64,000 nucleotides of DNA from Selenomonas sp. oral taxon 920. GTDB taxonomy: Bacteria > Bacillota > Negativicutes > Selenomonadales > Selenomonadaceae. The position numbers and the translations under genes were made by a program. The stretch spans positions 843,501-907,500 of the forward strand of contig NZ_CP017042.1 of assembly GCF_001717585.1 (NCBI RefSeq), read 5' to 3'. Shown here one piece after another: positions 1 to 64,000 of the stretch. Within the stretch, counting starts at the first letter, position 1. Each line of letters opens with the position of its first letter. A model generated the notes under the pieces. It was not told where the DNA came from, did no database searches, and saw only the letters and a list, made by a program, of their open reading frames with translations.

Positions 1-187
1 GTATCTGGAGGACCCCTCGCTTGCACAGATGACTGCCGTGCGGGAGCGACAGATCGGTCATCCGTGGGCGCGCTATGTTTACAATCTCTCGCAGGACATT
101 GTGTATGGTATTCAGGAGACGGCGTGGATTCTCTACGGCGACGAGTTCAAACAGTCGCGGCATGAGTTTCTTACGGCCGTGGAATAA
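1..187 (+). CDS. ABC transporter substrate-binding lipoprotein (3' end only)
   Basis: This is the C-terminal 61 residues of a periplasmic binding protein of the BtuF/FepB/FhuD type (PF01497 fold); the start lies outside the window. It matches the C-terminus of the binding protein at 14495-15502 at 53 of 61 residues, including GIQETAWILYGDEF and the final FLTAVE. The stop is 9 nt before the nitrogenase-like Fe protein, so the two are very probably co-transcribed. The protein would deliver a metal chelate or tetrapyrrole to a FecCD/BtuC-type permease. The substrate cannot be read from this fragment; the assignment rests on similarity to the full-length paralogue. Confidence 0.85.
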   Translation, partial: YLEDPSLAQMTAVRERQIGHPWARYVYNLSQDIVYGIQETAWILYGDEFKQSRHEFLTAVE

Positions 188-196
188 GGTGATCCT

Positions 197-1009
197 ATGA
201 AAAAAATTGCCTTCTACGGCAAGGGCGGCATCGGAAAGTCCACGACAGCCGCAAATGTATCTGCCGCGTTCTCTCGCATGGGACGGCGCGTCTGCCAGAT
301 CGGCTGTGATCCGAAGAATGACTCGACGCGCCTTCTGCTCGGCCGTATTGCGCCCTCCACGATCCTCGATCTGGAGCGGGAGAAAAAGGGAGCTGCGCTG
401 ACGCTCGCAGACCTCGTGCATGAAGGGTTCAGCGGCATTCGCTGCATTGAGGCCGGCGGGCCGGATCCCGGCGTTGGCTGTGCAGGGCGCGGGATTATCG
501 TTGCGCTCGAGCGCCTCAAGGCACTGCATGCGTTTGATGACCTCGATGTCGTTCTCTACGATGTCCTCGGCGATGTGGTCTGCGGCGGCTTTGCCGTGCC
601 CATCCGTGAGGGCTATGCCTCGGAGATATACATTGTTTCCTCGGGCGAGCTCATGTCGCTCTATGCGGCGAACAATATAGCAAAGGGCGTGCGCCGTTTC
701 GCCGAGCGCGGTGCGGTGAAGCTCGGCGGCATCATCGGCAACGGCAGAGATGTTCTGCGTGAGCGAGAGCTGCTCGAGGCGTTTGCTGCACGTATCGGTA
801 CGCAGCTCATCACCTACATCCCGCGGTCGCGCGCTGTGCACGAGGCGGAGATTCATCGGCAGACGCTCATCGCCTATGCGCCCGACTCGGAGCAGGCGCA
901 GCACTATACGGCACTCGCGCAGGCGATCGATACGAATGAGATGCTGACCGTTCCGACACCGATGGAGTTCGAGGAGCTCGAGGATCTGGTGGAGCGCTAT
1001 GGGGATTGA
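197..1009 (+). CDS. Nitrogenase-like Fe protein (NifH/BchL/CfbC family ATPase)
   Basis: A 270-residue member of the NifH superfamily, the ATP-driven electron donor that delivers low-potential electrons to a NifDK-like partner. Visible features are the N-terminal P-loop GKGGIGKST, the switch motif [10 protein letters not shown], and the two cysteine segments that ligate the subunit-bridging 4Fe-4S cluster in known homologues (GVGCAGRGI near residue 95 and [11 protein letters not shown] near 125). It begins 9 nt after the binding-protein gene and overlaps the next gene by 11 nt, so the three reductase genes look translationally coupled. No nifB, nifE or nifN lies nearby, so a dinitrogenase role is unlikely. 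By analogy with BchL and CfbC it should power reduction of a cofactor or metallo-organic substrate. Family is certain; substrate is unknown. Confidence 0.92.
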
Positions 1010-2303
1010 GGTCAAGCGCGTCGGCGTCCGTCGGACGAACTGCAGCTGCAGCATGCCGGGTGTCTGGCGCGCGCTGTCCTTCGTGCGGGGTGCACTCGTT
1101 GTCTTTCACAGCCCGCGTCCGTGTGCGCATATTGCGCACGGCATGGATGTGAGCAGCTTTCACCGGCTGACGGCAGCGGGGACCTCCGTACGTCTCTCTT
1201 CTGTGCCGCTCCTGACAAGTGGCCTTGGGGAGAACGAGGCGATTTTCGGCGGCGAGGACCGACTGCGGGAGTGCATTCGTTTTGGCGCAGAGAAGTATCA
1301 CCCGCAGGCCGTATTCATCGCAAACTCCTGCGTCAGCGGCGTGATCGGTGATGATACGAAGGCGATCGCGGAGGAGATGGAGGCGGAGCTCGGGATTCCT
1401 GTCATGGCGGTGTCTGCGCACGGATTCCTCGATGGAGAGTACTATGCGGGCTACCTCGATGCTGCACGTGCGCTCGTAGACCGCTTCATGCAGCCCGCAG
1501 AGCGAAAGGCGGGAACCGTTGCCCTCCTCGGTGACTGCGGAGGAATGCACGGAGAATACGTGAAGGAGCTGCGGCGACTGCTTGCCCTGCTCGATCTCAA
1601 GGTGACGGCGCAGTTCCCGTCGTATCTGGCACTCGATGAGATGCAGGCGGTGCCGGAGGCGGAGCTCATCATTCTCCTCGGACGTCGGATGGACGATGAG
1701 AAGCAGGCACAGCTGGCAGCACTCGCGGAGCATATGCATGAGCGCTTCGGCACGCCGTATCTCGCCGATGTTTATGCCGTCGGCGCGGAGGAGACAAAGA
1801 CCTGGCTGCGCCGTGTCGGCGCACTCTGTCACCGAGAGGAGGCGGCAGAGCGTGCCATCGCATCGGAGGAGGCGGCTTTTTCCGCAGTTGTCGAGAAGGC
1901 GCGTGCTGATCTCGCGGGGCGAAGATGCGGGCTTGCGATTGGCCGCGACCTTACATGGTTTCAGCCGGAAATCATCCTGCGCCTGCTGAACAAGGCCGGC
2001 GTTGTGCTGTCCGGAATCGTGCTGCTGGACTGTTTTATGCCCGCACGGCGTGAAGTGATGGAGGAGGCACTGCGGTGTCTGACCGATGTCCCCATCTATT
2101 ACGAGGGGGATGCGGCAGCGGATGAGATGCTGCATGCGGCAGACTTTGTTTTAACGACACATGAACTCGTTGATGCGAAGCTGCGCCAGCTTTTCCTCGC
2201 ACTGCTGCCGTCGGTCGGATGGTCGATGGAGCGTCGTCTGCTGGACGATATGCGGCAGATACTGCACCGGCATGAGAGCAGAGGAGGGCTGATTTATGGG
2301 TGA
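999..2303 (+). CDS. Nitrogenase component 1-like subunit (NifD-type)
   Basis: A 434-residue protein of the nitrogenase component 1 / NifD-NifK-BchN superfamily (PF00148). Its N-terminus has cysteines where this family binds a P-cluster or 4Fe-4S cluster: C15 and C17 in NCSCSMPG, C42 in [12 protein letters not shown], and C111 in [11 protein letters not shown], the last being the characteristic CxxGxIGDD signature. I see no counterpart of the FeMo-cofactor ligands of true NifD (Cys275 and His442 in Azotobacter numbering). This points to a BchN/CfbD-like reductase acting on an organic or metallo-organic substrate. ATG 999 overlaps the Fe-protein gene; the 3' end overlaps the next subunit by 8 nt. 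Expected cytoplasmic. The reaction catalysed is not known. Confidence 0.88.
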
Positions 2304-3573
2304 GCGGGAGAAATCCTTCGACGATGTCTGTATGTGCACGGATACCTGTGCGCTTGCAGGCGCATCGGCCTTTTTTGCAGGGCTGCGGGATGCTGTCATT
2401 GTCGTCAACGGGCCTCTCTGGTGCTATTTCTTTGCGATGCGGCATATCGAGCACAGCCAAAGCACGATCTCACACCGTATGATCTGCACGCAGCTGGATA
2501 ATGACGCCATTGTATTCGGCGCAGAGGAGTATCTGCGGGAGGCCCTCGCACCCTATGCAGCGGAGCCGCCCCCGCTGCTCGCGATCATCAGCAGCTGTGC
2601 AGCGGGGCTCATCGGCGACGACATTGAGGCGATTGCGCGCGGGGCAGGACTCTCCTGTCCGATCGCCGTGCTGGACAGCAGCGGTCTCGCAGGGAGTTTT
2701 GCCGATGGCTGGGATAAGGCTGCATGCGCCGTGCTTTCAGCATTTCTGCCTGAACAGCACGCGGGACAGGCGAATGCGGTCAATCTCATCGGCGTGACGA
2801 GTGCCTACTACAACGGGGAGAACGATGCGGACGAGCTTATGCGGCTTCTTGCGCTGGCGGGATACCGTGTCAATGCTGCTCTGGGCTGCGATATGTCTGC
2901 GGCGGATCTGAGCGGTCTGACGCAGGCAGCGCTGAATATTGTAGTGCATGACGAACTCGGGGGCGGTGCCGCCCGCCTGCTTGCGGAGACCTGCGGCATG
3001 CCCTGCATTGCACCTCTGCCTCCCTACGGCCGCGCGGGAACGCGGAAGTGGCTCGCAGAGATCGGACGTGTGCTGCCCGCTCCCCGTGCCGATGCTGCGG
3101 AAGAGGAGATCACGCGCGTTACGCGCGAGGACTTCCTGCGCATCAACGAGTGCAAAAGCCTCTGGGGAGAACTCCGCTATGAGACGGCACTCATCCGTGC
3201 GCCCCGCTCCACGGCTTGGGGGATCGCGCAGGCGCTGCGTACGGAGTGGGCAGATGTCTGTCATCTCGCCGTTGCGGCGGACGCTGAGGGCGTGCCGACA
3301 GCAACTCCGATTGCGGATGAGATCCTCGGTGAGACGGATGCCGTGCGCATCCGGGAGCTCCTCAACGGGTTGGATGGGGGGCTGCTGATCGGCAGCAGCA
3401 ACGAGTCCGCACACATCAACCCGCGCACGGCTGCGTATTTTCCCGCAGCCTATCCCGTGCAGGATGCCCTGCACCTTTCGGATGCTCCATTTATGGGACT
3501 GCGCGGAGCGCGCCACATCGAGGAACGGCTGTGGAACGACAACATCCTGCAGCGTAAGGTTTTAATTTCTTAG
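2296..3573 (+). CDS. Nitrogenase component 1-like subunit (NifK-type)
   Basis: A 425-residue second component-1-like subunit, presumably the partner of the protein encoded just upstream. N-terminal cysteines C12, C14 and C18 (VCMCTDTCALAG), C43 (NGPLWCYFF) and C101 (ISSCAAGLIGDD) correspond to cluster-binding positions of the superfamily. With the Fe protein and the 999-2303 product it would form an HDK-type two-component enzyme. The gene overlaps its neighbour by 8 nt and ends immediately before a Fur-box-like operator, so the reductase genes and the downstream transport genes may be separate but iron-co-regulated units. Both component-1 subunits keep three cysteine regions, which supports an intact interface cluster rather than a decayed gene. 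Confidence 0.86.
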   Translation: MGEREKSFDDVCMCTDTCALAGASAFFAGLRDAVIVVNGPLWCYFFAMRHIEHSQSTISHRMICTQLDNDAIVFGAEEYLREALAPYAAEPPPLLAIISSCAAGLIGDDIEAIARGAGLSCPIAVLDSSGLAGSFADGWDKAACAVLSAFLPEQHAGQANAVNLIGVTSAYYNGENDADELMRLLALAGYRVNAALGCDMSAADLSGLTQAALNIVVHDELGGGAARLLAETCGMPCIAPLPPYGRAGTRKWLAEIGRVLPAPRADAAEEEITRVTREDFLRINECKSLWGELRYETALIRAPRSTAWGIAQALRTEWADVCHLAVAADAEGVPTATPIADEILGETDAVRIRELLNGLDGGLLIGSSNESAHINPRTAAYFPAAYPVQDALHLSDAPFMGLRGARHIEERLWNDNILQRKVLIS

Positions 3574-3594
3574 AATGATTCTCAGGTAATCATT
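3574..3594. promoter_or_regulatory. Fur-box-like inverted repeat
   Basis: AATGATT, 7-nt spacer, AATCATT is a perfect dyad matching the general layout of Fur-family operators (TGATAAT-like half sites). It starts at the first base after the NifK-type stop codon and lies just upstream of an extended -10 element, where a bound repressor would block transcription of the transporter genes. Iron control is inference from the motif. Confidence 0.6.
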
Positions 3595-3597
3595 TTA

Positions 3598-3606
3598 TGG
3601 TATAAT
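3598..3606 (+). promoter_or_regulatory. Extended -10 promoter for the transport operon
   Basis: TGG followed by TATAAT (3601-3606) is a good extended -10 element, which explains the poor -35 (TTCTCA at 3579-3584 is the best candidate, inside the Fur-like dyad). It would drive the binding protein at 3640 and the genes behind it. Confidence 0.6.
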
Positions 3607-3639
3607 GCAGTGATATTCAATGGAAAAGGAGAAATGTCG

Positions 3640-4623
3640 ATGTTGAAAAAAGGAACTTTATTTTTCCTCCTCTGTGTGTTGAATGTACTGCTTACGGCAT
3701 GCGGCGTTTCAGACAATGCACAGCAAAAACTTGCTGCCTACACGGTCACGGACATCGAAGGAACCGCAGTAGACTTTCCCGCGGCACCGGAGCGCATCAT
3801 TACGCTCTCGATGAGCACGGACGAGGTCATGCTCGGGCTTGTTGAGCCTGCGCGCATTGCTGCAGTCAACAGCTTGCTCGATGATCCCGTGAGTTCCAAC
3901 GTCACGGGTCTTGTCAAGGAGATCCCGCAGCGCATCGGCAATCCGACGGTGGAGGAGATTATGGCACTGCACCCTGATCTCGTTGTCGTTCCGGACTGGG
4001 GCGATCTCACGATGGTCCCCTCTCTGCGCGAGGCGGGGCTCAAAGTTGTCGTGTGCAAGGGTGCGCGGAATCTCGCAGAGATTCGTGAGACAATTACACT
4101 GCTCGCTGCGGCGGCAGGGGTCCCGGAGCGCGGGGAGAAGCTTCTCTCAATGATGGACGGCAAACTTGCCGAGATTCAGGAAAAGGTCGCAAAGATTCCG
4201 CAGGACGAGCGCAAGAGAGTTGTCCTCATCTCTCTCATGGGCGGCTATGGCGGACTTGGCAGCAGCTTTGACGAGGCGTGCCGGTATGCGGGCGTTGTCA
4301 ACGGGCGTGCCGAGCTCGGCATTCGCGACTTTCAAGTGATGACGAAGGAACAGCTCGTTCAGATCGACCCGGACATCCTTTTTCTGCCGACGTACAATGA
4401 TCGGGGGAACTATGATGTGGGCAAATTCCGTCGGGAATATTTGGGCGATCCGTCGCTCCAGACGATGAAGGCGATTCGAAATCAGGCATTTGCGGAGCCG
4501 TTTGAGGGGTATATATACAACTGTTCGCAGGACTTCGTATTTGGCGTGCAGGAGATTGCATACCGCGTCTATGGAGATGCGTTCAAGCAGGGCGAGGATG
4601 AGCACCTCTCTGCTGTGGAATAA
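3640..4623 (+). CDS. ABC transporter substrate-binding lipoprotein (BtuF/FepB-like)
   Basis: A 327-residue periplasmic binding protein for an iron-chelate, heme or cobamide-type importer. It has a lipoprotein signal ending in the lipobox LLTAC and then the two-lobe PF01497 fold (YTVTDIEGTAVDFPAAPERI, later HPDLVVVPDW). Start: AAAGGAGA at 3625-3632 is 8 nt from ATG 3640 but only 2 nt from ATG 3634, and the 3640 start gives a clean signal peptide. It is paralogous to the binding proteins at 1-187 and 14495-15502. It is followed by its ATPase and permease, making a complete importer behind the Fur-like operator. The ligand is unknown. Confidence 0.88.
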   Translation: MLKKGTLFFLLCVLNVLLTACGVSDNAQQKLAAYTVTDIEGTAVDFPAAPERIITLSMSTDEVMLGLVEPARIAAVNSLLDDPVSSNVTGLVKEIPQRIGNPTVEEIMALHPDLVVVPDWGDLTMVPSLREAGLKVVVCKGARNLAEIRETITLLAAAAGVPERGEKLLSMMDGKLAEIQEKVAKIPQDERKRVVLISLMGGYGGLGSSFDEACRYAGVVNGRAELGIRDFQVMTKEQLVQIDPDILFLPTYNDRGNYDVGKFRREYLGDPSLQTMKAIRNQAFAEPFEGYIYNCSQDFVFGVQEIAYRVYGDAFKQGEDEHLSAVE

Positions 4624-4642
4624 TGAGAAAGGAGGAAGCCCG

Positions 4643-5494
4643 TTGAGCGAGATGATTCGCGCGGATGAGGTTTACGCGGGATATAACGGCAAGGTCATTT
4701 TGGAGAATGTGTCATTCTCCGTGGGAGAGGGCGAGATCGTCGGGCTGATCGGTCCGAACGGCGCGGGCAAGAGTACACTGCTCAAGACACTGCGCGGCAT
4801 CCTGCCCATGCTCTCCGGCACGGCGATGCTGATGGGGGACGACATCAACGCGCTCGCTGCAAAGGATTTTGCACGGCGCGCAGCATACCTTCAGCAGCAT
4901 GTGGAAATGACGTTCGACTATACGGCGTGCGATATTGTACTCGCGGGGCGTTATCCTTATCTCTCATGGTGGAGTCAGGAAAAGGCGCATGATCTTGCGA
5001 TTGCCGAGGCATGCATGGCATATACGGGCGTATCCGATCTTGCGGACAGTCCTCTGCACGCCATGTCGGGCGGACAGCGCCAGCGCGTTCTGCTCGCAAA
5101 GGTGCTTGCCCAGCAGACGCCGGTGCTTTTCCTCGATGAACCGGCGACAGGACTGGACATCATCTATCAGGAGGAGATTTTCCGCTTTTGCCGCGAACTC
5201 TGTACGGCGGGCAAGACAGTCCTGCTCGTTGCCCACGAATTGAGCCTCGCTGCACGTTTCTGCTCGCGGCTCCTGCTCATCGGGCGCGGCACACTCCTTG
5301 CTGACGGCCGTCCGCAGGAGGTGTTGACCGATGAACTCTTGTCGCAGGCATACGGCGCACCTGTGCGCGTGGTTGAGAATCCGCTCACGCATCACGCGGA
5401 GGTTTATACAGAGCCGCAGGAGAGCGGCGCGCGGAAACATCATCTGCTCGAGGTGATTCTCGGTGCATCGGGTGAGAGGGGGACGGAGACATGA
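4643..5494 (+). CDS. ABC transporter ATPase (FecE/BtuD-like)
   Basis: A 283-residue cytoplasmic ATPase energising the import system. Walker A GPNGAGKST is near residues 37-45, the signature motif MSGGQRQRV follows, and Walker B is in VLFLDEPATGLD. The start is TTG 4643, chosen because AGGAGG (4630-4635) lies 7 nt upstream; the next in-frame ATG, 4652, is 16 nt away. The stop overlaps the permease start (ATGA). An extension of about 30 residues after the ABC core is normal for FecE/FepC-type proteins. The neighbours make it the partner of the permease at 5491-6525. Confidence 0.9.
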   Translation: MSEMIRADEVYAGYNGKVILENVSFSVGEGEIVGLIGPNGAGKSTLLKTLRGILPMLSGTAMLMGDDINALAAKDFARRAAYLQQHVEMTFDYTACDIVLAGRYPYLSWWSQEKAHDLAIAEACMAYTGVSDLADSPLHAMSGGQRQRVLLAKVLAQQTPVLFLDEPATGLDIIYQEEIFRFCRELCTAGKTVLLVAHELSLAARFCSRLLLIGRGTLLADGRPQEVLTDELLSQAYGAPVRVVENPLTHHAEVYTEPQESGARKHHLLEVILGASGERGTET

Positions 5495-6525
5495 AGCACG
5501 TATGGAGCACACGATTTTTTCTGTGTGCGCTCGGCGGAGCACTTCTCTTTGCCGTTGTTCTCTCGATGAGTTCGGGGCAGTATGACATCTCTATGGAGGC
5601 CGTCATAGCTTCCTTTGCCCATGCGGCAGGACTGCCGATCCTCACCGATGTCGTCGTTACGCCGGAGCAGGAGGCCGTGCTCTGGCACATCCGCCTCCCG
5701 CGTACGCTTGTCGGGCTGATGGTCGGTGCGGGGCTTGGCATCTCCGGCGCTGTCCTTCAGGGGATATTCAGCAACCCGCTCGCGGACCCCGGCATCATTG
5801 GCGTATCGAGCGGCGCCTCGGTCGGCGCCGTGCTCGCCATTGGCATGGGGGTAGCGGCGGGAAGTGTACTCTCTCTTCCTGCCTTTGCGTTTGCAGGGTC
5901 GATGCTTGCGGTGAGCCTCACTGTGTCCCTGTCGATGCGGCACGGCCGCATTCCCGTCATGACGCTTCTCCTCTCGGGTGTTGTCGTGGGGATGTTCCTC
6001 GCGGCGTGCACCGCAGCGATCCTTACCGTGATGAATGAGCAAAAGATGCAGCAGTATCTGTTCTGGACAATCGGCGGACTGGATTATCGCCGCTGGGATC
6101 ACGTTTTGCTCGGCATCGGGCCGATCGGGTTCGGCGCGTCTGTTATGGTGCTTCTCGCACGGCATCTGAACCTGCTCGCATTCGGCGAGGTGGAGGCACG
6201 CGCGGCGGGGATGCCCGTGACGGCGTTTCGGCTGTTCTTTCTCGTGCTTGCCTCGCTCACAACGGCAGCCGGCGTCTGCATCAGCGGAAATATCGGATTC
6301 GTCGGGCTGGTCGTGCCGCATATGATGCGTCTCATTGTCGGGCCCGATCATCGGCGGCTCCTTCCGGCGAGTCTTCTCGCGGGGGCAGTGTTTCTTGTAC
6401 TCTGCGATTCTGTAGGGCGCATCCTGCTCCATGGCATGGAGATTCGTGTCGGCATCATGACCGCATTTATCGGTACGCCGTATTTCCTGTATCTCCTGCG
6501 CAGGCACATGAAGACGGGAGGATGA
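5491..6525 (+). CDS. ABC transporter permease (FecCD/BtuC family)
   Basis: A 344-residue membrane protein of the FecCD/BtuC family, with many hydrophobic helices and the family segment RLPRTLVGLMVGAGLGISGA followed by FSNPLADPGIIGVSSGAS. Homologues form homodimers importing iron-siderophores, heme or vitamin B12. It overlaps the ATPase gene by 4 nt and is followed after 1 nt by tonB, so binding protein, ATPase, permease and TonB appear to be one transcription unit. The family alone does not distinguish iron chelates from corrinoids. Confidence 0.92.
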   Translation: MKHVWSTRFFLCALGGALLFAVVLSMSSGQYDISMEAVIASFAHAAGLPILTDVVVTPEQEAVLWHIRLPRTLVGLMVGAGLGISGAVLQGIFSNPLADPGIIGVSSGASVGAVLAIGMGVAAGSVLSLPAFAFAGSMLAVSLTVSLSMRHGRIPVMTLLLSGVVVGMFLAACTAAILTVMNEQKMQQYLFWTIGGLDYRRWDHVLLGIGPIGFGASVMVLLARHLNLLAFGEVEARAAGMPVTAFRLFFLVLASLTTAAGVCISGNIGFVGLVVPHMMRLIVGPDHRRLLPASLLAGAVFLVLCDSVGRILLHGMEIRVGIMTAFIGTPYFLYLLRRHMKTGG

Positions 6526-6526
6526 T

Positions 6527-7246
6527 ATGGAGAGTGAAATGATTAAGAACAACGGAGAGCGTAAGGCTTTCGGCCTTTCCCTACTGGTACATTTCATCCT
6601 CTTTCTGGCCGCATCGGCGTTGGGCCTCTTCTCGATCGCGGAGCAGTCCGGGCAGAGGGCACCGATTGATGTTGTGCTTTACGATTCGGGCGGAGAAACG
6701 GGCAGTGAGGCGGGAGATGCTGCACCCGCGCCTGCTCCGGCGGTTACAATAGATGACATCGTCGTGGAGGATAAGACATTGCCGCAGCCTGAGGAAAGGC
6801 CGCAGCAGCCGCAGCGTAAGGCGCAGAATACTGCGCGCACAGCTCCTGCAGATGCAGAAACAGGCAGCGGACAAGCAGCGAATGGGGGCGGCGGCAATCC
6901 ATCTGTCGGCACCGGAAGCGGAACAGGAACGGGAGACAGCAGCGGAGGAACCGGAAGCGGAACGCTGACTGCTCCGCCAAAGGAACGTGTGGAGGCGAGC
7001 CTTCGTTCAGAGGCTGCCCCCGACTATCCACAGGAACTGATCGATGATGATATAGAGGGGGTGGTTACAATCAAAATTCTAGTAGCATCCGATGGTTCCG
7101 TGGAGGATGTCAGCGTTGAGTCCTCATCAGGCTATCGTGCGATGGACAAGGCGGCAGTTGCTGCAGGCTGGCGGTTTCAGTTCAATCCGGGGGATAATGG
7201 ACGGAGGGGTGTGTGGAAAAAGACATTTCGCTTTCAGTTGAATTGA
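6527..7246 (+). CDS. tonB: TonB family energy-transducing protein
   Basis: A 239-residue TonB. It has an N-terminal membrane anchor (about residues 14-35), a periplasmic linker rich in Pro, Gln and then Gly/Ser/Thr, and a C-terminal TonB domain (about residues 150-239; YPQELIDDDIEGVVTIKI and the later GYRAMDKAAVAAGWRFQF). It transmits proton-motive force to an outer-membrane receptor, here almost certainly the one encoded next. No exbB or exbD is in the window, so the ExbBD motor must come from elsewhere. It starts 1 nt after the permease stop. A TonB embedded within an uptake operon suggests dedicated use. Confidence 0.9.
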   Translation: MESEMIKNNGERKAFGLSLLVHFILFLAASALGLFSIAEQSGQRAPIDVVLYDSGGETGSEAGDAAPAPAPAVTIDDIVVEDKTLPQPEERPQQPQRKAQNTARTAPADAETGSGQAANGGGGNPSVGTGSGTGTGDSSGGTGSGTLTAPPKERVEASLRSEAAPDYPQELIDDDIEGVVTIKILVASDGSVEDVSVESSSGYRAMDKAAVAAGWRFQFNPGDNGRRGVWKKTFRFQLN

Positions 7247-7271
7247 TGTTGTTTTTTAGAGGAGAATGTTA

Positions 7272-9287
7272 ATGAAGATGTGGAATAAGAAGTTTCTTGC
7301 CGTGGCAGTCGCATTTTCGGCACTTACGGGGCAGGTTTATGCGGCGGAGACTGCGCATACGGGAGGAGAAGCAGATGAGCTGATGCCCACATACTCTCTT
7401 GGCGAGGTTGTTGTGACGGCGACACGAACGAAGAAAAAGGATATTGATGTGCCCGCAGCGACGACGGTCATCACGGCGAAGGAAATCAAGGACAGCGGGG
7501 CAGCGAATGCGTCAGATGTGCTATCGAAGGTCGACGGATTCGTCTATAAATCCTTCGGCCCCAACGGTGCGGCGATGGGAGCAATGACGAACGAAGTCAA
7601 TGTGCGCGGCCTCAAGGGCGGTGCACTTGTACTCATGAACGGCAATCCGATCGCATGGCGCGGCAAATACAATCTCGATCAGATTCCGGCGAGTCAGATC
7701 GAGCGCGTCGAGATTGTCAAGGGCGGCGCCTCTGTGCTCTACGGAAGCGAGGCGATGAGCGGCGTTGTCAACATCATCACGAAGAAAAAGCATGCCAATG
7801 AGGTGCACGCGGGCTTCGGCAACTACGGACAGCGCAGCTACGGTGTAAGTGTCGGGGATGAACGCTTTGGGTTCTACTACAACTACGATAAGTTTGGGCG
7901 CAGGGACGGCGTAAGCTACACGGAGTATGCACAGGCTAGATTCCACGGGCAGACGCGTACAGATGTTTACGATATTCTCAAGCAGAATATGGGTGTGACT
8001 TATCATGTGAATCCGCGCCTTGATTTCCAGATTGGCTACTATGAGACGGAGGGGAAATATAAGCGAACCGTTACCGCCGTGGACAATACGCATGCCCCCA
8101 CGCGTGCCCAGCATATCCACATCGGAGCGCCGTACAATCAGCGTAAATATGAAACGAAGCAGTATATTACGCAGCTCAACTATCGTGATACGGATTGGAA
8201 GGGGAGCCTTTTCTTCAATACCGGAACGCTGGAATTTATGGGACCGAGCTACTTTCACAGCAGAACAGGGGCAAAGACACCGAATGGCCGGTATCACACA
8301 CGTGAAAAGAATACGACGTACGGCATCGACCTGCAGCGGACGTGGCAGGTGAATCCGAAGGCAACTGCGATCCTTGGATTTGATCTCGTACATGAGGTCT
8401 ATGCGGAACTCGCCACGCCGGTGAGTGCTGATCATGCACGCTATACACGCAATAACTGGGGGGTATTCGGTCAATGGGAGCAGCGCTTTAATGAGAAAAA
8501 CACGGGTATTTTCGGGCTGCGTGAAACATGGACGACGGGTGCCGCGCGCAGTCAGAACTATCACAATCTCAGTGCCTCGGGACAGTGGCTGCACAAGCTC
8601 AACGCCGAGAACAGCCTTTATTTGAACATCAGTCAATCCTTTGTCATGCCGACGTTTTCCCAGATGTACCCCAACAATGATCGGCAGATGGCTGCGCCGA
8701 ACCTGCGCCCGCAGAAGGGCATTAGCTATGAGATCGGGTGGAAGCAGAAGCATGGGGGACATTCATGGAAGGCCGCGCTTTTCCATATGCGCGTTGCGGA
8801 CAATATCACAGCAAAAGTAGATCGCAGGGGCGGACGTGCGGAATATCAGTATACGAACGAGGACTTCCGCAACATCGGACTGGAGCTCTCCAACGAGATC
8901 CAGGGCACGCACGGATTCTCCTACAACTGGGGGCTGACATGGCAGAACCCGCAGACGAAGAGCAATAAGAAGATGCTCGGATGGGAGCGCACCTTCGGCA
9001 GGATTCAGCTTACGGGCGGTGTCACCTACAAAAAGGATAAATGGACATCGTCGCTCTCGGCCTCCTATCTCGCCGATCGTGTGCAGTCGCCGTCCGATGC
9101 GCCGGCATATCGCTCGAAGCCGTATCTGCTCACAACGTGGAATACGACCTATGCGCCGAATGAGAACAGTGAACTCAGCCTCCGTATCGACAACGTGCTC
9201 AATCGTAATGACACCACGATGCACAGTGGATCGGCGTATTACGTTGCGCCGATCAACTATCTCCTCAGTTACAGCTGCAAGTTCTAG
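7272..9287 (+). CDS. TonB-dependent outer-membrane receptor
   Basis: A 671-residue receptor with a signal peptide (cleavage probably after QVYA), a TonB-box-like stretch GEVVVTATR, a plug domain with NEVNVRGLKGGALVLMNGNP and IERVEIVKGGASVLYGSEA, then a long beta-barrel ending in aromatic-rich strands (final residues YSCKF; Phe at the C-terminus is typical of outer-membrane barrels). AGAGGAG at 7258-7264 fits ATG 7272 (7-nt spacing) better than ATG 7266. It resembles the receptor at 15623-17608 along its whole length. With the ABC importer and TonB it completes an outer-to-inner-membrane uptake route. Confidence 0.93.
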   Translation: MKMWNKKFLAVAVAFSALTGQVYAAETAHTGGEADELMPTYSLGEVVVTATRTKKKDIDVPAATTVITAKEIKDSGAANASDVLSKVDGFVYKSFGPNGAAMGAMTNEVNVRGLKGGALVLMNGNPIAWRGKYNLDQIPASQIERVEIVKGGASVLYGSEAMSGVVNIITKKKHANEVHAGFGNYGQRSYGVSVGDERFGFYYNYDKFGRRDGVSYTEYAQARFHGQTRTDVYDILKQNMGVTYHVNPRLDFQIGYYETEGKYKRTVTAVDNTHAPTRAQHIHIGAPYNQRKYETKQYITQLNYRDTDWKGSLFFNTGTLEFMGPSYFHSRTGAKTPNGRYHTREKNTTYGIDLQRTWQVNPKATAILGFDLVHEVYAELATPVSADHARYTRNNWGVFGQWEQRFNEKNTGIFGLRETWTTGAARSQNYHNLSASGQWLHKLNAENSLYLNISQSFVMPTFSQMYPNNDRQMAAPNLRPQKGISYEIGWKQKHGGHSWKAALFHMRVADNITAKVDRRGGRAEYQYTNEDFRNIGLELSNEIQGTHGFSYNWGLTWQNPQTKSNKKMLGWERTFGRIQLTGGVTYKKDKWTSSLSASYLADRVQSPSDAPAYRSKPYLLTTWNTTYAPNENSELSLRIDNVLNRNDTTMHSGSAYYVAPINYLLSYSCKF

Positions 9288-9295
9288 GGGCATTT

Positions 9296-10264
9296 ATGCT
9301 TACACTGACGAATCTCTCCAATGCTGACTGCGATGTGGAGAACGTTCTCGAAAACGATACGGATGCCATTCCTGCCATCATGCGGGAGCACGAACTTGAC
9401 GGCATTGAGTTCATGATCTGCGGACCGTGGGACCGTGTCATGCATCCTCCGCAATACATTAAGGGGGTGCACCTCCTGTTTTGGCCGTGCTGGCTGGATT
9501 TCTGGCGCGGCAACCGCGCGGCACTCATGGAGGAGTTCGGAAGCGAGGAGAATATCCGTGCCTACTACGGCTCTTTGCACGTCGGCGATTGGATCGCTGC
9601 GTGGAAGGAGAACCTGCGGCAGGCGGCAGAATGTCAGCCGCAGTATCTCGTCCTGCACGTCGCGCACAATCGCACATCCGAGATGTATAGGCGTGCATTT
9701 GCCGCGACGAATGAGGATGTCATTCGTGCGACGATCGAACTTGTGAATGAAATCGCGTGCGAAATCCCTGAGGGATGCAGACTCCTCTTTGAAAACCTCT
9801 GGTGGCCGGGGTTGACTTTTTGTCAGCCGCATCTGGCTGCCATGCTCTTGGAGAAGGTCAATTATCCCGCTGTTGGCTTTATGCTCGATACGGGGCATCT
9901 GATGAATACGAATCTTGATCTGCGGAGCGAAGCAGACGGCGCGGCGTATGTGACGAAGATCTATCAGAATCTCGGCGAGGTTGGGAAGCACGTCTATGGC
10001 TTACATCTGCACCGATCGCTTTCCGGTTCGTATGTACGGGAGATGATGCACCGCCATGCAGGCTCGTGCGATCCTCTGGGCTGGCAGACGGCGATGGACT
10101 ATGTCGTGCGTGTGGATCGACATGAGCCGTTTCGGACAGAGGCGGCACGCCGTATCCTTGATGCTGTGCAGCCGGACTATCTCGTGCACGAGTTTTTGCA
10201 GCGTTCGCGTACGGATTGGGAGCAGAAAATTCGTATACAGCAGTGTGCGCTCGGTATTTTATAA
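9296..10264 (+). CDS. Xylose isomerase-like TIM-barrel protein
   Basis: A 322-residue protein of the sugar phosphate isomerase / AP endonuclease 2 fold (PF01261). Likely metal ligands are visible in order: LHVAH near residue 122, FENLWW near 164, LDTGH near 200 and YGLHLH near 235. It begins 8 nt after the receptor stop and precedes a strong terminator, so it is the last gene of the uptake operon. The family includes isomerases, epimerases and metal-dependent enzymes acting on unusual small molecules, so the exact reaction is not predictable. Its position suggests it modifies the imported ligand or a piece released from it; that is inference. Confidence 0.72.
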   Translation: MLTLTNLSNADCDVENVLENDTDAIPAIMREHELDGIEFMICGPWDRVMHPPQYIKGVHLLFWPCWLDFWRGNRAALMEEFGSEENIRAYYGSLHVGDWIAAWKENLRQAAECQPQYLVLHVAHNRTSEMYRRAFAATNEDVIRATIELVNEIACEIPEGCRLLFENLWWPGLTFCQPHLAAMLLEKVNYPAVGFMLDTGHLMNTNLDLRSEADGAAYVTKIYQNLGEVGKHVYGLHLHRSLSGSYVREMMHRHAGSCDPLGWQTAMDYVVRVDRHEPFRTEAARRILDAVQPDYLVHEFLQRSRTDWEQKIRIQQCALGIL

Positions 10265-10278
10265 AAGTGTCTCTGATA

Positions 10279-10324
10279 AAAGGACAGCTGCGTGCGAAAG
10301 GTATGCGGCTGTCCTTTCTTTTTG
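10279..10324 (+). terminator. Intrinsic terminator after the uptake operon
   Basis: AAAGGACAGC (10279-10288) pairs with GCTGTCCTTT (10308-10317), followed by CTTTTTTTG. It closes the operon that ends with the TIM-barrel gene. Confidence 0.85.
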
Positions 10325-10354
10325 TTATCAATGCAATGAATCCTCAACTACCGC

Positions 10355-10382
10355 TTGCATATATGAGCGAATATGGTACAAT
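10355..10382 (+). promoter_or_regulatory. Sigma-A promoter for the chemoreceptor gene
   Basis: TTGCAT (10355-10360), 16-nt spacer, TACAAT (10377-10382) with an upstream TGG extended element. Confidence 0.6.
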
Positions 10383-10423
10383 AAGCCTACATAATTGAGC
10401 GTTAGTTTTTTGGAGGGAATGCA

Positions 10424-11515
10424 ATGGTTGACAAGAATACGGGAGCACAGGATTTTGCAGGGACGATTCAGGAGATTGTCGCGGAGCATAAGAAGAACGA
10501 GCTCTTCACGAAGCTGCACGGCGGTGAGCCGTATGCCGCTGAGCTGAACGCGCTGATCGACTGTGTGAACGAGGAGCTGGAATACCAGAGGTTCCGTCTG
10601 CGCACGGTCAATGAGGCGGTCAAGTCCGGTATGTGGTATATGAAGATCAATCCGGATTTCAGTATTGCCTACGCGATCTGGTCGGATGAGTTTCGCCGTA
10701 TGATCGGCTTCCGTGGCGAGTCGGACTTCCCGAACACGATCGAGTCGTGGAGCTCGCGTCTGCACCCCGATGATGTGGAGGGGACGTTTTCTTCCTTTAA
10801 CGCCTGTATCCGCGATCTCAGCGGACGCACGATGTATAATGTGGACTACCGTCTCAAGATTCACGATGGCAGCTACCGTTGGTATCATGCCTCCGGCAAT
10901 GTCGTACGCGACAAGAACGGGCATCCCGAGGAGATCATCGGGGTATTTGTTGACATTGACGCGGAGAAGAAAAAGCAGGAGGAAATTGAACAGAACACGC
11001 AGCGTAAGGAAAAGTTCTACGGTGAGCTTGAGACGATGCTCAGCAGCCTGTATGGGGCCATTGATGCGATTACTACGAGCGTGAGTCAGACGATGGAGCG
11101 CACAATGGAGATCTCAAACGTACAGGAGGAGATCACGAAGGCTGCGGAGGATACGCGCAGCCAGACGGAGAACACGCTCAAAATGTCCGAGCTTGTCATG
11201 ACGATCTCGAAGCAGACGAACCTTCTCTCACTGAATGCCTCCATCGAGGCTGCACGCGCGGGCGAGGCAGGGCGCGGCTTCTCCGTTGTGGCGGAGGAGG
11301 TCAGAAAACTTGCCGACAGCAGCCGCGATGCCGCAAGTAAGATCTTCGAGGCGCTCGAATCCATGGAGAAGGCGGCAAGTCATATCACCGAGCGCATTAA
11401 GTCCATCAACGGACTGATTGAGAATCAGGCAGCGAACATGAAGGAGATCAGCGCCTCGGTCGAGGAGGCAAAGGCAATGTCGGACAGTATCGAGGCACTG
11501 TCCAAGAAGCTGTGA
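10424..11515 (+). CDS. Soluble PAS-domain methyl-accepting chemotaxis protein
   Basis: A 363-residue cytoplasmic chemoreceptor without a membrane segment. Residues about 60-185 form a PAS fold ([35 protein letters not shown]). The C-terminal half is the signalling coiled coil with the conserved hairpin tip [20 protein letters not shown]. It would modulate CheA in response to an internal cue, possibly redox or energy state if a cofactor is bound, which the sequence does not show. It is a single-gene unit, with its own promoter and a strong terminator. The C-terminus is short, with no CheR-docking pentapeptide. Confidence 0.88.
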
Positions 11516-11551
11516 TTTGCCCGTATCAGCATTGACCTGAAAACGACAGCG

Positions 11552-11597
11552 TCCCCCATAAGCAGCATCTTTCGGTGTGCTTATGGGGGAAATTTCT
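11552..11597 (+). terminator. Intrinsic terminator
   Basis: Perfect 13-bp stem TCCCCCATAAGCA (11552-11564) / TGCTTATGGGGGA (11578-11590), followed by AATTTCTTATTT. It ends the chemoreceptor transcript. Confidence 0.85.
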
Positions 11598-11628
11598 TAT
11601 TTATTGAAATTAAGATGGGAATGAGAAG

Positions 11629-12117
11629 ATGGCAAGTGGGATTACACTTCGTACCTATCAGCCAGGTGATCCGAGCAAGGTTTGTTATTTTCAATACGAA
11701 CTCTACAGGCGTCAGTATGGCTTCAACGGATTTTATGAGCAGGAGATGCTGCGCGGAATGGCGGAGCTCTACGATGATTTGGAGGGGAGTCGGATGTGGA
11801 TTGCCGAGCTTGACGGGAAGCTGATCGGCGATATTGCAGTCATCAAAAAGGGTGCGGACAGGGCACAGCTGCGTTGGCTCGGCGTAGATATGGATGTGCA
11901 GGGACACGGGCTTGGAAATAAACTGCTTGCGGAGGCAATCGCTTTTTGCCGCGAGAAAGGTTATCGCCACCTTTTTTTGGGTACGCTTGATCTATTGAAA
12001 CCTGCACGTCATCTTTATGCTAAGTTTGGATTTCATCGGACGAAGAGCGAATCATACAACGAATGGGATAAAAACAGAGAGATGTGCCGTGAGATTTGGG
12101 AATGTGAATTAACATAA
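11629..12117 (+). CDS. GNAT-family N-acetyltransferase
   Basis: A 162-residue GNAT acyltransferase. The acetyl-CoA binding motif A is LRWLGVDMDVQGHGLGNKLL (Q/RxxGxG/A as QGHGLG), followed by a typical late segment ARHLYAKFGFHRTKS. The substrate amine is not predictable. It stands alone between a terminator and the transposase remnant. Codon use looks more AT-rich than in the upstream operon. Confidence 0.82.
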   Translation: MASGITLRTYQPGDPSKVCYFQYELYRRQYGFNGFYEQEMLRGMAELYDDLEGSRMWIAELDGKLIGDIAVIKKGADRAQLRWLGVDMDVQGHGLGNKLLAEAIAFCREKGYRHLFLGTLDLLKPARHLYAKFGFHRTKSESYNEWDKNREMCREIWECELT

Positions 12118-12166
12118 TATAACTCTAAGTCGCAACATCAAATCGGACAGTAGAGTGTAACAGAAT

Positions 12167-12540
12167 CAAAATTTATGAGAGAAGAGAGCTTTCAAGGCAG
12201 CATCGAAGCATTCTTGCGGAGTCTTATAGTCCAGAATCTTGCGTGGGAGCGTATTGATCCAATCCTCCACATGCTGTAATTCTTCCACCGCATAAGTTTG
12301 TCATATCCGTCCCCTTTTTCCAGACGGTGGTGTCAAGTTCCCAGTTTCCAAAGGTCCTGTACTCGGAACGATCGGGGCATGGCAGGCAATACTCTCACCG
12401 AGCGACCTGCCGTAGTTCTCTTTGTGATTCCGACGGTGTACCTTTTGTGGTAGAATGTGCTTGGGACATACAGAACCTCCTGGGATGTTTGGGCAGAGGT
12501 ATTTTACGGCTTGATTCTGTGTATTCTGTCTTTTGATGTC
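12167..12540 (-). pseudogene. IS30-family transposase remnant
   Basis: Read on the minus strand, 12300-12167 encodes an IS30 C-terminus (EELQHVEDWINTLPRKILDY, then KTPQECFDAALKALFSHKF and a stop). Minus-strand sequence from about 12365 encodes the catalytic-core segment FGNWELDTTVWKKGTD in a different frame, and weaker similarity continues to about 12540 through further frame changes. The two parts join near 12300 with most of the DDE domain missing, so the gene has an internal deletion and frameshifts. It cannot make an active transposase. The outer limits are approximate and no inverted repeats were identified. Confidence 0.75.
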
Positions 12541-12596
12541 TGATTTCATTTTACAATGAATCACCAATGAACCTTCCTTAAATACTAGTAACAATA

Positions 12597-12625
12597 TTGA
12601 CAAGACTGTCATCTAGTGATATTCT
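12597..12625 (+). promoter_or_regulatory. Sigma-A promoter for the cobalamin riboswitch leader
   Basis: TTGACA (12597-12602), 17-nt spacer, TATTCT (12620-12625). Expected transcription start is near 12632, about 17 nt before the aptamer. Confidence 0.75.
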
Positions 12626-12648
12626 ATTTTAGATAAAAATTTCATAGA

Positions 12649-12814
12649 GATTGGATTAGGTATCGAAGGATTTAATAGAGAATCCGGTATATGCCGGAGC
12701 GGTCCCGCCACTGTAACAGTGAGCAACCTGCAATATGTCACTGGGAGAGTACTTTCTTGGGAAGGCGCAGGTATGCGATGAACTGGAGCCAGGAGAACTG
12801 CCTGATTGACAATC
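12649..12814 (+). ncRNA. Cobalamin (B12) riboswitch aptamer
   Basis: The conserved cobalamin-riboswitch elements occur in order: AATAGAGAATCCGG near 12674, GCGGTCCCGCCACTGTAA near 12699 (canonical GC-CCCGCCACTGTAA box), then the B12 box variant GCCAGGAGAACTGCC (12788-12802; canonical GCCAGGAGACCTGCC). Closing stem P1 can form between GATTG (12649-12653) and CAATC (12810-12814). In this class adenosylcobalamin binding normally shuts off transport or biosynthesis genes. A strong promoter lies upstream and the RNA points toward the binding-protein and receptor genes at 14495 and 15623, now separated from it by an IS element. Confidence 0.9.
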
Positions 12815-12870
12815 ACCGTTTGACCTGCGAGTGATGGGGAAGGGGATTCAGTTGTTGTTGACATCTGTCT

Positions 12871-12884
12871 TCCGGCGATGCACT
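12871..12884 (+). terminator. 5' half of the riboswitch terminator, interrupted by the IS
   Basis: TCCGGC (12871-12876) is complementary to GCCGGA (14371-14376), which is followed by TTTTT. Removing the IS and one CACT copy restores a 6-bp GC-rich hairpin with a 16-nt loop and a U-run, a plausible expression platform for the aptamer. CACT at 12881-12884 is the left target-site copy. Confidence 0.65.
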
Positions 12885-13002
12885 AGTCAACAAAAACTGG
12901 ACACAAAAACCTAAAAATTAGTCATTAGAATTGAGATACTGTACATATTCATCGAAGATGTGATACACAGAATATCCATGACCTCCATTCAAAGGACACG
13001 TA

Positions 13003-13872
13003 TCAAGGAGCCGCACCTTCGTGCTTTGGCGCGAACTGCTCCCGATACTGCTTCGGCGTAAGGTATCCAAGGGCATATGCAGGGCGCTCCGCGTTGAAGA
13101 AGCGAATGTAGTCGGATACCTGAGCGGGGACATTCTCCGGCGAAGTAATATGGAAATCTGTAAAGAGTTCGGCCTTGATCCAACCATTAATCGCCTCCAT
13201 CGCGGCATTGTCTGTCGGTGTGCCGGCTCTGGACATTGACCTGACAATGTTGTACATGGGCAGGAGTTCGTTGTAGCTCTTGGATGCGTAAACAGAGCCT
13301 TGATCGCTGTGCAGGATGAGCTTCTGATTCGGATACTGCTTCTTGAACGCAAGCACGTCCTGCAAGCCGTCGAGGTAGGTCATGCGATCGCCGCGCTTGG
13401 ATGAGAGCGCGTGGGCAATGAGCTCGTCATTCCACAAATCCATATATAGTGTGAGCTCGTAGTATGTGCGCTCCACATAAAAAGCGGTCATATCACTCAC
13501 CACACATTCCATGGGGCCGGTGATGTTGATTCCTGCAAGCAACAAGTTCGGATAGGTTCTGGACGGATCGCCCTCCTTCTTGTAGCTGTAATGTTTGCAA
13601 AGGCTCTTGATCCCTGCGATCTTACAGCATTTATGGGCATAGGGATCGGAAAATACGATTCCTTTGTCCAATCGGATCTTGGCATTCAGCCAGCGGTAGC
13701 CATGGGAGGGAAAGCGCCCATGGTATTCCTGAAACAATCCGATGCTCTGCACAAGCCGTTTCTTCTGTTCGGGTGGATGTTCCACGCTCTTCTTCCAGTT
13801 GTAGAAGCTGCTGCGTGGGATTCCGGTCTTTGTACAGAGCAGCCGGATGGGGAACTGTCCGGAAAGCTCCAT
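13003..13872 (-). CDS. IS3-family transposase OrfB (DDE integrase domain)
   Basis: A 289-residue catalytic half of an IS3-family transposase. The three acidic residues of the rve domain are in VSDMTAF, LHSDQGSVY and NAAMEAINGW, with the usual K/R downstream (WIKAE). The N-terminal part (SSFYNWKK) is the usual HTH_21 region. Its frame is open upstream to 13950, so a -1 shift at the A7G run in orfA yields an OrfAB fusion; ATG 13872 would give OrfB alone. No disabling mutation is visible. Confidence 0.9.
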   Translation of the reverse strand: MELSGQFPIRLLCTKTGIPRSSFYNWKKSVEHPPEQKKRLVQSIGLFQEYHGRFPSHGYRWLNAKIRLDKGIVFSDPYAHKCCKIAGIKSLCKHYSYKKEGDPSRTYPNLLLAGINITGPMECVVSDMTAFYVERTYYELTLYMDLWNDELIAHALSSKRGDRMTYLDGLQDVLAFKKQYPNQKLILHSDQGSVYASKSYNELLPMYNIVRSMSRAGTPTDNAAMEAINGWIKAELFTDFHITSPENVPAQVSDYIRFFNAERPAYALGYLTPKQYREQFAPKHEGAAP

Positions 13873-13874
13873 GA

Positions 13875-14243
13875 CTACTTGGTATTCTTCCTGCCGATAG
13901 GAATGAACGTCTTTTCCGCACCAACTCCTTCCACCAGATAACCTTTTTTTAAGCGTGCCTCTGTGATCCTTGCCATAACGAGGGCGTCGATGAGTTCTTC
14001 TTTCGTCATGGACTGGAGATCTTCCAGGCCGGTGGGAACTGGTATGGATTTGGTCTTGGCAAGACCCAAGCAGCTGCGCACACCCCTTTTCGGCGGGAGC
14101 TGGTTGGCATCCCGGTAGTGGCGCATGTAATCCCGTGCGGTCTGCTCGCTGATCCCATATTCTTCTGCTGCTTCATATCTCGTAAGCTCGCCGTCGTAGA
14201 TCCGACGGCCTATGTCCAAACGTTGCTCCTTGGTGTACTTCAC
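13875..14243 (-). CDS. IS3-family transposase OrfA (helix-turn-helix)
   Basis: A 122-residue DNA-binding OrfA with an HTH motif (ELTRYEAAEEYGISEQTARD). GTG 14243 is chosen as start because GGAGG lies 7 nt upstream; this gives VKYTKEQRLDIG. Its coding sequence contains AAAAAAAGG (13950-13942 on the minus strand), the classic IS3 slippery sequence. After slipping, the reading frame runs open into orfB. Confidence 0.88.
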   Translation of the reverse strand: MKYTKEQRLDIGRRIYDGELTRYEAAEEYGISEQTARDYMRHYRDANQLPPKRGVRSCLGLAKTKSIPVPTGLEDLQSMTKEELIDALVMARITEARLKKGYLVEGVGAEKTFIPIGRKNTK

Positions 14244-14358
14244 GTGGCAACCTCCTGTCTGCATCGGGAGATAGGCTGTCCGCTGCCTGTCATCCTGTGT
14301 ACAGGATACTGCAAACAGTGTCCATTTTCTACCCCCTCTGTGTCCAGTTTTAGTTTAC

Positions 14359-14381
14359 CACTTCAGCGAAGCCGGATTTTT
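14359..14381 (+). terminator. 3' half of the riboswitch terminator
   Basis: Right CACT target copy (14359-14362) followed by GCCGGA (14371-14376) and TTTTT. It is the partner of TCCGGC at 12871-12876 on the other side of the IS. Confidence 0.6.
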
Positions 14382-14397
14382 GTGTTCTTATAACTAA

Positions 14398-14436
14398 AAC
14401 GCCCCTTTCTGCACAGCAGAGAGGGGCGTTTATAAA
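14398..14436. terminator. Intrinsic terminator upstream of the second binding protein
   Basis: AACGCCCCT at about 14398-14406 pairs with AGGGGCGTT (14422-14430), with an inner TCTGC/GCAGA extension, followed by TATAAAATA. It may be a second expression-platform hairpin of the B12 leader or a terminator for the opposite strand. Confidence 0.65.
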
Positions 14437-14494
14437 ATAACATGATATATTTTTGCGCGAGTGTTATACGATATGTAAAAGGAGTTGTTGAACT

Positions 14495-15502
14495 ATGAGC
14501 AGATGGTTGCGTCTGGATCTTGACTGTCTGCGTGCGGTAGGCCTGTTTTGCATATTTATGCTTCTATTTGCTGTGGCAGGCTGTGCCACTCCAGAAAGAC
14601 AGGATAAGACCTCTTATAGTGTCACCGATGCAGAAGGGACCGATGTTCCTATTTTGCATAAGCCGCAGCGGATTCTGACGATTGGTGCGAGTAGCGATGA
14701 GATGATGCTTGGTCTTGTGGAGCCAGAACGTATGGCTGCAATTAATGTGTCTCTTGCCAATACGGAGGATTCAAATATTCCATGGGTACGTGAGAGAATT
14801 TCGAATATTATTTCTCGCAATCCCTCTGTGGAGGAGATTGCAGCCTTACAGCCGGATCTCGTAGCTGTTCCGGAATGGCTGCCGAAGGAGAATGTCGATG
14901 CCATACGAGAATTGAATATACCTGTTGTTGTATTTAAATCGGCGGCGACAATAGGCGATATTCATGAAAATATTCGTCTCTTTGCAGCGGCAGTTGGTGA
15001 ACCAGAGCGTGGGGAGATACTCATCGAGAAAATGGAAGAAAAACTCGCTCAGATCCATAAAAAAATTGCCTTAGTGCCTGAGGAGAAGAAGTATAAGAGC
15101 ATTGCACTTATTTCTATTATGCCAAACTATGGCGGTGCAGGTTCTACCTTTGATGAACTCTGCCGTTATACAGATTCCGTTAATGCAAAGGCTGCGGCGG
15201 GGAACCATATGGGGCAGGAGATGACAAAAGAACAGCTCGTTGCTGCGAACCCTGACTATCTCTTCTTCCCCAGCCATGAGAACGAAAGTTCGCGGGAAGA
15301 AAATTTTGGCAAGCAGTATTTGGAGGATCCCTCTCTTGCACAGATGACTGCTATACAGGAACGAAGGATTGGGCATCCATGGGCGAGGTATACTTACAAT
15401 ATCTCTCAGGATATTGTGTTCGGCATACAGGAGACTGCATGGATTCTTTATGGCGATGAATTTCAACAGTCGCGGCAGGAGTTTTTGACTGCTGTGGAGT
15501 AG
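14495..15502 (+). CDS. ABC transporter substrate-binding lipoprotein (BtuF/FepB-like), second copy
   Basis: A 335-residue periplasmic binding protein with a hydrophobic lipoprotein signal ending AVAGC and the PF01497 fold (YSVTDAEGTDVPILHKPQRI, LQPDLVAVPEW). AGGAG lies 9 nt before ATG 14495. Its C-terminus is nearly the same as the partial binding protein at 1-187 (53/61), and it is more distant from the one at 3640-4623. It lies downstream of the IS-interrupted cobalamin riboswitch, so its ancestral control was probably by cobalamin. No ATPase or permease follows; it may use the FecCD-type transporter at 4643-6525. Base composition is more AT-rich than in region 1. Confidence 0.88.
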   Translation: MSRWLRLDLDCLRAVGLFCIFMLLFAVAGCATPERQDKTSYSVTDAEGTDVPILHKPQRILTIGASSDEMMLGLVEPERMAAINVSLANTEDSNIPWVRERISNIISRNPSVEEIAALQPDLVAVPEWLPKENVDAIRELNIPVVVFKSAATIGDIHENIRLFAAAVGEPERGEILIEKMEEKLAQIHKKIALVPEEKKYKSIALISIMPNYGGAGSTFDELCRYTDSVNAKAAAGNHMGQEMTKEQLVAANPDYLFFPSHENESSREENFGKQYLEDPSLAQMTAIQERRIGHPWARYTYNISQDIVFGIQETAWILYGDEFQQSRQEFLTAVE

Positions 15503-15622
15503 GAGGTCCCTTTGGATGAATTTGAGAGGTAGGCAAGGGACACCCTGCATGAGAATGTTGATGTTTGTACAAAAGTTTTGGTATGTTCATAATCATAGCT
15601 TCGCAGAAAGGCGGATATACAT

Positions 15623-17608
15623 ATGATCTTTTGGAATAGAAAATCACTGTTGACGGCAATTCTTGTCATGCTTTCTGCAGCTTCGACGGATGTATTTGCA
15701 GCTGAGGCAATGCATGACGAAGATGGTGCGAAAGAGGAGATGTCGACGCATTTTTTAGAGGAGGCCATCGTAACGGCGACGCGTTCGCAGAAAAAGGCTG
15801 TTGATGTGCCTGCATCGACGACGGTTATCACAGCGCAGGAGATTAAAGATAGCGGAGCTGCAAGTGCGGCCGCTGTCTTGCAGAAGGTCAACGGTTTTGC
15901 CTATAAGTCCTTTGGACCGAATGGTTCGTCCATCGGCTCGACGAATGAGCTTAATGTGCGCGGCTTTCGAGGTGGAATGCTCGTACTAATGAACGGAAAT
16001 CCGATTTCTTGGCGAGGAAAATACAATCTGGATGCAATTCCCTCGTCCTATATTGAGCGTATTGAAATCGTCAAGGGAAGTGGTTCTGTTCTCTATGGCA
16101 GTGAGGCAGTGAGCGGCGTCGTCAATATCATCACCAAGAAGATCCCTGAAAACGAGGTGTATGCTGGCTTTGGAAATTACGGGCAGAGGGAATATGGCGT
16201 AAGCGCAGGAGATGGTCGTCTCGGCATCTACTACAACTACAGCAAGTGGGGCCGCAGGGACGGCGCTTCGTATACAAATGTAAATGCGAGGAATTTCAAA
16301 GGTGAAACACGCACGGATATTCACAACATTGAAAAGCAGAGCGCAGGGCTCAGCTATCAGATTAATCCGCGGTTCAATTTCCTGTTGAACTACTATGAGA
16401 CAGAGGATACGTATCATCGCACTATTTCGAGTGTGCGGAGCAGTCTGCAGGGGCTGCGTGTCGGGGAGCCGTATTACGTGCGCAAATATGCGGTAAAGCG
16501 CTATACGACGCAGCTCAACTACAGCGACCGCGATTGGCAGAGCAGGTTCTATTTCAACACAGGGACAGCAGAGACATTCGGCCCTGTCTATATTTCGGCA
16601 GTTGGCAGACGCTCACCGCAAGGACAATATCAAAAGTATGAGAAGAATATGACGTATGGCATCGATTTGCAGCGGTCATGGAGAATGAACCGGTCTGATG
16701 CGATCGTTGGTTTGAATTTTGAGCGTGAGGACTATCATGAGCTGCCAGCATATTCGACAAGTCAGGGAAAGCATTACGCGCGCAGCAACTGGGGCGTATT
16801 TGGACAGTGGGAGCAACGTTTCGATAAACGTAATACCGGGATCTTTGGGCTGCGTGAGACATGGACAACGGGGGCAGCGAAGGATCAGAACTACCATAAT
16901 CTGAGTGCATCTGCACAGTGGCTCCACAAACTTAACCACGACAGCAGTGTCTATCTGAACGTCAGTCAGTCGTTCGTTATGCCCACATTTGCGCAGATGT
17001 ATGCAGAAAATGCGAGTCAGATTCCCGCACCGAACCTTAAGCCTCAGACCGGGATCAACTATGAGTTGGGCTGGAAACGAGAGCATGACGGACATGTATG
17101 GAAAGCAGCACTCTTTCATATGCGCGTCAAGGATAAGATTACAGCGAAGTGGGCAGGGAGTGCGTACCAGTATACCAATGAGGATTTTCGCAATACGGGT
17201 GTTGAGATCTCGAATGAGATTCGGAGGGAGCGTGGGTTCTCCTACCAATGGGGACTGACGTGGCAAAATCCTGAGACAAGAAGTTCTAATAATACATTTG
17301 GATGGAACCGCGTATTTGGAAAAGTTCAGCTCACAGGAGGTGTCGTCTACAAAAAGGGGAAGTGGATGTCCGCACTCAACGGATCCTATCTGGCATCGCG
17401 TGTTAAGTCTCCGTCGAGTGCACCTGCATACCGGACAAAGCCGTATCTGCTCACTACTTGGAATACAGTCTATGCGCCGGATTCATCGAGTGAGATCAGC
17501 TTTACAATTGAAAATGTCCTCAACCGCGACGATGTGACCACGCATACAGATGCTAACTATTATGTGGCCCCTATCAGTTATATGCTGAGTTATCGATATG
17601 CATTCTAA
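15623..17608 (+). CDS. TonB-dependent outer-membrane receptor, second copy
   Basis: A 661-residue receptor with a signal peptide (cleavage after DVFA), TonB-box-like EEAIVTATR, a plug domain (NELNVRGFRGGMLVLMNGNP, IERIEIVKGSGSVLYGSEA) and a beta-barrel ending SYRYAF. It is clearly paralogous to the receptor at 7272-9287 across its length, with shared segments such as WGVFGQWEQRF and TGIFGLRETWTTGAA. Paired with the binding protein upstream (120-nt gap containing a GTCCCTT/AAGGGAC hairpin at 15506-15541), it is likely the outer-membrane step for a related ligand, formerly under cobalamin riboswitch control. Confidence 0.92.
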   Translation: MIFWNRKSLLTAILVMLSAASTDVFAAEAMHDEDGAKEEMSTHFLEEAIVTATRSQKKAVDVPASTTVITAQEIKDSGAASAAAVLQKVNGFAYKSFGPNGSSIGSTNELNVRGFRGGMLVLMNGNPISWRGKYNLDAIPSSYIERIEIVKGSGSVLYGSEAVSGVVNIITKKIPENEVYAGFGNYGQREYGVSAGDGRLGIYYNYSKWGRRDGASYTNVNARNFKGETRTDIHNIEKQSAGLSYQINPRFNFLLNYYETEDTYHRTISSVRSSLQGLRVGEPYYVRKYAVKRYTTQLNYSDRDWQSRFYFNTGTAETFGPVYISAVGRRSPQGQYQKYEKNMTYGIDLQRSWRMNRSDAIVGLNFEREDYHELPAYSTSQGKHYARSNWGVFGQWEQRFDKRNTGIFGLRETWTTGAAKDQNYHNLSASAQWLHKLNHDSSVYLNVSQSFVMPTFAQMYAENASQIPAPNLKPQTGINYELGWKREHDGHVWKAALFHMRVKDKITAKWAGSAYQYTNEDFRNTGVEISNEIRRERGFSYQWGLTWQNPETRSSNNTFGWNRVFGKVQLTGGVVYKKGKWMSALNGSYLASRVKSPSSAPAYRTKPYLLTTWNTVYAPDSSSEISFTIENVLNRDDVTTHTDANYYVAPISYMLSYRYAF

Positions 17609-17644
17609 AGACATATATTTCTTTCGCATGATCGATATGTAAGT

Positions 17645-17704
17645 GAACAGCCTCTCGTGGCAGATTTTAAAATCTGCCACGAGAGGCTGTTCTGCTTTTT
17701 ATTT
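17645..17704. terminator. Perfect 48-bp palindrome, bidirectional terminator
   Basis: 17645-17692 is a perfect palindrome of two 24-nt arms centred on TTTTAAAA, followed by TGCTTTTTATTTTA. It ends the receptor transcript and would work in either direction. The stem is unusually long and uninterrupted. Confidence 0.85.
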
Positions 17705-17711
17705 TAGTATA

Positions 17712-17867
17712 CGCTGATAAATTCAGCACCATCGTCTTGACACATCTTTTTCGTCCGCACAATACCAGCAAATCCTCCACCTAACCCTTGCTATGCGTCC
17801 AGTTTTCCTCCTCCTTCAGAAAAATCTACGCCAATCCGACGGATTTCATTTTATCCGTGATTCCTTA
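17712..17867 (-). repeat. Dispersed repeat, copy A
   Basis: On the minus strand it begins GGAATCACGGATAAAATGAA, continues ATCCGTCGGATTGGCGTAGA and ends GGTGCTGAATTTATCAGCG. The same outer modules occur at 25601-25665 and 26638-26745. Its ends are imperfect inverted repeats (GATAAAAT / AATTTATC), as in a miniature non-autonomous element. Apart from this repeat and a promoter, 17700-17940 shows no gene. Confidence 0.65.
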
Positions 17868-17881
17868 AGAGCCTGAATTTA

Positions 17882-17910
17882 TTGACAGCGCTCTGTGATT
17901 GAAATATAAT
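17882..17910 (+). promoter_or_regulatory. Consensus sigma-A promoter
   Basis: TTGACA (17882-17887), 17-nt spacer, TATAAT (17905-17910): perfect consensus, upstream of the amino-acid ABC permease gene. Confidence 0.88.
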
Positions 17911-17947
17911 ATGAAGAACGGCTATTTATGCAGGACTATAGGGGAGA

Positions 17948-18619
17948 ATGGATGGGCTTATGACTTTTGATATGAATCTTGTGTTCAACTCATTCCCACT
18001 GCTGCTCATCGGCGCAGGGGTTACGATACAGATCACGGTGCTGTCGACGGCGATCGGCTTTGTGATCGGTCTGATCGTGGGGGTGGCGCGCATCTCGAAT
18101 CTGCGCCTCCTGCGTATGCTCGCGGAGGTCTATGTGGAGTTCTTCCGCGGGACGCCGCTGCTCGTGCAGATCTTCCTTTTTTACTTTGCCCTGCCCGTCA
18201 TCACTGGACAGCGGATTGACCCATTCATTGCGGCAATCTCAGCGTGCGGCATCAACTCGGGCGCGTATGTGGCGGAGATCTTCCGCGCGGGCATTCAGTC
18301 GGTCGACGACGGACAGATGGAGGCAGGGCGCTCTCTCGGCATGACGTGGCTGCAGACCATGCGCTACATTATCGTGCCGCAGGCGTTTAAGCGCGTCATT
18401 CCGCCGCTTGGCAATGAGTTTATCGCCATGCTGAAGGACTCATCTCTCGTGTCGGTCATTGGCTTCGAGGAGCTGACGCGGCGCGGGCAGCTCATCATTG
18501 CCAAGACCTATGGCTCATTTGAAATCTGGATGAGTGTCGCCGTCATCTATCTCGTGATGACGCTGACAATTTCGCGCTTTGTCGCATATCTGGAACGGAG
18601 GTATCGCGTCCATGATTGA
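17948..18619 (+). CDS. Polar amino-acid ABC transporter permease (HisM/GlnP family)
   Basis: A 223-residue inner-membrane permease with about five hydrophobic helices and the family EAA loop ending ([20 protein letters not shown], then [20 protein letters not shown]). It imports polar amino acids with the ATPase encoded next. ATG 17948 is close behind GGGGAG; ATG 17960 is the alternative, so the start is uncertain by four codons. No binding protein lies in this operon; the lipoprotein at 30293-31066 is a candidate partner. A perfect consensus promoter precedes it. Confidence 0.92.
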
Positions 18620-19331
18620 GATTAAGGGACTTCGCAAGTCATTCGGCGCGGATGAGGTGCTGAAGGGCATCGATCTCTCCATTGATGAAAAGGAAGTTGT
18701 CGTTATCATCGGCCCCTCAGGGTCGGGCAAGAGCACTCTTCTGCGCTGCATGAACCACCTCGAAGAACCAACGGCGGGTGAAGTCATCGTCGACGGGATT
18801 ACGCTCTCGAGTGAGGCAAATATCAACAAGGTACGTGAAGAGGTCGGCATGGTATTCCAGCGCTTCAACCTCTTTCCCCATATGACGGTGCTCCAGAACA
18901 TCATGCTGGCACCGACAAAGGTCAAGCACGTCGCCCGTGACGAGGCGGAGAAGACGGCACGAGAGCTGCTCGCACGCGTGGGGCTGGCGGAAAAGGCGGA
19001 TGCCTATCCGGACAATCTCTCAGGAGGGCAGCAGCAGCGCGTTGCGATTGCGCGTGCGCTCGCCATGCGCCCGAAGGTCATGCTCTTTGATGAGCCAACC
19101 TCGGCGCTTGATCCGGAGATGGTCGGAGAGGTGTTGGATGTCATGCGCGCACTTGCAAACGAGGGAATGACCATGGTCGTTGTCACGCATGAGATGGGCT
19201 TTGCCCGCGAAGTGGGCGACCGTCTGCTCTTCGTGGATGAGGGGCGTATCATCGAGTCGGGTGTGCCGCGCGAGGTGTTTGAGCATCCAAAGGAGGAGCG
19301 CACGCGCAGCTTCCTGTCGAAGGTGCTCTGA
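18612..19331 (+). CDS. Polar amino-acid ABC transporter ATPase (GlnQ/HisP family)
   Basis: A 239-residue ATPase: Walker [11 protein letters not shown]-loop [13 protein letters not shown], signature LSGGQQQRV, Walker [15 protein letters not shown] and the H-loop VTHEMGFA, all typical of the GlnQ subfamily. ATG 18612 has GGAGG 10 nt upstream and overlaps the permease stop by 8 nt, so the two genes are coupled. It energises amino-acid uptake; the specific amino acid is not predictable. Confidence 0.94.
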
Positions 19332-19334
19332 TTG

Positions 19335-20219
19335 ATGCGCCTGCGCGGGACTTTGATGCTGCTGGCAGCATCGTTTTTTTGGGGCACGACCTTTGTCGCT
19401 CAGATTCTCGGGATGGATGGGCTTGGCCCATATACCTATGCAGCCGCACGCTTTGCACTTGGCGTTCTCTTCATCGGAGCTCTGTGGCTTCTCTATCGCG
19501 ACAAGCGTGCAGAGCAGAGGCGCGCGGGGACGTTTCGCTCGGGCTTTCGGGCAGGCATTCCCGTTGGTCTCGCGATGTTTATCGGCGTGACGCTCCAACA
19601 GGTCGCACTCCTCTACACAACGGCGGGTAAGACGGCGTTCATTACCACGGTCTATATTGTCCTCGTTCCGTTCGCCGCTGTCCTGCTTGGACAGCGTGTC
19701 CGCGCGGTGCAGTGGGGTGGTGCAATCCTTGCGTTTGCGGGAGTTTACTTCCTCTCCGCGCATGGGGAGATCACGATCAACACGGGCGATCTGCTCGTTC
19801 TCATCTGCTCCTTCTTTTGGATGGCGCAGATTCTGCTCATTGACCGTTATGCGCGCGCTGTCGATGCGATTGAGCTCTGTTTTATGCAGATGATTGTCTG
19901 TACAATTGGCAGTGCTGTCCTTGCTGTGATCTATGAGAGTTTCGCATGGATCGATATCTGGGGCGCGGCAATTCCGATCCTCTACGCCGGTCTGTTCTCC
20001 TGCGGGGTTGCCTATACCTGTCAGATTCTCGGACAGGCGTATGTAGAGCCAACACAGGCGGCGATCCTCATGTCGACGGAGGCGATCTTTGCCGCAGCAG
20101 CGGGGCGGCTCATCCTCGGGGAGACGATGAGCGGCGTTCAGCTGCTGGGCTGTGCGCTCCTCCTTGGCGGTGCGCTTATGGCACAGGTGCGCGGGACAGG
20201 AAAATCACAGAAAAACTGA
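19335..20219 (+). CDS. EamA/DMT-family transporter
   Basis: A 294-residue ten-helix drug/metabolite transporter with two EamA repeats (N-terminal LLAASFFWGTTFVAQ; second repeat from about residue 150, VLICSFFWMAQILLIDRYA). Members export amino acids, nucleotides or metabolites. ATG 19335 starts 3 nt after the ABC ATPase stop, with TTG 19332 an alternative, so it may be co-transcribed with the amino-acid importer. Substrate unknown. Confidence 0.88.
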   Translation: MRLRGTLMLLAASFFWGTTFVAQILGMDGLGPYTYAAARFALGVLFIGALWLLYRDKRAEQRRAGTFRSGFRAGIPVGLAMFIGVTLQQVALLYTTAGKTAFITTVYIVLVPFAAVLLGQRVRAVQWGGAILAFAGVYFLSAHGEITINTGDLLVLICSFFWMAQILLIDRYARAVDAIELCFMQMIVCTIGSAVLAVIYESFAWIDIWGAAIPILYAGLFSCGVAYTCQILGQAYVEPTQAAILMSTEAIFAAAAGRLILGETMSGVQLLGCALLLGGALMAQVRGTGKSQKN

Positions 20220-20249
20220 TGGAATCGTTACTTCGATGGGAGTATACAT

Positions 20250-21263
20250 ATGCCGGCAGCTGAAATTATCAAACCGAAAATCACGATCAAGGTGGTCGGC
20301 GTGGGCGGCGGCGGCAATAATATCGTGCGCTGCGTACGCGAGAAATACGATCTCGACATCACGCTTGTCGGCATCAACTCCGACCTGCGGCAGCTGAATA
20401 CCCTGCACAAGCAGGGAATCGTGGTTCTGCCCATCGGAGAGAAGCTGACGAACGGACGCGGCACGGGCGGGCGCGTCGAGATTGGGGAGCAGGCGGCACG
20501 CGAGGAGGAGAAGGCGATCCGTGCGATGCTCGAGGGCTCTGATCTCGTTATCATCACAGCCACGATGGGCGGTGGATTCGGGACGGGGGCAGCGCCTGTT
20601 GTGGCGGAGATCGCTCGCGATATGGGGGTTCTCTCCATCGGTGTCGTCACCACGCCGTTTCACTTTGAGATGGCGCGCAAAATGCAGACTGCACAGGCAG
20701 GTGTTGTGCAGATGCAGGACCATACGGACGCATTTATTACGATTCACAACGATAATCTCCTTAAAATTGCGCCGGATCGGACGATGTCCTTCGTCGATGC
20801 CTTTGCTCTCGCGGATGAAGTGCTGCGACAGACGGTTGGCTGCGTGGCAGAGCTAATCCTGACGACGGGAGTCATCAATGTTGACTTTGCGGATGTCACA
20901 ACGATCTTTCGTCAGAGCCCGTCGAGTGATGCGCTGCTCGCCATCGGCGTGGACGAGAGTCCGCAGAAGGCAGTGCGAAAGGCAATCGAAAGCCCGCTCC
21001 TCGACCGCGATGTCGTAGGGGCGCGCGGCGTTGTGGTCAACTTTACGGGCGACCCTCGGATGAGTCTGCGCGATATTGATGAGGCGGTGCACTACATTCA
21101 TAGGAGCGCACATCCCGAGGTCAATGTCATTGTTGGTGTGGTCGTGCAGCAGGAGATGGAGGGCAGGGTGCAGGCAACACTGATTGCAACGGATTTTGAT
21201 GACGGCTACACCCCGATAACAGAGGGGGGAGCGGATCAAGTGAAGCCTGTCGGATTGGTGTAG
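20250..21263 (+). CDS. FtsZ-like tubulin-family GTPase, tail-less and divergent
   Basis: A 337-residue FtsZ homologue. Visible loops: T1 VGGGGNNIV, T3 region NGRGTGGR, the tubulin signature as GGGFGTGAAP (canonical GGGTGTG; Thr is replaced by Phe), T6-like HNDNLL and T7 NVDFADVTTIF with the acidic catalytic residues kept. The protein stops right after the globular domain and lacks the long linker and C-terminal peptide that bind FtsA, SepF or MinC. It is not in a division cluster, lying between a DMT transporter and an HD hydrolase. It is probably a paralogue of the main FtsZ rather than the cell-division protein itself. Its last codons fall in a dispersed-repeat-like sequence. Confidence 0.85.
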   Translation: MPAAEIIKPKITIKVVGVGGGGNNIVRCVREKYDLDITLVGINSDLRQLNTLHKQGIVVLPIGEKLTNGRGTGGRVEIGEQAAREEEKAIRAMLEGSDLVIITATMGGGFGTGAAPVVAEIARDMGVLSIGVVTTPFHFEMARKMQTAQAGVVQMQDHTDAFITIHNDNLLKIAPDRTMSFVDAFALADEVLRQTVGCVAELILTTGVINVDFADVTTIFRQSPSSDALLAIGVDESPQKAVRKAIESPLLDRDVVGARGVVVNFTGDPRMSLRDIDEAVHYIHRSAHPEVNVIVGVVVQQEMEGRVQATLIATDFDDGYTPITEGGADQVKPVGLV

Positions 21264-21290
21264 ATTTTTGCGCTGACAGAGCAATAAACC
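21238..21290 (+). repeat. Partial dispersed repeat at the end of the FtsZ-like gene
   Basis: AAGTGAAGCC followed by TGTCGGATTGGTGTAGATTT resembles the left module of the repeat copies at 17712, 25601 and 26638 (AAATGAAATCCGTCGGATTG). It contains the stop codon of the FtsZ-like gene. The right boundary is unclear; a GCAGAG/CTCTGC hairpin follows at 21295-21311. Confidence 0.45.
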
Positions 21291-21369
21291 GATTGCAGAG
21301 TGAAGCTCTGCGGGATTTGCCGACACAGGCAGAGTGAAAAGATGTCAGTATGTGAAAGGAGGAACGCAG

Positions 21370-22158
21370 ATGAAAGAGCTCCTGCATGAGATGCACGCAT
21401 GGATGAACGACTATATGCGTTCCTTCCGCACGGACGATCCCGATGTGATGCGTGGGATTCGTCTCAAAGAGATCCATACAGGTTATGTTACAGCGAATGC
21501 ACGTGCACTTGCAAAGCATCTCGGATGCAGCGAACACGACACGGCACTCGCCGAGATCATCGGGCTCTTTCACGATGTGGGGCGGTTCCGACAATATGCT
21601 GTCTATCAGACGTTCAACGATGCGGCGTCGGAGGATCATGCGGAGCTCGGGCTAAAGGTGCTCGCGGAGGAAGTCGACTTTTTGGAGCGGCTCGTGACTG
21701 CGGATGCGGACATTGTGCGCTTTGCGATAAAATACCATAACAAAAAGGCAATCGCAGAGACGGACGATGAGCGAAAGCTGTTTTTCGCGAAGCTCATTCG
21801 CGACGCGGACAAGCTCGACATTTACCGCGTGCTGCTGCCGTTCCTCGCACACGATGGGGCGGAGAAAGCACCGAACTTTGTACCGTCGGATGCGGCGCAG
21901 GAGGTCAGCCCCGACTTCGTGGCGGACTTCGCGGCGGGACGGCAGGCGGACTACTATCGTCTGCGCACGCACGGCGACCGCAAGATTGTGCGGCTCATGT
22001 GGATCTATGACATCAACTTCATGTGGACGCTGCGGCGCATTGTGGAACGCGGCTATGTGGACGCCTTTATTGAGAGCCTTCCGGCGCAGGAGGGGATTGC
22101 CGAGGGTGTCGCACGTCTGCGCGCCTATATCGAACGGCTCTGCGCACAGAACGATTGA
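21370..22158 (+). CDS. HD-domain metal-dependent phosphohydrolase
   Basis: A 262-residue HD-superfamily hydrolase. The HD signature is in LFHDVGRFRQY near residue 60, preceded by the first histidine region and followed by KYHNKK and LIRDADKLDIYRV, fitting the H-HD-D metal site. Such proteins hydrolyse nucleotides or other phosphoesters. AGGAGG lies upstream of ATG 21370 at good spacing. It is followed after 30 nt by glnS, so they may share a transcript. The substrate is unknown. Confidence 0.82.
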   Translation: MKELLHEMHAWMNDYMRSFRTDDPDVMRGIRLKEIHTGYVTANARALAKHLGCSEHDTALAEIIGLFHDVGRFRQYAVYQTFNDAASEDHAELGLKVLAEEVDFLERLVTADADIVRFAIKYHNKKAIAETDDERKLFFAKLIRDADKLDIYRVLLPFLAHDGAEKAPNFVPSDAAQEVSPDFVADFAAGRQADYYRLRTHGDRKIVRLMWIYDINFMWTLRRIVERGYVDAFIESLPAQEGIAEGVARLRAYIERLCAQND

Positions 22159-22188
22159 TTGAACGTATACGGATCGAGGAGTAGGGAC

Positions 22189-23859
22189 ATGGCGGACGTA
22201 AAGACATCGAATTTTATCCGAAATATCATCGACGAGGATCTGCGTGCAGGACGGCACGCGGCGGGCATCCACACGCGCTTCCCGCCCGAGCCGAACGGCT
22301 ACCTGCACGTCGGGCACGCAAAGTCCATCTGTCTCAACTTCGGCGTTGCCGAGGACTACAATGGTCTCTGCAATCTGCGCTTTGACGACACGAACCCGAC
22401 GAAGGAGGATGTCGAGTATGTGGACTCCATTCAGGAGGATATTCGCTGGCTCGGCTTCTCGTGGGGGGATCGTCGCTTCTACGCGTCCGACTACTTTGAG
22501 CAGATGTATGAATATGCAGTCACATTGATAAAAAAGGGGCTCGCCTATGTGGACGACCTCTCGGCGGATGAGATCCGCGCTTATCGCGGAACACTGACCG
22601 AGGCAGGTGTGGAGAGTCCGTACCGCAATCGCTCTGTGGAGGAAAATCTCGATCTCTTCACGCGTATGCGTGCGGGGGAGTTCCCCGACGGTGCGCGCGT
22701 CCTGCGCGCGAAGATCGACATGGCATCGCCGAATCTTGTGATGCGCGACACGGTAATCTATCGCATTGCCCATGTGCCGCATCATCGGACGGGGGATGCG
22801 TGGTGCATCTACCCGATGTATGACTTCGCACATCCGATTTCGGATGCGATCGAGGGCATCACGCACTCGCTCTGCACGCTTGAGTTCGAGGAGCACCGTC
22901 CGTTCTATGACTGGCTGCTCGAGGCACTTGGCTTTCCTGCGGGCGAGCGTCCGCGTCAGATTGAGTTTGCACGGCTCAACCTCTCGGGGGCGATCACGAG
23001 CAAGCGCAAGCTGCGCCAGCTTGTCGAGGAGGGCCATGTGCGCGGCTGGGACGATCCGCGTATGCCGACCATCTCGGGCATGCGCCGCCGCGGCTATCCG
23101 CCTGCGGCCGTACGCGCGTTTTGTGAGGAGATCGGCGTCGCAAAGAGCAACAGCACGGTCGATAACGCTATGCTGGAGCACAGCGTCCGCGACGAGCTGA
23201 ACTGCAATGCGCCGCGCGTCATGGCGGTGCTGCGCCCGCTGAAGCTGGTCATCACCAACTATCCCGCCGAGGGCGGGACGGAGTACTTGCTCGCCGAAAA
23301 CAGCCCGACCCACGGCGGACAGCGTTATGTGCCGTTTGCCCGTGAGCTCTACATCGACCGTGAGGACTTTATGGAGGATGCGCCGAAGAAGTTCTTCCGT
23401 CTCAAACCGGGCGGTGAGGTGCGCCTCAAACACGCTTACATCATCAAGTGTGAAGAAGTTGTAAAGGATGATGCGGGGGAGATCATGGAGCTGCGCTGTA
23501 CCTACGATCCCGAGACGCGGAGCGGCGGTACTGCGGCAGGCCGCAAGGTCAAGGGCACGATCCAGTGGGTTGCGGCAGAATACGCACTCACGGCGGAGGT
23601 ACGGCTCTATGAGAGTCTGCTTCGCGACATCCCCGAAGGTGAGGAGGAGCCGGAGCATTTCATTGACGCACTGAATCCACACTCGCTCGAAATTTTGACA
23701 GATGCCAAGATTGAGCCGAGCGTCCGCCTCACGGCAGCAGGAGCGCACTACCAATTCCTGCGCGTCGGTTACTTTGTTGTTGACCCGGATACCACACCGG
23801 ATCATATAGTGTTCAACCGCATTGTCGGGCTGAAGGACTCATGGAGCAAGATGAAATAG
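22189..23859 (+). CDS. glnS: Glutaminyl-tRNA synthetase
   Basis: A 556-residue class Ic synthetase charging tRNA-Gln (EC 6.1.1.18). The class I HIGH motif is [14 protein letters not shown] near residue 40; the catalytic core continues with [11 protein letters not shown] and the KMSKS-loop counterpart [10 protein letters not shown] near residue 265. The C-terminal half is the beta-barrel anticodon-binding domain typical of GlnRS ([20 protein letters not shown]). ATG 22189 is preceded by GAGGAG. Having GlnRS means this organism can charge tRNA-Gln directly; whether it also has GatCAB cannot be seen here. Confidence 0.95.
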
Positions 23860-23915
23860 TCCTTTCCCGTTCATGCTGTGTGCCGCTCTATAAAGACGGT
23901 ATAAGGAGGTTTGCT

Positions 23916-24212
23916 GTGGCAAAGATACCGAAGAACCGATCGGACAGCGATATGATGCAGGGGGTCGAGGAGGAGGAAACACTCTCAGAAATCCTGCTGC
24001 GGAAGGAACGGCAGGCTGAGGAACGCGCACGTCAGCAGGCGGCGCAGGAACCTCCCGCCGATCTTGTCCGCGCGGGGCTCTCCTCCGCACAGGCAGAAGA
24101 ACTCGGTCGGGCGCTCTTGGAGCTGAAGCTGGCGCTGGCACAGGATGGTGTTCAACAGTATCGGCTCAAGATTCAGCGCAAGGATCGTCAGGTAATTATC
24201 ACGGCGACGTGA
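23916..24212 (+). CDS. Small conserved hypothetical protein
   Basis: A 98-residue acidic/polar protein without membrane segments. Residues about 30-60 are a charged helix rich in Glu, Arg, Gln and Ala, followed by a helical region and a basic end (RLKIQRKDRQVIITAT). GTG 23916 is the likely start because AAGGAGG (23902-23908) precedes it at 7 nt. I do not recognise a family. It sits between glnS and an antiporter and may share the glnS transcript. Confidence 0.6.
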   Translation: MAKIPKNRSDSDMMQGVEEEETLSEILLRKERQAEERARQQAAQEPPADLVRAGLSSAQAEELGRALLELKLALAQDGVQQYRLKIQRKDRQVIITAT

Positions 24213-24245
24213 TGGATTTCTCACAGATGAGAAGAAGGATGTGAA

Positions 24246-25532
24246 ATGATGGAAAATGCAACGATAGTGGCAATCGTCATCTTCGTTATTGCGTACGCGC
24301 TCATCATCTCCGAAAAGGTGCACCGCACCATCGTCGGACTGTTCGGCGCAATGCTCATGATACTCTGCGGCATCATTGAACAGGAGACTGCAGTCCACCA
24401 TATTGACTTCAATACGTTGGGGCTCCTCATGGGTATGATGATCATTGTGAATATTACGAGCGAAACGGGACTTTTCAACTTTCTCGCTATTTGGGCAGCA
24501 CAGAAGGTAAAGGCGCAGCCGATCGCGCTCCTCGTCGTGCTCTCGACCATCACGATGGTCTGCTCGGCCCTCCTCGACAACGTCACAACGGTTCTGCTGA
24601 CCGTGCCCATTACCTTCAGCATTACCTCGCAGCTCAAGGTCGATGTCATGCCCTATCTCATCTCACAGATTCTCGCCTCGAACATCGGCGGCACGGCAAC
24701 CCTCATCGGTGATCCGCCGAACATCATGATCGGCAGTGCGGTCGGACTTGACTTCATGGCATTTGTGGAAAATCTGACGATCATCTCAATAATTATCTTT
24801 ATCTTGGTACAATTCATTCTTATCGCTCTCTACCACAAGGGGCTGCATACCCAGCCGGAGCTCCAGGACAAGATTATGCGTCTGCCTGCAGGGGCGCAGA
24901 TCACGGATCACAGCCTTCTGAAGAAATGCCTTGCGGTTATCTTCCTCACCATCACACTCTTTGTTCTGCACGGCAGTCTCGGACTCGAATCTGCGACTGT
25001 TGCGCTCTCGGGTGCGGGCCTTCTGCTCCTCCTGACGGCGACGCGTGATGAGGAGACAATCGTCAAGGTGCTCTCCAAGATCGAGTGGCCGGCGATTTTC
25101 TTCTTCGGCGGCCTCTTCATCCTCGTCGGTGCACTCGTAGAGACGGGAGTGATTCGCATGCTCGCCGCCGAGGCAATCAAGGCGACGGGCGGCGATGTTG
25201 AAGCGACGGCGATCCTCATCCTCTGGATGAGCGCATTCGCATCGGCATTTATTGATAACATTCCGTTTGTGGCAACTCTGATCCCGCTTATTCAGGACAT
25301 GGGACAGATGGGGCTCACGAACCTCGATCCGATGTGGTGGTCGCTTGCCCTCGGCGCGTGTCTTGGCGGCAATGGTACACTTATCGGCGCGAGCGCGAAC
25401 GTTGTCGTTGCATCCATGTCGGCGCAGCGCGGACGTCCGATCTCCTTCATCGGCTTCATGAAGATCGCGCTCCCGATCATGACGTTTACCATCATTATCT
25501 CGAACATCTATATCTACATTCGCTATCTCTGA
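24246..25532 (+). CDS. ArsB/NhaD-family membrane transporter
   Basis: A 428-residue ion transporter of the ArsB/NhaD superfamily with about 11-12 membrane helices. Family hallmarks are the two inverted-repeat loops CSALLDNVTTVLLTVPIT with NIGGTATLIGDPPNIMIGSA in the first half, and SAFIDNIPFVATLIPL with GACLGGNGTLIGASANVVVA in the second. Likely an anion permease or Na+/H+ antiporter; no ars genes are nearby, which favours the ion-homeostasis role. A strong terminator follows it. Confidence 0.88.
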   Translation: MMENATIVAIVIFVIAYALIISEKVHRTIVGLFGAMLMILCGIIEQETAVHHIDFNTLGLLMGMMIIVNITSETGLFNFLAIWAAQKVKAQPIALLVVLSTITMVCSALLDNVTTVLLTVPITFSITSQLKVDVMPYLISQILASNIGGTATLIGDPPNIMIGSAVGLDFMAFVENLTIISIIIFILVQFILIALYHKGLHTQPELQDKIMRLPAGAQITDHSLLKKCLAVIFLTITLFVLHGSLGLESATVALSGAGLLLLLTATRDEETIVKVLSKIEWPAIFFFGGLFILVGALVETGVIRMLAAEAIKATGGDVEATAILILWMSAFASAFIDNIPFVATLIPLIQDMGQMGLTNLDPMWWSLALGACLGGNGTLIGASANVVVASMSAQRGRPISFIGFMKIALPIMTFTIIISNIYIYIRYL

Positions 25533-25548
25533 GCGGTATGATATCGGA

Positions 25549-25580
25549 ATCCCCGACTGCTTTGGCGGTCGGGGATTTAT
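25549..25580 (+). terminator. Intrinsic terminator
   Basis: ATCCCCGACTGC / GCGGTCGGGGAT with a 4-nt loop, followed by TTATTG. It ends the antiporter transcript. Confidence 0.8.
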
Positions 25581-25600
25581 TGCGGTCGTATGTGCTGTTC

Positions 25601-25665
25601 TAAGGAATCGCTGATAAAATGAAATCCGTCAAGATGACGGTGCTGAATGTATTAGTGCTTCTTTA
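25601..25665 (+). repeat. Dispersed repeat, copy B (internally shortened)
   Basis: TAAGGAATCGCTGATAAAAT then GAAATCCGTC, running directly into AAGATGACGGTGCTGAAT and TTAGTG. The central part found in copies A and C is missing, so the two end modules are joined. Confidence 0.65.
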
Positions 25666-25685
25666 AGAGAAAAGGGGGGATGGCG

Positions 25686-26612
25686 ATGATTCTGCATACG
25701 GGAATGCGTACGGATATCCCTGCGTTCTATGCGCCGTGGTTCGTGAACCGTTTGTGTGCAGGCGAGGTCTGTGTACGCAATCCCTACGACAGTCAGCAGG
25801 TCACGCGCTATCTCCTCGACCCGCGCGTCGTCGATCTCATTGCATTCTGCACGAAGAATCCTGCGCCCATGCTCCCCCATATAGATCTTCTCGCACCGTT
25901 CGGGCAGTTCTGGTACGTTACCATTACGCCCTACGGAAGGGACATTGAACCGCATGTGTTGCCGTGGCAGGAGGTTGCCCGCTCCTTTCGGCAGCTGTCT
26001 GCAATCGTCGGTATACACCGCATTGGTTGGCGTTACGATCCCATCATCATCGACGAACGACATACGATTGACTGGCATCGGCAGCAATTCGCTCAGATGG
26101 CGGAGATGCTTGCGGGGGCGACGCAGATGGTTGTCATCAGCTTCCTCATGCGCTACGCCAAGACGCGGCGCAACTTTCCCACATCGCGTGATGTCACGCG
26201 TTCGGAGCGTCTGGAACTTGGCGCGTGTATTGTAGAGACAGCGAGAACGCATGGCATGACTGTCTATCCGTGCGGCGGCGGGGATGAACTCGCCGCATTC
26301 GGTGCGGATACGGGCGGCTGCATGACGCCGCGCATCTACGAACGTGCTCTCGGGAGGCAGATACGGTTCCCAAAATATCAGCGACAGCGCAAGGAATGCG
26401 ACTGTTATCTCGGGGCGGACATCGGCGCGTACGACAGCTGCCCGCATCTCTGCCGCTACTGCTACGCAAATACGCATTTTACACGTGTCGCAAAGAACAG
26501 ATGCCGGCACGATCCTGCTTCGTCCTTCCTCATCGGACACGCGGAGCCCGGTGACCGTGTGCATAACGCCGTGCAGGAGAGCTGGCTGAACATGCAGGAG
26601 AGACTGTTCTGA
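25686..26612 (+). CDS. DUF1848 family protein
   Basis: A 308-residue protein matching what I know of the DUF1848 family. The N-terminal half resembles the SPL/radical-SAM-like barrel of that family (FCTKNPAPML, QFWYVTITPYG). The C-terminus has a cysteine cluster, CDCYLGADIGAYDSCPHL then CRYCYAN, likely to bind an Fe-S cluster or zinc. The function is not established. ATG 25686 fits the GGGGGGA ribosome site better than ATG 25680. It lies between two repeat copies and is monocistronic. Confidence 0.75.
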   Translation: MILHTGMRTDIPAFYAPWFVNRLCAGEVCVRNPYDSQQVTRYLLDPRVVDLIAFCTKNPAPMLPHIDLLAPFGQFWYVTITPYGRDIEPHVLPWQEVARSFRQLSAIVGIHRIGWRYDPIIIDERHTIDWHRQQFAQMAEMLAGATQMVVISFLMRYAKTRRNFPTSRDVTRSERLELGACIVETARTHGMTVYPCGGGDELAAFGADTGGCMTPRIYERALGRQIRFPKYQRQRKECDCYLGADIGAYDSCPHLCRYCYANTHFTRVAKNRCRHDPASSFLIGHAEPGDRVHNAVQESWLNMQERLF

Positions 26613-26637
26613 ACGGAACGCTGCTTTTGTTCTATGA

Positions 26638-26745
26638 GGGCATCGCTGACAAAATGAAGTCCGTCCGATTGACGTAGATTTTTCGCCAAAGCGCAAGCAT
26701 ATGAGATGTGTTAAGATGGCACGGCTGAATTTATCAGTGACGCCT
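26638..26745 (+). repeat. Dispersed repeat, copy C
   Basis: Begins GGGCATCGCTGACAAAATGA, continues AGTCCGTCCGATTGACGTAG, and ends ACGGCTGAATTTATCAGTGA. It shares end modules with copies A and B but has a different centre. Ends are imperfect inverted repeats. Confidence 0.65.
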
Positions 26746-26749
26746 TATA

Positions 26750-27292
26750 TTAAAAAATATCGTCATCCACTTCCGCTTTGCTTGACAGAACAGTGCCTGT
26801 TACAGCGTCGATCCGAAGCTTGTACTCCATGTTGCCTGCGTAGCATTTCACCTTGTAGAAGGGGCGAGAATCGGGCTGTATCGGTGCCTCGGAGGCAGCT
26901 GTGTACCCTGTCGGAGATGCTGGTGTCTGTTGCGGCAATGCCGTCGGTTCATGGTTCAAACGTGTTCCGTGATCTTCCCAATGGTGGTCATCGTGATCCC
27001 GTACGTCAAGATAGATCGGACGGAAATTCAGTTCTGACAGCGGCTTTCCAATTGCTTCTGCTGCAATCGTTCGAACGCTGTCCTCGTCCAGCAAGATGAT
27101 GTTCCGCTGCGCTGCCTGTGCAGCAATCATCTCTGTGCGGGCCTGCTTCTCCATGAGGGAACGTGCCTCCACCTGCTGATGATTCCAGTATGCTCCGCCT
27201 GTTGTGACAACGCCGGCGAGCACAGCCGCCTTTTTCAGACGTGCCGGGGTGAATGCCTGCTTGACCTGATCTTTGAGATTCTGCACTTCCAT
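26750..27292 (-). CDS. PepSY-domain membrane-anchored protein
   Basis: A 180-residue protein with an N-terminal amphipathic/hydrophobic segment (AAVLAGVVTTGGAYW, about residues 20-35) and two PepSY-like units: EDSVRTIAAEAIGKPLSELN, and C-terminal YKVKCYAGNMEYKLRIDAVT followed by GTVLSS. PepSY proteins are extracytoplasmic and often partner with envelope sensors. A His/Asp-rich stretch (DVRDHDDHHWEDHG) could bind metal. ATG 27292 is chosen because AAGGAA lies upstream; the longer frame has no supporting start. It is divergent from the two-component system at 27483-29678 and has a PhoP-box-like direct repeat at its promoter. Confidence 0.8.
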   Translation of the reverse strand: MEVQNLKDQVKQAFTPARLKKAAVLAGVVTTGGAYWNHQQVEARSLMEKQARTEMIAAQAAQRNIILLDEDSVRTIAAEAIGKPLSELNFRPIYLDVRDHDDHHWEDHGTRLNHEPTALPQQTPASPTGYTAASEAPIQPDSRPFYKVKCYAGNMEYKLRIDAVTGTVLSSKAEVDDDIF

Positions 27293-27347
27293 GATGATTT
27301 CCTTCTCTGCCTTGCGGCATATTGTGTGTATTTCTGCTGCTGGGTAA

Positions 27348-27381
27348 ATCATACGGAATAATTTTAAACAAAGTGTAAACA
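27348..27381 (-). promoter_or_regulatory. PhoP-box-like activator site plus -10 for the PepSY gene
   Basis: On the minus strand TGTTTA-N5-TGTTTA (27381-27365) is followed after 11 nt by TATGAT (27353-27348). This is the layout of OmpR/PhoP-class promoters, with the direct repeat replacing the -35. The response regulator encoded at 28971 is the obvious candidate. Confidence 0.6.
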
Positions 27382-27439
27382 CAAAAATAATTTTTTTTGA
27401 AAATTTTCCTTCTACGCAGATTTTTCGCCGTGTATCCGT

Positions 27440-27445
27440 TATAAT
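27440..27445 (+). promoter_or_regulatory. Candidate -10 of the two-component operon
   Basis: TATAAT 38 nt upstream of ATG 27483. No good -35 is visible. Confidence 0.45.
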
Positions 27446-27482
27446 GGCATATGTATTCCGGAAATGAAAGTGAGTTTTTGCC

Positions 27483-28974
27483 ATGCATCTGCGTGATCTG
27501 TCGCTCAGAACCAAATTGTTGGTGACAAACGCTCTGATGGTTGTCATACCAATCTGTGTGCTCGTTGCCGTTGGTGCGGCGCTCTTTGGCGGACTCCGTC
27601 ATACGGGTACATTAGCAGCAGGCACTTGCGCTCCTATGGCCTGAGACAGGCAAGGCACTTTTTGTGCAGTTTGCTTTGAGTTCGCTGCGCGCGGCATCTG
27701 AGAAAAAGAAATTCAAACTGAATCATGTGGCGAGTGACATCCATCTCCTCGAGGGGGCGGGTGTGCAGATTCTCGTCATGCAGAGGGATGAGGGGTACTT
27801 GACTGCGGAGGCGGATGAAGATGAGCTTCGCCGCATGGTTCAGCGTAAATGCGGCATGCATGGTGCGGCACTTGTATGGGACGGGGATGGCCTATTCTTT
27901 CGTTACGAAGGCGTGAAGAACGGCACAGTCATTATGGGAACCGGCATCGTTCCTCTGATGGGGGATGGTGCAGATCCGTTGATTCCGCCGTCCATGCGCG
28001 AAATAATCCTGAATGCCATATTTATCTTCCTCATTCTTATTGCCTCGGCAGGGATACTGCTTCTCGGGCGATATCTTGCGCGTCTCCTTTCGGAGCAGAT
28101 ACTCGCACCTCTCGAAGAAATGCGTGCTGCTGCGGTAGCGATCCAACGAGGTGAACTCGAGCATGCCCTGCCGCCGATGGGCAATGATGAGGTGGGGGCA
28201 ACCTGCCGTGCGTTTGACGCTATGCGGAGCGACCTTGCACGCGCCCGCATGCGTGAGGAGCAGGAGGCAGTGCGGCGCAGGGAGCTCTTCATTGGGATTC
28301 TTCACGACATTGCAACGCCGCTGACGGCGATCAAGGGGTATGCAAGCGGTCTTCTTGACGGCGTAGCACATACGGCGGAGAAACAGCGTATCTATGCTGA
28401 ACGCATTCAGCGTTCGGCAGCAACGATGGAGAGACTGACTGCACGCCTGCGCGAATTCCTGCGTCTGGAATCGGGACAGATGCCGCTTACATGGGAAACA
28501 ATCTGTGCACGGGACTTCCTCGTGGAGACCATCCGTACGTATACGCCTGATTTCGTGGAACAGGGGCTGCATCTTGCGATGGAGGAAACAGAGATAGATG
28601 CATCCATTCGCATTGACCGTGAGGAGTTTGTCCGTGTACTCAAAAATCTATGGGAAAACAGCAGCAAATACCGACGCGGTGATTGCGTGCAAGTTCATAT
28701 GTCACTTGCCGCAGAGGGATCTTTCCTTGCCATCCGATGCGATGATGACGGCGCCGGTGTCCGTGCGGAGGAGCGGATAAAACTCTTTGACAGTTTCTAC
28801 CGTACGGATGCCGCACGCACGAATGTTGCGGCCGGCAGCGGGCTGGGGCTGGCGATTGTACGCCAGATCATGACCGTGTTTCGAGGAAGCGTGCGGGCGG
28901 AGGAGTCGCCTGACGGAGGCTTGCGCATCGTGCTTTTGCTGCCTATTGTTCCGCGTGAGGGAGGTATGGAATGA
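27483..28974 (+). pseudogene. Sensor histidine kinase, frameshifted near its N-terminus
   Basis: A class I membrane histidine kinase split across two frames. ATG 27483 opens MHLRDLSLRTKLLVTN and a membrane helix, then reaches a stop at 27642-27644. The rest of the protein runs in the +1 frame from about 27616 (ALALLWPETGKALFVQF) to 28974. That part holds the sensor domain, a second membrane helix (NAIFIFLILIASAGILLLGR), HAMP, H box LHDIATPLTAIKGY, N box LKNLWENSSKY, G1 DDDGAGV and G2 GSGLGLAIV. A one-base insertion between about 27600 and 27640 explains the break. It could be a real mutation or a sequence error; GTG 27664 could start a truncated kinase. All catalytic boxes are intact. Confidence 0.8.
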
Positions 28975-29678
28975 AGAAGGTGCTGCTTGTCGAGGATGAT
29001 GGTGATATTGCAGAACTCGAGCGCGACTATCTCGAGGCGGACGGCTTTGCCGTCGATGTCTCGTCCGACGGCGACGAGGGAATGCGTCTTGCACGCACGG
29101 GAGACTACTGTCTGATTCTGCTGGATGTCATGCTGCCCAGTGCGGATGGCTTTGCAATTTGCCGTGCCGTTCGTAAGGAACGCGACATTCCGATCCTCAT
29201 GGTCTCGGCGCGTCTCGAAGACGTGGATAAAATTCGCGCGCTCGGACTTGGCGCAGATGACTACATCGTGAAGCCGTTCAGCCCGAGTGAACTGGTTGCA
29301 CGTGTCAAGGCACATATCGCGCGTTATGAGCGCCTGAAAGGAGATGTGCAGGAATCTATTCCCGCCCTGCACTTCGGTGCACTTGAAATACAGCCGCAGA
29401 CGCATCGCATATTCGTCTCGGGGCGTGAGGTACGTCTTGCTGCACGCGAGTTTGAACTTCTTCTCTTCCTCGCGCAGCACCCCCAGATCGTATTCAGCAA
29501 GGAGACACTATATGACCGCGTCTGGAGTCTGGATGCCGTCGGCAGTACCTCCACGGTGTCCGTTCATATGAACCGCCTCCGCGAAAAGATCGAGACCGAT
29601 CCTGCGAATCCATGCTGGCTTCAGACCGTCTGGGGCGCGGGTTACCGATTTAACAGCGAGGCAACAGGGAACATTTGA
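28971..29678 (+). CDS. OmpR/PhoB-family response regulator
   Basis: A 235-residue DNA-binding response regulator. The receiver domain has the acidic pocket (LVEDDGD), phospho-acceptor Asp in LLDVMLPSADG, Thr/Ser switch MVSAR and Lys in DYIVKPFSPSE. The C-terminal winged helix (about residues 140-230) has AAREFELLLFLAQHP and VSVHMNRLREKIE. ATG overlaps the kinase stop (ATGA). It probably regulates the divergent PepSY gene through the TGTTTA repeat at 27365-27381; this is inferred from the motif. Its cognate kinase is frameshifted. Confidence 0.93.
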   Translation: MKKVLLVEDDGDIAELERDYLEADGFAVDVSSDGDEGMRLARTGDYCLILLDVMLPSADGFAICRAVRKERDIPILMVSARLEDVDKIRALGLGADDYIVKPFSPSELVARVKAHIARYERLKGDVQESIPALHFGALEIQPQTHRIFVSGREVRLAAREFELLLFLAQHPQIVFSKETLYDRVWSLDAVGSTSTVSVHMNRLREKIETDPANPCWLQTVWGAGYRFNSEATGNI

Positions 29679-29706
29679 ACGTGCGCGGAAGTTATCGAAA
29701 AAATGC

Positions 29707-29735
29707 TTGCACTTTATGAAAAACATCTGTATAAT
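29707..29735 (+). promoter_or_regulatory. Sigma-A promoter with a long leader
   Basis: TTGCAC (29707-29712), 17-nt spacer, TATAAT (29730-29735). The start codon at 29900 leaves a leader of about 158 nt. Confidence 0.8.
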
Positions 29736-29771
29736 ACAGAGCGTTGAAATCCGTTCCTCAAGACCTGATAG

Positions 29772-29786
29772 TCGTTCAATGAACGA
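29772..29786. promoter_or_regulatory. 15-bp palindrome in the leader of the zinc-ribbon gene
   Basis: TCGTTCA-A-TGAACGA is a perfect 7-1-7 dyad about 30 nt downstream of the expected transcription start. It could be an operator or a small RNA hairpin; role unknown. Confidence 0.45.
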
Positions 29787-29899
29787 GTGAAGCCTTGTTT
29801 ATGCAATCAAGCTTTGCCGTACCATGATCTCAGTGAACGCTTTCCCAGTTCGGCGAATGGAGAGACTAACTATATTTTTTCAAGGGAGATTGTGGAAGA

Positions 29900-30196
29900 A
29901 TGGCATTTGAAGACAAGACACTCGTATGCAAAGAATGCGGCGGCAGCTTCGTGTTCACGGCCGGTGAGCAGGAGTTCTATGCGGAGAAGGGCTTTGAGAA
30001 CGAGCCGGCACGCTGCCGTGACTGCCGCGACAAGCGTCGCCGCGGTCGTGACGAGCAGAACAGCGGCGAGCGTCAGATGTTCCATGTGGTCTGTGCCGAG
30101 TGCGGCAAGGATACGGAAGTTCCGTTCGAGCCGAAGACGGATCGTCCGGTCTACTGCCGCGACTGCTTCAATGCGAAGCGCGCAGCACGTTTCTAA
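29900..30196 (+). CDS. Double zinc-ribbon protein
   Basis: A 98-residue protein with two CxxC...CxxC zinc ribbons: CKECG...CRDC in residues about 10-42, matching the zinc-ribbon family in which a QEFYxEKGF segment separates the cysteine pairs, and CAECG...CRDC in residues about 64-90. A basic stretch (DKRRRGRDE) links them and the end is basic (NAKRAARF), suggesting nucleic-acid or ribosome contact. The function is not established. It is monocistronic with its own promoter, a long leader and a terminator, indicating strong independent control. Confidence 0.82.
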   Translation: MAFEDKTLVCKECGGSFVFTAGEQEFYAEKGFENEPARCRDCRDKRRRGRDEQNSGERQMFHVVCAECGKDTEVPFEPKTDRPVYCRDCFNAKRAARF

Positions 30197-30227
30197 GGAT
30201 TTTTAGGGGACTCTTAGTCCCTTTCAT

Positions 30228-30270
30228 GGAGGGATTGCTGCCCTGTTGCGGCATCCCTCCTTTGATTTTA
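30228..30270 (+). terminator. Intrinsic terminator
   Basis: GGAGGGAT (30228-30235) pairs with ATCCCTCC (30253-30260), then TTTGATTTTA. A smaller GGGACT/AGTCCC hairpin with a T-run lies just upstream (30207-30223). Confidence 0.75.
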
Positions 30271-30292
30271 TACCATTTGAGGAGGCTTCCCC

Positions 30293-31066
30293 ATGAAACT
30301 GAAGAAATTGGCACTTGTTCTGACCGGTGCTCTCGTGAGTCTCGCGCTTGTCGGCTGCGGCGGCGGCGGTGATCAGGCGAAGCAGGAGGCAAAGGTGCTG
30401 CGCGTGGGTGCTGCGGTGGACTTTGCGCCGTTCGAGTTCCAGGATGAAGGACAGAAGGAGTATCAGGGCTTTGACATGGATCTCATCCGTGCGATTGCCA
30501 AGGAGATGGGCAGTGAGGCAGAGATCCAGAACATCGGCTTTGATGGTCTGATCCCTGCGCTTCAGGCGAAGAACATTGATGTCATCATCAGCGGCATGAC
30601 GATCAATGATGAGCGCAAGCAGAAGGTGAACTTCTCCGATCCGTACTACCAGTCGGGTCTTACGATGATCGTCCGCAGCGATGAGGAAGCGATTAAGTCG
30701 TTCAAGGATCTGAAGGGGCATAAGGTCGCCGTTCAGATCGGTACGACGAGTGCGAACATGGTCAAGGAGATGGAGGGCGTTACGGTCACTGAGCTGAACA
30801 CGCCCGCAGACTGCTTCATGGAGCTCAAGGCGCGCGGCGTGGATGCTGTCGTCAATGACCGCCCCGTCAACGACTATTACATCAAGCAGACGCAGGCGGT
30901 CGGTGTGAAGTCCCTCGAGGACAAGCTCTCTGCCGAGGACTACGGCATTGCGATGGCGAAGGACAATGCCGACCTCCAGAAGAAGGTCAACGAGGCCCTC
31001 AAGAAGCTGCATGAGAACGGCGAATACGACAAGATCTATCAGAAGTGGTTCGGAGCGAGCAAGTAA
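30293..31066 (+). CDS. Amino-acid ABC transporter substrate-binding lipoprotein
   Basis: A 257-residue family 3 solute-binding protein (PF00497). It has a lipoprotein signal with lipobox ALVGC, then LRVGAAVDFAPFEFQD, GFDMDLIRAIAKEMG, FDGLIPALQAKNIDVIISGM and FSDPYYQSGLTMIV, all typical of His/Arg/Gln-binding proteins. GAGGAGG precedes ATG 30293. No permease or ATPase is adjacent; the permease/ATPase pair at 17948-19331 lacks a binding protein, so they may work together across 11 kb. That pairing is inference. Confidence 0.92.
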   Translation: MKLKKLALVLTGALVSLALVGCGGGGDQAKQEAKVLRVGAAVDFAPFEFQDEGQKEYQGFDMDLIRAIAKEMGSEAEIQNIGFDGLIPALQAKNIDVIISGMTINDERKQKVNFSDPYYQSGLTMIVRSDEEAIKSFKDLKGHKVAVQIGTTSANMVKEMEGVTVTELNTPADCFMELKARGVDAVVNDRPVNDYYIKQTQAVGVKSLEDKLSAEDYGIAMAKDNADLQKKVNEALKKLHENGEYDKIYQKWFGASK

Positions 31067-31082
31067 GGAATCACTGAATGAC

Positions 31083-31126
31083 AAAAAGCCCCGCAGATGG
31101 AGAAAATCCGTCTGTGGGGCTTTTCT
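31083..31126. terminator. Bidirectional intrinsic terminator
   Basis: AAAAGCCCCGCAGA / TCTGTGGGGCTTTT (31084-31097 and 31111-31124). It lies between convergent genes and serves both. The preceding AAGGAATCACTGA (31068-31080) resembles one end of the dispersed repeat. Confidence 0.85.
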
Positions 31127-31130
31127 ATGG

Positions 31131-31997
31131 TTACAATGAGAGAATGCGTGCCATATCTTCTGGCAGCAGGGACTCCACGGAGAGCCGTTCACCTGTGCGC
31201 GGATGCGTGAGGGTGAGCTGAGCTGAATGGAGTGCGTGGCGTGGGATGAGATCCGTCCTGCCGCCGTAGAGGTCATCTCCAAGCAGGGGATGTCCCAGAT
31301 GGGCGAGGTGGACGCGGATTTGGTGCGTGCGCCCCGTCTCAAGATGCAGACGCAGAAGGGAATGATGTACATTCGTCCACTCCGTCCGATAATGTGTGCG
31401 CGCGGGCTTCCCGTCGGGAGCGACACGGCGCAGAATGATACTCGGCAGGGCGCGTGCTATCGGTGCGTCAATCGTGCCGATTGGCGGCGTAAGTGCTCCA
31501 TCAATCAGTGCAAGATATTCGCGTGTAAGCGTATCCTGTTTTGCCATTTGATATTGCACCTCGGGATGCTTTGCGATGAGCAGCAGTCCTGTCGTATTGC
31601 GGTCGAGGCGGTGGCACGGATGAAAGTCGAGCGTCATGCCCCGTGCCTCGTAAAGCCCGCGCACGGCATTGGCGACGGTTCCGTGCGCTTCTCTTGTCGT
31701 CGGATGAACGAGCTGCCCCGCAGGCTTGTCAATGATAAGGAGATCTGCGTCCTCGTAAACAATCACAAGCGGAAGCTGCTCGGGGGTGACGGAGCTGACA
31801 ATTGGCAGCTCATAGGAGACAATGTCACCCGTATGCAGCATGGTGCGCGCGGCAATTACAGGGAGGCCGTTCACGGCAAATGTGCCGCTGTGTTTGATGC
31901 GCTTCCACAGCCCTGAGGAAATCCCGCACGTATGCATAAGATACGCCTTAGCGGGGCATTCTGCCCCCTCCGGAAGCGTGACAATGTGCTCCGTCAT
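31131..31997 (-). CDS. RluA-family RNA pseudouridine synthase
   Basis: A 288-residue pseudouridine synthase of the RluA/RluD family. An N-terminal S4-like region (GLWKRIKHSGTFAVNGL) precedes the catalytic domain, with the catalytic Asp in HRLDRNTTGLLLIAK near residue 130 and the later signature LETGRTHQIRVHLAHLGHPL. It isomerises uridines in rRNA or tRNA; which positions cannot be told. ATG 31997 overlaps the uraA stop (ATGA), so it is co-transcribed with the uracil permease on the minus strand. Confidence 0.92.
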   Translation of the reverse strand: MTEHIVTLPEGAECPAKAYLMHTCGISSGLWKRIKHSGTFAVNGLPVIAARTMLHTGDIVSYELPIVSSVTPEQLPLVIVYEDADLLIIDKPAGQLVHPTTREAHGTVANAVRGLYEARGMTLDFHPCHRLDRNTTGLLLIAKHPEVQYQMAKQDTLTREYLALIDGALTPPIGTIDAPIARALPSIILRRVAPDGKPARTHYRTEWTNVHHSLLRLHLETGRTHQIRVHLAHLGHPLLGDDLYGGRTDLIPRHALHSAQLTLTHPRTGERLSVESLLPEDMARILSL

Positions 31998-33253
31998 TCG
32001 CTTCGCGTTTGCTCTGAACGGCGCAGGGCAAGGATGATGCGGAAGGAGATGGAGAGGATGACTGCGATTACGGTTGCAAGTGCCATGCCGCGCAGCGTGA
32101 CCGTTCCAATCGTAAGGCTTGCAGTGGATACACCGAGCCCCATAACGATGGAGGTGAGGAGGAGGTTCATCGGGTTGTTGTAGTCCACCTTTGCCTCGAC
32201 GAGGATGCGAATGCCCGAGGCGGCAATCACGCCGAAGAGCAGCATGGAGACACCGCCCATGACGGGAACGGGGATACTTTGGATGAGCGCGGCGAGCTTG
32301 CCGAGGCAGGAGAGCAGGATTGCAAAGATGGCGGCACCGCCGATGACCCATGTGGAGTAGACCTTTGTGATGGCCAGCACGCCGATGTTCTCACCGTAGG
32401 TTGTATTCGGCGTTGAGCCAAAGAAGCCGGAGAAGATTGTCGAAACGCCGTTGCCGAGGAGGGAGCGGTCTAGCCCCGGATCCTTAGCGAGGTTGCGCCC
32501 GACGATGTTGCCTGTGACAATGAGATGTCCGATGTGCTCCACGATGACGACGATGGAGGCAGGGAGAATGATGAGAATCGCACGCAGGTCGAACTCCGGC
32601 GTATAGATGGTCGGAATCGCAAACCATGGCGCACTCTCAACGTGCGAGAGATCGACAATGCCGACGGTGAATGCAATGACATAGCCTGCGACAACGCCGA
32701 TGAGAATCGGGATGATGGAGAGGAAACCGCGGAATGCCATCGAGGCAAAGATGGTGATGGCAAGCGTTGCAATCGAGACGAAGATGGCGGTTGCATCCGT
32801 GTTTTCGCCCGTCAACCCCGCCATGTTTGCCGCCGTTGGCATCAGCTCCAGACCGATGACAGCGACAATCGCACCCATCGAGGCAGGCGGAAAGATCACG
32901 TCGATCCAGCTCGTCCCGATCGTGTGCACGATGAAGCTGACGATACAGAAAACGATACCGACGACGATGAAGCCGCCGAGTGCCGCCTCATAGCTGTATT
33001 GGGAGAGTACGAGGAAGACAGGGGAGAGAAAGGCGAAACTCGAGCCGAGGTACGCGGGAATCTTCCCCTTGCAGAGGATGAGGTAGAACAGTGTGCCGAT
33101 GCCGTTGAAGAGCAGGACGGTCGCTGGATTGACGTGAAAGAGGATCGGCACGAGTACGGTCGAGCCAAACATGGCGAAAAGGTGCTGCAGGGACAGCGGG
33201 ATGGTGGTCAGGAGCGGCGGACGCTCCGTTGTGTCAATCGTCTTTTGGGACAT
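31994..33253 (-). CDS. uraA: Uracil:proton symporter (NCS2/NAT family)
   Basis: A 419-residue membrane transporter of the nucleobase-ascorbate family, with about 14 helices. UraA-like features include LQHLFAMFGSTVLVPILF at the N-terminus, NTTYGENIGVLAITK (the substrate-site QNxGxxxxT-like motif) and VMGGVSMLLFGVIAASGI. It imports uracil for salvage. The gene precedes and overlaps the pseudouridine synthase. Its promoter on the minus strand is well placed, with a near-perfect dyad right at the expected start of transcription. Confidence 0.92.
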   Translation of the reverse strand: MSQKTIDTTERPPLLTTIPLSLQHLFAMFGSTVLVPILFHVNPATVLLFNGIGTLFYLILCKGKIPAYLGSSFAFLSPVFLVLSQYSYEAALGGFIVVGIVFCIVSFIVHTIGTSWIDVIFPPASMGAIVAVIGLELMPTAANMAGLTGENTDATAIFVSIATLAITIFASMAFRGFLSIIPILIGVVAGYVIAFTVGIVDLSHVESAPWFAIPTIYTPEFDLRAILIILPASIVVIVEHIGHLIVTGNIVGRNLAKDPGLDRSLLGNGVSTIFSGFFGSTPNTTYGENIGVLAITKVYSTWVIGGAAIFAILLSCLGKLAALIQSIPVPVMGGVSMLLFGVIAASGIRILVEAKVDYNNPMNLLLTSIVMGLGVSTASLTIGTVTLRGMALATVIAVILSISFRIILALRRSEQTRSE

Positions 33254-33294
33254 GATATCACTCCGTTTCAGATGGGTCAGGGCTGTCAGATGAA

Positions 33295-33312
33295 TATAGC
33301 GGCGCTGCTATA
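33295..33312. promoter_or_regulatory. 18-bp dyad at the uraA transcription start
   Basis: TATAGCGGCGCTGCTATA is symmetric at 16 of 18 positions and starts a few nt downstream of the -10 on the minus strand. It is placed like an operator or a 5' mRNA hairpin. Confidence 0.45.
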
Positions 33313-33321
33313 GGCGTCCCT

Positions 33322-33350
33322 ATGATACCATAGACGGCGGCGGGGAACAA
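33322..33350 (-). promoter_or_regulatory. uraA promoter
   Basis: On the minus strand TTGTTC (33350-33345), 17-nt spacer ending TGG, TATCAT (33327-33322): a -35 plus extended -10. Confidence 0.65.
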
Positions 33351-33434
33351 TTATGATTTCATGAGTGGATATTTTGCTTGCAGATTTTGACTGGATTCAG
33401 TAAGATGGTTCTACGAATGTGAATAAGGAAGTGA

Positions 33435-34403
33435 ATGATGAAATATCCGATGAAACTGATTGCACCGCTGAAGGATTATCTCTGGGGCGGCACGCGGCTA
33501 AGGGATGAATACGGCAAAGAGACGCAGCTGACCCAGGTTGCCGAGAGCTGGGAACTCGCCTGCCATAAGGACGGCAAAAGTGTCATCGCAAACGGCGCAG
33601 CGGCAGGGCAGACCCTCGCAGATTGGCTCGCGGCGGCAGGTGTGGATGCGCTCGGCACGAATGCGGCGAAGTTTCCCTATTTTCCACTCCTTATTAAACT
33701 TATTGACGCACATGACAATCTCTCTGTGCAGGTGCACCCCTCTGATAATTATGCCCTGCGGGTCGAAGGGGAGTACGGAAAGACCGAGATGTGGTACATT
33801 GTGGACGCTGCGCCGGGGGCGGAACTGCTTTATGGCTTCCAACGGGAGATATCGCGGGAGGAATTTCAGCGGCGGATTGAGGACAATACCCTCCTTGATG
33901 TTGTGCAGCGTGTGCCCGTGCAGAAGGGGGATGTATTCTTCATTCCTGCTGGCACACTGCATGCAATCGGCAAGGGCATTCTTATCTGCGAGATTCAGCA
34001 GAATTCGAATACGACCTACCGTATCTATGACTATGGGCGCATTGGCGCAGACGGCAGACCGCGCGATCTCCATATCGAAAAGGCGCTCGAGGTGACGCAT
34101 CTCGCTCCGGTCGAACCATATACAGTGTTTGGAACGGTGGTCGATATCTTTTTGGGAGCACGGGTTCGTCTCCTTGCCGCATGCGATTACTTTACGGTGT
34201 ACCATCTCCGCGCTGCGGGGGAATGCACCCTCGCTGCGGGCGATGACTCCTTCCACTGCCTGACTGTACTCTCCGGCCATCTGACATTGCGTTCGGAACG
34301 TGGAGAGATCGAAGCATGGAAGGGTGAGAGCATATTCCTGCCGGCAGGACTGGGGGCCTATTCACTCACAGGTGTAGGGGAGCTGATTCTTAGTAAAATT
34401 TAA
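33435..34403 (+). CDS. manA: Mannose-6-phosphate isomerase, class I
   Basis: A 322-residue cupin-type isomerase interconverting mannose-6-phosphate and fructose-6-phosphate (EC 5.3.1.8). Zinc-ligand segments are visible: VQVHPSD near residue 99, KTEMWYI soon after, and FIPAGTLHAIGKG near residue 175. Length and layout match the short Bacillus-type ManA. ATG 33435 or 33438 both fit AAGGAAG. It supplies mannose units for surface polysaccharide. It is alone on its strand between uraA (divergent) and a DUF2156 gene. Confidence 0.93.
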   Translation: MMKYPMKLIAPLKDYLWGGTRLRDEYGKETQLTQVAESWELACHKDGKSVIANGAAAGQTLADWLAAAGVDALGTNAAKFPYFPLLIKLIDAHDNLSVQVHPSDNYALRVEGEYGKTEMWYIVDAAPGAELLYGFQREISREEFQRRIEDNTLLDVVQRVPVQKGDVFFIPAGTLHAIGKGILICEIQQNSNTTYRIYDYGRIGADGRPRDLHIEKALEVTHLAPVEPYTVFGTVVDIFLGARVRLLAACDYFTVYHLRAAGECTLAAGDDSFHCLTVLSGHLTLRSERGEIEAWKGESIFLPAGLGAYSLTGVGELILSKI

Positions 34404-34436
34404 TAGGAAATGTTACAGGTGAGGGCTTGACGGCTT

Positions 34437-34445
34437 TGCTATAAT
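34437..34445 (+). promoter_or_regulatory. Extended -10 promoter for the DUF2156 gene
   Basis: TGC directly before TATAAT (34440-34445). No matched -35 is evident. Confidence 0.55.
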
Positions 34446-34487
34446 GAGACCATTAGGAGAACTTTTATTAGGGAAGCCGATTGGAAG

Positions 34488-35414
34488 GTGAGACTCATCG
34501 AATTTCATGCCTTAACGAAGGAAGACAAGCCCCTGCTTGATCAATATTTTTGTGCGAATTACTATGAGAATTCGCATTTTAACTTTACGAATCTCTATAT
34601 GTGGCGCGAACCATTCCACGTTCATATTGCGGAGGAGGACGATGTTCTCTATGTGGTGAGTGAGTGGAAGGCACGCATTTCGGCGCTGCAGCCGTTTTGC
34701 GATCCTGCACGTTATCCCGCGGCGACGAAGAAGCTGCTCGCGTACTTCGAGGAGATTGAACAGCCCTTCCATATCTATGATATGGAGCGGGGGTATGCAG
34801 ATTTCCTGCGTGATTGTACCTGCGCCGACTTCGAGGTAGTTGCTGACCGCGACAACTTTGACTATGTGTATCTCGCGGAAAAACTCATCAATCTCTCAGG
34901 GCGCAAGCTGCACTCAAAGAAGAACCATCTGAATGCGTTCCGCAAGGAGCATCCCGATGCAGAGTTTGTGCCGATCACGGATGAGATCGTCACCCTGTGC
35001 AAGCTCGAACTGAACAGCTGGTACAAGCAGCACCGTCAGGAGGACGGGACGGTCGATCCGTTCATCGGTTACGAGCGCACGGCGATCCTCGAAGTGCTGA
35101 ACAACTTTGAGGACTTCGGGCTGAAGGGCGGCGCGATCCTCCTCGATGGGCGCGTCATCGCTTTTACCTTCGGCGAGCAGCTGAATACGGACACGGCGGT
35201 CATTCACGTGGAGAAGGCAGATCCTGAGCTGCGCGGCGCGTATCCTGCGATCAATCAGGGGTTTGTGGAGCACGCGTGGAGTGATATGACCTACATCAAC
35301 CGTGAGGAGGATATGGGCATTGAGGGGCTGCGCAAGGCAAAGGAGTCCTACAAGCCCGAGAAGCTGATTGAGAAGTTTAATGCGACCTTGGTCGGATTTG
35401 CAAACTGCACGTGA
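34488..35414 (+). CDS. DUF2156 (phosphatidylglycerol lysyltransferase C-terminal-like) protein
   Basis: A 308-residue protein of the DUF2156/LPG_synthase_C group, a GNAT-like double domain related to the catalytic part of MprF. Typical segments are YYENSHFNFTNLYMWRE near the start, HSKKNHLNAFRKEHP in the middle and YINREEDMGIEGLRKAKES near the end. Unlike MprF it has no membrane flippase domain, so lipid aminoacylation is doubtful and the acceptor is unknown. The start GTG 34488 is tentative (weak ribosome site GGGAAG 11 nt upstream). Confidence 0.82.
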   Translation: MRLIEFHALTKEDKPLLDQYFCANYYENSHFNFTNLYMWREPFHVHIAEEDDVLYVVSEWKARISALQPFCDPARYPAATKKLLAYFEEIEQPFHIYDMERGYADFLRDCTCADFEVVADRDNFDYVYLAEKLINLSGRKLHSKKNHLNAFRKEHPDAEFVPITDEIVTLCKLELNSWYKQHRQEDGTVDPFIGYERTAILEVLNNFEDFGLKGGAILLDGRVIAFTFGEQLNTDTAVIHVEKADPELRGAYPAINQGFVEHAWSDMTYINREEDMGIEGLRKAKESYKPEKLIEKFNATLVGFANCT

Positions 35415-35452
35415 ATATGGTAAGATAGCACAACGCTAGGATAACGCAGGCT

Positions 35453-35493
35453 CGTCCTTCGCCCAACATAAGCGGCGAAGGACGTTCTTGTTT
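35453..35493 (+). terminator. Intrinsic terminator
   Basis: CGTCCTTCGCC (35453-35463) pairs with GGCGAAGGACG (35474-35484), then TTCTTGTTTT. It ends the DUF2156 gene and precedes leuA. Confidence 0.85.
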
Positions 35494-35528
35494 TATAAGG
35501 GTATTTTGACAATGCGGGGGGAACGATC

Positions 35529-37196
35529 ATGAATCACACAAAGTACACGAAGGGGTATTATATGCCGCCCGAGATCCGTCTGGACTGGCTGCGCAAGGAT
35601 GCGCCCGACAAGGCGCCGATCTGGTGCTCGGTCGATCTGCGCGACGGCAACCAGGCACTCATCATTCCAATGAGTCTGGACGAAAAGCTCGCGTTCTTTG
35701 ATCTCCTCGTGCGTGTGGGATTCAAGGAGATCGAGGTTGGCTTCCCCGCCGCGTCGGAGACGGAGTACGAGTTCCTGCGCCGTCTCGTCGAGGACAATCT
35801 CATCCCCGACGATGTGACGGTGCAGGTACTGACGCAGGCACGTGAGCATATCATCCGAAAGACGTTTGATGCGCTGCGCGGCGTGAAGAACGCGATTGTG
35901 CATGTCTACAACCCCACGTCTGCAGCACAGCGCGAGCAGGTATTTGCACGATCAAAGGAGGAGATCCTCCAGATCGCCGTAGACGGCGCAAAGCTTCTCA
36001 AGAAGCTGACGGAGGAGGCGGGCGCGAACTATCGGTTTGAATACTCGCCCGAAAGCTTCACGGGCACGGAGCCGGAGTATGCGCTCGAGGTCTGCAATGC
36101 TGTGCTCGATGTGTGGCAGCCCACGCCCGACCGCAAGGCGATCATCAATCTTCCCTCGACGGTTCAAATGTCGATGTCACATGTCTACGGGATGCAGATT
36201 GCCTACGTCAACGAGCGGCTGAAATACCGTGACAGCGTCGTCCTCTCCCTCCACCCGCACAACGACCGCGGCTGCGGCGTAGCAGATGCGGAGATGGGGC
36301 TGCTCGCGGGTGCAGACCGTGTCGAGGGCACACTCTTCGGCAACGGGGAACGCACGGGCAACGTCGATATCATCACGGTCGCAATGAATATGTTTGCGCT
36401 CGGTGTCAATCCGAATCTCGACTTCTCCGATCTCCCGCACCTCGTCGAGGTCTATGAGCAGGTGACGCGCATGCAGGTCAACCCGCGCCAGCCGTACTCG
36501 GGCGCACTCGTCTTTGCCGCGTTCTCCGGCTCCCATCAGGATGCCATCGCCAAGGGCATGAAGCACTGGGATGAGAACAAGCCCAAGCACTGGTCACTGC
36601 CATACCTCTACATCGACCCGAAGGATATCGGGCGCACGTACGACGGCGATGTCATCCGCATCAACAGCCAGTCGGGCAGGGGCGGCGTCGGCTACATCAT
36701 GGAGCACCAGTACGGCATCAGCATGCCGAAGAAGATGCGCGAGGACTTCAGCTATCGCGTGAAGTCCGTCTCCGACAGCGGGCACAAGGAGCTTATGCCG
36801 GATGAAATTTACAAGGTCTTTACGGATACATACGTCAATATCGTTTTCCCGTTCGAGCTTTCGGATTTCCATCTGAAAAAGCAGCCGGACGGCACGCGCA
36901 TGGGGGACGTTCATCTGAAGGTGAACGGCGAGGAGCATATGTACGGGGCGCGCGGCAACGGGCGTCTGGACGCGATCTCGAACGCCATGCAGGAAAATCT
37001 TGGCCTGCACTATACGAACCTCACATACAGCGAGCATGCGCTTGAAATCGGGCAGACCTCGCGTGCCATCTCCTACATCAGCATCACAGGCAAGGACGGC
37101 AAGGTCTACTGGGGCGCGGGACTGGATACAGATATCATCACGTCGTCCATCCTTGCACTGTTCAGTGCGATCAATCGCATGAAGGCAGGACACTGA
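35529..37196 (+). CDS. leuA: 2-isopropylmalate synthase
   Basis: A 555-residue enzyme condensing acetyl-CoA with 2-ketoisovalerate, the first step of leucine biosynthesis (EC 2.3.3.13). The DRE-TIM barrel shows CSVDLRDGNQALI near residue 35 and the metal-binding LSLHPHNDRGCG near residue 240. A C-terminal LeuA dimer/regulatory domain follows (about 425-555; GRLDAISNAMQENLGLHYT). Length fits the long LeuA type. No T-box or leader peptide is obvious upstream. Other leu genes are absent here; uvrC follows by 3 nt, an unusual partner. Confidence 0.95.
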   Translation: MNHTKYTKGYYMPPEIRLDWLRKDAPDKAPIWCSVDLRDGNQALIIPMSLDEKLAFFDLLVRVGFKEIEVGFPAASETEYEFLRRLVEDNLIPDDVTVQVLTQAREHIIRKTFDALRGVKNAIVHVYNPTSAAQREQVFARSKEEILQIAVDGAKLLKKLTEEAGANYRFEYSPESFTGTEPEYALEVCNAVLDVWQPTPDRKAIINLPSTVQMSMSHVYGMQIAYVNERLKYRDSVVLSLHPHNDRGCGVADAEMGLLAGADRVEGTLFGNGERTGNVDIITVAMNMFALGVNPNLDFSDLPHLVEVYEQVTRMQVNPRQPYSGALVFAAFSGSHQDAIAKGMKHWDENKPKHWSLPYLYIDPKDIGRTYDGDVIRINSQSGRGGVGYIMEHQYGISMPKKMREDFSYRVKSVSDSGHKELMPDEIYKVFTDTYVNIVFPFELSDFHLKKQPDGTRMGDVHLKVNGEEHMYGARGNGRLDAISNAMQENLGLHYTNLTYSEHALEIGQTSRAISYISITGKDGKVYWGAGLDTDIITSSILALFSAINRMKAGH

Positions 37197-37199
37197 GTC

Positions 37200-39029
37200 G
37201 TGACGGACACGGTCGCCGAAAAACTGAAACTGCTGCCGGAGTCTCCGGGTGTCTACCTCATGAAGGATGCGCGCGGGAAGATCATCTACGTGGGCAAGGC
37301 AATCGTTCTAAAGAACCGTGTCCGACAGTACTTTCAGAGCAGCCGCAATCAGGCACCGAAGGTGCGTGCGATGGTTTCGCACATCGCCGACTTCGAAACC
37401 ATCATGACGGCAAACGAAGTCGAGTCGCTGATACTCGAAGCGAATCTGATTAAGAAACATCGTCCGCGTTACAACATCCGCCTGAAGGACGACAAGAGTT
37501 ACCCCTATGTCAAGGTGACAGTGCAGGAGGAATATCCGCGCGTCTTCATCACGCGGCGTGTCGTGCGTGATGGTGCGCGCTATTTCGGACCCTATACAAA
37601 TGTGACAGCGCTGCGGGACAGCTTGAAGCTCCTGAAGCGCCTTTTTCCTATGCGCACGTGCCGTACGATGCCCGAGCGCCCCTGCCTGGAGTATCATATC
37701 AAGCGCTGCCTTGCACCCTGCGTGGGGAAGGTGACAGCGGAGGACTACGGTGCGATGATCCGCGCTGTTCTGCTCTTTTTGGAGGGACGGACGGACGATG
37801 TGGAGCGCGAGCTCGAGCATCGCATGAACCTTGCAGCAGAAGCCTATCACTTCGAGACAGCGGCACGGCTTCGCGATCAGCTCACGGCGGTGCGCAAGGC
37901 GGCGGAGCGGCAGAACATCGTTACGGGAGCAGGCGATCAGGACGCGATTGGCATGGCACGCTCGGCGGCGGGGGTCTGTGTGCAGATCTTTTTCATTCGC
38001 GGAGGCAAGATGATCGGGCGCGAGCATTTTCTCCTGCGCGGGAGCGAGGAGGAGAGTGATGCGGATATTTTGCGTGCGTTCCTCGAACAGTACTACAACC
38101 AGGCAACCTTTGTGCCGCGTGAGGTTCTGCTCCCGTGTGCGATTGATGCGGCGGGTCAGGAGATTATTGAGCGCTGGCTTGCGGAGAAGAAGGGCGGGGG
38201 AAAGGTTGTCCTACTTACGCCGCAGCGCGGCACAAAGCACGATATTGTCGAGATGGCGACGGGGAACGCGGAGAAATTTCTCACGGACGAGGAGACGCGC
38301 CGCAGCCTCGCCGATGAGCAGACGCTTGGCGCGGTCGAGGAGCTCGGGCGTTATCTCGGCCTTAGGAAGCTGCCGTATCGTATGGAGTGTTTCGACATCT
38401 CGCACAATCAGGGGCAGGAGACCGTTGCCTCGATGGTTGTGTTCGAGGGCGGGATGCCGAAGAAGTCGGACTATCGTCGCTTCAAGATCAAGAGTGCAGA
38501 GGGCAAGCCCGATGACTTCCTCTCCATGCGTGAAGTCACGACGCGGCGCTATGTGGGACTGCCGAAGGAGGAACTGCCCGATCTCATCATCATTGACGGC
38601 GGCAAGGGGCAGCTTTCCTCCGCACTTGAGATTATCCGAATCGAGGCGGGGCATAAGGAGGTGCCTGTTGTCGGGCTTGCCAAGCAGTTTGAATTAGTGT
38701 TTACGGAGGGGAACTCCGAGCCGGTCGAGCTCCCGCGCCGCAGCCCGTCCCTCTATCTCATTCAGCGCATCCGTGACGAGGCGCACCGCTTTGCAATCAC
38801 ATTTCATCGCAAGCTGCGCGGCAAGCGCAACCTCGTCTCCGTGCTCGACCACATCGTCGGTATTGGACCGAAGAGGCGGCAGAGTCTCTGGGCACACTTC
38901 GGAACACTGGACAAGATTAAGGCGGCTTCGGTCGATGAACTCGCCACTGTCCCCGGAATGAATCGCCCTTCGGCGGAAGCCATCGTTCATTTCTTCGAGG
39001 CTCAACGGGAACTTCGTGGGAAACAATAG
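37200..39029 (+). CDS. uvrC: Excinuclease ABC subunit C
   Basis: A 609-residue UvrC, the nuclease making both incisions in nucleotide excision repair with UvrB. Domains in order: GIY-YIG nuclease (PGVYLMKDARGKIIYVGKA, residues about 14-90), UVR/UvrB-binding motif (HFETAARLRDQLTAVRKAA near 220), RNase H-like nuclease (ECFDISHNQGQETVASMVVF near 395, IIIDGGKGQLS near 460), and C-terminal HhH motifs (VLDHIVGIGPKRR). GTG start 3 nt after the leuA stop, so translation is probably coupled. Confidence 0.96.
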   Translation: MTDTVAEKLKLLPESPGVYLMKDARGKIIYVGKAIVLKNRVRQYFQSSRNQAPKVRAMVSHIADFETIMTANEVESLILEANLIKKHRPRYNIRLKDDKSYPYVKVTVQEEYPRVFITRRVVRDGARYFGPYTNVTALRDSLKLLKRLFPMRTCRTMPERPCLEYHIKRCLAPCVGKVTAEDYGAMIRAVLLFLEGRTDDVERELEHRMNLAAEAYHFETAARLRDQLTAVRKAAERQNIVTGAGDQDAIGMARSAAGVCVQIFFIRGGKMIGREHFLLRGSEEESDADILRAFLEQYYNQATFVPREVLLPCAIDAAGQEIIERWLAEKKGGGKVVLLTPQRGTKHDIVEMATGNAEKFLTDEETRRSLADEQTLGAVEELGRYLGLRKLPYRMECFDISHNQGQETVASMVVFEGGMPKKSDYRRFKIKSAEGKPDDFLSMREVTTRRYVGLPKEELPDLIIIDGGKGQLSSALEIIRIEAGHKEVPVVGLAKQFELVFTEGNSEPVELPRRSPSLYLIQRIRDEAHRFAITFHRKLRGKRNLVSVLDHIVGIGPKRRQSLWAHFGTLDKIKAASVDELATVPGMNRPSAEAIVHFFEAQRELRGKQ

Positions 39030-39341
39030 AAAAGAGAGGATTCTCCCCCCAAAATGACGAACTGTATGATTGCTCTGCAGTTCTGATTATTGTAGAATAA
39101 TCAAAAAGATTTGAAATTGATGACATCTCATTCTTGCAGAGATTTGTTACACTTGGTTTGATCCGCAGTGTACCGTGTCCTTTAGGAATCTGTTCTTAAG
39201 CAAATGGCGCGCGGCGGCTATCAAATAAATCCCCATTTCCCCCCATCCCCCATTCCCATATTTTCCCCTTCCAAGACCGTCACGCTATGTGGCGGTTTTC
39301 CTTTTGTATTAATTTGTATTTGACTTTATTTATAATTTTGC
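39030..39341. other. Intergenic stretch after uvrC, no gene seen
   Basis: About 310 nt, AT-rich and with C-runs near 39235-39270. It holds an interrupted dyad ATTATTGTAGAATAAT at 39087-39102 and the hairpin ACCGTCAC/GTGGCGGT with TTTTCC at 39276-39300, a plausible terminator for leuA-uvrC. I see no coding sequence. Confidence 0.6.
39276..39302 (+). terminator. Intrinsic terminator after uvrC
   Basis: ACCGTCAC (39276-39283) pairs with GTGGCGGT (39289-39296) with one G-U pair, followed by TTTCCTTTT. Confidence 0.65.
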
Positions 39342-39370
39342 TTGACAGAAATAAGATTTATCCGTATTCT
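39342..39370 (+). promoter_or_regulatory. Sigma-A promoter for the YesM/YesN pair
   Basis: TTGACA (39342-39347), 17-nt spacer, TATTCT (39365-39370). Confidence 0.75.
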
Positions 39371-39460
39371 TTCTTTATAGTCTGAACATTACGGAAGACT
39401 GCTGTTTTCCTCGTTTGTCCACTGTGCTGCCGTATGGCAGGAGAGGGGGCTGAGCCTTGC

Positions 39461-41143
39461 ATGAAGTGGTATCGGATCAGTTATCAAAAGCGCTTGCTTA
39501 CCTATCTGCTCCTCGGCGGGCTTCTTCCTCTTCTCCTTGCTTCCGCGATGATTCTCTATGCGACGGACAGCGTCTATAAAAACAGGCAGGTGCGGGAGGG
39601 GCGCGCTGCGGTAGAGCAAATATCGTGCGCAATCGATGGATTTGTTGTGCACGAACAGCATCGAATGGATGCGCTTTTGGTACGCCCCGAGACCATTGCC
39701 TTTCTGCGCGGCACGCATGCGGATAGGGAAGATATTCACAGGATCCTCTCAGCATTCCAGGAAGAGTGCACCGCTGATACGGCAGGCTGTCTGTTCTCTG
39801 CGGACGGCAGCGAAATCATGGCGGCGGATAATCTGCCGTACGGCGATCGTCTGCCGGAACATCTGCACATGGGGCTGCTTGATCTCGCTGCAGCAGAGCA
39901 GGATTGGGTGATCTCTGCGACAGAGCACTGTGGTGTGAATCGTGGGGATACTGTCTTTTCGATGGCGCATGCGATTCGGCAGGAGGATGAACTCTTGGGC
40001 TTTGCCGTGGTCAATGTGCGGCGCGCAGCTCTCACGAAGCTTGTTCAGGATGTGCTGGACGGCAGCGCGGGGCAGATTATCTTAACGGACCGCAGCGGCG
40101 CTGTGATGATGGATGTGTTCAATCATGACGGGGCAGAACTTTCCCTCGAAAAGGCTGGCGGAGCATCGGAGACGGTCTTTCGTGACTGTGCGTATTCTTC
40201 GCCGGATACGGGCTTCACGGTTCATCTGCGCCAGCATTTGGATGCTGCCCCTCTGGACGATCTCTTTCGCCTTGTCCTCATGGTGGATGCCGTCGCACTT
40301 TGTGTGACGGCATACCTTGCCGCTCGATTGAGCCGCCATCTTTGGCGTCCGCTGCATACGCTGACGACGGCGATGCGGCGCGTGCGCAGTCACGATGATT
40401 TCTCCGTGAAGGTGGATGCACAGCGCAGCGACGAGATCGGTGAGTTGGCGCTCACATTCAACAGCCTGATCGAGCACATACGAACGCTCCTTGCAGAGAA
40501 CCGTGCGCGTGAACGGACGCTGCGTGTGGCACAGGTGAAGTCCCTGACGGAGATGATTCGGCCGCATTTTATCTACAACACGCTGAATCTCATCAAGTGG
40601 AGTGCAAAGCTTGGTGACAGCGAGGGGGCGGCGGATACCGCCGTGCAGCTCGGTAAACTGCTGCGTGTTTCGGTGAGCATGAAGGATTATGTAACGGTGG
40701 CGGAGGAACTGAGCTTTCTCCGTACGTATCTGAGGATTCAACAGCGGCGCTACGAGGGGCGGCTGAAGGTGACCGTGCGTGTGGACTGCGCGGTCTATGG
40801 CTGCTACGTGCCAAAGCTGATCCTGCAGCCTCTTGTTGAGAATGCCATCCAGCATGGTATTGAAATGGCAGAGAGCGGCGGGAAGATCGCTGTTTCGGGG
40901 ATGCAGGAGAACGGTCGCCTCGTCTTTCGCGTGAAGGACAACGGACGGGGGATGTCATCGGAGCGCCGGCGGGAGGTGCTTGCACGGCGGGATGACAACC
41001 ACTTCGGGCTTTACAATGTACATATGCGTGCGGTCTTGAATGGGGATGAGGACTGCGGGATTACACTGCACAGCACGGAGGGAAAGGGGACGGAGGTAGT
41101 TCTGACACTGAAGCACTGGGAGGAGGCTCCTCGTTATGATTAA
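39461..41143 (+). CDS. LytS/YesM-type sensor histidine kinase
   Basis: A 560-residue membrane sensor kinase. An N-terminal helix (LLTYLLLGGLLPLLLASAMI), a long extracytoplasmic dCache-like sensor (about residues 40-270), a second helix (LVLMVDAVALCVTAYLAA), HAMP, then the His_kinase domain with phospho-His in RPHFIYNTLN near residue 370 and the ATPase N and G boxes VENAIQHG and VKDNGRGM. ATG 39461 is preferred over 39434, which lacks a ribosome site. It overlaps the response regulator gene. Such pairs often sense sugars or envelope signals; the ligand and target genes are unknown. Confidence 0.9.
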   Translation: MKWYRISYQKRLLTYLLLGGLLPLLLASAMILYATDSVYKNRQVREGRAAVEQISCAIDGFVVHEQHRMDALLVRPETIAFLRGTHADREDIHRILSAFQEECTADTAGCLFSADGSEIMAADNLPYGDRLPEHLHMGLLDLAAAEQDWVISATEHCGVNRGDTVFSMAHAIRQEDELLGFAVVNVRRAALTKLVQDVLDGSAGQIILTDRSGAVMMDVFNHDGAELSLEKAGGASETVFRDCAYSSPDTGFTVHLRQHLDAAPLDDLFRLVLMVDAVALCVTAYLAARLSRHLWRPLHTLTTAMRRVRSHDDFSVKVDAQRSDEIGELALTFNSLIEHIRTLLAENRARERTLRVAQVKSLTEMIRPHFIYNTLNLIKWSAKLGDSEGAADTAVQLGKLLRVSVSMKDYVTVAEELSFLRTYLRIQQRRYEGRLKVTVRVDCAVYGCYVPKLILQPLVENAIQHGIEMAESGGKIAVSGMQENGRLVFRVKDNGRGMSSERRREVLARRDDNHFGLYNVHMRAVLNGDEDCGITLHSTEGKGTEVVLTLKHWEEAPRYD

Positions 41144-41903
41144 GGTGCTTATTATAGACGACGAACCTATGCAGCGGCAGGGCATTGTGCGGCTGACGCC
41201 GTGGAGTGACTTTGGCGCCGAGGTGATCGGCGCGGCGGGCAGCGGCATGGAGGGGATTCTCCTCGCACGCGAGCACCGCCCCGATGTGCTCATTGTGGAC
41301 ATCAAGATGCCGGGACTCTCGGGGCTCGAGGTGATCGCGCGTCTGCGCGAGGAACTCGAGGCGGAGTACATCATCCTGTCAGGCTATGGTGAGTTCGAGT
41401 ATGCACAGCAGGCGATTTCTCTTGGCGTATGCGCTTACCTACTGAAGCCGCTCGACGATGAGGATCTGGCTTCTGCCATGAGGCTTGCGGCGGAGCACAT
41501 CATGGAGCGGCGGCTTCACTTGCAGGCAGCGAAGGGAGCGGAGATCAACGGTACGCATCTCGATCTGCCGGAGGAAGAGCCGGTGCGCGGGTATCTTCTG
41601 CACGCCGTGCGCCACATGGAGGAGCATATGGCGGAGCCGATCACGGTGCGTGAGGTTGCGAATGAGCTCGGACTCAGCGTCAGCTATCTGCACAAGCTCT
41701 TTGCACGCTGCGGCACCTCGTTCAGTGCATATCTGACGGACTGTCGGCTGCGGCGTGCAGGACAGATGCTGCGCGAGGGGGATGAGAAAATCTATGCGGT
41801 TGCAGCTGCCTGCGGCTATCAGGATACGCGCTATTTCAGCAAGATTTTCCAAAAGCATATGGGGGTCAAGCCAACAGAATACCGACATAGAAAAAATCTA
41901 TAA
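41136..41903 (+). CDS. YesN-type response regulator with AraC DNA-binding domain
   Basis: A 255-residue regulator. Receiver: IIDDEPMQRQG, Asp in LIVDIKMPGLSG, and Lys in YLLKPLDD. The C-terminal AraC domain has two HTH motifs (ITVREVANELGLSVSYLHKL and IYAVAAACGYQDTRYFSKIF). It overlaps the kinase gene by 8 nt and is its cognate partner. No obvious target promoter is identified in the window. Confidence 0.93.
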   Translation: MIKVLIIDDEPMQRQGIVRLTPWSDFGAEVIGAAGSGMEGILLAREHRPDVLIVDIKMPGLSGLEVIARLREELEAEYIILSGYGEFEYAQQAISLGVCAYLLKPLDDEDLASAMRLAAEHIMERRLHLQAAKGAEINGTHLDLPEEEPVRGYLLHAVRHMEEHMAEPITVREVANELGLSVSYLHKLFARCGTSFSAYLTDCRLRRAGQMLREGDEKIYAVAAACGYQDTRYFSKIFQKHMGVKPTEYRHRKNL

Positions 41904-42051
41904 GAATTTTCTACGAAAGTACTGGAAAAATACAAAAAAATATTGTAATATAATAATTGTTATTGGGTAGTAATTCGAATACGGCTTATACTTCCCAATC
42001 ACATCTGTGTGTTATATTATATTTCTGTGTATATATGAAGGAGGGCTTCCC

Positions 42052-42213
42052 ATGAAGACATGGGTTTGTACAGTTTGCGGATGGATCTATGATGAGGCTG
42101 TGGGCGATGCTGATTACGATCTGGCTCCCGGTGTGGCGTTTGAGGATCTGCCGGAGGATTTTGTCTGCCCACTCTGCGGTGTGGACAAGTCCCTGTTCGA
42201 GCAGCAGGAATAA
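42052..42213 (+). CDS. Rubredoxin
   Basis: A 53-residue rubredoxin, a small cytoplasmic iron protein carrying single electrons in anaerobes. The four cysteines of the FeS4 site are in [14 protein letters not shown] near residue 5 and CPLCGVDKS near residue 38. ATG 42052 follows GAAGGAGG at good distance. It is monocistronic with a strong terminator. Its presence fits an anaerobe defending against oxygen and peroxide. Confidence 0.95.
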
Positions 42214-42232
42214 CGACGATCTTTCCCAATAT

Positions 42233-42257
42233 GACCCCGCGTGTGCGGGGTTTTTTT
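42233..42257 (+). terminator. Intrinsic terminator after rubredoxin
   Basis: ACCCCGC-GTGT-GCGGGGT followed by TTTTTT. Confidence 0.9.
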
Positions 42258-42287
42258 ATGCCAATTTGTAAGGAGCCCTGAAAAACT

Positions 42288-42316
42288 TTGCTTTTCGGGG
42301 AAAAATCCCGTATAAT
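42288..42316 (+). promoter_or_regulatory. Sigma-A promoter for putP
   Basis: TTGCTT (42288-42293), 17-nt spacer, TATAAT (42311-42316). Confidence 0.75.
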
Positions 42317-42362
42317 GAACGGCATGTTTTGATAGTTCCTTACGTAGCGAGAGGATTTTTCT

Positions 42363-43835
42363 TTGGCAGAGCAAATTGAAATCAGCATTATTTTCGTTGT
42401 TTATATGCTCGTAATGATGGGGATCGGGGTCTATTATTACAGGCGCACACGCAATATGAGCGATTACTTTCTCGGGAATCGAAAGCTTGGTGCATGGGTG
42501 ACCTCGATGAGCGCCGAGGCGTCGGATATGTCCGGATGGATGCTTATGGGACTGCCTGGGTTTGCGTATGTGGCAGGGCTCAATGCGGGGTGGATCGCGC
42601 TTGGGCTTGCCCTCGGGACATGGGCGAACTGGCGGTTCATTGCAGTGCGGCTGCGCATCTATACGGAACTGGCAAACAATTCACTGACGCTGCCGGATTT
42701 CTTTGAGAACCGTTTTTTTGCCACGTCGGGGGCGCTGCGCGTTGTTCCGGCGATCTTCATCCTGATCTTCTTCATCCTCTATACGTCGTCCGGCTTCGTT
42801 GCGGCGGGGCGTCTCTTCGAGACAATCTTTCAGCTGCCGTATTTGACGGCGCTGCTCGCGGGCGCAGGCGTTGTGGTTTTCTATACGCTGGTCGGCGGCT
42901 TCCTCGCTGTGTCGCGTACGGACTTTATCCAGGGCGTGATGATGTTCTTTGCCATTCTTGTCGTTCCTGTCGGCGCTGCGATTATGCTCGGCGGCTTCGG
43001 AGCGACGGCGGAATTGATCTACGCAGAGCATGCGTCGTTTTTCTCGCCGCTGACGAAGTCCGATGGATCGACGCTCGGCTTGATTGAGTTCATTTCGCTG
43101 ATGGCGTGGGGTATCGGTTACTTCGGTCAGCCGCATATTCTCGTGCGCTTTATGGCAATCCGTCATGCGGAGGAACTTCCGCAGGCAACACGGATTGCAA
43201 TGGCGTGGGTGGTGATCTCGCTCTCTGCCGCGATTCTGGTCGGTATGGTCGGCGCGGTCTATCTGCGCACACCGCTTGAGGGGACAGCGGCGGAGACAGT
43301 GTTCCTTGCGATGGCAGGAGAACTTTTCCCGCCAATCATTGCAGGGTTGATCCTTGCTGCTGTGCTCGCGGCGATCATGAGCACAGCATCGGCGCAGCTG
43401 CTTGTCGCAGCATCGGCATTCGCGCAGGATATCTATCGGCGCAGCTTTCGTCCGCATGCACAGCAGGTGGAGCTCGTCTGGGTGAGCCGCCTCTCGGTGC
43501 TCGTGATTGCAGCGGCGGCGATCTACCTCGGGCTGAGTCCGGACAACTTCATCCTCGATATGGTGGCATATGCATGGGCGGGGTTTGGCGCAGCGTTTGG
43601 GCCTGCGCTTCTCATGTGTCTCTTTTGGCGGCGCACGACGGAGCGCGGCGTGCTTGCGGGGATTGTGACAGGCGGTATGACAGTGCTCGTCTGGAAGCAG
43701 CTGGCGCTTTTTGGGCTCTATGAGATTGTGCCCGGCTTTGTGCTCGGACTCTTTGCAATCTGGGGGGTGAGCAAGCTGGACGCAGAGCCGGCGCCTGAGG
43801 TGATGGAGCTCTTTGATCGTGTGGGGCGGCAGTAG
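42363..43835 (+). CDS. putP: Sodium:solute symporter, PutP-like
   Basis: A 490-residue SSS-family transporter with about 13 helices. Close to the sodium/proline symporter PutP: SDYFLGNRKLGAWVTSMSAE near residue 35, ASDMSGWMLMGLPG, then AWGIGYFGQPHILVRFMAIR and STASAQLLVAASAFAQDIYR. TTG 42363 is the likely start (AGAGGA 7 nt upstream). Proline is the best guess for substrate; the evidence is family similarity only. Confidence 0.9.
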   Translation: MAEQIEISIIFVVYMLVMMGIGVYYYRRTRNMSDYFLGNRKLGAWVTSMSAEASDMSGWMLMGLPGFAYVAGLNAGWIALGLALGTWANWRFIAVRLRIYTELANNSLTLPDFFENRFFATSGALRVVPAIFILIFFILYTSSGFVAAGRLFETIFQLPYLTALLAGAGVVVFYTLVGGFLAVSRTDFIQGVMMFFAILVVPVGAAIMLGGFGATAELIYAEHASFFSPLTKSDGSTLGLIEFISLMAWGIGYFGQPHILVRFMAIRHAEELPQATRIAMAWVVISLSAAILVGMVGAVYLRTPLEGTAAETVFLAMAGELFPPIIAGLILAAVLAAIMSTASAQLLVAASAFAQDIYRRSFRPHAQQVELVWVSRLSVLVIAAAAIYLGLSPDNFILDMVAYAWAGFGAAFGPALLMCLFWRRTTERGVLAGIVTGGMTVLVWKQLALFGLYEIVPGFVLGLFAIWGVSKLDAEPAPEVMELFDRVGRQ

Positions 43836-43903
43836 ACTGTTGCACTTGTTACGACATAGGATGTTTTTCTGCGGTACAATGTGGTTTAAAATAGGAGGAT
43901 ACG

Positions 43904-44269
43904 ATGGCATTTACGTTTACGCATGTGAATTTCAACGTGCTCGATCTTGCGCGCAGTATGGATTTTTATGAGAAGGCGTTCGGCTTTCGAGAGAAACGCC
44001 GCATGGAGGCAGAGGGGTTCACGCTCGTCTACCTATGGGACGGCGCGACGGACTTCGAGCTCGAGCTGACGTATCTGCATGAGCGTAAGGAGCCGTACAA
44101 CCTTGGAGAGAAGGAATTCCACCTTGCGCTCTACACGGATGACTATGCAGCGGCGCATGCGAAACATGCAGAGATGGGGATTATCTGCTATGAGAATGCG
44201 GAGATGGGGATTTACTTCGTCGAAGACCCGGATGGCTACTGGGTCGAGGTTTTGCCAAAAAACATGTGA
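43904..44269 (+). CDS. Lactoylglutathione lyase-like glyoxalase (VOC family)
   Basis: A 121-residue glyoxalase I-type metalloenzyme. Likely metal ligands: His in FTHVNFNV, Glu in FELELTY, His in EFHLALYT and Glu in YWVEVLPK, the order seen in GloA. It would isomerise the hemithioacetal of methylglyoxal with a thiol, although the thiol used in this lineage is uncertain. A ribosome site AGGAGG precedes the start. It lies between putP and the CheX-type regulator. Confidence 0.88.
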   Translation: MAFTFTHVNFNVLDLARSMDFYEKAFGFREKRRMEAEGFTLVYLWDGATDFELELTYLHERKEPYNLGEKEFHLALYTDDYAAAHAKHAEMGIICYENAEMGIYFVEDPDGYWVEVLPKNM

Positions 44270-44335
44270 CGAAAGCTATCGTTTCGTGTATAATAGGGAA
44301 TGCATGAAATGATCCGTAAAAGAGGGTGACATTGT

Positions 44336-45199
44336 ATGGGGAAGCTGCGAGTGCTGATCGTGGATGATTCAAAGATCAGCCGCGTGATGATTGCTGAAAA
44401 CTTACGGGATACGGATTTCGAAGTCTGCGGTATGGCGGCGGATGCCGTCGAGGCGATGCGGCTCTACACAGAGCTGCGCCCGGATCTTGTGACGATGGAT
44501 ATGAATCTGCCGGATACGAATGGTCTGGAGTGCAGCAAGCGCATTCTTGAGGCTGATCCGGATGCAAAGATTTTAATGATCAGCGCGATGAAGGATCTGA
44601 ACCTCATCACACAGGGAAAGGCGGCCGGGATTCGCGCGTTCCTGCAAAAACCGGTTGCGAAGTTAGACTTGGTGGATACGCTCCATCTGATTTGTGAGGC
44701 GGCGGCAAGCCGTGAGACGGTCTTTCGTGAACTCTACGCCAAGCCGTTCGGGCGCGGCCTCCAACAGGGGCTTGCGGGGCTGCTCGGCATGGAGGGTGAG
44801 GTTTCGATTGAGCCGTATGAATCGCGCTCACTCGATGTGAGCGGTGCTGCGGTCATCATCGGCATCACGGGCTTTACAACGGGACGTGCGATCCTCTACG
44901 TGGATGAGCCAGTGATCAAACTGTTCGCGATGCACATGCTCGGACGTACGACGGTGGAAGAGCTCGACGACGTCGAGGCGGTGGATGCCGTTGAGGAGGC
45001 TGCGAACATTCTTGCCGGACGTGCTGTCTCGAAGATCAACAATGTGCTTGAGGGAAAAGAACTGCGCCTGACACCGCCGGGAACGATTCACGGGGCGCAG
45101 GTGCATATTGTCAGCCCCCGTATGACGACGTTCTGTATCAGCGTGCGGCTGCCAATCGGAATGGTGCGAATGAATGTGGGCTTTGCAGAGGGAGAGTAG
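44336..45199 (+). CDS. Response regulator-CheX fusion
   Basis: A 287-residue protein fusing a CheY-like receiver (about residues 1-120; VLIVDDSKISR, Asp in VTMDMNLPDTNG, Lys in AFLQKPVAK) to a C-terminal CheX/CheC-like phosphatase domain (about 135-287). The CheC/X motif ExxNxxxG is in VEEAANILAGRAV. CheX dephosphorylates CheY-P, so the fusion may self-regulate or couple two signals. The next gene encodes a second CheX-like protein 3 nt downstream. Confidence 0.85.
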   Translation: MGKLRVLIVDDSKISRVMIAENLRDTDFEVCGMAADAVEAMRLYTELRPDLVTMDMNLPDTNGLECSKRILEADPDAKILMISAMKDLNLITQGKAAGIRAFLQKPVAKLDLVDTLHLICEAAASRETVFRELYAKPFGRGLQQGLAGLLGMEGEVSIEPYESRSLDVSGAAVIIGITGFTTGRAILYVDEPVIKLFAMHMLGRTTVEELDDVEAVDAVEEAANILAGRAVSKINNVLEGKELRLTPPGTIHGAQVHIVSPRMTTFCISVRLPIGMVRMNVGFAEGE

Positions 45200-45202
45200 T
45201 CA

Positions 45203-45667
45203 ATGGATGCAAAACTGATCAATCCTTTTGTGGATGCCTTTACAACGGTAATGCCGATGCTGGGCTTTCCGGAGCCGACGCGGACGAAACTCTACGCTGC
45301 TTCGAATCGTGTCAAGAGCCTTGGGGTATCGATGCTGGTCGGCTTTACGAAGCAGATCCGAGGGAATGTCGTCTACAATATGAGTGAGGATACGGCGAAG
45401 TTCATCGCCTCTCAGATGATGATGGGCATGCCGGTCGAAACCTTTGACGAGATGGCGCAGAGCGCGATCTCGGAGCTGAGCAATATGCTGACGGCACACA
45501 CTGCAACGAATATCACGGGGTTGGGGCTCGATGTAGATATCTCTACGCCGTCACTAAGTGTAGGCAAGGATTTCGATGTCAAGATCAGCGACGGGCAGTA
45601 TCTTGTCGTGGAGATGAATCTGAACGGTCAGCTGGTGGATCTCGCGATTGCTGTTGATCAGAACTAG
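45203..45667 (+). CDS. CheX-like chemotaxis phosphatase
   Basis: A 154-residue stand-alone CheX domain. The catalytic motif appears as SAISELSNMLTAHTA, i.e. ExxNxxxA with Ala in place of the usual Gly, so activity should be similar but is not certain. It is translationally close to the response regulator-CheX fusion upstream and probably acts on the same phospho-receiver. Confidence 0.82.
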   Translation: MDAKLINPFVDAFTTVMPMLGFPEPTRTKLYAASNRVKSLGVSMLVGFTKQIRGNVVYNMSEDTAKFIASQMMMGMPVETFDEMAQSAISELSNMLTAHTATNITGLGLDVDISTPSLSVGKDFDVKISDGQYLVVEMNLNGQLVDLAIAVDQN

Positions 45668-45703
45668 GCTGTGCAGAACACTTTTTGTCGGAGGGTGTAT
45701 TCG

Positions 45704-46135
45704 ATGAAGGGTGCGGAGCAGGTACACGTCTTCCTCGATGGAAGACAGGTGGACGCTGCGGGCGAGGAGAGCCGCATTGCGCTGTCCGTTACCGGACGGC
45801 GTTTTTTGCGTGGTGAGAGTCGCTATGTGAGCTATGATGACGGCGAGCTGATCGAGGGTGAGACCATACCTACGGTGCTGCGGATCGGCACCTCCGGCAT
45901 TATGCTGCAGCGGCGCGGTGTTGTACGCTGGACACAGCACTTTGCCGCAGGCGAGGAACGCACGGGCAATTACCGCACACCATATGGCATGTTCCTCATC
46001 AAGACGCTGACGCGGCGTTTGCGTATGCGTATGTTTTCTGACGGGCGGGAGGAGGCATACATCTTCTATACGCTCTATGTGGACGGCGTGCGGCAGAGTG
46101 ACAACACACTGGAAATACGGATCGAGCCGATGTAA
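45704..46135 (+). CDS. DUF1934 (YwiB-like) protein
   Basis: A 143-residue beta-rich protein of the DUF1934/YwiB family, which in Bacillus also lies just upstream of argS. GGAGG (about 8 nt) supports ATG 45704. Function is not established; the fold is calycin-like. It ends 16 nt before argS, so the two are likely co-transcribed. Confidence 0.85.
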   Translation: MKGAEQVHVFLDGRQVDAAGEESRIALSVTGRRFLRGESRYVSYDDGELIEGETIPTVLRIGTSGIMLQRRGVVRWTQHFAAGEERTGNYRTPYGMFLIKTLTRRLRMRMFSDGREEAYIFYTLYVDGVRQSDNTLEIRIEPM

Positions 46136-46151
46136 AGGAGAGTCAAGCAAG

Positions 46152-47810
46152 TTGGATATCAAACAGCAGATTGAGCAGGCGCTCATACGTGCCGTAGAGG
46201 CAGCTGTAGCTGTGGGGCAGCTGCCGGAGGGCGGCGCGCTTCCTTCCATTCTTCTGGAAGAGCCGCCGGAAAAGGAGCTCGGAGATTTTGCGACCAATTT
46301 TGCGATGCAGTCGGCACGTGTTTTTCGTCAGCCGCCGCAGAAGATCGCGGCAGCGATACAGGAACACCTGACGGGCGACTGGCTCGAACGAGCAGAGGTC
46401 GCGGGACCCGGCTTCCTCAATCTCTACCTCAAAAAAACGGTGCTTGCCGATACACTGCGCGCTGTGCTTGCTGCGGGGGAGACATTCGGCACACTGCCGC
46501 CCAATGGAGCCCCCCGCATTCAAGTGGAATACGTCAGTGCAAATCCGACGGGACCGCTGCACGTCGGACATGGGCGCGGCGCTGCCGTTGGGTCGGCGCT
46601 CGTGAAGCTGCTGCGTACGGCGGGTTATGCCGTGGACAGCGAGTACTATGTCAACGACGCGGGCAACCAGATGAATCTCCTTGCCGTGTCAGTAAATGCG
46701 CGCTATCTGGAACTTCTGGGAAAGCCTGTGGAGTTCCCGGAGAACGGCTACCACGGTGCGGATATCGTGGAGACGGCACAGCGCATCATTGACCGCGATG
46801 GGGACAAGTATCTTGCCCTGCCCGAGGAGGAACGTCTGCGGCTCTTTCAAGATGTCGCCTATCGTGAGAAGCTGGCGGCACTTGAGGAAGATCTGACGGA
46901 TTTCGGCGTGACATTCGATCGCTGGTACAGCGAGCGCACACTCCATCCGGATGCTGTGCGCCGTGTGGTAGATGTTTTGTTGGAACGCGGCAAGGCATAC
47001 GAGCAGGAGGGGGCGGTCTGGCTCCGCTCGACGGACTACGGCGACGACAAGGACCGCGTCATTTTCCGTGATAACGGTGTTCCGACCTATCTCGCGGCAG
47101 ACATTGCCTACCACGCGGATAAATATGAGCGCGGCTACGGACGGCTCATCAATATCTGGGGCGCAGACCACCACGGCTATGTAGCACGCGTCAAGGCAGC
47201 GATGGCGGCGCTCGGACACGATCCCGAGAAACTCACGGTACTCCTGCTGCAGATGGTCAGCCTCTATCGGGGCGGTCAGGTTGTGAAGCTGAGCAAGCGC
47301 ACGGGCGAGACGGTCACGCTGCGTGAGCTGATGGAGGAGGTCGGTGTCGACGCGGCGCGGTATTTTTTCCTCATGCGCTCACTCGACAGCCAGCTTGATT
47401 TCGATCTCGATCTTGCGACCAAGAAGTCCAATGAGAATCCCGTTTACTACATCCAGTATGCACATGCGCGCATTTCGAGCATCTTCCGTCAGGCGAACGA
47501 GGCGGGGATTGCTGTCAGGGACGGGAACGAGCTGGAGCTGCTGACGGATGAGACGGAGATTGCACTCATCAAGAAGATCGCTTCCTATCCCGAGGAGATT
47601 GCGCGCGCGGCAGAGGACTTTGCTCCGCAGCGCATCGCGCGGTATAGTCATGAGCTGGCAGGTGCGTTCCATTCGTTCTACAATAAATGCCGCATTGTCG
47701 GGCAGGAGCCGGCACTTGCCTCGGCGCGTCTTGCCCTTGTCCTTGCGACAGGACGCGCGATCCGCAACAGCCTGGGAGTGCTCGGCGTCACGGCACCGGA
47801 GAAGATGTAA
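46152..47810 (+). CDS. argS: Arginyl-tRNA synthetase
   Basis: A 552-residue class I synthetase (EC 6.1.1.19). The N-terminal Add1 domain is followed by the HIGH motif SANPTGPLHVGHGRG near residue 125, the KMSKS-like VKLSKRTGETVTLREL, and a C-terminal DALR anticodon-binding domain (LAGAFHSFYNKCRIVG). TTG 46152 is the start: AAGGAGA lies 10 nt upstream and the protein begins LDIKQQIEQAL. Confidence 0.95.
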   Translation: MDIKQQIEQALIRAVEAAVAVGQLPEGGALPSILLEEPPEKELGDFATNFAMQSARVFRQPPQKIAAAIQEHLTGDWLERAEVAGPGFLNLYLKKTVLADTLRAVLAAGETFGTLPPNGAPRIQVEYVSANPTGPLHVGHGRGAAVGSALVKLLRTAGYAVDSEYYVNDAGNQMNLLAVSVNARYLELLGKPVEFPENGYHGADIVETAQRIIDRDGDKYLALPEEERLRLFQDVAYREKLAALEEDLTDFGVTFDRWYSERTLHPDAVRRVVDVLLERGKAYEQEGAVWLRSTDYGDDKDRVIFRDNGVPTYLAADIAYHADKYERGYGRLINIWGADHHGYVARVKAAMAALGHDPEKLTVLLLQMVSLYRGGQVVKLSKRTGETVTLRELMEEVGVDAARYFFLMRSLDSQLDFDLDLATKKSNENPVYYIQYAHARISSIFRQANEAGIAVRDGNELELLTDETEIALIKKIASYPEEIARAAEDFAPQRIARYSHELAGAFHSFYNKCRIVGQEPALASARLALVLATGRAIRNSLGVLGVTAPEKM

Positions 47811-47835
47811 TCGTTCACAGGAAAGGAGCGTATCT

Positions 47836-48165
47836 ATGGATTTTGAACATATGTCGGAAGTGGATGTCGCCTATCACATCCTCACGCAGAAAAAAGAGCC
47901 GATCCACTACAAGGATCTCATTCTCGAGGTGATCGAGGCCAAACACAAACCTGTACAGTCGCTTGCGATGGCGATCTCCGAAATCTATACGATGATGAAT
48001 ATGGACAGCCGCTTTCATTATGAGGGTGAAAGCAAATGGGGCCTGATGGAGTGGGTTCCCCCCGAGGTCAAGCGCTCCTCGTCCCGTTCCTCAGGAGCGG
48101 CAGCGAAGACGGCCATCACGAAGGAAGCGGCACGCAAGAAGAAACTCGAGAGCATTCAGAACTGA
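47836..48165 (+). CDS. rpoE: RNA polymerase delta subunit-like protein (HARE-HTH)
   Basis: A 109-residue protein with the HARE-HTH fold of Gram-positive RNA polymerase delta: VAYHILTQKKEPIHYKDLIL and YTMMNMDSRFHYEGESKWGL. It sits directly before pyrG, as in Bacillus. The usual long acidic tail that displaces nucleic acids is missing; instead the last 35 residues are basic and Ser/Ala-rich (SSSRSSGAAAKTAITKEAAR). It may therefore behave differently from canonical delta. AAAGGAG supports ATG 47836. Confidence 0.82.
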   Translation: MDFEHMSEVDVAYHILTQKKEPIHYKDLILEVIEAKHKPVQSLAMAISEIYTMMNMDSRFHYEGESKWGLMEWVPPEVKRSSSRSSGAAAKTAITKEAARKKKLESIQN

Positions 48166-48170
48166 TCTAG

Positions 48171-53080
<4,910 letters not shown>

Positions 53081-53084
53081 AAGA

Positions 53085-53780
53085 ATGGCAGATTATAAAC
53101 TGACTGTGGGGGGACTCGGTCCCGGGGATGCAGGGCTGATCACGCGCGAGACATGGGGGCGTATTGAGGCGTCGCAGCACATCCTGCTGCGTACACGTAT
53201 TCATCCGACAGTGGAGGCACTGGACGCGGCAGGAATTTCGTATGAGACCTACGATGCTTTTTACGAGAATGCCGAGGACTTTGACGAGCTCTATGAGCAC
53301 ATTGCAGATGACCTGTTGGCACGCGCCTCTGAGATGGATGTGCTCTATCTTGTCCCAGGCAGCCCCTTCGTCGCGGAACGCACGGTGCAGCTGCTGCGTG
53401 AGCGGGCGATGGAGGAGGGAGGCTCGCTCGAGATCCTGCCCGGAATGAGCTTTTTGGAGCCGCTCTTTGCGGCACTCAGTCTCGATCCTGTGAACGGGCT
53501 GTCGATCGTGAATGCGATGGATGAGGACGCGGTTGCCTCACCGCCGGCCCAGGATCTCATCATCACGCAGCTCTATTCGCGTGAACTCGCATCCGATTTG
53601 AAAATCATCCTGATGGAGCATTTTCCGGATACGCAGGAAGTTATCTACTTGCATCATCTGGCGCTGCCCGACCAACGCGTGCGGCGGATTCCTCTCTTTG
53701 AGCTCGATTGGCAGGAAGATATTGATCATTTGACTACAATTTTCATTCCGTATACCTCGCTTTTTTGGGAAAATGGATAA
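53085..53780 (+). CDS. Tetrapyrrole-methylase-like domain protein (MazG N-terminal half)
   Basis: A 231-residue SAM-dependent tetrapyrrole (corrin/porphyrin) methylase fold, closest to the N-terminal domain of YabN/MazG proteins: LTVGGLGPGDAGLITRETW, YLVPGSPFVAERTVQLLRE and LEILPGMSFLEPLFAALSLD. Full MazG fusions continue with a nucleotide pyrophosphohydrolase domain; here the protein stops at 53780 and no MazG sequence follows. It starts 4 nt after mfd, the usual mfd-mazG neighbourhood, so it is probably a derived YabN. The methylase activity of this group is unproven. Confidence 0.8.
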   Translation: MADYKLTVGGLGPGDAGLITRETWGRIEASQHILLRTRIHPTVEALDAAGISYETYDAFYENAEDFDELYEHIADDLLARASEMDVLYLVPGSPFVAERTVQLLRERAMEEGGSLEILPGMSFLEPLFAALSLDPVNGLSIVNAMDEDAVASPPAQDLIITQLYSRELASDLKIILMEHFPDTQEVIYLHHLALPDQRVRRIPLFELDWQEDIDHLTTIFIPYTSLFWENG

Positions 53781-53829
53781 AAAAACCTGTGTTTTTTGGA
53801 AAAAAATGCTTTTTTTTTGAATTTCCCCC

Positions 53830-53858
53830 TTGATTTTTCTAGGTAATTCTGTTAAATT
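53830..53858 (+). promoter_or_regulatory. Sigma-A promoter for the HU gene
   Basis: TTGATT (53830-53835), 17-nt spacer, TAAATT (53853-53858). The AT-hairpin run upstream (53779-53819) may end the mfd transcript. Confidence 0.6.
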
Positions 53859-53925
53859 CTCTCATGACAGTGCGACCCCCTGTGGTCGCTAAGAAAATGG
53901 ATCATATCTAAAGGAGGATGCTACT

Positions 53926-54198
53926 TTGAACAAGCAGGAATTGGTCGCAAACGTAGCAGAGCAGGCAAGTCTCACGAAGAAGGACGCGGAAAAGGCAGTC
54001 AATGCCGTTTTTGAGTCGATCAAGAACGCTCTTTCCGAGGGTGACAGAATTCAGCTGATCGGCTTCGGTACCTTCGAGGTGAAGGGGCGTAAGGCGCGCA
54101 AGGGGCGCAATCCGCAGACAGGCAAGGAGATCGATATTCCGGCTTCCAAGACGCCTGTGTTCAAGGCTGGCAAGGCTCTGAAGGACTCTGTGAACTGA
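53926..54198 (+). CDS. hup: DNA-binding protein HU
   Basis: A 90-residue histone-like HU that bends and compacts DNA. The family arm region is [20 protein letters not shown] with the DNA-intercalating proline in GRNPQTG. TTG 53926 is the start, with AAGGAGG 8 nt upstream. It is monocistronic between its promoter and a terminator. Confidence 0.95.
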
Positions 54199-54210
54199 TT
54201 TTGTGCCACG

Positions 54211-54243
54211 ACCGGGCTTCCTACGGGGAGTCCGGTTTTTTCG
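54211..54243 (+). terminator. Intrinsic terminator after HU
   Basis: ACCGGGCTTCC / GGGGAGTCCGGT with a short loop, then TTTTTT. Confidence 0.8.
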
Positions 54244-54255
54244 TCTGTTGGTGGG

Positions 54256-55038
54256 ATGGATATGGAAAAGTCGATTTTCGCTGTCGATGCCTTTGTTGGG
54301 AAAAGTATTCTGATCTCGGGCGGAACCTCTGGGATCGGTGCAGCGGCGGCAGAGATCTTTCTCGCGTGCGGCGCGTGTGTTGTGCTCATGGGGCGCGATG
54401 AGCAGCGCGGGCACGGTGCACTTGCGGCACTTGCGGCAGGGGAGCGGGCACGTTTTATTGCGGGTGATGTGTGTGTGGCAGCGGACTGCGCACACGCCGT
54501 GGAGGAAGCTGTACGTGCATTTGGCGGGGTAGATGTTCTTGTCAACTCTGCCGGCATCTATGCAGAGGGCGCGCTGGACGATCTCACAGAGGAGACCCTC
54601 GACGAACTCATCGCGACGAACATCAAGGGCACATTCCGTCTGACCCAGGCGGCACTGCCGCCGCTGCGCGCTGCGCGCGGCACCATTGTGAACGTTGCAT
54701 CGGATGCAGGGCTGCACGGCAACTATTTCTGTGCGGCGTATGCGGCGACCAAGGGGGCGGTCATTGCCTTTACGCGTTCCCTTGCGCTCGAACTGGCACA
54801 TGACCATGTACGTGTGAATGCCGTTGCACCTGCCGATGTCCTGACACCGCTGACGGAGCAGCAGTTTTCGCCGTATTTGCCTCGCACGGAACAGCTGCGG
54901 GAGATGGCTGCCCACTATCCTCTGGGACGCATTGGAACGCCCGAGGAAGCCGCCGCCGTGATCGCATTTCTTGCGTCACCTGCGGCTGCGTGGGTGACGG
55001 GGAGTATCTACACGGTAGACGGCGGGCTGACAGCGTAG
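54256..55038 (+). CDS. Short-chain dehydrogenase/reductase (SDR)
   Basis: A 260-residue classical SDR. The Rossmann nucleotide motif is SGGTSGIGAAAAE near residue 22, NSAG is in LVNSAGIYAEG, and the catalytic Ser and YxxxK are in NVASDAGLHGNYF and AAYAATKGAV. C-terminal VTGSIYTVDGGLTA is typical of 3-oxoacyl-ACP reductase-like enzymes. Substrate and cofactor preference are not clear. It follows the HU terminator and precedes its own promoter-separated neighbour. Confidence 0.9.
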   Translation: MDMEKSIFAVDAFVGKSILISGGTSGIGAAAAEIFLACGACVVLMGRDEQRGHGALAALAAGERARFIAGDVCVAADCAHAVEEAVRAFGGVDVLVNSAGIYAEGALDDLTEETLDELIATNIKGTFRLTQAALPPLRAARGTIVNVASDAGLHGNYFCAAYAATKGAVIAFTRSLALELAHDHVRVNAVAPADVLTPLTEQQFSPYLPRTEQLREMAAHYPLGRIGTPEEAAAVIAFLASPAAAWVTGSIYTVDGGLTA

Positions 55039-55050
55039 TGTAAAAAAATT

Positions 55051-55079
55051 TTGTTTCGCGCAGAAAATTATGATACAAT
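55051..55079 (+). promoter_or_regulatory. Sigma-A promoter for the glycosyltransferase
   Basis: TTGTTT (55051-55056), 17-nt spacer, TACAAT (55074-55079). Confidence 0.7.
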
Positions 55080-55106
55080 AGCACTGATTGTACGAGGAGG
55101 TGGCGC

Positions 55107-56264
55107 ATGGAGCGTGCCCGTATTCTCATCTTGACGGCATCCATCGGGTCCGGGCACACGCGTGCGGCAGAGGCGATCCGTGCAGCGCTTGCGGCGCACC
55201 CACAGGCGGAAGATGTGCAGGTGGATGTGGTCGACTTTATGGCGCGTGAAGTCTCCATGATTCACTACCTGATGAAGCGCATCTATCTGACGATGCTGCG
55301 CTTTGTACCCGATCTCTACGATGTGTTCTTTCGCATTGCGGGGAAGAATGCGAGCGGCGGTATTGTGCGCGGCGCATTTGCGCAGGTGATGATGCGCACT
55401 GTGGGGCGCATGATACAGGCGTATAAGCCGGATCTCGTCGTGGCAACCCATCCGTTTCCGGAGGGGGCGGCGGCACTTTGGCGTGGACGTCACGGTGGTT
55501 CTTTTGCTCTTGCAGCACTCCTGACGGACTATGCACTGCACGCAATCTGGTTGGTACGCGGCGTGGATCTGTACTTCGTCGCAACGGATGCGATGGCGAC
55601 GGCAATGGCTGCACGCGGCTTTGATCCCTGTGCTGTGTATGCAACGGGTATTCCGATCACGCGAACATCGCAACTGATGGAGAGGCAGGCGGCACAGGAG
55701 ACGGTTGGTCTGCAGGGCGATCTTCCGACGCTGCTCCTTATGGGCGGTGGGCTTGGACTTGGAGGAATGGATCGGACGCTCGCAGCACTTGAGACGGTGG
55801 AGCAGCGGCTTGCCATCCTCGTCGCGGCGGGGCACAATGCCGCCCTTGAGGCACATGCGAGTGCACTTGCACGTACCTCACGTCATGACATCCGCGTCTT
55901 TTCCTATACAGACCAGATTCCTGCGCTCATGCGGGCGGCGGATCTCCTCATTACGAAGCCGGGGGGACTGACGATCAGCGAGGCGTTTGCGGCAGGTTTG
56001 CCGCTCCTGCTGCACGATCCAATCCCAGGGCCTGAGACAGAGAACGCCATCTATGCGACGCGGTGTGGGGCGGCTGTGTGGCTGCATTCGGGGGAGCGCA
56101 TGGCTCCTGCGGTGGAGGAGATTTTGGCGCATCGGATTCCGGAGATGCGCAGAGCGGCGCGTGACTGTGCATGTGAGGATGCAGCACAGCGCGTGGCGGA
56201 GATACTCATGGAGAGCCTGACAAGGAGGAGAGGGGCTGCGTATGGCGCGAAAAAAGACGTCTAG
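55107..56264 (+). CDS. MGDG synthase/UgtP-like glycosyltransferase
   Basis: A 385-residue GT28-type enzyme. The N-terminal MGDG_synth domain starts ILILTASIGSGHTRAAEAIR; the C-terminal domain has the UDP-sugar site in LLLMGGGLGLGGMDRTL and KPGGLTISEAFAAGLPLLLH. Homologues transfer glucose or galactose to diacylglycerol, or GlcNAc in MurG. It likely makes a membrane glycolipid. It overlaps the divIC-like gene by 23 nt, so the two are co-expressed. Confidence 0.86.
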   Translation: MERARILILTASIGSGHTRAAEAIRAALAAHPQAEDVQVDVVDFMAREVSMIHYLMKRIYLTMLRFVPDLYDVFFRIAGKNASGGIVRGAFAQVMMRTVGRMIQAYKPDLVVATHPFPEGAAALWRGRHGGSFALAALLTDYALHAIWLVRGVDLYFVATDAMATAMAARGFDPCAVYATGIPITRTSQLMERQAAQETVGLQGDLPTLLLMGGGLGLGGMDRTLAALETVEQRLAILVAAGHNAALEAHASALARTSRHDIRVFSYTDQIPALMRAADLLITKPGGLTISEAFAAGLPLLLHDPIPGPETENAIYATRCGAAVWLHSGERMAPAVEEILAHRIPEMRRAARDCACEDAAQRVAEILMESLTRRRGAAYGAKKDV

Positions 56265-56541
56265 ACGGCCGCGTTGGTTCGTCATTACGGTGCTGCTCAT
56301 ACTGGGCTATTTTGGCTCGATGATTGTATCGCAGGGGCTGTATCTCTCCCATGTGCACGAGGACCAGATGCTCGCAACGGAGCGGCTTACGGCGGCACAG
56401 GCGGAAAATGACCGCCTGCGTGCAGAGAAGGCACGTTTGGGGGAACTGGCGTACATCGAGAAACTTGCACGCGAGGAGCTTGGCATGACGGGAGAAGGGG
56501 AGCTTCCGTATGCGCCCGGAAAGCGTGCAAACGGGAACTGA
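56242..56541 (+). CDS. Septum formation initiator (FtsL/DivIC-like)
   Basis: A 99-residue bitopic protein: one membrane helix (about 12-31, VITVLLILGYFGSMIVSQGL), then a coiled coil (AAQAENDRLRAEKARLGELA) and the conserved end IEKLAREELGMTGEGELPYA. This is the DivIC/FtsB division family. It overlaps the preceding glycosyltransferase gene and lies before the S1 protein gene, as in other Firmicutes. Confidence 0.88.
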   Translation: MARKKTSRRPRWFVITVLLILGYFGSMIVSQGLYLSHVHEDQMLATERLTAAQAENDRLRAEKARLGELAYIEKLAREELGMTGEGELPYAPGKRANGN

Positions 56542-56548
56542 GAATTTC

Positions 56549-56578
56549 TTGACATAGGATATCGTTGCCCTGTATAAT
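56549..56578 (+). promoter_or_regulatory. Sigma-A promoter for the S1-domain gene
   Basis: TTGACA (56549-56554), 18-nt spacer, TATAAT (56573-56578). Confidence 0.75.
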
Positions 56579-56640
56579 GAGCGGGTAAAATGAAGAGTGG
56601 GGGCGACCCCGGCGGTTTGTAGTTGAAGGGAAGAGTTGTA

Positions 56641-57087
56641 TTGGCCATCGAAGTTGGCAGTGTAGTAGAGGGCGTCGTAACGGGCATTACTAATTTTGGC
56701 GCCTTTGTCGAGCTCCCCGAGGGAAAGACCGGTCTTATCCATATCTCAGAGGTTGCTGATGTCTATGTGAATGATGTGCATGATTTTCTCAGAGAGCGGG
56801 ATTCGGTCAAGGTCAAGGTGCTTACCGTGGATGACCGCGGAAAGATCGGGCTTTCCATCAAGGCGCTTCAGGACAAGCCCGAAGCGCCCGCACAGCCGAC
56901 TGCGGCTCCCGCACGCCCGTCGCGTCCCCCGCGTGATATGCGCCGCACTGCCGCCACGAGGCAGATGGGCTCGCCTTCTTTTGAGGATAAGTTGTCGCGT
57001 TTCCTGAAGGACAGCGATGAACGGCTGACGGATCTGCGCCGCAAGACGGACTCGAAGCGGGGCGGACGCGGATCGCGCCGTGGCTGA
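56641..57087 (+). CDS. S1 RNA-binding domain protein (YabR-like)
   Basis: A 148-residue protein with one S1 OB-fold (residues about 1-72; VGSVVEGVVTGITNFGAFVE and GLIHISEVADVYV) followed by a basic, Pro/Ala/Arg-rich tail (PARPSRPPRDMRR and RRKTDSKRGGRGSRRG). Likely binds RNA or ribosomes; found next to divIC in other Firmicutes. TTG 56641 is the start; AGGGAAG lies 8 nt upstream, and the family usually begins MAIEVGSVVEG. Confidence 0.9.
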   Translation: MAIEVGSVVEGVVTGITNFGAFVELPEGKTGLIHISEVADVYVNDVHDFLRERDSVKVKVLTVDDRGKIGLSIKALQDKPEAPAQPTAAPARPSRPPRDMRRTAATRQMGSPSFEDKLSRFLKDSDERLTDLRRKTDSKRGGRGSRRG

Positions 57088-57156
57088 TCACAGGGAAGTG
57101 CTGATGTCGAAGTGATGGGACGCACCGTGCGCCTGTCCAAATGAGGATAACGAAGG

Positions 57157-57182
57157 GCACTCCATGCGGAGTGCTTTTTTTG
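57157..57182 (+). terminator. Intrinsic terminator before tilS
   Basis: GCACTCC-ATGC-GGAGTGC followed by TTTTTTT. It ends the S1 gene; tilS starts 16 nt later, so tilS must have a promoter nearby or depend on readthrough. Confidence 0.9.
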
Positions 57183-57197
57183 TATCAGGAGCAGATT

Positions 57198-58589
57198 TTG
57201 CAGAAACATGTGGAACGAGTTCTGCGCGCGCAGAGCTTTTTCAGCCCCGCGTGTACGCTCATCGTCGCCTGTTCGGGCGGTACGGATTCACTCGCGCTGC
57301 TGGACGTATTGGAACGTCTGCGGGCGGCGGGCGGAGCGGAGCTCGTCTGCGCTCACTACGAACACGGGATTCGTGGGGCAGATTCGATTGCAGATGCACA
57401 CTTTGTAGAGGAGTTCTGTGCTGCACGCGCGATTTCGTGCGTGTGCGCGGCGGGGGATGTGCCAGTTTATGCGCGCAAGCATAGGCTTTCCATCGAGGCG
57501 GCGGCGCGCATCTGCCGCTATGACTTCCTGCACCGTGTGCGCGCGGAGCGCGGCGGTGACGCGATTGTCCTCGCACATCATGCGGACGATCTCGCCGAGA
57601 CCGTCCTCCTGCGCATCCTGCGCGGAACTGGACCTGCGGGGCTTGCGGCGATGCGTGTGTGGGACGGGCTGCACCTGCGCCCTCTGCTTTCTGTCAAACG
57701 GATGCAGATTGAGGAGTATGCTGCAGAGCGGGGGCTGTCTCCGCGGCATGATGCGACAAACGACGCGATGGATGCGCGGCGTAACCGCGTGCGCCGCGCA
57801 CTGCTGCCCGCACTCGCACACGACTACAATCCGGCGGTGCGAGAGGCACTGACGCGGCTCAGTACACTTGCTGCTGAGGAGGACGCATACCTCGCGAAGC
57901 TTGCTGAGGACGCATATGTACGCGCCGTATGTCCCGAAGGACTCGCCCTTGCCGTGCTGCGTGATCTTCACCCCGCAATGCAGCGGCGCGTGCTGCGCCT
58001 CTTCTGGACACGGGAGACGGGGATGGCACAGGATTTTTCCTATCTTCACGAAGAGCGTCTGCGTGCACTCATTACCGCAAAGGGGACAGCACGTACTGAG
58101 ATGCCGGGCGGGTGGCATGCCGCTGCTCGTTATGGTGTCCTTGCACTTGTATGCACGCCTATGGCACAGCGCTCTGCGGAAAAAAGTGAAATTTTGCTTC
58201 CCTTAGGCGACGAATATGTTATAATAAATTTTCAGGGCATGACGTTTCATGTCAGGTGTCTGACGCATATGACAGCGGATGATTTGCGCAGGATGGAACG
58301 TCGGGAGGCGGTCTATGCCGACCTCGCTCAGATGCCGCCGCTTGTCCTTCGGACGCGGCGCGCCGGAGACTATATACAGCTGCCCATTGGGCGCAGGAAA
58401 ATCAAGGATGTTTTCATTGACGATAAAATTCCGCGTGAAGATAGGGATAACATCCCTCTTGTTGCGGCTGCGGGGACACATGAGATTTTCTGGATGGTCG
58501 GTGGCCGACGCAGTGTGCGTGCACCGGTCACCGCGTCCAGCAGCGATATTTTGAGCATTGCATTTGTGAAGGAGACGATAGCCAGATGA
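57198..58589 (+). CDS. tilS: tRNA(Ile)-lysidine synthase
   Basis: A 463-residue enzyme converting the CAU anticodon cytidine of tRNA-Ile to lysidine (EC 6.3.4.19). The N-type ATP pyrophosphatase P-loop is ACSGGTDSLALLD near residue 20; later TilS substrate-binding and C-terminal domains are recognisable (DYIQLPIGRRKIKDVFID). TTG 57198 with AGGAG 6 nt upstream is the start. It overlaps hpt by 4 nt. The tilS-hpt-ftsH order is conserved in Firmicutes. Confidence 0.92.
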   Translation: MQKHVERVLRAQSFFSPACTLIVACSGGTDSLALLDVLERLRAAGGAELVCAHYEHGIRGADSIADAHFVEEFCAARAISCVCAAGDVPVYARKHRLSIEAAARICRYDFLHRVRAERGGDAIVLAHHADDLAETVLLRILRGTGPAGLAAMRVWDGLHLRPLLSVKRMQIEEYAAERGLSPRHDATNDAMDARRNRVRRALLPALAHDYNPAVREALTRLSTLAAEEDAYLAKLAEDAYVRAVCPEGLALAVLRDLHPAMQRRVLRLFWTRETGMAQDFSYLHEERLRALITAKGTARTEMPGGWHAAARYGVLALVCTPMAQRSAEKSEILLPLGDEYVIINFQGMTFHVRCLTHMTADDLRRMERREAVYADLAQMPPLVLRTRRAGDYIQLPIGRRKIKDVFIDDKIPREDRDNIPLVAAAGTHEIFWMVGGRRSVRAPVTASSSDILSIAFVKETIAR

Positions 58590-59131
58590 TGAGCGATGAT
58601 ATTGAGCGCATTTCCTTTTCAGCAGATGAGATTCGCGCGCGTGTGCAGGAACTCGGTGCGGAGATTGCACGTGATTATCAGGACGCGTCGGAGACCGTCT
58701 ACTGTGTCGGGATACTGAAGGGTGCAGCCGTATTCTTCACCGACCTCGTGCGCGCCATCGACCATCCCGTTGCCTTTGACTTTATGATTGTTTCCAGCTA
58801 TGGCGAGGCAACTGTCTCAAGCGGGCAGGTAAAGATTCTGAAAGATCTCGATTTCTCGATCGAGAATAAGCACGTGATCATCATCGAGGATATCATTGAC
58901 TCAGGTACGACGATGCACTACCTCAAGCAGATGCTGCAGGGGCGTCACCCCAAGAGCATCAAGATCTGTGCGCTGCTGTCAAAGCCCTCGCGACGCGTGG
59001 CACCCGTGGAGATCGACTACCTCGGGCATGAGGTACCGGATGAATTCCTCGTGGGCTACGGTCTGGACTATGCGGAGAAATACCGGAACCTCCCCTACAT
59101 TGGGGTGCTGAAGCGTTCCGTTTACGAATGA
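58586..59131 (+). CDS. hpt: Hypoxanthine phosphoribosyltransferase
   Basis: A 181-residue purine-salvage enzyme (EC 2.4.2.8). The PRPP-binding motif is HVIIIEDIIDSGTTMHYLKQ near residue 100, and the base-binding segment is VPDEFLVGYGLDYAEKYRNL near the end. ATG 58586 overlaps the tilS stop. Confidence 0.95.
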   Translation: MMSDDIERISFSADEIRARVQELGAEIARDYQDASETVYCVGILKGAAVFFTDLVRAIDHPVAFDFMIVSSYGEATVSSGQVKILKDLDFSIENKHVIIIEDIIDSGTTMHYLKQMLQGRHPKSIKICALLSKPSRRVAPVEIDYLGHEVPDEFLVGYGLDYAEKYRNLPYIGVLKRSVYE

Positions 59132-59148
59132 TGCGGAGGAGGTAGGAC

Positions 59149-61140
59149 TTGAATCAATCAATCCTTAGAAATCTTGCTTTTTATGCGCTGATGTTCTTTG
59201 TCGTGTGGACGGTTGCCGACTATATGTCGGGCAATCATCAGGCACCGCAGGCAACGGCGCTTGGCTACAGCGACTTCAACGCGAAGGTGACGGCGGGCGA
59301 AGTGGATAAGGTCGTCATTGTCCAAAACAATATTCGCGGCACACTCACAGATGGGACGGAGTTCACGACGATTGCGCCCGATGCGCCGAACAGTGATCAC
59401 GACCTCTACAAACGGCTCGCAGACAAGGGGATCACGATCTCGGCCGAGAATCCGCCCGAGCCGCCGTGGTGGCAGACGATGCTCACCTCGCTCATTCCCA
59501 TTGCGATTCTCATCGGCTTTTGGTTCTTCATCATGCAGCAGTCCCAGATGGGCGGCGGCCGCATGATGAACTTCGGCAAGTCACGCGTGCGCCTGATGGT
59601 CAGCGATAAGAAGAAGGTGACGTTTGCCGATGTCGCGGGTGCGGATGAGGCGAAGCAGGAGCTTGAGGAGGTCGTTGAATTCTTAAAGACCCCGGATAAA
59701 TTCAACGAACTCGGTGCACGCATCCCGAAGGGTGTGCTGCTCTTCGGTCCTCCGGGTACGGGTAAGACCCTCCTTGCAAAGGCGGTTGCTGGTGAGGCGG
59801 GTGTCCAGTTCTTTACTATCAGTGGTTCCGACTTCGTCGAGATGTTCGTCGGTGTCGGTGCTTCGCGTGTACGTGACCTCTTCGAACAGGCGAAGAAGTC
59901 CGCACCATGTATTGTGTTCATCGATGAGATCGACGCGGTTGGCCGTCAGCGCGGGGCAGGGCTCGGCGGCGGGCACGACGAGCGCGAACAGACACTCAAT
60001 CAGCTGCTCGTTGAGATGGACGGTTTCGCCTCGAACGAGGGCATCATCATCATCGCGGCGACCAACCGCCCCGATGTTCTCGATCCCGCACTCCTGCGCC
60101 CCGGTCGCTTCGATCGTCAGATCGTCGTGGACAAGCCGGACGTGCGCGGCCGTGAGGCAATCCTCAAAGTGCATACGAAGGGCAAGCCCATCGCAGACGA
60201 TGCCAATCTCGATGTGCTTGCGCGCCGTACTCCTGGATTTACGGGTGCCGATCTCAGCAACCTCGTCAACGAGGCGGCTCTCCTTGCTGCGCGCCGAAAC
60301 AAGAAGAAGATCTACATGGCGGAGATGGAGGAGGCGATCGAGCGCGTGCTTGCGGGACCTGAGCGCAAATCCCACGTCATGACGGACGAGGAGAAGCGTC
60401 TCACGGCATACCACGAGGGTGGACATACACTCGTTGGGATGCTGCTCGAGCACGCGGATCCCGTGCACAAGGTTACGATTATTCCGCGCGGGCGTGCGGG
60501 CGGCTATATGCTCTCCCTGCCGAAGGAGGATCGCTCCTACCGTACGCGCTCGGAACTCTTTGACCGCATTAAGGTCGCACTTGGCGGACGCGTTGCGGAG
60601 GAGGTCGTGCTTGGTGAGATCAGCACGGGCGCTTCGAGCGATATACAGAAGGCGACGCAGATCATTCGCAGCATGATTATGCAGTACGGCATGAGCGAGA
60701 CGATCGGTCCTGTTGCCTACGGCGAGGAGAACCATCAGGTATTCCTCGGGCGTGACTTCAACCGCGACCGCAACTACTCCGAGGAGGTCGCGGGCGAGAT
60801 CGACCGTGAGGTGCGCCGCTACATCGAGGAGGCGTACGAGGCATGTCGTGTTATCATCACCGAAAATCGCGACAAGCTCGATCTCATCGCGAACGCACTG
60901 CTTGAGCGTGAGACGCTGAACGCGGCTGAACTCGAGGAACTGATGAAAAAGGGTACAATCAGCGACAAGGATAAAGATGACAATGTGGACGAAACGGGGA
61001 AACCGCTACCGATTCCCGTCGATGTTGTGATTGACGACTCCACGCAGACGAGCGAGGAGGCGGAGCGTGCCGCAGAGGAACGCCCCGCGCCCGTTCCGAC
61101 AACGGAGCCGAAATTTAATCTGACTCAGTGGAATAAATAA
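59149..61140 (+). CDS. ftsH: ATP-dependent zinc metalloprotease FtsH
   Basis: A 663-residue membrane AAA+ protease degrading membrane and regulatory proteins. Two helices (about 5-25 and 105-125), the AAA domain with Walker [17 protein letters not shown] near 200 and Walker [16 protein letters not shown] near 255, and the zinc site HEGGH near 425. TTG 59149 with GGAGGAGG upstream. A Glu/Pro-rich tail follows the protease. Confidence 0.96.
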
Positions 61141-61149
61141 AAAGCAGTC

Positions 61150-61190
61150 AAGGCACTGCTGCATGAACGAGGTGCAGCAGTGCCTTTTCT
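61150..61190 (+). terminator. Intrinsic terminator after ftsH
   Basis: AAGGCACTGCTGCA / TGCAGCAGTGCCTT perfect 14-bp stem, then TTCTTT. Confidence 0.9.
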
Positions 61191-61238
61191 TTAGAGAAGA
61201 TGAGATTTTTACGATAATGAATATATGGAGGGAATGGT

Positions 61239-62024
61239 ATGAAGATTGTTATTCTTGCAGGTGGACTTGGTACGCGTATTAGTGAGGAATCTGCGCTTCG
61301 ACCTAAGCCTATGATTGAAATTGGAGGAAAACCGATTCTCTGGCATATCATGAAGATCTATTCGCATTATGGATTTCATGAATTCATTATCTGTCTCGGC
61401 TACAAGGGCTATATGATCAAGGAGTATTTCGCCGACTACTATCTGCACACCTCAGATGTTACCTTCGATTTCACGCAGGGAAACAGCATGACGGTGCATA
61501 ACAATGTATCGGAGCCGTGGAAGGTGACGCTTGTGGATACGGGGCTCAATGCGCAGACGGGATGCCGTATTAAACGCATTCAAAAGTATGTGGGTGACGA
61601 GACCTTTATGCTGACTTATGGTGATGGGGTGAGTGATATTGACTTGCATGCACTTGTCCGAACACATAATGCGAAGCAGGATCGTGCACTCGTAACGATG
61701 ACGGCGATTCAGCCGGGGGGCAGATTCGGCGTTTTGGATATCGAATCCTCGACTAATGAGATCAGTCGTTTTGTTGAAAAGGCAAAGGAGGATGGCGGCT
61801 GGATCAATGGCGGCTTTATGGTAGTCGAGCCGGCGGTCTTTGACTATCTCCAGGATGAGGAGCGATGCATTTTTGAGACGGAGCCGCTTGAGACGATTGC
61901 GAAGAACGGCGGGCTTCATGCGTATAAGCATGCGGGGTTCTGGCAGTGCATGGATACACAGCGTGATAAGGGGAAGTTGGAGACTCTATGGGAGAGCGGT
62001 GATGCTCCGTGGAAGTTATGGTAG
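61239..62024 (+). CDS. rfbF: Glucose-1-phosphate cytidylyltransferase
   Basis: A 261-residue nucleotidyltransferase making CDP-glucose (EC 2.7.7.33), the entry to 3,6-dideoxyhexose or related surface sugars. Motifs: ILAGGLGTRISEESALRPKP at the start, KPILWHIMKIYSHYG, YGDGVSDIDL and GFWQCMDTQRDKGKLE. CDP-glucose 4,6-dehydratase (rfbG) is not found directly downstream; a glycosyltransferase-methyltransferase follows. Base composition is more AT-rich than in the ftsH region. Confidence 0.92.
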   Translation: MKIVILAGGLGTRISEESALRPKPMIEIGGKPILWHIMKIYSHYGFHEFIICLGYKGYMIKEYFADYYLHTSDVTFDFTQGNSMTVHNNVSEPWKVTLVDTGLNAQTGCRIKRIQKYVGDETFMLTYGDGVSDIDLHALVRTHNAKQDRALVTMTAIQPGGRFGVLDIESSTNEISRFVEKAKEDGGWINGGFMVVEPAVFDYLQDEERCIFETEPLETIAKNGGLHAYKHAGFWQCMDTQRDKGKLETLWESGDAPWKLW

Positions 62025-62082
62025 TCGTCAAGGGGATGATTTGAAATCTCATTGATGCTATTTGTGGAAAGGTGAAGAAACT

Positions 62083-63444
62083 ATGGCAAAGCTGAGTATA
62101 ATCATCCCCGTATACAATATGAATGTACAAGTCAACCAATGCCTTTTGACGATACGCAAGACTGTTCGGCTGCCGTATGAGGTGGTCATTGTCGATGACG
62201 GATCATTGGCGGATGAACGTGTCACGGCGCCTGTTGCAGGGGATGATGTCCGTGTGATCCACTGTGAGGAGCACCGTGGCTTTTCCCATGCGGTGAATAT
62301 GGGAATTCGAGCCTCTGTGGGAGAGGTGTTGCTCTTTCTCCATGCGGATGTCCTGCTTGCGCCGCATACGGCAGAGGATATGCTGGATGCTCTGATCGGT
62401 GATGCTGCATTGGGGGCCGTGTGCGCAGTCGCACCATCCGTGTATAAACGGGCGCAGCTGTTGCCGGATACTCCCTATCAAAGTTGGGACTCGTATGTGG
62501 CGGTGGCAGAAGAGATTCGGACAGAAGGCGGCGGTCCTCATCCGGAACTTGTCGCAGAGATGATTGCCCTTATGGTACGCCGTGATGTTCTTGATGCTGC
62601 CGGATTTTTGGATGAAACATATTCTGTTCCGGCACTTGCAGCATATGACTACACTCTGCGCATGACGAGAGCAGGCTATGGTATTGCATCACTTCCGAAT
62701 GTATATATTCACCACAATGATGGTCTTCAGGATGCTGAGGAATATGAGCGTATATGCGAGAGGGAACGCACACTTTTTCACAATAAGTGGGGGCTTTCGC
62801 TCAACTATTCTTTTGGGATACGTTCGGATCTTTTCCCGCTGATGGATCTGTCACAGGAGGGACTGCGTATTCTTGAGATCGGCTGTGCCTGTGGAGCAAC
62901 TCTGCGGGAGATCGGAATGCAGAACCCCACAGCAAAACTTTATGGGGTAGAGCTGAATGAGCGTGCGGCGGCGATCGCAGCACCATTTGCCAAGATCCTC
63001 TCTATGAACGTGGAAAAGCTTGAACTCACGGATATTCCAGAGCGATTTGACTACATTATCATGGGAGATGTGATCGAGCATCTCTTGGATCCGTGGGCTG
63101 CAGTTCAGAATATGCGGGAGCTTCTCATTCCGGGTGGGGCGATTATCGCGAGCATTCCAAACGTGGCGCATATCAGTAATCTTTACAATACACTCAATGG
63201 CTTGTGGACATATCAGGATATGGGATTGCTTGACCGTACACACTTTCGGTTCTTTACGAAATATGAGATTGTTAAACTCTTTAAAGATGCAGGTTTAGTG
63301 ATTGATGAACTCCGATTAAACATACTTGATATTCCGGAAAACCTGCAGAATCTCCGAAGCGAGCTTCTTTTACTCAAAACAATCAATGTAGCCGCTGAGG
63401 ATCTGGATGCCTATCAATGGTTTGTACGGGCGAAGCGCACGTAG
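62083..63444 (+). CDS. Glycosyltransferase family 2 - SAM methyltransferase fusion
   Basis: A 453-residue two-domain protein. Residues about 1-240 are a GT2 transferase (LSIIIPVYNMNVQVNQCLLT, EVVIVDDGSLADERV, LLFLHADVLLAPHTAEDMLD), and about 255-453 a class I methyltransferase (LRILEIGCACGATLREIGMQ, FDYIIMGDVIEHLLDPWAAV, THFRFFTKYEIVKLF). It likely adds and methylates a sugar on a surface glycan. ATG 62083 is the start. Confidence 0.88.
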   Translation: MAKLSIIIPVYNMNVQVNQCLLTIRKTVRLPYEVVIVDDGSLADERVTAPVAGDDVRVIHCEEHRGFSHAVNMGIRASVGEVLLFLHADVLLAPHTAEDMLDALIGDAALGAVCAVAPSVYKRAQLLPDTPYQSWDSYVAVAEEIRTEGGGPHPELVAEMIALMVRRDVLDAAGFLDETYSVPALAAYDYTLRMTRAGYGIASLPNVYIHHNDGLQDAEEYERICERERTLFHNKWGLSLNYSFGIRSDLFPLMDLSQEGLRILEIGCACGATLREIGMQNPTAKLYGVELNERAAAIAAPFAKILSMNVEKLELTDIPERFDYIIMGDVIEHLLDPWAAVQNMRELLIPGGAIIASIPNVAHISNLYNTLNGLWTYQDMGLLDRTHFRFFTKYEIVKLFKDAGLVIDELRLNILDIPENLQNLRSELLLLKTINVAAEDLDAYQWFVRAKRT

Positions 63445-63483
63445 AAGAGCCGTATTCATATTTTTCGATATTTTTGTGGCAGG

Positions 63484-63527
63484 AAGCCGTTATCTGCGCT
63501 ATAATGGGGCGGATAACGGCTTTTTTG
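63484..63527 (+). terminator. Intrinsic terminator with a promoter-like loop
   Basis: AAGCCGTTATC (63484-63494) pairs with GATAACGGCTT (63512-63522), then TTTTG. The loop contains TATAAT (63500-63505), upstream of birA. Confidence 0.75.
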
Positions 63528-63541
63528 TTTGGAGTGATACG

Positions 63542-64000
63542 ATGAGCAGCGATGTGTTGGAGCTCCTGCGGGCGGCGGGCGGCTATATCTCGGGCGAAAA
63601 GATGGCGGAGCGGCTCGGTGTGACGCGTGCAGCAGTGTGGAAAAAGATTGCTGCGCTCCGCAATGCGGGCTATGATATCTCAAGTGCACCGCGCAGCGGC
63701 TATGTGCTGCGCTCCGCACCGGACCGTCTGATCGAGACAGAGATCAGACGTAATCTTGATACACGGCTCATCGGGCAAAAGATTATTTGCTATGATGCAG
63801 TGGACTCGACGAATCTTGTGCTCAAGGATCTCGCACGTGCGGGGGCGGAGGACGGGACAGTGGTGGTCGCTGACAGTCAGGGGACGGGGCGTGGGCGCAT
63901 GGAGCGTGCGTTTTTCTCGCCGCCGGGCAAGGGGATCTGGGCAAGCATCCTGCTGCGTCCGACATTCCTGCCGCAGGACGCTCCGAAGTGTACGCTGATG
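63542..64000 (+). CDS. birA: Biotin ligase/repressor BirA (5' part)
   Basis: The first 153 residues of a bifunctional biotin-protein ligase. An N-terminal HTH (YISGEKMAERLGVTRAAVWK) is followed by the catalytic domain (YDAVDSTNLVLKDLA, then DSQGTGRGRMERAFFSPPGK; the canonical loop is GRGRRGR, here GRGRMER). The gene runs off the window. HTH presence suggests it also represses biotin genes. Confidence 0.93.
   Translation, partial: MSSDVLELLRAAGGYISGEKMAERLGVTRAAVWKKIAALRNAGYDISSAPRSGYVLRSAPDRLIETEIRRNLDTRLIGQKIICYDAVDSTNLVLKDLARAGAEDGTVVVADSQGTGRGRMERAFFSPPGKGIWASILLRPTFLPQDAPKCTLM

Follow-up and report, generated by a model that had tools for sequence, protein, structure and literature searches.

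Two neighboring genes of Selenomonas sp. oral taxon 920, SBP4 and TBDR3, probably encode a corrinoid uptake pair of this oral Selenomonas-group bacterium. We hold with moderate confidence that their leader was once a cobalamin riboswitch, now cut off by an insertion, and that a nearby nitrogenase-like cluster (H-D-K) belongs to the cobalamin regulon and processes corrinoids or another cobalt tetrapyrrole. The analysis concerns a 64,000-nucleotide stretch of the genome (herein the window); coordinates are those of the window and features lie on its forward strand unless stated otherwise.

A Binding Lipoprotein and a TonB-Dependent Receptor

Both open reading frames of the pair are intact (SBP4, 14495..15502; TBDR3, 15623..17608). 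SBP4 scores 77.9 bits against PF01497 (cut-off 27.5 bits), which identifies it as a class III substrate-binding protein; its lipoprotein cysteine, Cys30, is invariant in 20/20 sequences, and the gene is under purifying selection (dN 0.080, dS 0.91). TBDR3 has the plug (PF07715, 79.7 bits) and barrel (PF00593, 101.1 bits) of a TonB-dependent receptor. In the mechanism that we propose, TBDR3 would carry a corrinoid (a B12-type tetrapyrrole) across the outer membrane, energized by TonB, and SBP4 would capture the ligand in the periplasm. Because no importer genes adjoin the pair, SBP4 would then deliver its ligand to the ABC importer, of FecCD type, that is encoded in the neighboring H-D-K cluster.

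The initial annotation had described SBP4 and TBDR3 as a paralogous copy of the uptake pair associated with the nitrogenase-like genes. Its observation that SBP4 shares 53 of 61 C-terminal residues with the binding protein before those genes is reproduced here: SBP4 and this protein, SBP2, encoded just before NifH, are identical at 230 of 321 aligned residues (72%). The receptors are likewise paralogous, TBDR3 and TBDR2 of the cluster (7266..9287) agreeing at 419 of 673 residues (62%). A tree placing TBDR3 beside the genome's own TBDR2 is nevertheless rejected (p-AU 6.5e-72, for a receptor group named after a first tree had been viewed), which, for the receptor, speaks against the idea that SBP2 and TBDR2 were recently duplicated together. 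SBP4 groups with an S. felix binding protein encoded behind a BtuB-type receptor, and not with its own genome's SBP2, branching somewhere near the base of the SBP2 proteins of the genus. Judged by these trees, the pair is assembled rather than copied as one unit, because the histories of SBP4 and TBDR3 differ.

A separate origin or transfer had also been suggested from base composition. The pair is indeed AT-rich: its G+C content is 48.0%, whereas the window as a whole has 55.6% and H-D-K 61.7%. Composition is nevertheless weak evidence for transfer. TBDR3 (49.1%) is unexceptional among the 49 TonB receptors in the comparison, which extend from 42 to 59%, and the one outlier is SBP4 with 46.6% (48.4% in its S. 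felix relative). Among SBP2-type genes, the nine of the genus that were tabulated have 55 to 66% G+C, and all 12 span 48.5 to 65.5%.

An Insertion Sequence in the Leader of the Pair

A full-length cobalamin riboswitch aptamer (RF00174; 12641..12819) lies upstream of the pair; its score of 99.5 bits is far above the gathering score (31.5 bits), and the match covers model positions 1 through 189 of 189. The promoter-like site 5′ of it (TTGACA-17-TATTCT, 12597..12625, 10/12 matches) is one of two such sites in the region, a number not above chance (shuffle mean 2.9). The riboswitch had been noted upstream of the pair, but the two are not adjacent: a 1,487-bp insertion sequence (12879..14365, reverse strand), overlooked at first, separates them. 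The element is of IS3 type, with TG...CA ends, short target copies, an orfB transposase with an integrase core (13003..13872, reverse strand; PF00665, PF13333, PF13683) and an orfA with a helix-turn-helix match slightly below cut-off (13875..14264, reverse strand; PF01527, 22.7 vs. 24.1 bits).

The element interrupts a terminator-like hairpin within its loop, and a 4-bp target duplication, GCGA, flanks the insertion. The remaining leader on the 5′ side (12820..12878) ends with the left hairpin arm and one target copy (12875-12878); on the other side the second copy (14366..14369) is followed by the right arm and TTTTT. A further hairpin (14397..14431), its T-run degraded, resembles the terminator hairpins 3′ of the genus aptamers. 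The expression platform is therefore not intact, being split by the element, and the aptamer stands ∼1.5 kb from the hairpins and genes of the pair. Once the insertion is removed, the leader is of ordinary length. Five further full-length copies of the element are listed in the genome; the flanks of the four that an exact search matched were read, and by eye none of these four lies in a comparable hairpin, so that a preference of the element for terminators is not supported.

The aptamer and hairpins suggest that the original leader acted as a cobalamin riboswitch that would have stopped transcription when adenosylcobalamin was plentiful. As the insertion in the hairpin loop separates the aptamer from the pair, riboswitch control of SBP4/TBDR3 is probably broken in this genome, and the pair would no longer be switched by B12. 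It is quite unlikely, in our judgment, that the insertion is harmless, with transcripts from the riboswitch promoter crossing the element or the element providing a promoter, so that expression of the pair, and perhaps its regulation, persists. Insertion sequences often drive adjacent genes, and the reading frames of the pair are undamaged; against this stand the distance between aptamer and hairpins and the single weak promoter-like site (9/12) between the element and SBP4, no more than expected by chance.

Comparison with relatives bears on whether the riboswitch ever governed the pair. In four of the genomes compared (G004, G005, G006 and G011) the riboswitch that follows the TIM-barrel gene has downstream of it a BtuB-type receptor, which the window does not have at that place; the riboswitch of the window lies instead behind MCP and GNAT genes. 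This arrangement would fit a riboswitch left in the slot of a lost BtuB-type receptor gene, with the pair placed behind it by rearrangement, an account that we consider rather doubtful. The SBP4 hairpin and start region resemble the platforms of the genus, the leader has the ordinary length given above, and SBP4 likewise adjoins a riboswitch unit in S. felix: its ortholog there (85% identity) lies 161 nt 3′ of the BtuB-type receptor that follows the riboswitch, with a leader homologous to that of the window (89/115). A terminator-like hairpin separates these two S. felix genes, which counts against the reading of a former riboswitch leader severed by the element, the one that we retain.

The H-D-K Cluster and Its Own Riboswitch

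The window opens within the nitrogenase-like cluster, with the C-terminal end of SBP2 (1..187) followed by the NifH-like reductase H (197..1009), the nitrogenase component-1-like D (999..2303) and K (2296..3573), the substrate-binding protein SBP3 (3610..4623), an ABC ATPase (4652..5494), a FecCD-type permease (5491..6525), TonB (6527..7246), TBDR2 and a TIM-barrel protein (9296..10264). Upstream of position 1, where a check for a further riboswitch had been suggested, a second cobalamin riboswitch is found (genome positions 831055-831247). It heads a same-strand run of 22.7 kb with gaps of at most 168 nt that includes ChlI, ChlD, CobN and H-D-K, and it is present in 14/14 genus genomes. CobN passes the curated cobaltochelatase cut-off (TIGR02257, 946 vs. 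822 bits).

The outside comparison comprised 28 other genera with HDK homologs, one locus each. CobN occurs at 20 of these loci, CbiZ at 11 and CbiK at 5; CbiZ is a cobinamide amidohydrolase, a corrinoid enzyme. A cobalamin riboswitch is present at 15 of the 28, directly before H in 8, and none is seen at the other 13, of which 7 are full 20-kb stretches. From the riboswitches observed at the cluster and its relatives we infer that the HDK cluster is part of the cobalamin regulon, presumably as a single transcript. The earlier proposal that the riboswitch at 12641 ties this ligand family and HDK to cobamides is thus supported by another route, through the cluster's own head riboswitch and the CobN, CbiZ or CbiK of related clusters; the local riboswitch is now cut off from the pair. 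The corrinoid link of the HDK system is stronger than had been claimed. CbiC, a single pathway marker, is found in 14/14 genus genomes, so these genomes probably make corrins themselves, and B12 auxotrophy is unsupported as the reason for the cluster.

D and K both match PF00148, and each has the three cluster cysteines of nitrogenase superfamily component 1: Cys17, Cys42 and Cys111 are kept in 45/45 D sequences, and in K Cys18 and Cys43 are found in 17/17 and Cys101 in 16/17. D lacks the cofactor-binding cysteine of nitrogenase, NifEN or similar metal-cofactor proteins: the column of that cysteine in NifE and 9d9u_A is Gly in 44/45 sequences and Ser in 1/45. None of H, D or K reaches the NCBIfam cut-offs for DPOR, COR or CfbCD. 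The HDK family is present in 74/300 sampled genomes of the class; in a phylum sample, 3/398 genomes matched at 1e-60, all from the window's own family.

The TIM-barrel protein scores 39.5 bits against PF01261 (cut-off 31.1 bits), which places it in the AP-endonuclease-2 superfamily, and it has invariant His, Asp and Glu residues. It has no NCBIfam match, and a sequence search returned endonuclease IV as the best hit (E 0.0019). Its predicted model (pLDDT 91) has sugar epimerases and AP endonucleases among the matches listed. The cobamide hydrolase CbiR (PMC7733943) resembles it at the level of the superfamily.

The Ligand of the Pair

Family scores do not separate the candidate ligands. SBP4 scores 29 bits against BtuF (NF002894; curated cut-off 234), and the BtuB cut-off (TIGR01779, 599.7 bits) is reached by none of TBDR3 (121.1), TBDR2 (128.6) and TBDR1 (219.7); the same holds for the heme receptor family (TIGR01785, 316.85 bits) with TBDR3 (111.7) and TBDR2 (133.9). 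Heme and siderophore families score about equal to B12 families for SBP4 and TBDR3. Proteins that bind B12, heme, siderophores or iron all occur among the matches listed for the predicted SBP4 model (pLDDT 92); this list being mixed and that of the TIM barrel undeciding, assignment of the ligand by fold was abandoned. Besides these scores and folds, our main reading has against it the outside loci at which no riboswitch is seen, the CbiC of the genus genomes and the lack of a named CbiZ in the window's cluster.

These scores, with TBDR2 higher for hemin than for B12 and heme binders among the best-matching folds, would also suit import of heme or another iron tetrapyrrole by pair and cluster, the riboswitch merely coupling it to B12 status. 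CobN would then remove the metal as does its relative HmuS, a large protein of CobN/ChlH type that anaerobes encode in an uptake operon and that takes iron from heme (PMC12583661). Heme import nevertheless seems improbable: unlike in the HmuS system, CobN here lies above the cobaltochelatase cut-off, is accompanied by ChlI and ChlD and comes with cobalamin riboswitches, and at the outside loci CbiZ and riboswitches directly before H also speak for corrinoids. On the corrinoid reading, HDK would most likely work with a cobalt chelatase to process corrinoids brought in by the cell, or another cobalt tetrapyrrole.

Relation to Known Systems

A precedent exists in Dehalobacter, where a riboswitch controls a corrinoid operon that carries CobN, chelatase subunits and CbiZ. 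Operon-2 of D. restrictus has a cobalamin riboswitch together with transporters of FepBCD/BtuCDE type, CobN and subunits of magnesium-chelatase type, and its transcripts are induced 346-fold under corrinoid starvation (PMC4285132). Riboswitch, transporters, CobN and chelatase subunits all recur in the window's cluster. Operon-2 has two CbiZ; no CbiZ is named for the window's cluster, and here it occurs at the outside loci counted above; the available part of PMC4285132 names no outer-membrane receptor, its main text has no nitrogenase, and there is no leader insertion. The CobN/BchHID cluster of Chlorobium is similar in that a single genome brings together CobN with chelatase subunits, corrinoid import of BtuB type, cobalamin riboswitches and CbiZ (PMC8620254); nitrogenase is unmentioned in its main text. 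DPOR, COR and CfbCD are, like H-D-K, nitrogenase-like two-component enzymes, and act on tetrapyrroles (PMC7242693); H, D and K differ from them in the cut-offs noted above, and D is without the cofactor cysteine. In our searches of open-licence literature, including a term search of PMC4285132, PMC8620254, PMC7242693 and PMC10418091, we found no nitrogenase-like enzyme linked to corrinoid uptake, nor one for corrinoids.

We tentatively propose, as a possibility more speculative than the uptake role of the pair, that H-D-K is a new Negativicutes nitrogenase-like enzyme acting on corrinoids. In concert with CobN-ChlI-ChlD, or with CbiK, the enzyme might reduce and remetallate imported B12-like tetrapyrroles, or remove their cobalt, so as to recycle foreign or damaged corrinoids, and it would be switched on by cobalamin riboswitches at low B12. 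Chlorophylls and F430 are known to have nitrogenase-like enzymes, and taking out or swapping the cobalt of a corrin is chemically difficult. If the proposal is true, the H-D-K family, with members in 74/300 of the class genomes sampled, would gain a metabolic place in B12 salvage or cobalt recycling. The riboswitch makes this connection between HDK and B12 testable by growth with vs. without B12. Locally, the insertion has probably uncoupled an uptake gene from the switch by which the vitamin controlled it.

Relationship of the SBP4/TBDR3 pair to the HDK-cluster uptake genes

SBP4 (14495-15502; class III substrate-binding lipoprotein, PF01497, 77.9 bits) and TBDR3 (15623-17608; TonB-dependent receptor with plug and barrel domains) both have intact frames and form an ordinary kind of system. 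SBP4 is identical to SBP2, the binding protein ending just before NifH, at 230 of 321 residues over the aligned length, and the C-terminal match reported in the initial annotation was confirmed (53 of the last 61 aligned residues). The proposed paralogy of TBDR3 with TBDR2, the HDK-cluster receptor starting at 7266, also holds (419/673 identical residues).

SBP4 pairs with an S. felix protein in a clade with full support, which probably branches close to the base of the genus's SBP2; compared with that protein, SBP4 is under purifying selection (dN 0.080, dS 0.91). TBDR3 clusters with the TBDR2 of G008 and G009 (support 98/95 in one tree, 88/84 in another). A tree holding TBDR3 together with TBDR2 of its own genome was rejected. 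Because SBP4 and TBDR3 have different closest relatives, the pair was put together from separate parts. AT-rich composition had been read as a sign of transfer; SBP4 is indeed unusual (46.6% G+C), but TBDR3 (49.1%) falls within the range of these receptors.

An insertion sequence within the riboswitch leader

The cobalamin riboswitch aptamer upstream of the pair is genuine and full length (12641-12819; 99.5 bits), but the initial annotation overlooked an insertion sequence of 1,487 bp (12879-14365; TG...CA ends, integrase-core and HTH ORFs on the minus strand) that parts it from the pair. Among the genome matches listed are five more full-length copies, each at 100% identity; target copies of 3-4 bp were found at three of the four other copies with flanks read, and the target copy at the window insertion is GCGA. 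Once the element is taken out, what remains is TCCGGC-GAA-GCCGGA-TTTTT, a terminator-like hairpin whose loop the element occupies. A second hairpin to its right (14397-14431) resembles those behind relatives' aptamers, with a degraded T-run. With the element left out of the window leader, 18 of 22 scanned leaders carry a terminator-like hairpin; the other four are three weak second riboswitches and that of G007.

Prior to the element's arrival, high adenosylcobalamin would have halted transcription in this leader. Since the aptamer and its expression platform now lie 1.5 kb apart, it is very unlikely that the ligand still controls termination ahead of SBP4. A promoter-like TTGACA-17-TATTCT directly precedes the aptamer; the riboswitch region holds two promoter-like sites versus a shuffle mean of 2.9, showing no enrichment, and the element-SBP4 gap only one weak site, at chance level. 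Read by eye, an apparent remnant of another transposase lies at 12170-12480, past the GNAT gene and ahead of the riboswitch.

The HDK cluster has its own cobalamin riboswitch

The host genome (2.44 Mb; window at 843501-907500 of contig 1) contains six cobalamin riboswitches. The one sought upstream of window position 1 is present at genome 831055-831247, heading the run that contains CobN and H-D-K (a NifH-like reductase and two nitrogenase component-1-like proteins). After it follow a receptor remnant, SBP1, a radical SAM protein, TBDR1 (BtuB-type receptor), ChlI, ChlD, CobN (946 bits; cobaltochelatase cut-off 822), SBP2, H, D, K, SBP3, an ABC ATPase, a permease, TonB, TBDR2 and a TIM-barrel protein. 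The run occupies 22.7 kb of a single strand; its biggest gap, 168 nt, separates the riboswitch from the first frame. SBP2 and H are 9 nt apart, while H overlaps D by 11 nt and D overlaps K by 8 nt. The whole run is probably a single transcript. Its first frame (L014:5416-5877) is a 153-aa remnant where several relatives have a full-length receptor. Elsewhere (L046:3014-8291), a minus-strand cobalamin riboswitch (genome C1:2133058-2133291) lies upstream of genes for methylmalonyl-CoA mutase, a B12-using enzyme.

None of H, D and K reached an NCBIfam nitrogenase-type cut-off; H came close to the nifH model (392.6 versus 394.35). The best solved-structure relatives of D were 9d9u_A and 9fmg_A, both deposited as Nitrogenase; they may be methylthio-alkane reductase. 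Cys17, Cys42 and Cys111 occur in 45/45 D sequences, and in the printed alignments the column of the NifE/9d9u_A Cys, which we take to be a cofactor ligand, holds Gly in 44 and Ser in one; D therefore conserves the cluster site but not the cofactor site. This pattern matches that of tetrapyrrole reductases (DPOR, COR and CfbCD, for example), which to our knowledge are without the cofactor Cys. All three are described as nitrogenase-like enzymes (PMC7242693). We speculate that H-D-K might couple the reduction of a corrin or cobalt tetrapyrrole to inserting or removing a metal.

Downstream of a second H-D-K set (L045:12836-17126, genome C1:1462836-1467126, minus strand; D 62% identical) lies a gene with DUF364/DUF4213 ("putative heavy-metal chelation"). 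Neither CobN nor a cobalamin riboswitch was found on its 20-kb stretch, and the cobalamin link thus does not extend to all HDK members.

Conservation of the cobalamin link

The genus comprises oral Selenomonas and Centipeda species. Each of its 14 genomes carries CobN, and in each a cobalamin riboswitch heads the CobN-HDK cluster (in G006 the cluster wraps around the two ends of the only contig; in G009 the head is on a different contig from HDK). G003 and G013 have this riboswitch immediately before CobN. Five (G000, G004, G005, G006 and G011) carry a further riboswitch 3′ of the TIM-barrel gene. In G004, G005, G006 and G011 a BtuB-type receptor comes after it; in the window genome (G000) it sits behind MCP and GNAT genes, with the insertion and then SBP4 following. 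The S. felix (G011) orthologue of SBP4 (85% identity) follows that receptor after 161 nt, a gap that includes a terminator-like hairpin; the two species have homologous sequence ahead of SBP4 (89/115 positions). Weak matches to a second cobalamin riboswitch (34-39 bits) were seen 3′ of the BtuB-type receptor, before frames of 1,690-2,847 aa (G004:C15:99445-99599, G005:C4:384060-384232 and G006:C1:2864428-2864600).

Among 300 sampled genomes of the class, a profile of seven D sequences (E 1e-50) matched 74, from 29 genera. One locus was surveyed in each of the 28 other genera, with counts limited to the fetched stretch: CobN was present at 20, CbiZ at 11, CbiK at 5 and any chelatase part at 24 (Pfam confirmed 8/8 CbiZ and 2/2 CbiK proteins submitted). 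Fifteen of these stretches contain a cobalamin riboswitch. It lies immediately before H (117-886 nt) at eight (G066, G067, G068, G072, G073, G085, G142, G203), before the D frame as called in G139, and at the cluster head in G029; G032 has the order riboswitch, CbiK, H, D, K, and G052 riboswitch, ChlI, ChlD, H. None was found on the other 13 stretches, seven of them full 20-kb and six shorter (down to 6.2 kb). In G032, a ZMP/ZTP riboswitch (L119:17258-17338) lies immediately 3′ of the CbiK-H-D-K genes.

A nitrogenase-like enzyme probably in a cobalamin regulon

The suggestion that this ligand family, and with it the HDK system, is tied to cobamides is strengthened in its main point by the cluster's own head riboswitch (14/14 in the genus), and the interpretation is supported in part. 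TBDR3 would take in a corrinoid, SBP4 would collect it, and the ABC importer of the HDK cluster would bring it into the cell. Dehalobacter restrictus operon-2 combines CobN and chelatase subunits with corrinoid transporters, two CbiZ and a cobalamin riboswitch, its transcript rising 346-fold under corrinoid starvation (PMC4285132). The HDK cluster resembles it in its riboswitch, predicted corrinoid transporters, CobN and chelatase subunits; the word nitrogenase is absent from that paper's main text (PMC4285132). Chlorobium combines CobN and BchHID with corrinoid import and cobalamin riboswitches (PMC8620254). The TIM-barrel protein, with invariant His, Asp and Glu residues consistent with a metal site, shares a superfamily with the cobamide hydrolase CbiR (PMC7733943). 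HmuS, a CobN relative, strips iron from heme (PMC12583661), which gives a less likely heme reading some support. No account of a nitrogenase-like enzyme in a cobalamin regulon of Negativicutes appeared in the literature searched, and it is the presence of such an enzyme within that regulon, here, that is the point of interest.
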